From IMG/VR virus record IMGVR_UViG_3300033388_002613, positions 1-43,967 of that record: a stretch of DNA of 43,967 nt; one strand, given 5' to 3'. Positions 1-43,967 of this stretch are shown piece by piece. Position numbers and translations under genes: made by a program. The stretch's first letter is position 1; the number at the start of each line of letters is the position of its first letter. The DNA comes from a virus. The notes under the pieces are model-generated. The model searched no databases. It worked only from the letters and a program-made list of their open reading frames with translations, and had not been told where the DNA came from.

Positions 1-143
1 TAAATAGATTTGGTCAGAATTATAAAGATATGAAAGATGACCCAGTTGGAGTTACACCTGAATGTGTAGAGGCAGCTCAAGCAGTAATGTTAGCAGTATA
101 TAATGATGCTAGACATAATAATAAATCAAACAACGAAGGATAG
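1..143 (+). CDS. C-terminal end of an unidentified protein (5' truncated)
   Basis: Open reading frame entering from the left edge (codons begin at base 3) and ending with TAG at 141-143. It gives 46 residues, beginning NRFGQNYKDMKDDP and ending in an Asn/Lys-rich tail. The next gene starts 3 bases after the stop, so it belongs to the same operon. Phages commonly place the large terminase just before the portal, so this could be the end of a terminase gene. The fragment contains no diagnostic motif and that idea rests on position alone. Confidence 0.6.
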   Translation, partial: NRFGQNYKDMKDDPVGVTPECVEAAQAVMLAVYNDARHNNKSNNEG

Positions 144-146
144 AAT

Positions 147-455
147 ATGGAAACAGTAAATAATAACGGATATGTATCAGCTGGTATATTGATGAATAAA
201 ACTATTAGAGATATGAGAGAACATGTTGAGTTCGAAAAGTTTGTTTGTAGAATGCTGATTGATAATGATGATACTAGGGATATGAAGGATAAGACTGAAG
301 AGCATCCTGATGGCATTCATAAGTTTATATATAATAATGAAAAAATAGATATACATACTATGAAAGGCAAAATGGAAGCAATGGGTAAGTCTGCTTATGT
401 TCCAAATGAGTCAACTGATAAAGTTGATGAACCTAAAAACTCAACTAAGGAATAA
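147..455 (+). CDS. Hypothetical protein, 102 aa, upstream of portal
   Basis: A small, charged, Asn/Asp/Lys-rich protein with no signal peptide, membrane segment or motif that I recognise. The ATG at 147 is preceded by a GAAGGA ribosome binding site that overlaps the end of the upstream gene, and the stop lies 2 bases before the next start, so it is translated within the head operon. Its last 15 residues look disordered. Position between a possible terminase and the portal suggests a role in packaging or head assembly, but this is inferred from context only. Confidence 0.8.
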   Translation: METVNNNGYVSAGILMNKTIRDMREHVEFEKFVCRMLIDNDDTRDMKDKTEEHPDGIHKFIYNNEKIDIHTMKGKMEAMGKSAYVPNESTDKVDEPKNSTKE

Positions 456-457
456 CT

Positions 458-1780
458 ATGGCTGAACAAAAAGTAGCAGGTAGTGACCAAGAACGGGATT
501 TCGAATTCCTTAAAAAGGTAGAAACGTTAACTGATAAAATTGGCGAAGCTAACTTTGAAGGAGTTAAAGATTTAACTAATTATGTTGGTGATAATCAAAC
601 TGACTTAATGGGCTTACTAGGTGACTTAACTTATAATATAGACCAACCAATATTGAAGTCTCTGGCTAAAGATATGATTGGTGTAATGGGAAGCTTCTAT
701 TTAGATGACGCTGCTATGTGTTGTTTGATTAGAAACATACTAATACAACTAGGCTTACAATCTCAACTAGAAGATTATAATGACTGGGTTCATGAACTAC
801 AAGATAATAATAATATAGCTGATGGTATGTATATCAATGAAGATAACTTTGAGTTGGTTGTTGATGAGACTAGATTTGGTACTACTATTAATAGTACAAT
901 AGCAGTGATCGATATTATACTTATGTTTATAGATTTTGATATACAAGATTTAGTTATGCCTTCATTAGATTTCATTAGAGAGATATCTGAGGCAGTAGTT
1001 GGATTCGTATGTATCGCATTACAAGAAGTGCTATTTACATTACGAGATGGAACTATTGATTTAATTATTCAGAAGATAGATGAACAAGTTGGAACTAATA
1101 GCTGGGCTGAGTGTCTTCCTTATATGGACTTCATTAGTATCCTTAAAAAGTATATCCATGATTATGGTATGACTAAAAAATTAATGATGTTAATTGAAGG
1201 GTTTCTAGGAAACCTATTTAATAAATTTAATAAAGCTAGACGTAAAGAATTATCTAAAAATGTTAAACTAAAAGAGTTCTTAACTTTAATTAGAAAGATA
1301 TTAGTGAACATTAAAGAAGCAGTTGTGAGCTGGGAGTTTTGTGTGTTCTTAGGCAACGACCCAGAAATAGATGAAACTAGTGATAGTAATGATAATGTGT
1401 ATTTTAATTATCTTAAAGAGATTCTTAATAATCCTAATAGCACATCTGATATGAGTAACACTAATGATTACATATTTGCTGATGATAATACTATACTAAA
1501 TAACAACGACAGCAATGGTAATACTGGTTCTGGTTCTGGTAAAGGTAATGAAGATAACTCTCAAAATTCTGGAAAGGCTCCAATTGATGATGAGATATTA
1601 GCATTCCTACAAAAGTACATGGGTATGTCCAGTGAGAGAGCTAGTGGTTTAGTTGCAGATAATGGATTAAATACTGGTGATGGTACAAGTGGAACAGCAA
1701 ATTCTTGTGGAGCAGTATTGCGCCCAGAAGATATAACTAGTATTTTGAATACTATTTTAAATAACAGTAGGATTGGATAA
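458..1780 (+). CDS. Unidentified structural-region protein, 440 aa
   Basis: Starts at ATG 458 after an AAGGAA site, and its TAA overlaps the portal ATG by one base, indicating translational coupling. Residues 1-320 look mainly helical, with two hydrophobic stretches near residues 138-158 and 180-196. Residues about 327-372 form a low-complexity Asn/Ser/Gly/Asp linker, followed by a short C-terminal domain. I recognise no family. Coupling to the portal makes a head-assembly or internal virion protein the natural guess; nothing in the sequence shows catalytic function. Confidence 0.85.
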   Translation: MAEQKVAGSDQERDFEFLKKVETLTDKIGEANFEGVKDLTNYVGDNQTDLMGLLGDLTYNIDQPILKSLAKDMIGVMGSFYLDDAAMCCLIRNILIQLGLQSQLEDYNDWVHELQDNNNIADGMYINEDNFELVVDETRFGTTINSTIAVIDIILMFIDFDIQDLVMPSLDFIREISEAVVGFVCIALQEVLFTLRDGTIDLIIQKIDEQVGTNSWAECLPYMDFISILKKYIHDYGMTKKLMMLIEGFLGNLFNKFNKARRKELSKNVKLKEFLTLIRKILVNIKEAVVSWEFCVFLGNDPEIDETSDSNDNVYFNYLKEILNNPNSTSDMSNTNDYIFADDNTILNNNDSNGNTGSGSGKGNEDNSQNSGKAPIDDEILAFLQKYMGMSSERASGLVADNGLNTGDGTSGTANSCGAVLRPEDITSILNTILNNSRIG

Positions 1781-3645
1781 TGGGACTTTTAGATATTTTT
1801 AAAGTAAATACTTTTACAGATAATTCAGATTACAACATGAGTGGAGATATCTCTGATGCTACAATTAAAGATCCTTCTCTTAAATTTAGTAAACCCAAAT
1901 ATGTAAAGAATGTTAATTATAACAAGGTGTTACATAATGTTGAGTTTGCTGATTCTGAATACGACTTAAGCACAATAGCTAACGCGGTACAATTAGATGG
2001 ATTATTAAATAGATCTGTTAATATATTCGTAGAGCAAATCAATAAGAATGGATATGATATAGTTGTACCTGACACTAAGCTACAAGACCATATTAATAAT
2101 AGAATGAGAGAAGTAGAACTATTCACTAATCAGAAACATACTGAATTAATGACATCTATATCTCGTCAGTTAGTTACTTATGGTAACGCCTATGTTATCA
2201 AGTCTAGAAAACCTAACGTGTCTAAATATGGAAAAGCATACAAACTATTTAATAGAACAGTTCAACCTATCGTTGGACTTTTTGTCGCTGATGCTACAAC
2301 TATGAAAATTGGATTAAATAACAACAACCATGTTACATATTACAAACAAACAATTGCTGGTAATGAAAGAATATTTAAAGCTGATGATGTTATACATTTA
2401 ACATACAATAAAATACCTGGACTATTAACTGGACGCTCTTCTATTATATCTATTCTAGACGACGTAAGAGCTCTTCGTAAACTTGAAGAAGAAGCTGAGA
2501 TACTTGGCTTCCAATATGCTGTGCCTTTATATCTATATAAAGTTGGTACAGATAACCATCCTGCTGCTCCTGGTGAAGTAGATAGTGTAGCTGTTGAGAT
2601 TAATCATATGAATACTTATGGTATTATGTGTGTACCTCACACTCACACTGTTGAAACAGTAACCAATAATAATGACCCAATAGATATTATAAAGTATGTG
2701 GACCATTTTAAAAAGAGAGTATATAGTGGATTAGGTTTATCTGCTGCTGTTATGGGTGAGTCAGATACATCAAATAGAAATACGGCTGAGGCTGCTTATC
2801 TATCTATGCAATCTATTACTAAGTCATATCAACAGATTATATCTGATAAGTTAGAAATTGAATTAGTTAAAGAACTTATATTAGATGCTGGATTTGCTCC
2901 AGCTAGATTTGAATATGAAGTTAGATTCAAAGAGATTGATTTAGAAGCTACTATTAAAAAGGAAACTCATATATTGCAGAAGTATCAAGGTAACCTTATT
3001 ACTCTAACTGAAGCACGTCTTGGATTAGAAATGGAATCTAAAACTGATATGGCTGATCTATATCTTAATCAAATACAAATACCTCTTGCTCAAGCTGAAG
3101 CTGAAGCTCAGATACCTGTACTAGAGAAACAAGGTGAAGTTAGTATTAAAGTTGCTAAGGCTGCTCCTAAGACTCCTGCGTCTGGTGGATCTACTGCTAA
3201 GAAAACTACTAAAGCTCCTGCTAAGAAAGGCAAGACTAAGTCTTCTGAGAAATCAACGAAGTCTAAAAGTCAACCCTCTAACCAACATGGTAAGCAATTA
3301 AGTAGACCTACATTTAAAAAGGATGCTATCAATGATAGTATTGAATATGCTAAGAATAGTGCGAAATCATTATTAAATAATAATAGTTATAAATCTCAGC
3401 TTAACAGATCGACGTTTATCAATAAAGTGTCTGATAATCTGAAAGGTACTATACTACAATTAAGCAGCGTAGATAGTGAGAATATTCATAAAACTATTAT
3501 GCTTAGATTAAATGATAGATTGAATAGATTATCAATAATAGATTCAGATGAAAAATATGACTATATGATGAATTCAATATATGATGAGATACTAAGTTTA
3601 AATATACACTTGGAGTTAAATGATGGCGAAGAAGAAGAAGAATAA
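1780..3645 (+). CDS. Portal protein
   Basis: The portal forms the dodecameric ring at one capsid vertex through which DNA is packaged and leaves. The 621-aa product has the layout of long-tailed phage portals: an N-terminal wing, then the segment GRSSIISILDDVRALRKLEE near residue 220 leading into helices, the segment RVYSGLGLSAAVMGES near residue 315, and a helical stem with NTAEAAYLSMQSITKSYQQ. Residues about 460-507 form a Lys/Ala/Ser-rich basic linker, and a helical C-terminal extension of about 100 residues ends in five Glu. The last 26 bases overlap the protease gene. It is longer than a minimal portal because of the basic linker and C-terminal extension. Identification rests on the internal pattern plus its place before protease and capsid genes. 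Confidence 0.88.
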   Translation: MGLLDIFKVNTFTDNSDYNMSGDISDATIKDPSLKFSKPKYVKNVNYNKVLHNVEFADSEYDLSTIANAVQLDGLLNRSVNIFVEQINKNGYDIVVPDTKLQDHINNRMREVELFTNQKHTELMTSISRQLVTYGNAYVIKSRKPNVSKYGKAYKLFNRTVQPIVGLFVADATTMKIGLNNNNHVTYYKQTIAGNERIFKADDVIHLTYNKIPGLLTGRSSIISILDDVRALRKLEEEAEILGFQYAVPLYLYKVGTDNHPAAPGEVDSVAVEINHMNTYGIMCVPHTHTVETVTNNNDPIDIIKYVDHFKKRVYSGLGLSAAVMGESDTSNRNTAEAAYLSMQSITKSYQQIISDKLEIELVKELILDAGFAPARFEYEVRFKEIDLEATIKKETHILQKYQGNLITLTEARLGLEMESKTDMADLYLNQIQIPLAQAEAEAQIPVLEKQGEVSIKVAKAAPKTPASGGSTAKKTTKAPAKKGKTKSSEKSTKSKSQPSNQHGKQLSRPTFKKDAINDSIEYAKNSAKSLLNNNSYKSQLNRSTFINKVSDNLKGTILQLSSVDSENIHKTIMLRLNDRLNRLSIIDSDEKYDYMMNSIYDEILSLNIHLELNDGEEEEE

Positions 3646-5146
3646 AAATTTAGATAAAATAGTTGAACAACTGGATTCTATAGATGTCCAGATCAGCGCC
3701 ACCCATCTTAATTACGTTAATGCTAATAATGTATTATATACTTTGGACGCTGTTGCTAACGGTGCTGATAGTTGGTTAACTCCTTATGGTAAACCACAAC
3801 TACTACATCACGATAAAAGCAAAGATGCTATTGGTCGTATTGTAGACTACTCTATTGAAGATACTGCTACTATGGATGGTGAGCCAAAAGACTTCATTAA
3901 ACTAACTTCTAGAATAACTGATAAAGAAGCTATTAATAAAGTATTAAATGGTATATACTATACATGCAGTGTTGGAAGCTCAACTACTCAAATTAAATGT
4001 TCAATCTGTGATCAAAGTTTAACAACTGACGGATTATGTGAGCACGAAAAAGGTGCCCTATATGATGGAAAGAAAGCTTTTTGGATTATTGAAAATATAA
4101 GTTATAAAGAGAACTCATTCGTAAACAGCCCAGCGGATTCATATTCTAGAATCGTATCAATAGATTTAGGAGATGGCCCAATGGCTTACGATACATTCCT
4201 TGAAGATAAGGAAAATATAATAACAGACTTTTTTATGGAGGATGATATGAAAAAGCAAAAACTTAGTGCAGAACAACGTACTAAATTAGCTGATTCAGTA
4301 TTCTGTGGTCCAGGAAGATCTTTCCCTGCACATGACGTAGCTCATGTTAAAGCAGGTTTAGCACTTCTAAAAGATTCCGAACTTGACGATTCTACTAAGC
4401 AGAAAATCACTTCTGCATTATATAGAAAAGGCAAACGTTTTGAAATCGAACCAACAGATGAAGAATTAACTGACAACTCAGAGTTACTAGTATTTAGAAT
4501 GGATGAAGATTTTTCTGATGAAGAGAAAACTGCAATCACTACTTTCTTTGATGCTAACCCAGATGCTGATCTACCTGCTGAACAGGAAGAGACATCAACT
4601 GAGGATAACGAAGAAACTAATGTAGTTACTTTTGAAGTTGCTGATTTTGAAGAAATCAGAAAAGGTAAGAAAGATGACATCATCGCTTTTGCTGACTTTA
4701 TTGTTGCTGAATCTATTAAATTAGACGATACTATTACTACAATGAAAACAGAAGAAAAGACTTTATCTGATAAAATTACTGAACAAGGTACTATACTAAA
4801 TAGTAAGGAAGATGAAATCAACAAGTTACTTGACAATAATGCTGTGCTTAGCGTAGATTATAAAAAGTCTCTTGTACAAAATATTCTTGACTTTAAACAT
4901 GTAAATGAAAATAGAGATGAAGAATTTAAAAAATATGATTCTAGAAAAGTTGATAGCTTATTAGATACCCTGAATGATTACAGAAGTGATTCTGCTAATA
5001 GCATTCCAAGAGTGGAAGATGAAACATTAACAGACTCTACTGAGTCAGATGATAATACTAGCGAGAAGAAACTGGATAATGACGATAGTCAGGGTACTAG
5101 TAAAATTGATCGCTTTTTTAAACATAATATTATAACGGAGGATTAA
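3620..5146 (+). CDS. Prohead maturation protease fused to scaffold-like C-terminal region
   Basis: Residues 1-205 look like a capsid maturation serine protease. LLHHDKSKDAIGRIV (His63/His64) matches the catalytic-His region of prohead proteases, and NGIYYTCSVGSS (Ser117) matches the Ser region. Between the Ser region and the rest is a probable zinc knuckle, C127-x2-C130-x9-C140-x-H142. From residue 210 the sequence changes character: FCGPGRSFPAHDVAHVKAG followed by a short helical domain (found in some phage head proteins), then an acidic stretch and a predicted coiled coil, as in scaffolds. Two consecutive ATGs (3620, 3623) share one GGAG site at 3612-3615, and 3623 has the better spacing. 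The gene sits between portal and capsid genes, as expected. A strong internal start lies at 4247. Catalytic residues are assigned by pattern, not by alignment. Confidence 0.8.
   Translation: MMAKKKKNKNLDKIVEQLDSIDVQISATHLNYVNANNVLYTLDAVANGADSWLTPYGKPQLLHHDKSKDAIGRIVDYSIEDTATMDGEPKDFIKLTSRITDKEAINKVLNGIYYTCSVGSSTTQIKCSICDQSLTTDGLCEHEKGALYDGKKAFWIIENISYKENSFVNSPADSYSRIVSIDLGDGPMAYDTFLEDKENIITDFFMEDDMKKQKLSAEQRTKLADSVFCGPGRSFPAHDVAHVKAGLALLKDSELDDSTKQKITSALYRKGKRFEIEPTDEELTDNSELLVFRMDEDFSDEEKTAITTFFDANPDADLPAEQEETSTEDNEETNVVTFEVADFEEIRKGKKDDIIAFADFIVAESIKLDDTITTMKTEEKTLSDKITEQGTILNSKEDEINKLLDNNAVLSVDYKKSLVQNILDFKHVNENRDEEFKKYDSRKVDSLLDTLNDYRSDSANSIPRVEDETLTDSTESDDNTSEKKLDNDDSQGTSKIDRFFKHNIITED
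4237..4241 (+). promoter_or_regulatory. Internal Shine-Dalgarno for nested scaffold start
   Basis: GGAGG lies 5 bases before an in-frame ATG at 4247, inside the protease gene. This is as strong as the sites of the independent genes here, and it falls exactly at the boundary between the protease domain and the scaffold-like domain. Confidence 0.65.
4247..5146 (+). CDS. Probable separate scaffold protein from internal start (299 aa, nested in protease gene)
   Basis: In frame with the protease gene, beginning MKKQKLSAEQRTKL after a GGAGG site with ideal spacing. The product would contain the CGPGRSFPAHDVAHV domain, an acidic Asp/Glu-rich region (about residues 60-140 of the nested protein) and a helical, coiled-coil-like C-terminus. 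This arrangement, a protease with its C-terminal scaffold also made alone from an internal start, is known from phage lambda (C and Nu3). Here the nested product is inferred from the ribosome binding site and the domain boundary. If real, it supplies excess scaffold around which the capsid protein assembles before the protease removes it. Confidence 0.6.
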   Translation: MKKQKLSAEQRTKLADSVFCGPGRSFPAHDVAHVKAGLALLKDSELDDSTKQKITSALYRKGKRFEIEPTDEELTDNSELLVFRMDEDFSDEEKTAITTFFDANPDADLPAEQEETSTEDNEETNVVTFEVADFEEIRKGKKDDIIAFADFIVAESIKLDDTITTMKTEEKTLSDKITEQGTILNSKEDEINKLLDNNAVLSVDYKKSLVQNILDFKHVNENRDEEFKKYDSRKVDSLLDTLNDYRSDSANSIPRVEDETLTDSTESDDNTSEKKLDNDDSQGTSKIDRFFKHNIITED

Positions 5147-5147
5147 A

Positions 5148-6260
5148 ATGGCTATTAATAATTTCGGGCTTGGATTTACAGCTCAAAATACACATAAAGT
5201 GCCTACTAGAAATCGCCCAGATAAATATGCTGAATCTCCTCTTGCACAAAGAGCTAGATTTGAAGTATCTGAGGGTATACGCCCTGCTGAATACTTTACA
5301 GCTTATAAATATTTACCTGTAACACAGAAGGATATTACTACTGAGGACTACGTTGTTATTCCAAAGGGTAGAATTCTTAGTGCGATCACTACTTATGATT
5401 TAACACCAGATGGTGGAATCAGAGGACCTAACGATAGCGGCGTGCTATCTGGATACGTAGACCAGATTACTGGTTTAGTTGGAGCATACTCACAGGATGA
5501 GTCTTACTTTGGATATGATGAATATATTTCTAGCTTACTTGTACCTGCGAATGGTGGAGCTAATAGTAAATTATTCTATACTCAAAAAGATATCGACGCT
5601 GGAACTATGACTGCTTCTGGAACCTTTATTACATCTGTAGATATTGCTGCTTCTGGTTCAGTATCTATTCTAGCTAATGCACCTATTGGTGTTGCTTTCC
5701 ATGACTGGTATCAAGATATTCGTGGTAAAAACTTAAACTATAGAATGTGGCCAGATGGTGGACATATCTTAACTGACTGGTTCGTTGAAGTTCCATATGT
5801 TAGAGATGGTGATGCTAGTGAGTTTAAAGCTACTACTAACGTTGTTGCAGATAGAGACGCATTTAAAGATGTATCTGAAATCTTTAGCTACCTTGCTATT
5901 GACACTGACGATGACGCAACTAATATTGGTTCATTCTTGAAATCTGATTTCATTGGTAACTATATTCTTGAGAATGCTGGAAATGTTAACACTCCTAAAT
6001 CTACTCAAACAGTTGGTAAACTATTAGCATTAGATACTAGATTTCCTAAATCTGGACTTGAAGATGTTGAAACATATCCTGGCTCTAGAATGCCTGGAAC
6101 TCAAACTGCTGGACTTCCTAGCTTTTTATTCGAATTCGTAGTAGCATGTGAAAATGCTGTTGCTGGTGGCGGATCTAACCCAGTTACTATTGAAGAGGTT
6201 CTAAACCTTGTTAAAAGTGGTAAGTATGGTGTTGCTAGAATACAGTTACTTGTATCTTAA
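5148..6260 (+). CDS. Structural protein between scaffold and major capsid protein, 370 aa
   Basis: Starts at ATG 5148, two bases after the protease stop, behind a GGAGG site. The protein is rich in Gly, Thr, Asp and aromatic residues, with long stretches that look beta-rich, no membrane segment and no catalytic motif. Short pieces such as YVVIPKGRILSAITTYD resemble phage virion proteins in general, but I do not recognise a family. Its place between scaffold and major capsid genes fits a head decoration, capsid-vertex or minor capsid protein. That role is inferred from position. The gene ends 15 bases before the capsid gene. Confidence 0.85.
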   Translation: MAINNFGLGFTAQNTHKVPTRNRPDKYAESPLAQRARFEVSEGIRPAEYFTAYKYLPVTQKDITTEDYVVIPKGRILSAITTYDLTPDGGIRGPNDSGVLSGYVDQITGLVGAYSQDESYFGYDEYISSLLVPANGGANSKLFYTQKDIDAGTMTASGTFITSVDIAASGSVSILANAPIGVAFHDWYQDIRGKNLNYRMWPDGGHILTDWFVEVPYVRDGDASEFKATTNVVADRDAFKDVSEIFSYLAIDTDDDATNIGSFLKSDFIGNYILENAGNVNTPKSTQTVGKLLALDTRFPKSGLEDVETYPGSRMPGTQTAGLPSFLFEFVVACENAVAGGGSNPVTIEEVLNLVKSGKYGVARIQLLVS

Positions 6261-6275
6261 TTAAGGAGATAGACA

Positions 6276-7598
6276 ATGTATATAAAAGACGAAGTCGCTC
6301 TTAGAGACTTTAAAAAACAAGAAGACCGTGTTCTATTTAGTAATGTGTATGACGCATTTACTAATCGCGGTCTTATGACAGACGCAAACGGTGATTCTGA
6401 GTTCTTCGAACTTAAAGATTTAATCACTACACAAGATTTAACTAGATTCATTCCACAAACAGTAGAAACTATTGTTCGTGAAGCAATCGAACCTAACCTT
6501 TTCATCGTTGATAAACTCTTTCAAGAGATCAACATTCCTAGAGGGTCTAGAATTCAAATTGGTGCTATCGGTGCCATGGAAGCTGGACGTGTAGGACAAG
6601 GTGGAGAATATCCTGAGAGATTCGTGGATCTTGATGGTGGAGATATGGTAGCACTTACTACTGACAAGCACGGTTTAAAGATTTCTTTAACTGAAGAAGT
6701 TCTTAATGAAAACTTGTTTGATGTAGTTGGTATTTGGCTACGCGCTGCTGGTAGAGCTCTTGCTCGTCACAAAGAGCGTGCTGCTGCTAAATTGATTAAT
6801 GAAATGGGATATGACGTGTTTGATAACGCGGCTCCTTCTAATTCATACATTGGAGCTACAACTGGTAGAAATATCGCTGGTATCCCTAATGGATCAATGA
6901 CAGTTAATGATATCTTTGAACTATATACTTATCTTATGCATAGAGGATTTAATCCTGACACACTTATGATGCACCCACTAGCGTGGAAAACATTTATGTG
7001 TGATACAGAAATGCGTGAAGTAGTATTAGCTGGTTCAACAGTTAACTCTTACAAAAACCCTAATGGATCTTCTGCTGAAGGATGGGGAACTGGACACGGT
7101 GGACTTGGTCTTAGAACTAAAGCTACTGGACAAGGTAAAACAGCTGGTGACGTAACTAAAGGAGCATACGCTTGGACTCAAACTCTGAATCCACTTGGAG
7201 CTACTTTCAACATCGCACCATCTTATCTTCCAACACCACTTGAAGTTCTTGTAACTCAGTATGTGAACTTTGATTATGGTACAAGATCAACTGGTTCAGT
7301 AACTGGTAATGAAACTACTAAAGGTTCTAGTTCAACTATCGTAATGGTAGACTCTAGTAACTGTGGTCTTATTGGACAATCTATGCCTGTAACAATGGAT
7401 AGATGGACAGATCCAGAACGTGATATTGAAAATATCAAACTTAAAGAGATGTGGGGACTTGCTTTACTTGAACAGGGTAAAGGAATCGCTGTCGCTAGAA
7501 ATATTTCTACTGATAGAAACTACAACTTTGAGAATGGTAACAACGTTAGTCTTGAAGAACAGGACAGAGACATTGTTCCATCAGGTCAGCTTTCATAA
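6276..7598 (+). CDS. Major capsid protein (HK97 fold)
   Basis: Builds the icosahedral head. The 440-aa product shows the usual HK97-fold order: an N-terminal helical arm, then VETIVREAIEPNLFIVDKLF leading to the E-loop region, KISLTEEVLNENLFDVVG starting the spine helix, and a helical A-domain segment (ELYTYLMHRGFNPDTLMMHP) followed by a strand-rich part near YLPTPLEVLVTQYV. The spine contains KERAAAKLINEM. It starts at ATG 6276 with AAGGAG about 7 bases upstream and is followed by a strong terminator, consistent with very high expression. A cleaved N-terminal propeptide is possible because a protease is encoded upstream, but no cleavage site can be fixed by eye. Confidence 0.9.
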   Translation: MYIKDEVALRDFKKQEDRVLFSNVYDAFTNRGLMTDANGDSEFFELKDLITTQDLTRFIPQTVETIVREAIEPNLFIVDKLFQEINIPRGSRIQIGAIGAMEAGRVGQGGEYPERFVDLDGGDMVALTTDKHGLKISLTEEVLNENLFDVVGIWLRAAGRALARHKERAAAKLINEMGYDVFDNAAPSNSYIGATTGRNIAGIPNGSMTVNDIFELYTYLMHRGFNPDTLMMHPLAWKTFMCDTEMREVVLAGSTVNSYKNPNGSSAEGWGTGHGGLGLRTKATGQGKTAGDVTKGAYAWTQTLNPLGATFNIAPSYLPTPLEVLVTQYVNFDYGTRSTGSVTGNETTKGSSSTIVMVDSSNCGLIGQSMPVTMDRWTDPERDIENIKLKEMWGLALLEQGKGIAVARNISTDRNYNFENGNNVSLEEQDRDIVPSGQLS

Positions 7599-7628
7599 GC
7601 TAACCTAGGTTGATGTACATATAAATTG

Positions 7629-7660
7629 AGGAGACTTCTTTACGGAGGTCTCCTTTTTTT
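7629..7660 (+). terminator. Rho-independent terminator after the capsid gene
   Basis: An 11-bp stem (7629-7639 with 7644-7654, including two G-T pairs) closes a TTAC tetraloop and runs straight into a seven-T tract. It lies 31 bases after the capsid stop codon. It would end or attenuate head-operon transcription and protect the abundant capsid mRNA. Confidence 0.88.
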
Positions 7661-7711
7661 GTTTTATACTATACTATTACTGAACCGTATAACTTAATAT
7701 AGGAGGTTCAT

Positions 7712-8425
7712 ATGGCTAGAACAAGTAATAAAAATGCAAACGATATAAAATTACCAAAATATCTGAAATTAAATAAGGGCACAATGTGGTTTGATACACT
7801 AGGTGCTAACTGTTCACAGATACGATTATACAATACTACTACTCAGTTTGTTGGTAGAGGATATATCTCTGATGAAGAACACGCGCAATACCTGGAAACA
7901 GGATATGGTGAAACTCACGACATTGCTAGAGATGATGCTAATAATGAAAGCTCAGCTCATGGAGTTTATGGTAAGAAAGTAGTAGAAGATAAAAGCTTCT
8001 TTGAAACTGCTACTGTTGAGAAATCTAAATTAGCTAATATAATGACTGCCTTTAAGAATGGTATTCTAATAGCTTATGACCCAGAGAAACCACCAGTTGA
8101 AAAGGAACGTGAAATCAATAAGAAAAACTTTGCTTTCAAGAAAGGTTCTAATAATGGAACTGATGGTGATGTTATCTTTACTGGTAAAAATAAACAGATG
8201 TTTAATAAGTTGAATAATGCTACTCATGAAGACTTAATGAGCTTTATTAAGAGTGCTCCTATTTCAGCAAGAACTAATCTTATGGATTTATATGACTATG
8301 AACTTAGTGGATATAATAAAATTGATAGAGCCAGAGCTTCTGTATTAGATGCTATTAAAGCAAAGCTAAATGAGTTAGGACCTGGTATGTCTTCTATTAC
8401 TGTAGAAGAATTTGATAACGAATAA
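7712..8425 (+). CDS. Unidentified head or neck protein, 237 aa
   Basis: First gene after the capsid terminator, starting at ATG 7712 behind a perfect AGGAGGT site. The protein is hydrophilic and Lys/Asn-rich. Its N-terminus has a small motif KYLKLNKGTMWFDTLG, the middle part is charged and probably flexible (YDPEKPPVEKEREINKK), and the C-terminus is helical. No enzyme motif or membrane segment is visible. Position between the capsid protein and the head-tail adaptor suggests a virion connector or head protein. I do not recognise the family. Confidence 0.85.
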   Translation: MARTSNKNANDIKLPKYLKLNKGTMWFDTLGANCSQIRLYNTTTQFVGRGYISDEEHAQYLETGYGETHDIARDDANNESSAHGVYGKKVVEDKSFFETATVEKSKLANIMTAFKNGILIAYDPEKPPVEKEREINKKNFAFKKGSNNGTDGDVIFTGKNKQMFNKLNNATHEDLMSFIKSAPISARTNLMDLYDYELSGYNKIDRARASVLDAIKAKLNELGPGMSSITVEEFDNE

Positions 8426-8436
8426 AGGACTTTAAT

Positions 8437-9120
8437 ATGTATGAATTACTAGTTACAGGACATACTCCAAATATTAATGAACAGGACGTTGATAGAAATG
8501 TTCCTATTCAAATCTATTTAGATGACGTCATAGATACAACTACGGTTGAATATAATAATATTGTATTAGTTGATAACTTATATAATACAGTTCGTGGAAC
8601 TGTAGGATTTGATTACACTAATAAAGGTACTCCTTCTGGAGTTGCTACAATTTTAACATTTACACCAGACACATATCTTGACCCTGAAACTAGTTATTCT
8701 GTGTTTGTAAATAAATATCCTGATAGTGTTGCATCTATCAGTGGTAATTTTATACAAGATACATATAAATTTACATTCTCTACTGGGATTACTGTTATTG
8801 ATAATCAGGATCCCACGTATGAGGAACAACTTCAATTAGATTTAGATGCAGCTATTATCAGAGAGGATTGGGCTGAAGCAGCAAGACTACAAGCTATTCT
8901 AGATGGTGACACTGATACAGACACAGATACTGATAGTGATGACTCAGATACTGAACTCGAATATCTAATATTAAATAGTACAAATCCAAATAATAAAGAT
9001 TCTGATATTCCTTTTGATAGATTAAGATTTATTAAATTAGAGTTTAATGATAGTATGCCAGCAAGTGGCATTGATTATAACAGTTACATATCTGTTATTA
9101 CTAAAAATGTATTGGAGTAA
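8437..9120 (+). CDS. Ig-like (SbsA/Big_5 type) virion protein with UVR-like hairpin and Asp-Thr repeat
   Basis: Residues 1-118 match the bacterial Ig-like fold of the Big_5 type: a TGHTPNINEQDVDRNVPIQI start, LTFTPDTYLDPETSYSVFV and a closing TYKFTFSTG. Residues 129-157 (EEQLQLDLDAAIIREDWAEA and onward through ARLQAILDG) resemble the helical-hairpin UVR motif. An Asp-Thr repeat follows at residues 158-172, then the first half of a second Ig-like domain, which stops abruptly at TAA 9118-9120. The next gene lies in the same frame and begins with what looks like the other half of that domain. Position suggests a neck-associated adhesin or connector. The GTG/ATG choice is clear: ATG 8437 after AAGGA. 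Confidence 0.85.
   Translation: MYELLVTGHTPNINEQDVDRNVPIQIYLDDVIDTTTVEYNNIVLVDNLYNTVRGTVGFDYTNKGTPSGVATILTFTPDTYLDPETSYSVFVNKYPDSVASISGNFIQDTYKFTFSTGITVIDNQDPTYEEQLQLDLDAAIIREDWAEAARLQAILDGDTDTDTDTDSDDSDTELEYLILNSTNPNNKDSDIPFDRLRFIKLEFNDSMPASGIDYNSYISVITKNVLE
8908..8952 (+). repeat. Asp-Thr coding microrepeat
   Basis: Fifteen codons alternating Asp with Thr or Ser, built from the 6-base unit GAyACw. They form an acidic linker between the UVR-like hairpin and the second Ig-like domain. Such repeats are prone to slippage, so length variation between relatives is likely. Confidence 0.8.
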
Positions 9121-9123
9121 ATA

Positions 9124-10272
9124 ATGTCTGGAAATTTAGAATTTTATAAAGCACCTGAGCAATTGTATGAGTTAGTGTTTGACTATTCAACGTTATTAAA
9201 CCCTGGTGAAACTATTAAAGATTATATAGTATATGTTAATGATACTGAGATAAGTGGTACCTACGAAGAAAGATATGATGAGTATGTTGATACTAGTGGA
9301 AGCTATGATACTATATTTACTTACGATCCAGATATTTATGATAACGAAACTATTTTAGTTAAAACTAATAGTGGTGTATTAAATTCTGGATATAGTGTTA
9401 CTATATCTGGTATAACTAATAGAAGAGAATCATACGGTAAATCTATTGATGTGTTTATAGATGAGTATGCTTATCCTGATGTGTATAATGATTTTGAATA
9501 TAGATTTTTAGTTGATACAAATAATGTATATATACTACCTGCTATATATGGGTCTAATACAACATTCAGATATAACACAGAATATACTGTATTAATTAAT
9601 GAACACATAGTAAGTGAGACGCCACTTTATATGGCAGCTAAAGAATCATTTTGGTTTACTAGTAAATACTGTCCTATGTTTGCTAACGCTACTGCTATTA
9701 TATTATTACTTGGACCAGAAGCTGAGAAGTTTACAGTAGATACTATTAATAGATATATCCATAGAACATCTAAAGAAGCTGTTGACTTTATAAACATGAG
9801 TGCTGGTTGTGGTTCTACTAGAATAGGATATGACTATTATGGTTGTACTCCAGATGGTGTACCTGCTAATCTTAGACGTTATGTTGAATGTAAAGTAGCA
9901 TACGATTTATTAAATCTATTAGATAGATTAAGAGTTATTGGTGGTAGTGATGGTGGCCAAACTAAAACACTTGGTGATATGACTATTAAGTACGGTGGAG
10001 CTGCTTCTTCTGCAAGTTCTAATGATGGTCCAAAGAAAGACCTATATGATTGCTTCATGGGCTTACAAGGTATCCTTAGTAATGGTCCTACTTTATGTGG
10101 AACTGGCGCTGGTATCAATAATGGTGTTCGTGGTAAATACGATTACTCAAAAGGATTCCCACATCCAGTTATGGATGGTGAACATAATAGAATAGTTAGA
10201 CCTACTCCTAATGCTAATGGACCATGGTTTGGAAATGGTAATAGTAGATATCCTACCAGAGGGAGCTTCTAA
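9124..10272 (+). CDS. Head-tail adaptor candidate with N-terminal Ig-like halves
   Basis: A 382-aa protein. Residues 1-170 are strand-rich and appear to begin with the second half of an Ig-like domain whose first half ends the previous gene. Residues about 175-300 are helical and contain RYVECKVAYDLLNLLDRLRV followed by GGQTKTLGDMTIKYGG, a pattern common in head-tail connector (gp6/gp15-like) adaptors that bind below the portal. The C-terminus is Gly/Pro/Asn-rich and likely flexible. ATG 9124 lies behind GGAG at 9114-9117, with only the triplet ATA between the upstream TAA and the start. The adaptor role is inferred from the helical core and gene order. Confidence in the family is moderate. 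Confidence 0.75.
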   Translation: MSGNLEFYKAPEQLYELVFDYSTLLNPGETIKDYIVYVNDTEISGTYEERYDEYVDTSGSYDTIFTYDPDIYDNETILVKTNSGVLNSGYSVTISGITNRRESYGKSIDVFIDEYAYPDVYNDFEYRFLVDTNNVYILPAIYGSNTTFRYNTEYTVLINEHIVSETPLYMAAKESFWFTSKYCPMFANATAIILLLGPEAEKFTVDTINRYIHRTSKEAVDFINMSAGCGSTRIGYDYYGCTPDGVPANLRRYVECKVAYDLLNLLDRLRVIGGSDGGQTKTLGDMTIKYGGAASSASSNDGPKKDLYDCFMGLQGILSNGPTLCGTGAGINNGVRGKYDYSKGFPHPVMDGEHNRIVRPTPNANGPWFGNGNSRYPTRGSF

Positions 10273-10814
10273 TGGATTTCTTTATTGATACAACAAGTCA
10301 AACAGATGCAGAGATTCAGGATAGTTATTACTCTGGATTAGTTTCCGAAGCTGATGGTATTGACCTTAGAATTGAAATGAACAGAATCTTATATGGTTCT
10401 GTTCTTAAACGTCCTCTTGGACATTGGGTTGTGGCTAGAATATTTGATACGTCTGCTAAATCTAAATATTTCAACGAGTATTCTAAAGAAGGTATTATGG
10501 GACCGTCTCATCCTTTTACTGATTACGTAGTGAGATCTAGACGAGTTCCTGCTTCATTTAAAAGAGGCTCTATTGATGGTAATAAAGTTGCTGATATAAC
10601 TCAACATAAATTCACATACTATTTTGAATGGACTATTCCACTTAAAGATGGTGATCAGATATATGAAATAGAATATAGTGACCATAGAGCTAAACCAACT
10701 GAAATAATACTTAAAGAGAAATATGATATACAAAGGGCTTATCCATATAGATTAGAAAATGGTAATGTTCAATATATGGCAGCAGTTGCTAAGTTTAGTA
10801 ACATAACTTACTAG
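10272..10814 (+). CDS. Probable head-closure or neck protein, 180 aa
   Basis: Starts at ATG 10272, sharing one base with the adaptor stop and preceded by GGGAG. The N-terminal quarter is helical and acidic. The rest looks like a small beta-barrel with basic loops (VVRSRRVPASFKRGS) and a closing strand. No catalytic motif is present. Size and place, directly after the adaptor, fit a head-closure (stopper) protein. This is an inference from gene order; I see no diagnostic sequence signature. Confidence 0.75.
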   Translation: MDFFIDTTSQTDAEIQDSYYSGLVSEADGIDLRIEMNRILYGSVLKRPLGHWVVARIFDTSAKSKYFNEYSKEGIMGPSHPFTDYVVRSRRVPASFKRGSIDGNKVADITQHKFTYYFEWTIPLKDGDQIYEIEYSDHRAKPTEIILKEKYDIQRAYPYRLENGNVQYMAAVAKFSNITY

Positions 10815-10822
10815 GGGGTAAT

Positions 10823-11797
10823 ATGGTTATCAATGATGATTTTTTAAAATACGCTGGAATCACAGCAGGTATATCTTCTGATTTACAATTTGTAGTTATG
10901 GATTCTAAAACTAATGATGTATTACATAATCACACAAATCACAATCCTAGCAAAAGTGTTGGAAGCATTCAGAGTATATTAGAAATGAATATGCTTATGA
11001 CTAAATCACTTGCTTTGATTAATCCTGGTTTAGTATTTTCACCTGACTTTCCAGACTATCTTCTATCTGAAGATAATCCAAAGTATATGGAAACTATTCC
11101 AATGATCACACCTGAATTATATAAATCAATGCCGCATTATCGCCATGATTTATTTGATAGGAACTTTAATGATTATAATCATTATGATGATGTTTCTGCT
11201 AAAGACCAGTTAAAACCTGCGCCTCATATTACTTGGAGTATAGTTAGACAAGAACCTGGTACTGTAAGTGGTACTCCTTTCAGAGGCACACAAGAAATTA
11301 AGCCAAGACAAAGAGAGCTAGTATTAGTGTTTGATAAGCAATATAAATCAATATTAGAAACACATAGTGACAATCAATTCATCGAACAAGGTGATAAAAT
11401 ATACAAGTACATAAAGGTCCAAGGTCAATTTATGGACAATTTAGTACAATACAATATGTGGGCTCGCTCACATTGGGAAGTAGAAGAATTAACTGACTGG
11501 TTTCAACGAAGGTATATGTTACCGTATACAGGAATGTTCAGAGAAGCTGGTGTTAATAATTTATATTTCAATAGACGTGTGCGCGATGATACCTTAATAC
11601 AAATGAAAACCAGATATCATCTTCGTTCTATACTATACTATGTTAGAACTGAACACATATATAATGAAACTATTATGCCAATAACTAGAATAGATGTTGA
11701 TATAGATACATTAGCTACTGCTAATGAATTTGCAATTAACACTGAATTAGCCAACTATTATGACAGAATAATTGATCGTTGGCATTTTAATAAATAA
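10823..11797 (+). CDS. Neck or tail-completion protein candidate, 324 aa
   Basis: The stop of the preceding gene (TAG) merges into a GGGGG ribosome binding site, and ATG 10823 follows. The protein has a His/Asn-rich segment early on (HNHTNHNP near residue 33), a mixed middle and a C-terminal region rich in Arg, Tyr and Trp that looks alpha/beta (ARSHWEVEELTDWFQRRYM). It directly precedes the sheath, the usual place of tail terminator or tail-completion proteins. I do not recognise a named family, so the role is positional. Confidence 0.75.
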   Translation: MVINDDFLKYAGITAGISSDLQFVVMDSKTNDVLHNHTNHNPSKSVGSIQSILEMNMLMTKSLALINPGLVFSPDFPDYLLSEDNPKYMETIPMITPELYKSMPHYRHDLFDRNFNDYNHYDDVSAKDQLKPAPHITWSIVRQEPGTVSGTPFRGTQEIKPRQRELVLVFDKQYKSILETHSDNQFIEQGDKIYKYIKVQGQFMDNLVQYNMWARSHWEVEELTDWFQRRYMLPYTGMFREAGVNNLYFNRRVRDDTLIQMKTRYHLRSILYYVRTEHIYNETIMPITRIDVDIDTLATANEFAINTELANYYDRIIDRWHFNK

Positions 11798-11813
11798 AAC
11801 GTAGGAGTAAATA

Positions 11814-13334
11814 ATGGCTAGAGAATACGCAATTCCAAGCTCTTCAACTATTTTACAAGATTTTGGGTTAGCTGTAACAAGCCCACCTACATCTCGAAAT
11901 AGACGTGTTGTTATCATTGGTACGGCTGAAGATGGCCCTCTCTATGAACCTGTAATCGTTGACGTTCCACAAGATTCTGAATTTGTGTGGGGAAGACAGT
12001 CACAAGGTGATTTAGTACGAGGAATATTTGAGTGCTGGAACTCACAAGGTGATAATCAAAACGTTGTAGGTGTACGTATAGGTAATGCTAAGACATCAAC
12101 ATTAGAATTAAGTGAAATTAATTCAACTGAAATAGATGAAGAAGATAGTGATACTAATATCACATCATTAAGATTAAACGGTAGATTTCCTGGTCCAATT
12201 TATGACCAGATCACTGTTCAATATGACACAGGTAAAAATCACGCAGGTGATGTTTCAATATATAATCCTAAGACAGGACTATATTCATACTTTACTGTAG
12301 ATAGACAGAATCCATATAACTCTTCTGTTCAAGCACATAACATCGCAGAGCTCGTTGACGCTATTAATTTAGATAGAAACTGTAGTTCAGTAATGAATGC
12401 TGAATATGATGAGCTTACTACTGATTTTGAATTAGCTATTAGTGGACTTACACCTGGTGTTATCCAATCAAGTACTAATGTAAGATTCGATCTTCAAAGA
12501 ATCCTAGCGGAATCTGGTGTGATCGTAGAAGGTACAGATGCATATCTTGCAACTGCTCCTGATCTTCCTTATGCCCTAGATGCTGTTGATTCTAACGGAT
12601 CATATAAAAACCTAACTGTTACCAATAACTTAATTGAGCTTGTTAACGTTGAAGGTATCGGCATATCTGAATGGATTAAACAAGACTTTAAAGGTAATAC
12701 AACTAATCTAGAATTCCTACCACTTGATGGTAAAGGTACTTCTAGATGGGATTCTATCCAAGCAATGAAAGATTATAGTGGTGATTCTAAGTGGATGTAT
12801 AATCCATCTGGCGTTAACGTTGTATCTGAATACATTTATACTGTAGACTTTGCACTTACTGATGAAATTCCAACTGACTATAAAGGATATGATGAGTTAA
12901 ATACATTTAACTTTAGTATTGATCTTCCTTTTGATGATACTGAATCACCATTCGTTTCTATGGATCCAGCTAGTAGTGGTTTCATTAGTGAAACTAGAGA
13001 CTATCTATCTGGTGTTATTGGTTATGAAGACTATGCTGGTACTGGTGGTATCGCAAGTGGTTTATTTGAAGACGCAAGATGTCTTGGTATCACAGAAAAA
13101 GATGTAGATGGTGAAGACGTTAGACCATATGGCGCAGTGCGTATATGGGTATCTAATGATATAGCTCCTGAGGGAACTTGGACTGAGCTTCCATATCATC
13201 CAGAGTCTGGTGTTTACATATCAGAGTATGATAGAGTAAATAATAAAGCAACCTTTGCTATTGGTACTGATCTATCTATTGATGTCAGTGGCGTTCAAAG
13301 TGCTGCATTAAGTGGATTATTTGATGGTGACTGA
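11814..13334 (+). CDS. Tail sheath protein, N-terminal part
   Basis: The sheath forms the contractile outer layer of the tail. This 506-aa ORF has a sheath-like N-terminus: after a short arm comes RRVVIIGTAEDGPLYEPVIV, and then FVWGRQSQGDLVRGIFECW, both typical of contractile sheath proteins (a small entry domain, then the first folded domain). The middle carries large strand-rich insertions. It ends at TGA 13332-13334, the only TGA stop used by a gene in this window, before the conserved C-terminal sheath domain, which lies in the overlapping +1 frame. Start ATG 11814 has GGAG upstream. Together with the next ORF it would make a sheath of about 950 residues. Confidence 0.8.
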   Translation: MAREYAIPSSSTILQDFGLAVTSPPTSRNRRVVIIGTAEDGPLYEPVIVDVPQDSEFVWGRQSQGDLVRGIFECWNSQGDNQNVVGVRIGNAKTSTLELSEINSTEIDEEDSDTNITSLRLNGRFPGPIYDQITVQYDTGKNHAGDVSIYNPKTGLYSYFTVDRQNPYNSSVQAHNIAELVDAINLDRNCSSVMNAEYDELTTDFELAISGLTPGVIQSSTNVRFDLQRILAESGVIVEGTDAYLATAPDLPYALDAVDSNGSYKNLTVTNNLIELVNVEGIGISEWIKQDFKGNTTNLEFLPLDGKGTSRWDSIQAMKDYSGDSKWMYNPSGVNVVSEYIYTVDFALTDEIPTDYKGYDELNTFNFSIDLPFDDTESPFVSMDPASSGFISETRDYLSGVIGYEDYAGTGGIASGLFEDARCLGITEKDVDGEDVRPYGAVRIWVSNDIAPEGTWTELPYHPESGVYISEYDRVNNKATFAIGTDLSIDVSGVQSAALSGLFDGD

Positions 13335-14682
13335 CCTAATTGATCCTTCTGGTTATATTAAAGATCAATCGTATATTAGAGTTTCTGGTAATACAATTAA
13401 AAGTTTTATTGGTGAAGTGGAAACACTTTCACAACTTGAAGCGATCGCAAGCACTACTCCAACTCATTACTTCATCAGAGGACAAGAGATGATTCTTAAC
13501 TCGTCAGCTCCTTTCCCAATGGTGTTTAACTATGGAACAAGAATTAAATATGAAATAGATACTTCTGTATCATTATCTGATGCATCTGCTGGTGAGATAA
13601 CTTTCCCAGATCAATACGTATTGCCTGGTCCAGGTGGTGGAGTATTACTTGATGATACTATTAGTCATGTAAGATTCCAATATAAGTATATGCCTAACTG
13701 GCCTGCACTTACATCTAAAGCTCAGTCTTTATATGGTGGAACTACTGGTGCTAAAATTGATACTAAAGAACGTGAAGATGAATTTAGAAAAGCTTACGAA
13801 TATCTTCGTAACTTCGAAGGAGATATCTGGGTACCTATGGGTGCTTACATTGATGAGATTAAAGAAGACTACAGTGAGACTACTGGTCTACTTGAAAATA
13901 TGACAAACTCATATGCTCAAGATATAGAGGACTTCCTAGAAGAACAATCTATTAATCTATATCAACCTCACGCTGTACTTGGTACAACTCAGATTGATGG
14001 CGATACACTTGGTGACAAGGATGCTTGGATTACTAATTTAACTGAATATGATATTGACGACCCTACAAGAGGCGCTAATGTTATGAATAACGTTCAGAAT
14101 AAATTTATGTCTGTAGCAGCATTTGAACCTGTATTTTTAAACACTGGAAGAGGACAACCTTATAGTGCTAATGGACAAGCAGCTTACGCTGGCTTAATCG
14201 CTTCATTACCTTATGATATCTCTCCAATCAATAAAAGTATTCCTGGTGTATATGCAACTAGATTTCCATTTTCTATGGGACAATTAGAAGCTCTTAATGC
14301 TAACAGATATGTTACTTTAAAAACTTCTGATACAAGATCGCCTGTTATCGTTAATGACGTTACAGCTGCTCCTCTTGGTTCTGATTTTATTAACTGGTCA
14401 ATCTTCTCAATCACTAAAGAAGCTGCAGATAGAATTAAACGTCTAGCTGACAACTATATTGGAAGACCAAACAGTATTGAAATTAGAAATGCGCTAGATC
14501 AAGATATCTCAAATATCCTAAAAGGTATGGCTGGTGTCCAAGCATATAACTTCAGTATTGCTAGCACAATAGAACAACAAGTTCTTGGTGTTATCGAAAT
14601 AGATCTCGTGATTGTTCCAGTTTTCACTATCAAGAAAATTAGAACAACAATTAAACTTAGACGCAACGTAGCGCTAGGTTAA
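13312..14682 (+). CDS. Tail sheath protein, C-terminal part (different frame)
   Basis: Overlaps the previous ORF by 23 bases in the +1 frame. Available starts are GTG 13312 or ATG 13324, neither with a good ribosome binding site, unlike nearly all neighbours. The C-terminal 130 residues match the conserved sheath C-terminal domain: ITKEAADRIKRLADNYIGRP, then a helix and EIDLVIVPVFTIKKIRTTIK as the final strand that clasps the neighbouring subunit. The N-terminal part continues the strand-rich insertions of the upstream ORF (DPSGYIKDQSYIRVSG). It therefore looks like the rest of one sheath protein, reached by frameshifting, separated by a real split, or separated by a sequence error. Confidence 0.8.
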   Translation: MDYLMVTDLIDPSGYIKDQSYIRVSGNTIKSFIGEVETLSQLEAIASTTPTHYFIRGQEMILNSSAPFPMVFNYGTRIKYEIDTSVSLSDASAGEITFPDQYVLPGPGGGVLLDDTISHVRFQYKYMPNWPALTSKAQSLYGGTTGAKIDTKEREDEFRKAYEYLRNFEGDIWVPMGAYIDEIKEDYSETTGLLENMTNSYAQDIEDFLEEQSINLYQPHAVLGTTQIDGDTLGDKDAWITNLTEYDIDDPTRGANVMNNVQNKFMSVAAFEPVFLNTGRGQPYSANGQAAYAGLIASLPYDISPINKSIPGVYATRFPFSMGQLEALNANRYVTLKTSDTRSPVIVNDVTAAPLGSDFINWSIFSITKEAADRIKRLADNYIGRPNSIEIRNALDQDISNILKGMAGVQAYNFSIASTIEQQVLGVIEIDLVIVPVFTIKKIRTTIKLRRNVALG

Positions 14683-14690
14683 AATAAATT

Positions 14691-14715
14691 TGCTAGGGGC
14701 AGATCGTCCCTAGCA
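14691..14715 (+). terminator. Hairpin between sheath and tube genes
   Basis: A 10-bp stem (14691-14700 with 14706-14715, one G-T pair) with loop AGATC. The sequence after it (CTTTAACTAT) is a poor U-tract, so it may act as a weak terminator, an RNA-processing or stabilising element. Confidence 0.6.
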
Positions 14716-14739
14716 CTTTAACTATAAAGGTGTGTAATT

Positions 14740-15435
14740 ATGAGTAATTCAAATTTTCAAGACACTTTAACTCAAACGTATAATGCGCATGCTGGTACTG
14801 ACATAATTGCCACTCTGAATGGTGTTGTTCTAGGTAACCTTAACGGTATATCTTTCTCAACAACTCGAGAGAAAGCTCCAGTTTATACATTAGGAAATGT
14901 AGATGCTGTTGCTTTTGGTCGTGGTAAACGTGGTCACGCTGGATCAATGATTTTTACAAATTTTGATAGACATGCATTATATGACGTTAAAGAACAATTA
15001 GCTGGCACTCAGCAAGAGTTATCTTACTACAGAAAAGGTAGTGATATTCCTGCAGGTGGACGCTCAAAACTATTAGGTAATCAATCTTATGAAGGAGATT
15101 TATCAGCGCTAGGTGTTTCTAAAAAAGTAGCAGCTAACTATTCTGACCAAATCCCTCCATTTACTATTACTTTAACTGGCCAAAATGAATATGGCTCAAC
15201 GTCAGTAATGGCGTTACTTGGTGTGGAATTTATTAATGAAGGTTCTGGTATCTCAATTGATGATATTGTAACTGAAACACAAATGACTTTCGTAGCAAGA
15301 GCTATCCAAACTTGGACTCCACTATTTGGTGGTGACTTGAAAGCTTTCGACCCAGCTGTCGTTGGTGCTAATAGTCCTTTAGCTGCTGTACGTTCTGCGT
15401 GGGCTGCTAAGGATCAAAGAGGTCCAAGCTCTTAA
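14740..15435 (+). CDS. Tail tube protein
   Basis: A 231-aa protein forming the inner tube of the contractile tail. Diagnostic-looking segments are KAPVYTLGNVDAVAFGRGKR, then GHAGSMIFTNFD, and in the second half DQIPPFTITLTGQNEYGS with GVEFINEGSGISIDDI. This is the tube layout used by several large myoviruses. It follows the sheath, as in nearly all contractile phages, and is set between two hairpins, suggesting a separately controlled, abundant transcript. An AAGGTG site lies before ATG 14740. Two paralogues follow directly downstream. Confidence 0.88.
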   Translation: MSNSNFQDTLTQTYNAHAGTDIIATLNGVVLGNLNGISFSTTREKAPVYTLGNVDAVAFGRGKRGHAGSMIFTNFDRHALYDVKEQLAGTQQELSYYRKGSDIPAGGRSKLLGNQSYEGDLSALGVSKKVAANYSDQIPPFTITLTGQNEYGSTSVMALLGVEFINEGSGISIDDIVTETQMTFVARAIQTWTPLFGGDLKAFDPAVVGANSPLAAVRSAWAAKDQRGPSS

Positions 15436-15458
15436 ATTAAAATATGGTTCATTTTAAT
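15436..15458 (+). other. AT-only inverted repeat after the tube gene
   Basis: ATTAAAAT (15436-15443) and its complement ATTTTAAT (15451-15458) enclose a 7-base loop immediately after the tube stop codon. An 8-bp AT stem is weak, so it may be incidental or part of a compound structure with the GC-rich hairpin right after it. Confidence 0.4.
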
Positions 15459-15462
15459 ATGT

Positions 15463-15486
15463 TATGGGGCTTGTATGAGCCCCATA
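15463..15486 (+). terminator. Hairpin after the tail tube gene
   Basis: A 9-bp stem (15463-15471 with 15478-15486, with four G-C pairs and a G-C closing run) plus a possible T-G pair and a 4-6-base loop. The following sequence is TCATTAAT, not a U-run, so termination would be partial at best. It may instead mark a processing site or protect the tube mRNA 3' end. Confidence 0.6.
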
Positions 15487-15510
15487 TCATTAATATAGAA
15501 GGTTTAAAAT

Positions 15511-16506
15511 ATGGCATTAAATACGTATCAACAAAGTGCACTAGATAGTGTTAGTAAGATCAAGAATGGAGTAGATAGAGAAGGTTTAAGTTTCTTACGA
15601 TCTGGTCCTCAAGATACTACAATGGATCTAGGTTTAACTCCATCATCATTAGTTTATAGTTCTGCTGAATCTTCTTTTAGTGGAACTGATTGCGTTGTAT
15701 CTATTGTGTACAACGAACATATTGTTATACTTGGTAACGTTGAAACTGTGTCTTACTCTATCCATAGAGACAAGGCTCCTGTTAGAACACTAGGTAGAAC
15801 ATATGCTAAGAACTATACAAGAGGACAAAGAACTATCGCTGGTAGTCTTATCTTTGTTCAATTTGATGAATCGCCATTATATAAATTATATGAATTCTTT
15901 AATAAGAAATTAGAGAATGCTCATAGATTTAGCTCACCTCTAGCTGATGAAATTCCTCCTTTTGATATGATGCTAATGTTCAGTAATGAATATGGCTTTA
16001 ACTCTATCATTAGAATTTATGGAATTGAAATAGTTGATGAAGGTGGAACCTTTAGTATTAATGATATATACTCTGAAAACGTAATGCAATTTATTGCTAA
16101 GGATATTGACCCTATGGTTTCTTCTGGAAAGCAAGGATCATTCCAACGTTTACTTTATGAGAGAATGACACAAGGTAAACTCCTTGATGAACATTATAAT
16201 GCAATGTTAAAATACAGACAAAGATTAGAAAATGATTTAGCTGCTGCTCAGTTACAACTTAAAGATGTATCTGGTGCTGGTAGAAATATACGTCAACGTG
16301 ATACTGCTACTGCTAATCGTATTAATCAAGATATTAATGCGTCAAGAACAGCGTACAATCTTATCCAAAAGAAGATTGATAGAATCACTAATGATATAAT
16401 TCGAATGAATAACAACATAATCAAATATGAAAAAACTAAAATGACTTGGGATTTGAACTCATCACAAGAAGCTAACTATACAGCTGACGCAGTATTTAAA
16501 AAATAA
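15511..16506 (+). CDS. Tail tube paralogue with coiled-coil C-terminus
   Basis: Residues 60-205 repeat the tube pattern of the previous gene in the same order: DKAPVRTLGRTYAKNYTRGQ, IAGSLIFVQFDESPLY, DEIPPFDMMLMFSNEYGF and GIEIVDEGGTFSINDI. Before this lies a 50-residue extension, and after it about 120 residues that look like an antiparallel coiled coil (LKYRQRLENDLAAAQLQLK and INRINQ-type heptads). The protein is thus a specialised tube subunit, perhaps a tube-end or baseplate-proximal ring. Paralogy with the tube is visible directly; the specific role is inferred. The start ATG 15511 follows GAAGG. Confidence 0.85.
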   Translation: MALNTYQQSALDSVSKIKNGVDREGLSFLRSGPQDTTMDLGLTPSSLVYSSAESSFSGTDCVVSIVYNEHIVILGNVETVSYSIHRDKAPVRTLGRTYAKNYTRGQRTIAGSLIFVQFDESPLYKLYEFFNKKLENAHRFSSPLADEIPPFDMMLMFSNEYGFNSIIRIYGIEIVDEGGTFSINDIYSENVMQFIAKDIDPMVSSGKQGSFQRLLYERMTQGKLLDEHYNAMLKYRQRLENDLAAAQLQLKDVSGAGRNIRQRDTATANRINQDINASRTAYNLIQKKIDRITNDIIRMNNNIIKYEKTKMTWDLNSSQEANYTADAVFKK

Positions 16507-16517
16507 GGAGTAGTATA

Positions 16518-19500
16518 ATGGCTGATAATTTCAAATATATTCCGTTAAATGAAGGAGTTGATTACTCTAGATCTACTGAGCGTTCTATCAAAAAAAACAA
16601 TGAACAATACGAAGATGAAGTTCAAGGGTATTTAGATACCTTCTCTAAGCATAAATATAATGGAGATGGCCCTACTGATAATGATACTGATGAAGCTGGC
16701 ACATGGAAACATTCTTATATTGATAGTAATGGCGTAAGACAACAAGCTAATACTAAAAAAGGAGCTGCTCGTAAATCCGCTAAAGCTCAATCTGCAGGTT
16801 CAAATACAACTGACCACACCGCTGATGGAGTAAGACCATCTTACTCAAGAAGAGAGGAACGTCAAGCTAGACGGGATGAACGTGATAAGTATAGAGATAC
16901 TGGTAAGAAATTAGAAGAATCAAATATAGCATTAGAACAACAATTAGTACAACAAGCAAGAGGACAACAAGCTGCTCCAAATGAATACAGTGATAGATAT
17001 AACTACGAAACTTATAAGTATGATTACTATTCTGGTTCACAAGCTAAAGTCTTTATTGGAGATATCTGGGTTGATGATGTTGTGACTATACAATATAACG
17101 TTAGACAAACTAAAGAGCCTATCTATGGTTATGCTTCACAGAACTATGACGCCGTTGCTATGGGTACAGTATTAGGTGAAGGTACTATGGTTGTCGCATT
17201 TAAAGAAGTTGGATATCTTAATGTTATCCGTTCTTATCTACAGGAACAAGAGAAAGGTGTTGGTCAGGCTCAACGTAATATACAAGAACGTGCTGGCAAT
17301 AGTGCATCTGCTTCTACTAGTGACTACTCTGCTAGAGTTGGTAAAACTAATCCTGGGTTAATTAGAAAGAGTGAGACTATTGAGAATGTATTAGACCAAT
17401 TAAACGACGCTAATGTTAGAGTTGAAAGAGATGCAGCTGATAGGTCAACAATTAATAACAATGTTCATTTTGATACGGGTATGGATGGAAGAAGAAACAA
17501 AGACTTTGAAGACGCAGCAGAGGTACTTGAAGACGTCATCTGGGGTGACACTAATGGAAAACCACTTACAACAGTAGGACAGGGCACTGATGGGCTCCTA
17601 AGAGCTGATGAGTTTGATTACATTAGTAATAACAAAGGAGCTAATCAAGGAATCAAATCCGCTAGAGGAAATAACTATGAAGATGTAACTAATATCTTAA
17701 TTACCTTTGGTGACATGACAGATAAAAGAGCTGAACATACATTGTATGCTTTAAATGATATTCACTTCACTGGACAGTCTGTAATGATAAGTCCAACTGG
17801 TGAACCTATTGCTGAAGTATATAATTTCTTCTTCAGAGATATTAACAAATCAATTAACACTCGTAACTTTAAAGTTAATCCAGTTAAATTTAAAATTGGT
17901 ACTGATCAAGAATTCTATCTAGCTACATTAGAAGATGTTAGAGATGCTATGAATACTACCGAAGCAGTTCTAACTGTTTATATAAAATCTGCTAAACTTG
18001 ATGGGAAGTGGGAAGCATATGGGCCAGCTAAAGTTGGTAATTTTACTATTATGAATTCAACAGTAGCTAAAGTTAATACTATGCTTGAAACTGAAATACG
18101 AGAATACCTATTAGAGAACTCAGATGTATATGATGATATCGCAGGAGCTACAGAGTTAGCTGTAACTGTAACAGGTTTGAGTCGTGATGGTAATCTTCTT
18201 CCTGAGATAAAGAGTAGTAATCCAGACCAAACAACTGAAGGATTAAACTATATATTAGAACGTCAAACTGAATTCGGTGCTAACTTTAAAGTCACATCAC
18301 CTACTACGTCTCCTTATAAAATAGTAGACTTAGTTAGACGTGAAGACTTCTTTAAAGGTAAACCTACAGATCCTAAAGGTGCTAAGAATCCTAATGATGA
18401 ATCAATCCCTACATTTCCTGAGGTAGCTACTAAGGTAGATACTAGTAATCCAGTGACTGCTGATATTGAAACTGCTGCTGTTGAAGCAAGTACTAAAGAG
18501 CGAGCTCAGAGTGAAGTAGTTGAAGATGCTGATAGAATAGCTAGATTGAAAGCAGGATATGAGGATAGTGAAGGAGCTACTAAAGAGTTTTATGCTAGAG
18601 AATTAAAAGCACTCAATGAACTTAGTTCAGATGTGATAGCGCCTGAGATTACACTTATTGAAAAAGAACAAGCAATTATAACTCAACAATATACTGCACC
18701 TGTTAAAGTTGAACTTAATGATGTATCTCAATATGTTGAATTATCATATATTGAGTTATCTAAACTAGAAGAGTTTAGAGGGATATCAAAAGACGCATTA
18801 TATACAGTAGGTATATCAGCTGGCAATCTAGATAGTAAAGCTGACGCGTTATTAGAGTTACATAAACAAAGTGTACTAATACAAAAGTATGATATAGACG
18901 CTAGAGCATTAACTACTAATGATGCTGATAGAGTAATTCCTAATCAACGCGATATTGATGTGACTAAGTTTGTAGATTTTACTGCTCCTAAAGAAAATGT
19001 AGCTCAAGAGTTTTATATTCCTTATGATGATGAAGGCGCGCCAGCTATTGGGTATGGTAATCGTATTGATTCATTAACTGATGAGTCATTAGTTGTAGCT
19101 GGGATCGCAACTACAACAGAAGAAGCACAAGGTATTTTAGAAGGGTGGAAATCGTATGATGCTACTATTAGAATAACTAATGAACAAGCTAAGTCATTAT
19201 CAGCATCACATATTGAAGACATAGCAGTTCCTGAAGTAGTAAGAGTGTTTGAATCTAAAGGTGTAGTGCTAACTGATTTACCTCTTAGTGTTCAGCAAGC
19301 AGCAATTGATGTAGCATATCAAACTGGTAACTTATCTCAGTTTGAAGGATTTATTAATTCTACATCTGAAGGTGATTTTACTACAGCGGCATTTGAATTA
19401 GCATATCAAGATGTTAATAATCCTTCTGCGGGAGCTACTTCTAATTATACTCAAACTCCAAATAGAGTATACTCTAGATTAGAACAGATACTTTCAGATG

Positions 19501-19616
19501 AGGAAGTTGATATTAATAGAGAACAAGCTGCTCAATTATTATCACAATTAGATAACAGTCAATTGAACTCAACTAATCAAATTAGATATGGTAACTTATT
19601 ACGATCTTTACAATAA
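16518..19616 (+). CDS. Tube-like protein fused to a T4-lysozyme-like domain, 1032 aa
   Basis: Residues 1-165 are charged and probably disordered. A third copy of the tube fold is split into two parts: about residues 177-235 (VFIGDIWVDDVVTIQYNVRQ) and 391-445 (ILITFGDMTDKRAEHTLYAL), with an insertion between. Residues about 815-995 resemble phage lysozyme of the T4 type (GH24): YIPYDDEGAPAIGYGNRID, ITNEQAKSL, a long helix, and near the end NYTQTPNRVYSRLEQIL, which is close to the T4 lysozyme C-terminal segment. In T4 lysozyme the catalytic Asp20 corresponds to D837 here, but Thr26 is replaced by A843, and Glu11 falls on Val unless the helix is shifted by two residues. AAGGAG precedes ATG 16518. 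It is likely a tail-tip or baseplate-proximal protein that binds or cuts peptidoglycan. Confidence 0.8.
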   Translation: MADNFKYIPLNEGVDYSRSTERSIKKNNEQYEDEVQGYLDTFSKHKYNGDGPTDNDTDEAGTWKHSYIDSNGVRQQANTKKGAARKSAKAQSAGSNTTDHTADGVRPSYSRREERQARRDERDKYRDTGKKLEESNIALEQQLVQQARGQQAAPNEYSDRYNYETYKYDYYSGSQAKVFIGDIWVDDVVTIQYNVRQTKEPIYGYASQNYDAVAMGTVLGEGTMVVAFKEVGYLNVIRSYLQEQEKGVGQAQRNIQERAGNSASASTSDYSARVGKTNPGLIRKSETIENVLDQLNDANVRVERDAADRSTINNNVHFDTGMDGRRNKDFEDAAEVLEDVIWGDTNGKPLTTVGQGTDGLLRADEFDYISNNKGANQGIKSARGNNYEDVTNILITFGDMTDKRAEHTLYALNDIHFTGQSVMISPTGEPIAEVYNFFFRDINKSINTRNFKVNPVKFKIGTDQEFYLATLEDVRDAMNTTEAVLTVYIKSAKLDGKWEAYGPAKVGNFTIMNSTVAKVNTMLETEIREYLLENSDVYDDIAGATELAVTVTGLSRDGNLLPEIKSSNPDQTTEGLNYILERQTEFGANFKVTSPTTSPYKIVDLVRREDFFKGKPTDPKGAKNPNDESIPTFPEVATKVDTSNPVTADIETAAVEASTKERAQSEVVEDADRIARLKAGYEDSEGATKEFYARELKALNELSSDVIAPEITLIEKEQAIITQQYTAPVKVELNDVSQYVELSYIELSKLEEFRGISKDALYTVGISAGNLDSKADALLELHKQSVLIQKYDIDARALTTNDADRVIPNQRDIDVTKFVDFTAPKENVAQEFYIPYDDEGAPAIGYGNRIDSLTDESLVVAGIATTTEEAQGILEGWKSYDATIRITNEQAKSLSASHIEDIAVPEVVRVFESKGVVLTDLPLSVQQAAIDVAYQTGNLSQFEGFINSTSEGDFTTAAFELAYQDVNNPSAGATSNYTQTPNRVYSRLEQILSDEEVDINREQAAQLLSQLDNSQLNSTNQIRYGNLLRSLQ

Positions 19617-19634
19617 TAATAAATAGGCTATACT
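19607..19634 (+). promoter_or_regulatory. Candidate sigma70-type promoter for the chaperone-like gene
   Basis: TTTACA at 19607-19612 (one mismatch to TTGACA), a 16-base spacer, and TATACT at 19629-19634 (one mismatch to TATAAT). Transcription would start near 19641, leaving a leader of about 28 bases before ATG 19669. In an AT-rich genome such matches arise by chance, so this is only a candidate. Confidence 0.45.
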
Positions 19635-19668
19635 AAGTGTGCGACCATATTATAATTAGGAGGTTAGC

Positions 19669-19971
19669 ATGGAAATTACAACAGAACAAATTGATGCTTG
19701 GAAACAAGAACATGGAAAGATATTTAAAGTAACACCAGTACCAGGAGTAGACATTATCTATAAACCTTTATCAAGAGGTAGCTATATGGATATATTGGCT
19801 AAACAAATGGAAGGTATAATTGGTGACCCAGAAGTTGAAACAGTTAAACTCTGCGTACTTAATACTATTCCTGACGATCTTTTTGAGACTAGAGGCGGTG
19901 TTGCAACTGTGCTCTATGATGAAATAATGAAGCAATCAGGATTTACGTTAATCGAATCAGAAGAACTGTAA
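19669..19971 (+). CDS. Small protein in tail-assembly-chaperone position, 100 aa
   Basis: Starts at ATG 19669 behind a perfect AGGAGGT site with 4-base spacing. The segment IIYKPLSRGSYMDILAKQME resembles the short PLT-x-x-E-like motif of small phage tail-assembly proteins, and a similar segment (EIIFRSLTITELKVLDNIV) occurs in the next gene, suggesting distant paralogy. The rest is acidic and helical. Genes between tube and tape measure commonly encode tape-measure chaperones. No slippery sequence joining this ORF to the next was found, as the two are separated by a 214-bp gap with a terminator. The chaperone role is inferred. Confidence 0.8.
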   Translation: MEITTEQIDAWKQEHGKIFKVTPVPGVDIIYKPLSRGSYMDILAKQMEGIIGDPEVETVKLCVLNTIPDDLFETRGGVATVLYDEIMKQSGFTLIESEEL

Positions 19972-19998
19972 TAAACAACAGATAACTTTAAATAATAT

Positions 19999-20028
19999 AA
20001 GGAAGAGTGTAATGCTCTTCCTTTCTTT
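19999..20028 (+). terminator. Rho-independent terminator after the 100-aa gene
   Basis: A 9-bp stem (19999-20007 with 20015-20023) with a 7-base loop TGTAATG, followed by a T-rich run CTTTCTTT interrupted by one C. Together with the promoter-like elements upstream it would make the 100-aa gene an almost isolated transcription unit. Confidence 0.8.
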
Positions 20029-20142
20029 ACATATACCTATATCTATATATCTTTCTATATATAACTATAAGCGCTGGCGCGCGTTGTGAGTACTTTAATA
20101 TAATGTATAATAATCGTCTTGTCAATGAATTTATAAAAATAG

Positions 20143-20160
20143 TTTATAGTATACTATAAA
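20143..20160 (+). promoter_or_regulatory. 18-bp perfect palindrome before the 175-aa gene
   Basis: TTTATAGTATACTATAAA is identical to its reverse complement. It ends 25 bases before ATG 20186. It contains TATACT and overlaps TATAAATA (20155-20162), which equals the T4-type late promoter sequence. It could be an operator or a promoter core for the tape-measure operon; this is inferred from position and symmetry. Confidence 0.5.
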
Positions 20161-20185
20161 TAAGTATTTAACATTGGAGTCAAAT

Positions 20186-20713
20186 ATGAACTTAACACGT
20201 AATACAAAACTATGTAAAGCAACGAATGAAGATGGAGTTGAAATCATATTTAGAAGCTTAACTATAACTGAATTAAAAGTTTTAGATAATATAGTATCTC
20301 AATTTCACAAAGCAGAAATAGCATTCGAGCTAGGTTATATATCTGGAGGTAAACCTAATTTCTTTTTACAACAAGAGATAGGTAGAGATATAATAACAGC
20401 ATCCAGTCTTGAGATAAATGATGAAACATTGTTCGCACTAACCGTTGATGACATGAGAGCGTCTATTGACAACGATATGATATTTAATCTCATACAACAT
20501 ATCATTAGTATCTTACCAAGTACTACTATAGAATATCTATTAAACTTAACATATCTTGATATTATAGAACTCGCTGCACTGTGTGAAAAGATGAGTAATA
20601 AGAAAATATTTACTAATACACAATCAGCATCTATTAAACGAGAGGACGGCTTTTTATCAGACGATAGTGGGAAATCACTACAAGATAAGATGAAAGAAAT
20701 GGAAAAATTCTAA
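20186..20713 (+). CDS. Second small protein in tail-assembly-chaperone position, 175 aa
   Basis: The start is placed at ATG 20186 because GGAG at 20176-20179 lies 6 bases before it; a TTG 12 bases upstream lacks a site. The protein begins with a beta-like segment, then IIFRSLTITELKVLDNIV (shared in style with the preceding 100-aa protein), and continues as an alpha-helical protein with a hydrophobic core and a charged tail. Its stop overlaps the tape-measure ATG by one base, so the two are translationally coupled, which is typical of tape-measure chaperones. No -1 slip heptamer was noticed. The role is inferred. Confidence 0.8.
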   Translation: MNLTRNTKLCKATNEDGVEIIFRSLTITELKVLDNIVSQFHKAEIAFELGYISGGKPNFFLQQEIGRDIITASSLEINDETLFALTVDDMRASIDNDMIFNLIQHIISILPSTTIEYLLNLTYLDIIELAALCEKMSNKKIFTNTQSASIKREDGFLSDDSGKSLQDKMKEMEKF

Positions 20714-23700
20714 TGGCATATTATGATCCGTACAGCAGTGGTAGTGATTCATACTACGATCCCCAAAACCAATCCTCTGGTGGTGAAACTCAGTCAGCAA
20801 TGCAAAGCATTAAAACTGGTATCGTCGCTATGGCTGGTTATGCGGTCACGCACGCTGTAGTATCTAAAGTTGTAGGTGCAGCAAGTAAAAGATTCGCATC
20901 ATCTCAAGCTAGAGTAGCAACCAAAGCATTAAGACAAGGTGGGTTTTCAGCTAAGAAGACTGCTATGTATCAAAAGCTTGAAGGAGCTAAGACTGGTGGT
21001 GATGTACTAAGAGCTAGATCGTCTAGAATTGATAAAGCATACAAGTCTATTAATAGAAATCAAAGCATGAATGCTAAGATTATAGGTCAACGTCAAGCAG
21101 AGATTACTAGATTACAGAAGTCAAGACAGACAATAGACGCACAGAAACATAGATTCAAATCAGCCTTTAAAGATTTAAAGACATTCAAAGCTGTAGCTGG
21201 ACGTAACATAACTGAACACGTAATAAAAGGTTCTGTAATAGGTTATGGTTATGATGCTGCTACTGGACAACTGGAGAGCATGGGTGTTAAGGGTGACATT
21301 AATCCACTTAACATTGTAGGTCACGGTGTAAACTACGCTAAGTATATGGCTAAGAACGCTGGTATGTTTGCTGCTATGGGTAACATTGGTGGCATGGCTA
21401 AAGGTGCTGGCTCAGTAGTAGGTGGTGCAGCTAGAGGTTTCCTTAGTAAGAACAAAGGTTTCACTGATACAATATTAGAAAATGTAGATAAACTATCTGG
21501 GTTTAATGTTAAAGGCGCAGTTGATGGTAGAGGTAATGCTATATATAAAGATGCAGCTTCTAGTTTCATAGCTAATAATAATAAAGGATTACTTAATAAA
21601 GCAATAGCTGGTGCTACTAAAGCTAAAGACTTTGCTACAGCTACAGTAGAAACTATGGGTCCTAAGATGGACGTTGCTATGAAGCAACCATTCCTAAAGA
21701 AACCAAACAGTGCATCACATGGAGGCCCAGCTAAACATAACAACTCAAGCTTTAATGATTCAGTGATGCGCGCTAAAGATCAAATAGCTAACTCTTTTAA
21801 AGAAAAACAAATAGCTCGTAAACAACGTGTATCAGAATCTGCTACAGGTTTCCAAAAAATAAATATGCTAAGCAGAAGCATTGCTGGTACAAGTGAGAAA
21901 GCACTATCTGATTCAGAACAGATTAAAAACTTTGCTGGTCTTACGTCAATGCTGAAAGATAAGAGTAATAACTCAAACAGCTTCATGCAACAGATCTTCG
22001 GTCTAGAACAAACTAGAATGAAAGACGTTATGACTACTGACTACTTAACTGAATTAGGTCAAGGTCTTTCTGATAAATTTGCTAAAGGTAAACAAGCTCA
22101 GATATCTCAGATGCTTGGTCAGGTTAGAGTTGGTGATGATGTATTCAAAGCTGGTAGATTCAATGTAGACATGAACGTCATGAATCCTATGAATGTAATG
22201 AAGCGTACTCTATCTGGTATAGGTAAAATGAACTTCAAGATGTTTGATGTGATTCCAATGATTGGTAAGAACCTATCTGCTGGTGCTATTGGTATGACTG
22301 ATATGCTAACGTCTCGTGACGTCCAAGCTTTCTCTCTTACATCTAATAATCAGGGCTTTGGTAAAGTAGTTAGAACTGCTGATGGACGTAGAACGTTATC
22401 AGACGTGTTAGCTAAAGATGGTTATGGTGTAGAGTCTCAACACCGTGTATCTATAAACTATTCTAATAATAAGTTCTTTGCTATTGAAGGTAATAAGATT
22501 AGTGAGCTAGATACATTTAGTCACATCATCAAAAATGGTTCACCAACAGTTAAAGGTTCAAACGAATTCCAAAAATCTGAAATGTCACATCTTATGGCTG
22601 AGACTAGAAACTCAGTTCCAACTAAAACAACGATGGACTTGAAAGCTATACACGACGCTAAAAAAGCTGATAGACATGGACAAGGTTTCTTTGGACAGAT
22701 GGCTTCTAACTTAGATTGGGTCCACGTAGGTTTAAGACAGAAACAAGAATCAATTGAACGCATGATGAATGGTGGATTGACTAACAATGGTAGATTCAAA
22801 AGTGTACATGAGAGTATGTATAATGACTTCCTCGGTACGTTTGCTGGTCACGATGCGCCATTCTCAAAAGAACAACATAGACAACTTGGTCGTAACTTAC
22901 TAGATAACATAGAGCCAGAATTAGTAGACATAGTAAAACGTCCTGAGGTACTATCTTTAATGGGACGTCAAAGTAAGAAGTTCTCTAAAGGTATGAAAGC
23001 AGCAATGCAGGATGAATATGCCTTAAAAGATTTCCTACGTAATGATGTTCTAACTAATGAGACAAGTGACTGGACTACACTATTAAAGAATGATGAGACT
23101 AGAGCATTAATAAACTTAACTATTCAAGACCCACGTTCTGCTAAGAAGCATATTACTAGAGATCGTAATGGTCGTTACTCTGATATGTCAGCTGTTGATT
23201 CACTACGTGTTAAGATATTTAGTGCAGCAAGTGGTTTAGCTGATGAAGAAATAAACCCATTAATGACTAATGCTACATTCCTTAGAAACCAAGGTGTATT
23301 GAGTAACTCAGAAGCTAGCGCTATGAAGTTATATGGTATGGTTGATTCAGCATATATTGATGATGCATTTAAAGGTAACGGTACTGTAGAGAACGCGGCG
23401 CTACAAAAGATATATAAGAAAAACAAAGCTAATGGATTAAATGATATAGCTGAGTTTACTGAGTACGTTAAGAATAATAACATCAAATCTCCTTCATTAA
23501 TCAAGAGTCAAACAGATGTTCAAATGCTATTAGGTGATAGAGATGTAACTAGAACAAAAGTGATGACGAAAGACCACACCTCATTTGCTGCGTTTGGTTA
23601 TAAATCAGATGAGACTAGACAGTGGGCTGTGTTTAATGGAGTAGCTGACGTAGGAGCAATGCGTTTAACTAACTTACTTGCTGATACAGTTGGATTCCAA

Positions 23701-26700
23701 AGAGATAGCTTTAAGTATGGTGATGGTTGGCAGGGCGCATTACGTTTCATAGGTAAGCGTGGTGGACAGTTAGCTGGAACCGTAGCTGCTTATAAGGGTA
23801 TAGATGCTGCATTAGCTGCTGCACCTATGTTTGATGATACATCATTAGACGCTGGAATAACTGGAGCCTTAGCTGACACAGCTGCGAGTGCTCACTTATT
23901 AAGTTCAAGAGTATTGAATGGAACTGGTATAGCTGGAGTAGGTAGATATCTAGATGGTTTAATGCCTGGATTCAACTCGTCTGCTCCTGGTGCAATTATT
24001 GGTGCAGGTATGAGATGGGGCCAAGGCCCACTTGGTGTTGTTGGTGGAATGATTCGTGGTGCAGTTGGTAATAGAATGCTTGCACCTTACTCTCCTGACA
24101 TGACTAAAACTTACGATCAACTACAAAAAGAATATACAGGTGAAGAAGAAGTAGCAATGATTAAAGGTCGTGGTTGGTTATTAGGAACAACTCCATGGCA
24201 AGGTAATAAAGTTGTAGGTTGGAAACCTAACTGGTATGTTGAAGCTAAATCAAGATGGAAAGCGTCAGATACATTATATGGTTCAGAGATTAGAAAGCTA
24301 ATACATGAACCTCTTCCAGTGCTTAACTTTAATATCGGTGATGTATTGGATCCATATTACATGGAACGTAAACATTTCCATACTAGACCATATGGTGAGA
24401 CAGGTGGATTCTTAGAAGAAGCTCCATTAGGTATCGGTCCTATGTTATCAGCAGTCTTAGGTCCAATCTTTAAACCTAAGAAGAAGATGCATTCAGAATT
24501 CTTTGATGGTTACGGTGGAGGATATGGTGGTTCAGCTGAGCATAGTGAAGTTACAGCTATGCCTATCCCTGCTATGAATGAACAATCAGTATTCATGAAG
24601 TCAGCTGGTGCAATGAACCCAAGAATGGGACACAACAGATCTAACTTTATGGGTGCTTATGTTTACTCTAAGGACAAACATCACGGTCAACACATGGCTG
24701 ATAGATCATTAGCTGATTTAGAAAGTGGTATTGGTCTTGTAGGATTCGCAACTAATACAGCACGTACAGCATTAGCTGGTACACCAGAAGTTAAACCTAC
24801 TGTTGAGACAGCTGGTAGAATGGCTTCAATGTCTAGATCATATAACGATATGAACTTAGGTGGTTTAGGTACTATCTCAGAGGCAATGCGTCGTTTCATA
24901 ACTAAGCCTGACCATAGAAGAGTTGGTATTAATCCAATTCCTAACATGCTTCCTAACTGGCTTCCATCTAGATTCATGACAGGTGACCCATTTGAGAAGA
25001 TACTTAAAGGTGAATTAAGATTACCTGGTACAGCATATGAAAGAACTCATGATATTAACATGACGTTACCTGGACGTGCGTCTATGTTTGGTAACTCTAC
25101 TGCTGATATTGTATCATACTTTACAGGTCATAAGTCTCCAATATTAAAAGAACAACAAGATATCTTAGAAGAAGGTACTGAGTTCCACGAGAAGATACAG
25201 AACTGGCTTAAAGCTGAGAACATATTAATCTCTGCTGAGGATCTATTCTACGATGCCAAGAACAATATATCTGGTCACATAGATGGTATCATTAGAGATG
25301 GTATGGGTGGTGGTGGTAAACGCGCACTAGAGATAAAATCTATAAGTGAGAAAGGTCTTAAGAAGCTTGATGGTCCTAAGAACAATCACACATCTCAGTT
25401 GAACTTCTATTTACATGAATCAGGTATGAAGAAAGGATCTATATTATATGTATCTCGTGACAACCCTGCTAACTTTAAAGTATTTGAGATGGATTATAAC
25501 CACTCTAAATACAACAAGGATTTAGAGAAGATCCAACAAGCGCGTAAGATAGCATCAGGATTATTAGCGCAAGGTAAACAAGGTATGGCTAGAGGTTTTA
25601 GTTATTCTTGGGTTGATAGAATGAACATACTTGCTGACGTGGCGCCAGCTTCTAAACAATTTAAAGAAGCTAAGTCTATTGTACAACAACAGATGAAGAA
25701 TGGTATGACTGATGATGCTGACGTTGCTAAATATAGAAAGGCACTTAAGCATAGAGAGGCGACATTAAGAACACACGAAACATATGCTACTAGATTTGAA
25801 GGTAAAATTATGTCTCCTAGTGTTGAATATAATAGACAGAACTTAAACTTTAATATTAAAGCTGCTGCTGAGTATAGTGTAGCTGAAAGAATAGTTGGTG
25901 CTGCCTGGGAGAACTTCACTAATACTGATACGTTCTTAACTAATAAGTTCTTTGCGTTTAAGGACCCATTAGAGCACTATAAACAGATGCAAGTATATGG
26001 TAAGGAGTTTACACCTTGGACTGATCCATTTGGTAGTTTCATGCAACCTAGAATAAATAGAATACAAGGCGCAGATGATCCATTCAGAGGAGCAGTAGCA
26101 GGAGCAATAGATACAGGTTATCTAATTGGTGGTAGCCCTATGGCTTTAGTTGGTGGTTTAATTGGAGCAGCAAGTGGTGCAGCTAATATGATGAAGGGTG
26201 GTAGAAATTGGTTACCTAGTCATATTGAAAAAGAAAGACAGATTAATGATTACTTTGATACTATGGAATATAATAAGAATGAGCGTATGGCTAACCTATC
26301 AGAAGGAACTGAATGGGACAGGTTTAAGAACGCATCTAACTCAACCTTCCATAGTTTAATTCAAAATGAATCTACTGACTATACTAATATTTATAGAGCA
26401 GCATATGATTCAGAACGTCCTTATATATCAGCTTGGTTAAATGAAACTGATAAAGATAAACAACAAGAGATATTAAAAATTATACCTGATAGACTAGCTC
26501 ATGTGTTACAAGGGCATTGGCAGAAGTCAGGCTCAGCTATTAATACTCAAACGTTTATAGATAAGACTAGTGCTGGTGAATTTAATAATACTAACAAACA
26601 ACAATATGATATGAGAGCAATGGATCCTCATATGCGCACTGAAGATATAAAGCTTAAAGCAATTAACAACGCAGCGTTAAATGCTCATGACTTTGGTTTA

Positions 26701-26976
26701 GGTTGGGGTGAACAAATGCTACGAGCTCAGAATAGTTTTAATACTATATCTGATGTTGATATGAATGCTGATTATAATAACGCATCATTAGTGGACCCTG
26801 GTACAGTGAAGGCAGCTATAATGAATTTATTAATTCAAAATGGTTTACAAGCAAGAGTAAGAGTAAATATAAATGATCACGTTGACGGTGACGCAAACAA
26901 GATATCATTAACTATACAACATAACAGATTGAAAGAGATTAGATCTGCTGTTGATTTTAGAGCGAGGTTTATGTAA
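20713..26976 (+). CDS. Giant tape-measure-position protein with PD-(D/E)XK nuclease domain, 2087 aa
   Basis: Occupies the tape-measure position between the chaperone-like genes and the hub, and is rich in Gly, Ala, Met and Lys. Hydrophobic Gly/Ala segments occur near residues 34-56, 217-243, 1090-1120 and 1793-1832, as in tape-measure proteins that insert in the host membrane. Residues about 1470-1610 carry the full RecB/Cas4-type nuclease signature: GTEFHEKIQ (H1492), SGHIDG (D1524), LEIKS (E1540 and K1542) and QLNFY (Q1562, Y1566). Spacing from D1524 to E1540 is as expected for this superfamily. A Trp-rich segment near 1153-1180 (GWLLGTTPWQGNKVVGW) is of unknown role. Tape-measure identity is positional. 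The nuclease motifs are visible directly, but activity is not proven. Confidence 0.85.
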   Translation: MAYYDPYSSGSDSYYDPQNQSSGGETQSAMQSIKTGIVAMAGYAVTHAVVSKVVGAASKRFASSQARVATKALRQGGFSAKKTAMYQKLEGAKTGGDVLRARSSRIDKAYKSINRNQSMNAKIIGQRQAEITRLQKSRQTIDAQKHRFKSAFKDLKTFKAVAGRNITEHVIKGSVIGYGYDAATGQLESMGVKGDINPLNIVGHGVNYAKYMAKNAGMFAAMGNIGGMAKGAGSVVGGAARGFLSKNKGFTDTILENVDKLSGFNVKGAVDGRGNAIYKDAASSFIANNNKGLLNKAIAGATKAKDFATATVETMGPKMDVAMKQPFLKKPNSASHGGPAKHNNSSFNDSVMRAKDQIANSFKEKQIARKQRVSESATGFQKINMLSRSIAGTSEKALSDSEQIKNFAGLTSMLKDKSNNSNSFMQQIFGLEQTRMKDVMTTDYLTELGQGLSDKFAKGKQAQISQMLGQVRVGDDVFKAGRFNVDMNVMNPMNVMKRTLSGIGKMNFKMFDVIPMIGKNLSAGAIGMTDMLTSRDVQAFSLTSNNQGFGKVVRTADGRRTLSDVLAKDGYGVESQHRVSINYSNNKFFAIEGNKISELDTFSHIIKNGSPTVKGSNEFQKSEMSHLMAETRNSVPTKTTMDLKAIHDAKKADRHGQGFFGQMASNLDWVHVGLRQKQESIERMMNGGLTNNGRFKSVHESMYNDFLGTFAGHDAPFSKEQHRQLGRNLLDNIEPELVDIVKRPEVLSLMGRQSKKFSKGMKAAMQDEYALKDFLRNDVLTNETSDWTTLLKNDETRALINLTIQDPRSAKKHITRDRNGRYSDMSAVDSLRVKIFSAASGLADEEINPLMTNATFLRNQGVLSNSEASAMKLYGMVDSAYIDDAFKGNGTVENAALQKIYKKNKANGLNDIAEFTEYVKNNNIKSPSLIKSQTDVQMLLGDRDVTRTKVMTKDHTSFAAFGYKSDETRQWAVFNGVADVGAMRLTNLLADTVGFQRDSFKYGDGWQGALRFIGKRGGQLAGTVAAYKGIDAALAAAPMFDDTSLDAGITGALADTAASAHLLSSRVLNGTGIAGVGRYLDGLMPGFNSSAPGAIIGAGMRWGQGPLGVVGGMIRGAVGNRMLAPYSPDMTKTYDQLQKEYTGEEEVAMIKGRGWLLGTTPWQGNKVVGWKPNWYVEAKSRWKASDTLYGSEIRKLIHEPLPVLNFNIGDVLDPYYMERKHFHTRPYGETGGFLEEAPLGIGPMLSAVLGPIFKPKKKMHSEFFDGYGGGYGGSAEHSEVTAMPIPAMNEQSVFMKSAGAMNPRMGHNRSNFMGAYVYSKDKHHGQHMADRSLADLESGIGLVGFATNTARTALAGTPEVKPTVETAGRMASMSRSYNDMNLGGLGTISEAMRRFITKPDHRRVGINPIPNMLPNWLPSRFMTGDPFEKILKGELRLPGTAYERTHDINMTLPGRASMFGNSTADIVSYFTGHKSPILKEQQDILEEGTEFHEKIQNWLKAENILISAEDLFYDAKNNISGHIDGIIRDGMGGGGKRALEIKSISEKGLKKLDGPKNNHTSQLNFYLHESGMKKGSILYVSRDNPANFKVFEMDYNHSKYNKDLEKIQQARKIASGLLAQGKQGMARGFSYSWVDRMNILADVAPASKQFKEAKSIVQQQMKNGMTDDADVAKYRKALKHREATLRTHETYATRFEGKIMSPSVEYNRQNLNFNIKAAAEYSVAERIVGAAWENFTNTDTFLTNKFFAFKDPLEHYKQMQVYGKEFTPWTDPFGSFMQPRINRIQGADDPFRGAVAGAIDTGYLIGGSPMALVGGLIGAASGAANMMKGGRNWLPSHIEKERQINDYFDTMEYNKNERMANLSEGTEWDRFKNASNSTFHSLIQNESTDYTNIYRAAYDSERPYISAWLNETDKDKQQEILKIIPDRLAHVLQGHWQKSGSAINTQTFIDKTSAGEFNNTNKQQYDMRAMDPHMRTEDIKLKAINNAALNAHDFGLGWGEQMLRAQNSFNTISDVDMNADYNNASLVDPGTVKAAIMNLLIQNGLQARVRVNINDHVDGDANKISLTIQHNRLKEIRSAVDFRARFM

Positions 26977-29900
26977 TGCCAGAATTTAGAATAAACGGCG
27001 AGGCCGTTACAGATGGAGAATATGCAGAGAGTCCTAATTGGTTTGGAAGGGTTATGGTTGGTGGTATGTCTATTATTGGAATTGCACAAGTGGCTGCTAA
27101 AATTGGTGGGCCAGTAGGTGATGCTATTAATATAAGTATTAAAGATCAAGCTAACTCTGCTATGGAAAAGTTACTGGCTCAAGATGCTGGTAATAATTTT
27201 GATGCAGTAGGAGACTTTCAACATAAAATTCAGTTAGAGGATGGGTCTATATTTAAACCTGGTGAGATTAAATCAGGTGAGGAGATGGCTTCTATATTTA
27301 AAAGCCATTATGAGATGGACGATGCTTCTGCTTCTGTAAGTAATAGAATCAAAGGTGCTGAAGATCAAATAAGTAAAGCTATCTGGGATGCTAAAAAAGG
27401 TGAAAATTTATATACTCAGTTAGAATCATTGAATGGAACTAATACATCATCGTTTTATATTAATGGTAAAGCTATCAGTGGTACTAGATATAAGAGTGAA
27501 AAAGTTATTTTAAAGGCTGTTCAAGTTGACGCATTGAAACAATATGCTAGTTCTATGAGAACTAGTGGTGATAACATAAGTATGGATCTGTTTGATGTTA
27601 GTGTTGATAACTTAGACACAGCAGACGTGGAGTTAATCCAAGCTAATCACAATAGAATGATAAAGAGTAATAAGAAGTATGCTGATTTGTACTATGAAAA
27701 AATCAAGAAGATGAGAGAAACTGTAAGGCAGAACATTATTAAAGCTAATCCACAGATGCCATTAAGTGCGCATGATGTATTGGTTCCTAATTCTCATGGC
27801 TCAGTTGGTGACATGATGGTTGATGCTACTAACAATACTGTTACGATGAAGAACCAATCTCTTGAATTATACACTGTGAAATATGCTACTGATAACTCTA
27901 GGACTGTAGTTAATAAACGTAACGTATCTAATAATATGTTCTCAGACGAGATTATTAATAATCCTTTTTTCAGACGTTATGATATAGAATTAAAAAAGAC
28001 AGCAGGACTGTTAAGAGATATGCAAGCTAACTCAGCTGGTAGAATTAAAAACACATCTATTAATTATAAAAATATAGGTGGAGCTAATTATTTTGAAGTA
28101 AGAATTACAAGAGATTTCAGTACTAATTCTAGTAATGACCTAGTGAGACTAATACCTATAGTAGATAATACGGGGTCAGTTCCTAAACTTAAAGGTACAC
28201 AGAAGAGACAGCTAGCTGATTTAATACTTGTACAGAAAGAGTATGGTGTAGCTAATCAAACTAAAACTATTAATACAACTCTAAGACATATCCATGATTT
28301 AAATAATACACTTAAAACTAACTTAGCTGAAGTAGATTTAGTAGGTGGAGACATATCAAACTGGCAACAACTTCAAACTAAATTGAATATAGGAGCTTAT
28401 GGCATAGAAGACACCCTATCATTACTAGAAGGTGAAGGTAGAGATTTATACAAAATGCATGGTGCGAGAATGGCAATAGACCAGGAGTTTAGAGTTTTAA
28501 ATAGACCTAGTCAAAACACAGCTATGGCATCTTATAAAGCTGGTGTAGATAGTTTATTAAATATGAGCAGAGCTAAGGACGTTAATGGTACAACTATTAC
28601 TATTGACTTAGAAGCATTGAACGTACACGGTAAAACTTCTCCTGGCGCATTAGCAATGAGAACAACAACAGGCTTATGGTCTGCATCAATCCAGGTAGCT
28701 GATAGTAGTGGTAAAGTAAGTTCTATGACTGAGATTTCATCTACTCATATATTTAAAGAACAACGCCTAGATAGATTCATAGGTAATAATGGATACATTG
28801 ATAAAGCTCTGATAAATGAAGCATTAAATGCTGGGTATGGATCTGCTGGTCTGAGAGACTTTGCTGAATTCCAAAGATCATCATTAGGTGTTAAATCAAA
28901 TGACTTAGCTGACGCAGTAGAAGCGTTCATGAATGTAGTAAAAGATAAATCAGCATCATCTCCTACTGGAGAGATCAAGTCATCTGCTGAGTTTGGTAAT
29001 GAAGTTATATCTATTATACGTAAAGCTATTAAAGATAATGAGAAGAATGGTAAGGTTAACTTACTATTTGCTAATGGTACTCAGTTTGATATGCCTTTAC
29101 TTGAAACTCTTACAGGTAACTTTAATGATTTGAAAAAGTCTGTTAATATTATTGACTTAACTGATGTAAGTAGAGTACTTAACATTGGTAAGTTTGATAA
29201 GACTGGTAATAAGCTTAGTAGGATTGCTACACAACATGTTCTGAATGCTTTTCCAGAACTACATAAAGATAAATACAAATTCGATTTAGTTAACAACACT
29301 AAAGAGTCTATTAGATTACTATCTACTCCTAAGTTTAAACTAATCTCATCTTCTAAAGCAGACCAAACTATCATGGGAATGCTAGAAGGTGCTATTGGAA
29401 AAGGTGAAGTTCAATTGCATACCTCTGCTGCGGCTGATACATTGCTTACATATATTGGTTATCGCGCTATGCTTAAGAATGGTGAAGACGCTAGCTCTTC
29501 TACTAATGAGCAAATGAACATAGTTAATAATTTTATAGATGGAATACAAGGTAATATGTATGACAAGACTGCGAGTGACGCATATCAAATGTCTGGTCTG
29601 CTAACTATTGACGGCGTACGTTCTACTATATCTGGTCTATCTAATACTCAAGCATTAAAAGGAACAGGTTCATTAATTAACCCTGGTAATATAAATCCTT
29701 TCTGGTCTCTAAACCCATGGGCTAAACAGCTTCACCAATATGATAGACATGGTTATATCAGAAAGAAGAACCAATCACCTAAGCATAGATATAGAACAGC
29801 TATAACTAGTAACATTGCTGAGCAAATGAGTAACCAAGCATACAGAACTGCTGATATGGATAAGAATATATTTGCTAATAAGCTTGTATTCAAAACTGCG

Positions 29901-32900
29901 TATACCGTTGGTAGCTATGGTAATCAAGAAGGTGCAGCTGGAATCTTAAGAAGTGTACACGATGACTTAGCTGGTATGTTCACAACTAACAAATCTATTA
30001 AGATGGATATAGCTAGTATGAACTTTAATACTCCTGGCTTACATACTGATGTATGGAATATATATAACAAAGCACTTAACGCTGCTAAAGAACAACAAGC
30101 AGCTGGTGGCTCATTAATGGGTTCTAACTCAGATGCTGTTATGAATTTCATACAAGATGCATTTGCAGAAGAAGTAGCTAAGACTCCAGGTAACTTACAA
30201 ATTGATCCTGACAACCCAGCACACCAAAGAATGTTATTGGGACCTAATGATGTAGACATCAGTCAGAGCTCAATCAGTGCTAACGTTATTGGTATTAAGT
30301 TAGATGTAGATCCTACAACTAACAAGGTATCTAATATGTTATTACAAATACAAGAGGCAGCTGGTATTTCAAATGGTGTAGTTAATACTATGCAGGGTAA
30401 AAGTGTAGCTAATATAATTGATGTTAATGAAGCCGTAATGAAGAATGGATTAAGCGCATTAGGTTATAAGTCTACTGCCTTACCAGAAATGTTCACAGCG
30501 TTAGACGCATTAGATAAAGGTTATATTGGTACAGTAAAAGATATTGCTATTAAGAAGATCATGTATCAAGCTAATGAAGTATTAGATAGTAGTACGTCTA
30601 CTGCTCGTGAGAAGTCAGAAGCTAGGAAGGCTATGAAGCAAGTTGCTGGTCTTATGAAGGAATTAGGTGGAGCGTCTATTGTAGAGAATGATGGATTCCA
30701 TCAGTTAAAGTTTGATGATAAGCTAGCTAACATGTCGTCTGAAAAGATTATGACAGGAGCGCACAACATATCGTTTACTTCTATTATGGATATCTATTCT
30801 ACTGTAGGTCATGACTTAACCTGGACACATCAACAGATGATGGAGTACTATGGATTGTTTGGATCTCATGGTAATGATATATTAGTGGGTAGAGAGAAAT
30901 TAAATAAAGTAATAGCTGGACATTCATTTGGAGTCAAAGGTACTCCCGAAGGACAAATCCAGGAGATGAAAAAGTTAATGGCTAATGACAGTACTAAGTT
31001 TGATGCTATATTAGACCCACTATCACAAGTAGCTCACGAATTAGAAAGTAATGAGAAGTTTGTAAAATATAAAAATAGTGGACTAACTGGTTTATTTTCT
31101 GAGAACAATGCAACAGTATCTAATGTTATTAATCAAATGAAGATTGGTAAATTCTTTGAAGCTGTAGTGGACGCAAGATCTACTGAGCGTGATGGTACAT
31201 TTAAGACAACGTTTGGAATCTATGGAGTTAACGACGCACCTATTGGTGGTCAGGGTAAAGATACGTTTAAAATAAATGCGGACATATATTTAAGACATGG
31301 TTACTTTGATAACTTACTATCTTCAAAATTTACATCTATGACTAATAAGAAGATGATGATGAATAGTCAAACAGTTAAGACTAATGCGCAAGCAGCAGAC
31401 ATAGCTAATTCTATAAACACATTATTAGATGGTATGCAAAATAACAATCTATCTGAATTAAATAGTAAGTATGGTCTATCTGTATCTGATATTGAAAACA
31501 TAGTATCTAAAAAAGATACTAGACAAGCTATCATTAATAAAATAGGTGGATTAGCAAATGGTAAAGATAGTGATTTAATGTCTGAGCAAAAGCGATTAGA
31601 TGCGATGTTAGCAAATGGACATTTAAAAGATGCCAATCAACGTGATGCTCAGCTAATGACATTTAAGAGTGAACGTGAGAAACTATTACAAGATCAATAT
31701 GATAAGCCTAAGTTCGTATCAAACAGCGCAGTAGATTCAATGTTGAAATTAGGTGGAGAAGACGCTATGGGTATATTACCATTACATCAACAATTCACTA
31801 TCGACTTAATGGCCTTCGCTGAGAGCACTCATAACAGAGCACAGATGGGTAAGAACCCACTTGATATTCAAGCTACTATTAATTATGTTAAACAGTTAAC
31901 AGAGAGAGCTCAGTCAGATAAGAATTACGACCCTAAGAATATGTTAATGCGTATAGAAACGACTTCAGATGGACGTGACTTATTACACATGAATGGTCTA
32001 CCTATGCCTCTACATAATGAAATTAATAACGTAGCATCTAGAATGGATACACCATTAGGTGAAGGGTTTACTGGTCTTAGTGAAAGTGCTAAGTTACAAT
32101 CAGAACTATTTGATAGTTATATGGTTCTTAGAAATCAAGCATCTGCATCTCCAGACATGATAGCTAAGCACGCTAATGATACTTTCATGAACTGGTCTAA
32201 GATGATGAGTAATGCTATATCACTTGATAAAGATTCACTATGGAATCTAGGAACTCAAACTAGTACACTACAAGGTGTACGAGCTCACTATGATGTAACT
32301 GATAATATTACATTGAAAGCTAAATCGTACTTAGATGTTATTAATGGTGGTGCTCAAAATGAAAGAGTAGAATCTATATTTAAAGGTATGTCAGTTGATA
32401 AGCAACAATCATTTAAAAAGCATTTAGGTATGATCGCTAATGCTGGTGATGCTACTACGTTTGTATCTGCTCAGAATGTATTTGGTAGTAATTTAAAAAT
32501 GGGTATGGGAGATGGTAGTAGTATTGTATTTAACGATATGTTAAAGAGTGGCAGTAAACGCTTAAGATTAGAAGCTAACGATATTAAAAATGGATTAGCA
32601 ACTATCCCAGGTGGAGCAACTCGTTTCCCTATTGAGCCATCAGCACAGTTAGGTTTATTACAAATGAATATACTTGGACTACAAGATGAATTCATGGACA
32701 TGGCTGGTATAGATAAGCATAGAATATATATGAACTCTGTTGTTGGTGCGTTACAAAAAGCTGATACAGATGGTGATATGACTAACTTAATCATTGGTGG
32801 ATATAATACTTACGAACATTTAGAGATGTCAAGAGTAGAAGGAGCTATGGCTCAGAAACATATGTTTGCTAATGCTGACGTACAAACTATTATTAATCAA

Positions 32901-34220
32901 TATAATGATAAGGGTTTAGTTACAGGTATAACTCAGGATGGTAATGGTGTTACTAAATATACTGTAGCTGAAATGCGCTTAGATGGTAAAGGCTCTAAAG
33001 GAATTGAGATGACCGCTGAGGCATACTATGAAAGATTTGAAAATAGTACAATAGCTACGAACTTAAAGAACATATCTAATAATAAGTTTACTCATTTAGA
33101 TATGAATAAGTCAGTTAATCAAGCTGTTGAAAACCATATCCAAACATCTGCTGTAGGTGTATGGTCATCTAATACTATTGGTCTTGTTACAAATACTATG
33201 AGAGAACGTGCTCGTGACGTAACCTTATTAAAAAGTATAACAGGTAGCAACTCACTAGATGCAATGTTTGGTACAATTGAATCAGCGTTTGGTGAGATGA
33301 CGCAGCTATCTATTAAGATGGGTAAGCATGCGGACTTCGATGAAGTTAAAAAGATATCAGACGTAGCATTGTTTATGTCTAATCCTATGACTGAAGATAT
33401 GGACCTACAAAAGAACGCAAAAAATCATTTCTTAGAGTTCTATAAAGGAGATAAAAAACAAGAAATGGATAGTATGTGGGAAAGCTATCTTGATGGTACT
33501 CGCTTGATTGATAGACTAAAGAACGATGGTGAACATGGTAAGATATTTGATCGTTATAGAAAGGTAGAAGCTGACATACAACTAGGAAGAGATAGAGCAT
33601 CTATCTTTGGTGCTGCTGAATACAAAGCATATAATGATAAAGTATCTACTGCGTTAGAAACATCAATATCACAACGTGGTAATGAGATGATGAAGACATC
33701 TATTAATGTAATGTCTGCTAGAGCAGAAGGTAGTCTAGACTTAAACTTATTAAGACAGAGTGATGCATTCATAGATACAGCGACTAAGAAGTATTCTAAT
33801 AGAAAGTTTGCTGATTTAGCATCTAATAAGATCATGCAACGTGGTGGTAAGTTTGCAGCCTTTGCTGGTATGGCATTAATTGGAGCTAATATGTTTAGTC
33901 CAATGGTTGGAACAGGAGTGGATTCACTTGCTGGTAAGAATCATGCTATCAATAGTGAATTAGAATTAGGTAGAGGTGTAGCTCTAGACCAGGTTAATGC
34001 GTCGTTCTCTAAGGAAGCGTTCGCATACATGAATGATCTAGATACAAACAAGAAGGAACTTGAAGGAAATATTATGCATCAAATGATACAAAGTCAAACA
34101 CAAAATACAGTATTTGGACATCAGGCTAAACAATTTAAGTCTAGAGCTGATGTTACTAGAATTAATAGAATGGGTTACATTGGACCATTTGGTTCTAGCG
34201 AATACAGTAGAGGTCTTTAA
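26976..34220 (+). CDS. Giant virion protein with DEDDh exonuclease-like and RNA-polymerase-like motifs, 2414 aa
   Basis: ATG 26976 overlaps the previous stop by one base, with GAGG 8 bases upstream. Residues about 535-835 show the order of a DnaQ-like 3'-5' exonuclease: ITIDLEAL (D544, E546), ANGTQFDMPLL (D705) and LHTSAAADTLLTY (H815, D821; the His is one residue further from Asp than usual). Near residue 1930 the sequence KADTDGDM gives D1930-x-D1932-G-D1934, 47 residues after an R-F-P (R1883). About 180 residues later come SNTIGLVTNTM and GEMTQLSIKMGK. This resembles the catalytic-loop and following helix pattern of two-barrel RNA polymerases (YonO, crAss-like virion RNA polymerase, RNA-silencing RdRPs). 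A Ca-binding loop is the alternative. Hydrophobic segments lie near residues 23-50 and 2288-2312. It is probably a virion protein. Confidence 0.8.
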   Translation: MPEFRINGEAVTDGEYAESPNWFGRVMVGGMSIIGIAQVAAKIGGPVGDAINISIKDQANSAMEKLLAQDAGNNFDAVGDFQHKIQLEDGSIFKPGEIKSGEEMASIFKSHYEMDDASASVSNRIKGAEDQISKAIWDAKKGENLYTQLESLNGTNTSSFYINGKAISGTRYKSEKVILKAVQVDALKQYASSMRTSGDNISMDLFDVSVDNLDTADVELIQANHNRMIKSNKKYADLYYEKIKKMRETVRQNIIKANPQMPLSAHDVLVPNSHGSVGDMMVDATNNTVTMKNQSLELYTVKYATDNSRTVVNKRNVSNNMFSDEIINNPFFRRYDIELKKTAGLLRDMQANSAGRIKNTSINYKNIGGANYFEVRITRDFSTNSSNDLVRLIPIVDNTGSVPKLKGTQKRQLADLILVQKEYGVANQTKTINTTLRHIHDLNNTLKTNLAEVDLVGGDISNWQQLQTKLNIGAYGIEDTLSLLEGEGRDLYKMHGARMAIDQEFRVLNRPSQNTAMASYKAGVDSLLNMSRAKDVNGTTITIDLEALNVHGKTSPGALAMRTTTGLWSASIQVADSSGKVSSMTEISSTHIFKEQRLDRFIGNNGYIDKALINEALNAGYGSAGLRDFAEFQRSSLGVKSNDLADAVEAFMNVVKDKSASSPTGEIKSSAEFGNEVISIIRKAIKDNEKNGKVNLLFANGTQFDMPLLETLTGNFNDLKKSVNIIDLTDVSRVLNIGKFDKTGNKLSRIATQHVLNAFPELHKDKYKFDLVNNTKESIRLLSTPKFKLISSSKADQTIMGMLEGAIGKGEVQLHTSAAADTLLTYIGYRAMLKNGEDASSSTNEQMNIVNNFIDGIQGNMYDKTASDAYQMSGLLTIDGVRSTISGLSNTQALKGTGSLINPGNINPFWSLNPWAKQLHQYDRHGYIRKKNQSPKHRYRTAITSNIAEQMSNQAYRTADMDKNIFANKLVFKTAYTVGSYGNQEGAAGILRSVHDDLAGMFTTNKSIKMDIASMNFNTPGLHTDVWNIYNKALNAAKEQQAAGGSLMGSNSDAVMNFIQDAFAEEVAKTPGNLQIDPDNPAHQRMLLGPNDVDISQSSISANVIGIKLDVDPTTNKVSNMLLQIQEAAGISNGVVNTMQGKSVANIIDVNEAVMKNGLSALGYKSTALPEMFTALDALDKGYIGTVKDIAIKKIMYQANEVLDSSTSTAREKSEARKAMKQVAGLMKELGGASIVENDGFHQLKFDDKLANMSSEKIMTGAHNISFTSIMDIYSTVGHDLTWTHQQMMEYYGLFGSHGNDILVGREKLNKVIAGHSFGVKGTPEGQIQEMKKLMANDSTKFDAILDPLSQVAHELESNEKFVKYKNSGLTGLFSENNATVSNVINQMKIGKFFEAVVDARSTERDGTFKTTFGIYGVNDAPIGGQGKDTFKINADIYLRHGYFDNLLSSKFTSMTNKKMMMNSQTVKTNAQAADIANSINTLLDGMQNNNLSELNSKYGLSVSDIENIVSKKDTRQAIINKIGGLANGKDSDLMSEQKRLDAMLANGHLKDANQRDAQLMTFKSEREKLLQDQYDKPKFVSNSAVDSMLKLGGEDAMGILPLHQQFTIDLMAFAESTHNRAQMGKNPLDIQATINYVKQLTERAQSDKNYDPKNMLMRIETTSDGRDLLHMNGLPMPLHNEINNVASRMDTPLGEGFTGLSESAKLQSELFDSYMVLRNQASASPDMIAKHANDTFMNWSKMMSNAISLDKDSLWNLGTQTSTLQGVRAHYDVTDNITLKAKSYLDVINGGAQNERVESIFKGMSVDKQQSFKKHLGMIANAGDATTFVSAQNVFGSNLKMGMGDGSSIVFNDMLKSGSKRLRLEANDIKNGLATIPGGATRFPIEPSAQLGLLQMNILGLQDEFMDMAGIDKHRIYMNSVVGALQKADTDGDMTNLIIGGYNTYEHLEMSRVEGAMAQKHMFANADVQTIINQYNDKGLVTGITQDGNGVTKYTVAEMRLDGKGSKGIEMTAEAYYERFENSTIATNLKNISNNKFTHLDMNKSVNQAVENHIQTSAVGVWSSNTIGLVTNTMRERARDVTLLKSITGSNSLDAMFGTIESAFGEMTQLSIKMGKHADFDEVKKISDVALFMSNPMTEDMDLQKNAKNHFLEFYKGDKKQEMDSMWESYLDGTRLIDRLKNDGEHGKIFDRYRKVEADIQLGRDRASIFGAAEYKAYNDKVSTALETSISQRGNEMMKTSINVMSARAEGSLDLNLLRQSDAFIDTATKKYSNRKFADLASNKIMQRGGKFAAFAGMALIGANMFSPMVGTGVDSLAGKNHAINSELELGRGVALDQVNASFSKEAFAYMNDLDTNKKELEGNIMHQMIQSQTQNTVFGHQAKQFKSRADVTRINRMGYIGPFGSSEYSRGL

Positions 34221-34245
34221 GGCTATACTATAGCAGAGGTAAAAG

Positions 34246-34419
34246 ATGAGTATAATTGAAACAAATATTACTATCGATGTAGAAGACGGAGTTGACGTTT
34301 CTTCTATCATATCACAAATAGAACAGATCCTTTCAGAGGTAAATGGTAAACCCACACAATCTAATGTAATTGATATGGACAATCCCATATCATCTAATCC
34401 ATTAAATTACAGAATATAA
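34246..34419 (+). CDS. Small protein between giant genes, 57 aa
   Basis: ATG 34246 has AGAGGT 5 bases upstream, and the stop lies 12 bases before the hub gene. The product (MSIIETNITIDVEDGVDVSS, continuing to NYRI) is acidic, with a probable helix at residues 19-33. It is too small for a family call. Conserved placement between two giant genes, and good ribosome binding signals on both sides, make it a likely real gene, perhaps a small assembly partner of one of them. Confidence 0.65.
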   Translation: MSIIETNITIDVEDGVDVSSIISQIEQILSEVNGKPTQSNVIDMDNPISSNPLNYRI

Positions 34420-34431
34420 TTCGGAGTAAAC

Positions 34432-37400
34432 ATGGCAACTAATATTAAAAATGTATATAATCTCGCGCAACTAGTACGATATTTGTATGCTAAAACAAGT
34501 GAGTTAGCAGAAGATATGAGTACATCATCATTAGAGTATGGTATGTGGACAGGTTTAGTTACTAGTCCAAAAGCAATATCATTCCTGCCAGGTACACCAT
34601 CTATAGACACTATAGATTTTCATAGTTTAATGGTTGATAGTATTTCTAGCATCTATTCTGATTTAGGTTTAAACGCATCTAATTTTAATAATGCTATTAT
34701 AGATCCTGATGTTCATAGTTTAGTTGACTCTAAAGATAAAGGATTATCTCCTGGTGATATATTAGAAGTTAAAGCGTTTGGTTCATCACACTTAGATAAG
34801 GACTCTGTTACATATATTACAATGGTTATGGATGCGGGTAATAATCAACTGATAACATATCCTAAAATACATTTAGGTTCTAGTAAAAAGAATATTAAGT
34901 ACACTAAGCTATATAGTTTAAAGAAGACATTACCAGAAGGAGCACTTAACAAACTCAATACTGAAGTGGGTCAATTCTTAGAATACGTAAGTAGTTCAAA
35001 GTTAAATGCTGAGATTAGACCAAGTGCTGTGTCTTCAACTAAAGGGTTTTTACAAATTGGAGATATCAAATTCATAGTTAGCCCAACTCAAATATCATTC
35101 AGTACACAGAATGGATATCAATACTTCCCTACAATTCGTACACGAGGTAATCCTAAGATCCCTACTATGCAAGAAGCAAAGGAAGTGAACATTAGTTTAA
35201 TCTTTCCTAATACTAATTCTATTAATAATGAGCTACTACCATTGTATGCCATGTTTAAACGCGCGCCATTTGTTAACATTAAAAACAAAGACATATCTAA
35301 TTTCTTCCACGAACTTAAAGATGATGAAGACTTTGTATCAGTTGCGCTATCATCTATTAATATCCAAAGTGTGAAAGGGTTTCCAAACACAGTTCAAGCT
35401 AGCCTAACACTACTACCATTCCAGAAGGAAGCAGTAGGTGTAGCATTTAAAGCATTAAAAACATTTGATGACGTTAGATATAAACAACTTAAATATAGTT
35501 ACATAACTGATGATTTTGATTCTATAGCTAATCAGAGTGAAGCACGTCTACGAGATAAGAGTGCATACTTTGGTAATGATATTAGTAGAATTGGACTTGG
35601 TAAAGATAATGATATAGGTTTTAATATAACTAGTGACTTTAGTTATAGTGAACCATTCCGCGCTTACTATCAAGGGCTATTAAAATATAGAAATAGTGTT
35701 ACAGATGAACTTGGTAACATAATAAGAAAAACAAATAATGACACCATATCATTGAATCCATTTAGACCTATGAAGGATACGAGTTATATCACAGCATATA
35801 TAGCTGATGCTAACCAACGTCCATTCAAGTTAGAGTATAGTTACGTTGATGAAAACGTTAGAGATTATACTAAAGCTATGAATAAAAGAAAAATGGATGC
35901 GAGATTAGATCTGTCTAGAATTGTAGGAACAGCTCGCACTGCATTACAATCAGTTGATGAGTTTAAAGAGAACCTACAAACAACTATTATAACACAACAA
36001 GATTTCTTTGATTCAACTCTTGCGCAGTTCAACTCATTAGATAGCTTCTTATCTGAATATTTCCAAGGCTTAGGATTACAAATAAATAATCCAGGAGTGC
36101 CACAAGTTAAAAGTTTAACTGAACTGTGTATCAAGATAGTGAAAGCTAAAGTTAACATTCAAGGTATCTCTATAGAAGACGCTGAATCTCTTTACAATAT
36201 TGGTAGTAAATTATTAAAGAAGGATGAAGTTTTAACTATCAATAGACAGGACAATATAGAATTCACAGATAAGATTAGCATCACTGATAAAGATGGTCAG
36301 ACTATCACAGCTGACAGCTATCTAGATGCTATCATTGAAAAGATGTTTGCAGCAGCTGAAATATTAAAAACACATACTGATGAAGGTGAGAGTGATACTG
36401 ACTACGATAAGTTTGTACTATTCTGGCAGAACATATATGATGTTATCTCAAGTGGTGGAGATGAAATAGATCTCAATACATTACTAACTAAAAACATTCA
36501 AGGTATGTCTACTGACGTTGTTGATATAGATAATAAGAATGATGTAGTGGATGGCTGGGGTATAACGTTTTCAAATAAATTTGTACCTATGCAATTACTA
36601 GGTTTCAAATATCCATTCTATCAACATATTGGATCAGATGATATCAACTTATCTATGAGTATAACTTCATTACAGAATGGTAGAGAATATGGTTTAAAAG
36701 AGAAGCTATCATTATTAAATGATAGACTACAACGAACTACTAAGATTATACTAATGAACATGCCTGAGTTAATTCACGCATACGATAAGAACTTAAAGGT
36801 TCAGTCTGAACACTCTAGTGCTACTAACCCTGTGCCTCTAGCTGATGGACATATCTTAAGTGTATTTGGGTTAAGGAATCTAGTATATAATAACTCTAAT
36901 GTGCAAACTATAACTGGTAAGCCAGACGCCTGGTCTATATCTGTTAACTTCACACAAGATAACTTCACACTACAAGAGTATCAATCTATAAACTCAGTAG
37001 ATAATAATTATACATTCGAAGATGATATAACTAATCTATTAGTTCGTAGTGATATGAATGAAAACAAACAAGTTACAGTGTATGATTATATACCAAATAA
37101 AGAAGCTATCAAAGCTGAACTAATAAAAGCTCAAACTAATGAAGAGTTAGCTAAGACGTTACAAAAAATGCTTCCTGGAATAGACTTATCTAATACTGCT
37201 ATACAAGACGTAGCTGATAATGATCTGATCTCATCCATTGGACCGTTGTCTTCTAACATGGCGCCATCTGATAAGTCTCAGCTTAACGATATAATAATAG
37301 GTCTTAACTTTGCAGAATATTATAAAACATTCTTAATGAATATAGCTAAGACGTTAAATAGTGATACTGAAAATTTCAATACAGCTAATAGAGCATCATC

Positions 37401-40400
37401 TAAGACTTTAATTGATAACATAATTAAAGAGTATAAATCTAACGATGTTATGTCTAAGCTATTTCTTAGAGTAGAAAACAAATCAGATTCTAGTAAACTA
37501 CGTGAGGCTTTAGCTGGTGATAATAATGAACGATTTAAAACTATATATAAAAATGTTATAGCTAGAATAGATTCACTATATGAACTTCAAGCTAACATAT
37601 TATTCCAAGGTGTACCTGAACCAACTCTACTACGTAATCTTCCTATAACTAAATGGAAAGATGTAATTACATACGGTGTCCAAGGTGGAACTGTAGGACT
37701 TGTTATGGGTGGCGGTTACGTTCTTATGGGTGCTGCCGCTGGTCTTACTCTTGTTACTGGTGGACTAGCGTTACCAATCGCTGCTGTTATGATTGGGTTT
37801 GCTGCGGCAAATGTCGCTGCTAAAGTATACAATACTGCTGAAGCTGCTACATCTAACGCACTTGTTAGTGGACTCAATGCTATAAATAGTACCATTAAAA
37901 ATAATAAGCAAACTATTACTAAATTACTAGAAGGTATTAGAGGATCATATCTATCTCAACTATCTAGAATAATATTAAAAGACCCTTATATCTTAAAACA
38001 ACTATTTGGTGATGAAGTATATGAAGCAGTTAGAGATAATTACAATTCATTTGGAGTTAATTGTTATAAAGATTTCGATGTTAAAAATGTAGATATTGCA
38101 GTTTTAAATGATGACCCAAAGCTATCAAAGCAAACATTTAATTTCGCACCTGACTTCTATTTATATAATAAGGATCTAGGTGAATTAAAAAAAGAAGAAT
38201 TTATTAAAGATGAATTACAAAACAAAATAACATCTTCTGAAATTCAAGCTAATATAATATTCCAAGATTTCAAAAAAGTAGTTATCAAATTAGAAACTAA
38301 TAAAGAATTATTATTCAAAGATGACACTGAGCTATACGGAAAGATAATATCAGATCTTAAGTTTATGAAGAACTCTAATGGTACTGACGCTAATGTCGCA
38401 ACACCTAATCTATCTACTACTAGTGATGTAGATGGAATAATTGTTGACTTAGCTAATGTGTATCTACAAATAGTAAGTAAGTATTCTGGTACTGGTATTG
38501 TAGATAATGGCAATGATACTACGGCTACTGACGCTCTTGATGTTGATGGATTAAAATTCAACATGTTACACGTAGCGCGTATAACTAGACTACTATCATT
38601 AAGAGAGATACAAATATCAATCAATGCAGCTATTAATGATGAGCAATATAGTTCATATAAAACATCTAAAGATAAGGATAAGGATCAAGATAAGAGTATT
38701 TTAACACTTCAGGGTGTTAGTAAAACATCAGTTAATAAATATAAACGATACATAGACTTATATTTCTCACAGTTTAAATCAGCTAATGAAATACTACTAG
38801 ATCAAGGACAGGTAGAAAGTACTGAGAAACAATCATTACTATATATCCCTGATGGCAAACGAGGCTCTATCACACAAATAGAAACTCAGATATATACTCT
38901 ACTACATCAACTATATGTACTAGATAGTGGTATCAAAGACGCTGTTGCTAATGGTAAGATGAATATCAATCTTAATAACTTCACTGATATACCTGAACTA
39001 GAATTGTTAAAATGGTATAACTGGAGATCAGCGGAGCAAGCGTTAACTGACGTAGAAATGTTAAATGATTTTAGAAAGTTCTCTAAGTCACAACTAACTA
39101 AAAGTACAGCTAAGTTATTCCCTACTCAAAAAATATACTTTGTTGAAGAAGATGGAAAGCTAGTACGTAATCTAGATGATTACTATTCATATGATGCTAT
39201 ACAAGCTGTTGACATTGTTATGAATAAATACGCAGCGGGTAGAACAGCTGTGTTAAGATTAGGTAACATGTTTAATAACTTAACTGATAAGATAAGTATT
39301 ATGGCTGAAGCTTTAGATTTTAAAGATAGAATCGATCAGATAGATGACCTGTTCTTAGGTACACTAGACATTAAGCCTGGAACTAAGATGATTATCAAAC
39401 AAGGTTATAGCGCTAATGATAAAGATCTACCTGTTGTGTTCGTTGGTAAGATTACTGATATGAAACCAGGTCCAGTTACAGAGATAGTTGCTCAGAGTTA
39501 TGGAGCTCAATTGAACCATTACATTGAAAAGTTAAACTTTGGTTTCTTATCATCTAGAAATGAACATGGTGATGTTGCTATAAATATCTTAGATAAGATG
39601 ATTTCAGCTGATGGACTTGGTAAGATGGACCCTACTAATGTTTTAAGTACTACGTTTAGTGGTAAGAATATTGGTAAGGTTAGAGAGAATACATTCAGTA
39701 AGTTTCTAATATCAAATATAACTACTAAGTTAAATGCTGGATTACTAGCATTCGATAACCCAAGAGATGAAAACATATATCTACCTCTTAGATTAGTAGA
39801 CTCAGTATGGGATAAAATAACATTTGACTGGCGCGTATATCAACAGACAGTATGGCAAGCGTTAGGTGAGCTAGCACTACATCATAGAAATACATTTCCT
39901 ATGGTTAAGCTATACAATAATGATAGACTTGCTAGTATGGATGAGCTAAGAGAGACAGTTATAGTTGGTGATAAAGCTGGATATTATAAGCACACTGATT
40001 CATATGGGTTCTCTTCTATGCATTACAAACAAATTAAAGAAGCTATAGATAATTGGAATACCGATATGGTTCCATATTTAACATTACTAGTTACTGGGTT
40101 AAGTAAACATATTATAGCTAACAATACTGGAAATATAACTAAGGATCTGATAGCTGATGGTTTTGCTCGTTTTGCTAAAGAGAATCCAATCTATGGAGAT
40201 CATAAAGTTGCCAATCTGATTGGTTATATTGTGAAGCACACAGCGGAGACTAAGAAGCTAACGCAACATATTACTAATAAGTATATGTCACTATTGCTTA
40301 TTAAAAAGTATATGTTAGTAGTTGAAGGTGAAAAGTTTGATAGCGTTACAGCATTCATACAGGGTATAGTTGGTGAAACATTTAAAGACTTATTCCATTC

Positions 40401-41976
40401 ACCTGATGCAATTACTGGATTAAATAAGCTGTTAACAATATATACTAGTAAATCATCCGCATTTAAAAGTGACTTAATAGTATCTAAAACAAGCTACAAG
40501 CTACAGTCAGCGTTAAAATATACATATGGTGACGACCTATTTATAAATTTCTTACATAGTATTATGTTAATGGCTATGAAGAAAGATGGTAAAATGTCAT
40601 TTGATTTAGATTTCATAACTGAAGAGCTATCTATTGAAGACTATCTGGATATTAAACCAGTGCTAACAGATAATACGGAACAGAATCTAGCTAGGGATAT
40701 GCAGTACACTAAAATACAAAACCATCATTTAGTGTCAGATAACTCAGACATCATATCTAATAATATAATGGTATCTCAATCATTTAATAATGCAGTGACA
40801 GTTTATTACTCAGAAGAACCAGTATATGATTCCTCTGCTGCTAACGGTGCTGTATATCCATTTACTATAAAAGCATTTGGTGATACTAGAGATGGTGATA
40901 CTAGAATATTAGAAACATTCCAAAAGAACATTGACCCAAACTACTTTGATATCGCAGTAAATCTTAGTGGATTAGTTACTGATTACAATGGAACGTCAAA
41001 ATACAATGAAGCAAATGATGATGCTAAGAATCAAGAGTATAACTCTAGACACTTTGATACATCACTTAAGCCAGTTTGGAATAAACTACCAGCGTTTTAT
41101 AAAGTAGGCTTAGGTTTACTTCAACGTGAAGTAGAACAAATGTACAGAGGCACACTACAATTAGTAGGATATCCATATATTGAACCATTTGATATCATCC
41201 ATTTAGATGACCAGATGAATAACATGGTTGGAACTATTGAAGTAGAAGAAGTGATACATTCATTTAATCCACAGCAAGGATTCATAACAACTATAACTCC
41301 ATCTATGATTACGTATGATCGTAATCCAATTAGAATGGCAGAGATAGCTACTATGAAAAGAATTGTTAAAATTGGTGAAGAGTACAAAGGTCTATATAAA
41401 TCAGCACGTAGATGGAATGCGTCCTTTGCAGCTCTAGGAGCAGCTATAGGAGTAGCAGGAGTTATAGGAACTGGTGGACTAATACTACCTATCATAATGG
41501 GATTAGGTGCAGTTGGATCTGCAGTACCAATGGTATCAAACTTATATGGTGCTACATATGGTGCTAACGTTGCTCAAAATAACTTTTTATATGATCACTT
41601 TGGTAATCTATTTGGTAGAGATTGTATTAACTTCTCAGCATTAACATATCATGGCGCTCCATTTATGGGTGGTTTTGGTGGAGTTGATTATACTAACATT
41701 ACAAGTATCATAAATCATCAAGCAATGGATGGTAGTATCATGCGTAGAATGGCAGGAGCAGCTGACTATGAATCAGCTTGGATCGCATCTCGTGGTAACC
41801 TTGAGAACATGGATTTAAAAACTACATTCTTTACTACTAGAGAAACACCATTCATATCTAATGTACTTAAAGGATTCTATGCGGCTAACGTATGGGGTAA
41901 GAAAAACAGAATGAGATATACAATGAGTAATATGATTGAACATAACATAAGAAATGGATTCAACGGAGGCAAATAA
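34432..41976 (+). CDS. Giant baseplate hub protein, 2514 aa
   Basis: Contains several parts typical of contractile-tail hub proteins. Residues about 205-335 (GDIKFIVSPTQISFSTQNGY, followed by a long beta-rich part with ending LTLLPFQKEA) and 709-865 (FSNKFVPMQLLGFKYPFY) look like two related beta domains of the distal-tail/hub type. Residues about 1640-1680 (IKPGTKMIIKQGYS then FVGKITDMKPGP) and 1799-1815 (VYQQTVWQALGELALHHR) match hub domains of the gp27/gpD/gp44 type, and 2236-2300 (GTLQLVGYPYIEPFDIIHL) matches their last barrel. Hydrophobic Gly/Ala-rich stretches lie at about 1084-1128 and 2330-2385. Usual hub proteins are 300-400 aa, so this is enlarged several-fold with helical insertions. 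Start ATG 34432 follows CGGAG. Confidence 0.82.
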   Translation: MATNIKNVYNLAQLVRYLYAKTSELAEDMSTSSLEYGMWTGLVTSPKAISFLPGTPSIDTIDFHSLMVDSISSIYSDLGLNASNFNNAIIDPDVHSLVDSKDKGLSPGDILEVKAFGSSHLDKDSVTYITMVMDAGNNQLITYPKIHLGSSKKNIKYTKLYSLKKTLPEGALNKLNTEVGQFLEYVSSSKLNAEIRPSAVSSTKGFLQIGDIKFIVSPTQISFSTQNGYQYFPTIRTRGNPKIPTMQEAKEVNISLIFPNTNSINNELLPLYAMFKRAPFVNIKNKDISNFFHELKDDEDFVSVALSSINIQSVKGFPNTVQASLTLLPFQKEAVGVAFKALKTFDDVRYKQLKYSYITDDFDSIANQSEARLRDKSAYFGNDISRIGLGKDNDIGFNITSDFSYSEPFRAYYQGLLKYRNSVTDELGNIIRKTNNDTISLNPFRPMKDTSYITAYIADANQRPFKLEYSYVDENVRDYTKAMNKRKMDARLDLSRIVGTARTALQSVDEFKENLQTTIITQQDFFDSTLAQFNSLDSFLSEYFQGLGLQINNPGVPQVKSLTELCIKIVKAKVNIQGISIEDAESLYNIGSKLLKKDEVLTINRQDNIEFTDKISITDKDGQTITADSYLDAIIEKMFAAAEILKTHTDEGESDTDYDKFVLFWQNIYDVISSGGDEIDLNTLLTKNIQGMSTDVVDIDNKNDVVDGWGITFSNKFVPMQLLGFKYPFYQHIGSDDINLSMSITSLQNGREYGLKEKLSLLNDRLQRTTKIILMNMPELIHAYDKNLKVQSEHSSATNPVPLADGHILSVFGLRNLVYNNSNVQTITGKPDAWSISVNFTQDNFTLQEYQSINSVDNNYTFEDDITNLLVRSDMNENKQVTVYDYIPNKEAIKAELIKAQTNEELAKTLQKMLPGIDLSNTAIQDVADNDLISSIGPLSSNMAPSDKSQLNDIIIGLNFAEYYKTFLMNIAKTLNSDTENFNTANRASSKTLIDNIIKEYKSNDVMSKLFLRVENKSDSSKLREALAGDNNERFKTIYKNVIARIDSLYELQANILFQGVPEPTLLRNLPITKWKDVITYGVQGGTVGLVMGGGYVLMGAAAGLTLVTGGLALPIAAVMIGFAAANVAAKVYNTAEAATSNALVSGLNAINSTIKNNKQTITKLLEGIRGSYLSQLSRIILKDPYILKQLFGDEVYEAVRDNYNSFGVNCYKDFDVKNVDIAVLNDDPKLSKQTFNFAPDFYLYNKDLGELKKEEFIKDELQNKITSSEIQANIIFQDFKKVVIKLETNKELLFKDDTELYGKIISDLKFMKNSNGTDANVATPNLSTTSDVDGIIVDLANVYLQIVSKYSGTGIVDNGNDTTATDALDVDGLKFNMLHVARITRLLSLREIQISINAAINDEQYSSYKTSKDKDKDQDKSILTLQGVSKTSVNKYKRYIDLYFSQFKSANEILLDQGQVESTEKQSLLYIPDGKRGSITQIETQIYTLLHQLYVLDSGIKDAVANGKMNINLNNFTDIPELELLKWYNWRSAEQALTDVEMLNDFRKFSKSQLTKSTAKLFPTQKIYFVEEDGKLVRNLDDYYSYDAIQAVDIVMNKYAAGRTAVLRLGNMFNNLTDKISIMAEALDFKDRIDQIDDLFLGTLDIKPGTKMIIKQGYSANDKDLPVVFVGKITDMKPGPVTEIVAQSYGAQLNHYIEKLNFGFLSSRNEHGDVAINILDKMISADGLGKMDPTNVLSTTFSGKNIGKVRENTFSKFLISNITTKLNAGLLAFDNPRDENIYLPLRLVDSVWDKITFDWRVYQQTVWQALGELALHHRNTFPMVKLYNNDRLASMDELRETVIVGDKAGYYKHTDSYGFSSMHYKQIKEAIDNWNTDMVPYLTLLVTGLSKHIIANNTGNITKDLIADGFARFAKENPIYGDHKVANLIGYIVKHTAETKKLTQHITNKYMSLLLIKKYMLVVEGEKFDSVTAFIQGIVGETFKDLFHSPDAITGLNKLLTIYTSKSSAFKSDLIVSKTSYKLQSALKYTYGDDLFINFLHSIMLMAMKKDGKMSFDLDFITEELSIEDYLDIKPVLTDNTEQNLARDMQYTKIQNHHLVSDNSDIISNNIMVSQSFNNAVTVYYSEEPVYDSSAANGAVYPFTIKAFGDTRDGDTRILETFQKNIDPNYFDIAVNLSGLVTDYNGTSKYNEANDDAKNQEYNSRHFDTSLKPVWNKLPAFYKVGLGLLQREVEQMYRGTLQLVGYPYIEPFDIIHLDDQMNNMVGTIEVEEVIHSFNPQQGFITTITPSMITYDRNPIRMAEIATMKRIVKIGEEYKGLYKSARRWNASFAALGAAIGVAGVIGTGGLILPIIMGLGAVGSAVPMVSNLYGATYGANVAQNNFLYDHFGNLFGRDCINFSALTYHGAPFMGGFGGVDYTNITSIINHQAMDGSIMRRMAGAADYESAWIASRGNLENMDLKTTFFTTRETPFISNVLKGFYAANVWGKKNRMRYTMSNMIEHNIRNGFNGGK

Positions 41977-41977
41977 C

Positions 41978-42787
41978 ATGGCACTAGATAACACGGGTAA
42001 AAACATAGCAATGACGGTAGCTAAATTAGATGACGTTAACTACTACAATAATACTCAACAGATAATTAGAGTAAAGATTGAAGCTAACGAAAATTATAGG
42101 TATTATGATTTTCCATTACTTAATACAGGAGAGTATCCTAATCCAGGAATGCATCATGTGCTATTATTCACACACGATGATACATTAGAAAAAGTTGGTA
42201 ATGCTATATTGCCAACTGATGAAGTGAGATTACAAATGCCACCAGGCTATTCAAATGGTAGTAGTTTACTACCTAGGATTAATGATGGCTATGCTATATT
42301 AATTAATACAAATGCTAAAAATAATACTACTAAACAAGGTGTTAGTCACATGGGTAATTTTAATTTAGAATCTAATCTCGCATCAGATAGAAATGAGATC
42401 AGACATTCTATATCACCAGCGTTAAATAAGAACTATACTACTACTGAAGATCAGTTTAAAACTGACAAAGATTATCAGAATATTGGTATCTTTGTTACTG
42501 ATAATAGTATTGTCTTGAAGACTGAAGGTGGTACTATATTATTGGGCCCAGATGGTATATCATTATTAGGTCCAAAAACTGAATCTCATCAAATAACATC
42601 AGGTGGTGTAATGGCAGATAACCCATTAACCCGATTACCTATTCCTGCTACATTAATGACTCCAATGGTTATACCAAACTATCCAAATATTGACTTCATA
42701 ATGGCACTTGGGAATAATGTAAATAGAATGGTACAAACTGGAATCGTTGCTGGTAGAGCAGTGAGCGCAGTTTCAGCCTTAGCTTAG
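41978..42787 (+). CDS. Baseplate spike-like protein, 269 aa
   Basis: Start placed at ATG 41978, one base after the hub stop and behind GGAGG at 41965-41969; an in-frame ATG at 41954 lies inside the hub gene and has no site. Residues 10-150 could be an OB-like domain. Residues about 180-205 (NSIVLKTEGGTILLGPDGIS) read like the start of a spike or beta-helix rod, and the C-terminal third contains hydrophobic short repeats (PIPATLMTPMVIPNYPNIDF). Spike (gpV/gp5-like) proteins sit below the hub and follow its gene, which fits. The assignment is moderate. Confidence 0.7.
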   Translation: MALDNTGKNIAMTVAKLDDVNYYNNTQQIIRVKIEANENYRYYDFPLLNTGEYPNPGMHHVLLFTHDDTLEKVGNAILPTDEVRLQMPPGYSNGSSLLPRINDGYAILINTNAKNNTTKQGVSHMGNFNLESNLASDRNEIRHSISPALNKNYTTTEDQFKTDKDYQNIGIFVTDNSIVLKTEGGTILLGPDGISLLGPKTESHQITSGGVMADNPLTRLPIPATLMTPMVIPNYPNIDFIMALGNNVNRMVQTGIVAGRAVSAVSALA

Positions 42788-42796
42788 GAATAAATT

Positions 42797-43306
42797 ATGG
42801 ATTTACTAAATCAAAATCGTGACATATTACTATCTTATGATACTGACCTTGACTTTGAGAACGGTGATCTAATGGTTACCTCTGGTGCTGACATGATTAA
42901 ACGTAAAGTCTTTAAGTTGATGATAACTAATATGAATGATTGGAAGCGTGATAAGAGTATTGGAGCTAGCCCTAATAAATTTACAGGTGAACCTAATACT
43001 AGACAGACAGGTGGGTTAATCAAACAGTTCTTAGAATCACAAATTCAGCCTAACATAGTACCTGCAATTATAGAAGTTAAAGTTGTACCCATTAATACTG
43101 ACAGTATTAAAATATATATAACACTATTTTTAGACGGATCTATTATTGGTAATATGCCATTCTCTTTAGATTTCATAAACGGATTATTATATACTCAGTT
43201 TGATGACAAGACTGACAAACTTATATCTAGTGATGCTATTAAAATTAATAGCGTTGAAGATATATCTACGCCAAATATTTATAAAGATAGATTGCGGTTT
43301 CAATAA
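42797..43306 (+). CDS. Baseplate wedge protein, gp25/W-like, 169 aa
   Basis: The wedge protein of the gp25/gpW family links the baseplate hub to the sheath. The order YDTDLDFENGDLMVTSGADM, then KRKVFKLMITNMNDW, and later IEVKVVPINTDSIKIYITLF matches this small, lysozyme-like-fold family, here slightly longer than the usual 100-150 residues. The next gene is a J-like wedge protein, the standard neighbour. AGGAAT precedes ATG 42797. Confidence 0.78.
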   Translation: MDLLNQNRDILLSYDTDLDFENGDLMVTSGADMIKRKVFKLMITNMNDWKRDKSIGASPNKFTGEPNTRQTGGLIKQFLESQIQPNIVPAIIEVKVVPINTDSIKIYITLFLDGSIIGNMPFSLDFINGLLYTQFDDKTDKLISSDAIKINSVEDISTPNIYKDRLRFQ

Positions 43307-43317
43307 GAGGTTAAATT

Positions 43318-43967
43318 ATGCCAATTAAAAGATCATATTCAGAGATAAAAAGTGATGGTAAACTTAGACTAAGAAACTATACACCTATTACTGAATTTGG
43401 ACCAACTAGTATAGCTAATTCAATGTTAGATATAGTAGCATCAGAGAGTGATACACTATATAGTGAGATCGAATACTTACATAAAGCTATAGACCCTACT
43501 AGAAACTACGGTAAAGAGTTAGATAACTTAGGTTATATGCAAGGTGTATCCAGAGATGATTCAGTTATAGCTATAGATGAGAGCACATCTAATGTATATT
43601 TCTACATTGATAGAGGTGTTAACAAGACTCCTAGCCAATTAATTACTGCATTATATCCTGACAACACACATGCTAACGTAAGAGATAGACTTGCTGCTCA
43701 GGGTTTCATAGATGACGCAAGGAATCCTACTAAGATAAACATCCCTACTGGTACTAAACTATATACTACTAACAAGAATAAAACATATATAACGTTACAA
43801 GCTACTAGTATAACTAGTATGAATAATGCATACGTTCCTGTTATAGCTAAGAATGAAGGTGGAAGTAATAACATTGAAGCTAATGCTTTAGTGCTTCATG
43901 ACATAACAGACATATCTATTATGAAAGACATAGCTAAGTTTCTATTATGTACTAATACTTTCCCTAT
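43318..43967 (+). CDS. Baseplate wedge protein, J/gp6-like (3' truncated by window end)
   Basis: Open from ATG 43318 (AAGAGGT upstream) to the end of the window, 216 codons without a stop. The N-terminus contains FGPTSIANSMLDIVASESDT and YGKELDNLGYMQGVSRDD, a pattern (start helix, then LD-x-LG-x-x-x-G-V-x-R) typical of baseplate J/gp6 wedge proteins. A strand-rich segment follows (IPTGTKLYTTNKNKTYITL, then an insertion). It follows the gp25-like gene, as expected. The C-terminus lies outside this window. Confidence 0.78.
   Translation, partial: MPIKRSYSEIKSDGKLRLRNYTPITEFGPTSIANSMLDIVASESDTLYSEIEYLHKAIDPTRNYGKELDNLGYMQGVSRDDSVIAIDESTSNVYFYIDRGVNKTPSQLITALYPDNTHANVRDRLAAQGFIDDARNPTKINIPTGTKLYTTNKNKTYITLQATSITSMNNAYVPVIAKNEGGSNNIEANALVLHDITDISIMKDIAKFLLCTNTFP

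Follow-up and report, generated by a model that had tools for sequence, protein, structure and literature searches.

Background

Among the closest described systems is that of Thermus phage P23-45, whose tape measure contains a two-barrel virion RNA polymerase of proven activity (PMC10770324). This enzyme is thought to transcribe pre-early genes while the DNA crosses the envelope; the phage also possesses a second, non-virion polymerase, and its relatives G18 and phiFa do without the tail-borne polymerase (PMC10770324). A single-chain two-barrel virion polymerase is likewise present in the giant protein gp66 of crAss-like phages (phi14:2; PDB 6VR4), and the contractile-tailed phages phiKZ and AR9, which have both virion and non-virion multisubunit polymerases, package a two-barrel enzyme. 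In Bacillus phage 0305phi8-36, the role of tape measure was given to orf146, located between orf145 and the hub orf147 (PMC2147016), while the only polymerase recognised is gp99 (orf99), a YonO-like enzyme (PMC2147016, PMC7824862), and this is also the only one listed for the phage by Iyer et al.

The stretch of DNA analysed here (hereafter, the window) is the 43,967-base IMG/VR record IMGVR_UViG_3300033388_002613, a fragment; all features given below lie on its + strand. On the basis of ORF, gene slot and homologues, it encodes a giant virion-module protein of 2414 aa (26976–34220) combining a DnaQ-like exonuclease domain, a two-barrel RNA polymerase and a hydrophobic segment in the C-terminal region. 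The likeness to P23-45 gp96 consists in a single-chain two-barrel polymerase with a DxDGD motif within a giant tail protein, in a second, non-virion polymerase encoded elsewhere (in several phages related to that of the window), and in tail proteins that lack the polymerase in some relatives of each phage. Whereas P23-45 is a siphovirus whose 5002-aa tape measure carries the polymerase close to its N-terminus, the window phage has a contractile tail and carries the polymerase in the C-terminal half of the protein, together with the exonuclease. P23-45 gp96 was not among the matches of the PDB profile searches described below, and no sequence kinship beyond the superfamily was shown. The same searches did not return crAss-like gp66, which is similar in being a giant single-chain protein but belongs to short-tailed phages of Bacteroidota. 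The polymerases of phiKZ and AR9 share with the proposed one their packaging in contractile-tailed virions, but are composed of several separate subunits rather than one chain and do not occupy the tape-measure slot. Phage 0305phi8-36 belongs to the same lineage as the window phage, and its gp146 (annotated tape measure) is inferred to occupy the slot of the window protein from gene order, the notes of the ME3 record and PMC2147016. The virion RNAP beta subunit of phage vB_BpuM_BpSp was set aside, being a separate annotated 58.7 kDa polymerase subunit and not a giant tail protein.

Lineage and gene neighbourhood of the window

Head and tail genes identified in the window included portal, protease, major head protein, two sheath ORFs and baseplate. 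By these genes, the nearest phages were Moorella phage MTATph1, Bacillus phage KLEB27-3 and Acinetobacter phage ME3, a group representing the lineage of 0305phi8-36 according to the ME3 record notes. The contractile tail proposed in an earlier note, made from sequence alone, was confirmed by the two sheath ORFs (506 and 456 aa; 11814–14682), which matched the tail sheath profiles PHROG 16991 and 279. These ORFs overlap, a single sheath profile being matched in its N-terminal part by the first and in its C-terminal part by the second, and two sheath genes were also present in relatives of the window phage. Three consecutive proteins at 14740–19616 matched PHROG 9206 'major head protein'; given their sheath-adjacent position and the annotation of KLEB27-3, they are likely to be tail-tube paralogues rather than head proteins.

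The gene for the 2414-aa protein sits among tail genes, between a giant 2087-aa protein of the tape-measure region (20713–26976; homologous to KLEB27-3 gp31/gp33, MTATph1 CDS26 and ME3 gp35) and the 2514-aa baseplate hub encoded directly 3′ of it (34432–41976; homologous to KLEB27-3 gp35, MTATph1 CDS32 and ME3 gp37), the conserved domain of which spans hub residues 2219–2293. A Cas4-like PD-(D/E)XK nuclease domain was detected in the 2087-aa protein (residues 1480–1612, window 25150–25548; PHROG 1706, E 1.8e-16). Although the position of the 2414-aa protein fits the tape-measure assignment of 0305phi8-36 orf146, the 2087-aa neighbour is an equally good candidate, and the evidence does not favour either of the two for this role.

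Proposed active-site motif of the 2414-aa protein

The earlier note had placed a possible two-barrel polymerase active site in this protein, naming an R-x-P triad and an aspartate loop, and both were found at the residues and coordinates it gave. R1883-F-P1885 (32622–32630) is the equivalent of the beta′ R-x-P located upstream of the catalytic loop, being invariant in alignments of 10, 14 and 21 sequences and supported by PDB profile alignments. D1930-T-D1932-G-D1934 (32763–32777) is the predicted Mg-binding catalytic loop of the second, beta′-like barrel (DPBB-B), as indicated by family alignments, a PDB profile match and profile-profile comparison. It is the sole D-x-D-[GA]-D across the six frames of the window.

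When the 2414-aa sequence was shuffled 20,000 times, D-x-D-[GAQ]-D alone arose by chance in 14.4% of the copies, and the combination of R-x-P, 30–60 residues and D-x-D-[GAQ]-D in 0.2%. In the window protein alone, the motif is thus suggestive and not decisive; it exceeds chance because it is kept in the same gene slot of relatives less than 25% identical and is picked out exactly by profile-profile comparison.

Two downstream segments had also been put forward as conserved stretches, SNTIGLVTNTM (residues 2065–2075; 33168–33200) and GEMTQLSIKMGK (residues 2106–2117; 33291–33326). This held as well: in alignments with relatives they coincided with the family blocks G-x3-N and Q-x2-I-x2-K-H, respectively, or in fuller form G-K-x2-I-G-x3-N and, for the slightly longer segment GEMTQLSIKMGKHADF (33291–33338), Q-x2-I-S-x-K-H. 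The latter block may be a trigger-loop or substrate-contacting element, an inference only.

The candidate first, beta-like barrel (DPBB-A) at residues ~1400–1480 (31173–31415) is the weakest assignment and relies on a MAFFT alignment with relatives only. A conserved block, E-K-x-T ... K-H, is present at this position in the relatives; these could be the catalytic lysines of a beta-like barrel, a correspondence that was matched by eye and is unreliable in the window. A hydrophobic, TM-like segment (residues 2281–2311; 33816–33908) was identified by Kyte-Doolittle scan and by alignment with a related protein (L005).

Conservation among relatives

Direct searches with the window protein as query gave no matches, and relatives were reached first via the portal and then with the conserved hub domain as an anchor. 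Two scans with this domain yielded 40 distinct IMG/VR contigs, and a separate scan of bacterial genomes gave only three loci. In 34 of the 40 IMG/VR contigs, the protein encoded immediately before the hub contained R-x-P 30–60 residues ahead of D-x-D-x-D, a count which spans both IMG/VR scans and includes several near-identical contigs. The window protein aligned to L005 with E 5e-22 over residues 1802–2412, with the motif aligned. No similarity to KLEB27-3 gp034 could be seen by BLASTP; this 2434-aa protein, annotated 'structural protein', has R-Y-P...A-D-Y-D-G-D at residue 1933, vs 1930 in the window. ME3 gp36, a syntenic homologue of the window protein, has R-E-P...D-H-D-Q-D.

In a ten-sequence alignment of 1804 columns that included the window, the only invariant positions were one proline together with R1883, P1885, D1930, D1932 and D1934. 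Among 21 other diverse relatives, the invariants were the same R, P, D, D and D plus a lysine ~120 residues downstream, corresponding by alignment to K2117 of the window, in the K-H of GEMTQLSIKMGKHA.

Slot proteins without the motif were found in some relatives (L010, L012, L064 and L073), and in MTATph1 the polymerase core is missing; the polymerase is therefore dispensable in some members and not essential to the tail. In L042, L043, L064 and L073, the slot protein lying just upstream of the hub showed no R-x-P...D-x-D-x-D. The MTATph1 slot gene (L002 30512–37868) is split by an IS21-like insertion, consisting of the annotated transposase and IstB-like ATPase, and retains the exonuclease part and the C-terminal part.

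Profile evidence for a two-barrel RNA polymerase

When family profiles were compared with all PDB sequences, the best match each time was the beta′ subunit of the phiKZ non-virion polymerase (PHIKZ055), with E values of 1.3e-4, 4.3e-5 and 1.4e-5, and the alignment spanned exactly the region from R-x-P to D-x-D-G-D. With the 21-sequence profile, 36 of the 37 matches up to E 10 were beta′/RPB1-type chains aligned at the same site; phiKZ alone was clearly significant, the next match being a bacterial beta′ (E 0.012). The hallmark of the beta′ barrel, a D-x-D-G-D loop with upstream R-x-P, is met, as aligned to phiKZ beta′ and cellular beta′/RPB1. Family members also matched PHROG 2987, RNA polymerase beta subunit (E 8e-7), and Pfam RNA_pol_Rpb1_2 (E 3e-4, below the curated cut-off). 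No significant sequence match to beta was obtained for the first barrel, and a search with this barrel alone returned chance matches only.

The window protein itself was connected to the family by hhalign, in which a profile of the window protein and one relative (L034) aligned with the 21-sequence profile precisely at the motif (score 43.5; 20 column shuffles reached no more than 22.7, and the reversed control 16.9). On its own, the window protein matched the family core profile marginally (E 0.045, best shuffle 0.18), and the significance of the window-to-family comparison depends on adding the relative L034 or L005.

Collectively, the family of the window protein is almost certainly a two-barrel RNA polymerase, a single-chain relative of the cellular enzyme, with catalysis inferred. 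The active-site claim of the earlier note thus held at family level, through PDB profiles, PHROG and Pfam matches and the fold of a relative. Its suggestion of a specific kinship to YonO and RNA-silencing polymerases was not borne out: phiKZ beta′ was the best sequence match, and PF05183 (YonO-like/RNA-silencing) was absent in a Pfam scan of the window protein and the family cores. Hhalign of the family against the YonO-like polymerases of the same phages produced no active-site alignment, the match being off-site and little above the reversed control. Kinship by duplication between the virion-type family and the YonO-like polymerases is consequently not claimed.

Predicted fold

The earlier note had called for a structure prediction of the window protein. 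AlphaFold2 run on the window region with ten sequences was uninformative (pLDDT 36.7) and constitutes evidence neither way; because of this failure, the family membership of the window protein rests on homology and gene order. For a relative (L018, 14 sequences), a model with pLDDT 67.9 and pTM 0.60 was obtained. Foldseek comparison of this model with the PDB gave 545 matches at E ≤ 0.001, and the top 50 were all RNA polymerases, mostly beta′/largest-subunit chains along with two second-subunit chains (8xmc_B and 8q3i_C). Matches to both beta′ and beta chains would be expected from one chain with both barrels, which is the likely explanation, albeit resting on a predicted model of moderate pLDDT and on matches without residue ranges. 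TM-scores over the long chains were low (0.11–0.18; 0.45 and 0.39 for the best-matching viral models) because the model is long and partly disordered, as are its targets. Against viral models (BFVD), the L018 model matched a 'minor tail protein' of Siphoviridae sp. ctnpt50 (9e-18) and ME3 gp36 (7e-12).

Exonuclease domain on the same chain

A DnaQ-like (DEDDh) 3′-5′ exonuclease domain was located at residues ~543–821 (28602–29438) by hhalign to the N-terminal domain of the family and by its motifs: exo I D544-x-E546 (IDLEAL), exo II D705 (NGTQFDMPLL) and exo III H815...D821 (HTSAAAD), the catalytic residues being assigned by eye. The profile of the window protein and L034 aligned with the family N-terminal domain at window residues 669–757 (P 0.0014; reversed control 0.18). 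MTATph1 CDS27 and a further relative (L039) passed the Pfam RNase_T cut-off in their N-terminal halves. DEDDh exonuclease criteria (exo motifs and RNase_T profile) are therefore met, in the window by hhalign and motifs. The exonuclease was fused to the polymerase chain in most full-length relatives; to our knowledge, no exonuclease fused to a virion polymerase has been known. This domain, the family-wide conservation and the long-tailed precedent of P23-45 (PMC10770324) had all been omitted from the earlier note.

Proposed mechanism and rival explanations

Family membership, gene position, conservation of the catalytic residues and, in a relative, a predicted two-barrel fold are shown. The likely interpretation is that the 2414-aa tail protein in the tape-measure slot of this contractile-tailed phage, a member of the 0305phi8-36/KLEB27-3/ME3 lineage, is a two-barrel RNA polymerase on a single chain and is carried in the virion, with catalysis, packaging, injection and a role in early genes being inferred. 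The proposal of a single-chain virion polymerase, also made previously, is supported to this extent, its catalytic activity and virion presence remaining inferences. One chain would hold both barrels, of which the second, beta′-like one would bind Mg2+ via D1930, D1932 and D1934, beside R1883-x-P1885. The polymerase chain would be built into the tail, exit with the DNA and transcribe the first-entering genes before, or without, the host RNA polymerase; several relatives encode a free YonO-like polymerase at another location, which would take over afterwards. The N-terminal DnaQ-like exonuclease may act on nucleic acid where the DNA enters, by trimming or proofreading it. A tail-borne, injected polymerase is inferred because of the tape-measure slot of 0305phi8-36, the P23-45 precedent and the pairing with a second polymerase in relatives. 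YonO-like PF05183 proteins were detected in nine related records, encoded elsewhere in the same records (L027, L028, L029, G014, G015, G017, G018, G020 and G025), six over the Pfam cut-off and three below it.

A polymerase-derived domain that has lost catalysis in the window phage, and now has a structural or DNA-binding role in the tail, is an unlikely alternative that nonetheless has some support: the window sequence belongs to the most divergent group, its first barrel is barely recognisable, the motif is absent from some relatives, and the MTATph1 gene is interrupted with the core missing. However, the R, the P, the three aspartates and the downstream lysine are retained in the window and a relative despite near-total change elsewhere, which argues for selection on catalysis. 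It is also conceivable, though very improbable, that the product of the two-barrel enzyme is DNA, as with archaeal PolD, or primers, and that the DnaQ-like exonuclease proofreads it. PolD shares the two-barrel fold, and most full-length relatives carry the exonuclease within the polymerase chain; but profile and fold matches go to RNA polymerases, virion RNA polymerases in tail proteins are already known (PMC10770324), and ME3 gp36 and one other member (L006) are shorter.

A chance motif or an unrelated calcium-binding loop can be all but ruled out. The aspartate motif alone does appear in 14% of shuffles, as noted above, but such a reading is refuted by family conservation, profile matches and the fold of the relative. 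An EF-hand-like loop, which the earlier note had named as a possible refutation, failed as an alternative: the loop DTDGDMTNLIIG has no Gly at position 6 and no Glu/Asp at position 12, and the relatives keep R-x-P and the three aspartates. The EF-hand reading was rejected on these grounds, and a virion-borne two-barrel RNA polymerase remains the preferred interpretation.

Distribution and significance

No description of the window-protein family was found in the literature searched, while a partial listing in the two-polymerase survey of the PMC10770324 supplement is possible. A bolder reading, towards which we lean with some reservation, is that in an ancient and large lineage of contractile-tailed jumbo phages and phage-plasmids the tape-measure protein holds an unrecognised fusion of single-chain virion RNA polymerase and DnaQ-like exonuclease, to which some members add a free YonO-like polymerase, and that tail-coupled transcription during DNA entry may be a general strategy rather than an oddity of Thermus phages. 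If this is true, an RNA polymerase in the envelope-crossing tail protein, known from one Thermus siphovirus group, would be widespread in contractile-tailed phages, covering phages of Bacillus, Paenibacillus, Alicyclobacillus, Acinetobacter and uncultured hosts. The family would also add a deep, divergent branch to two-barrel polymerase evolution, and KLEB27-3, ME3 and the ~205 kb elements of Bacillus licheniformis would offer cultured systems for the coupling of DNA entry and transcription. Members of the family are currently annotated as hypothetical, structural or minor tail proteins, or as tape measure (0305phi8-36, if its slot protein is alike).

Bacillus and Paenibacillus 'plasmids' of ~200–230 kb (L080 and hits H12–H18) also matched the family core. 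One of them, a 212 kb 'plasmid' of Bacillus licheniformis (L080), carries a complete tail module of the window-phage lineage, so that these 'plasmids' are probably phage-plasmids; in the B. licheniformis records, the family protein is called hypothetical.
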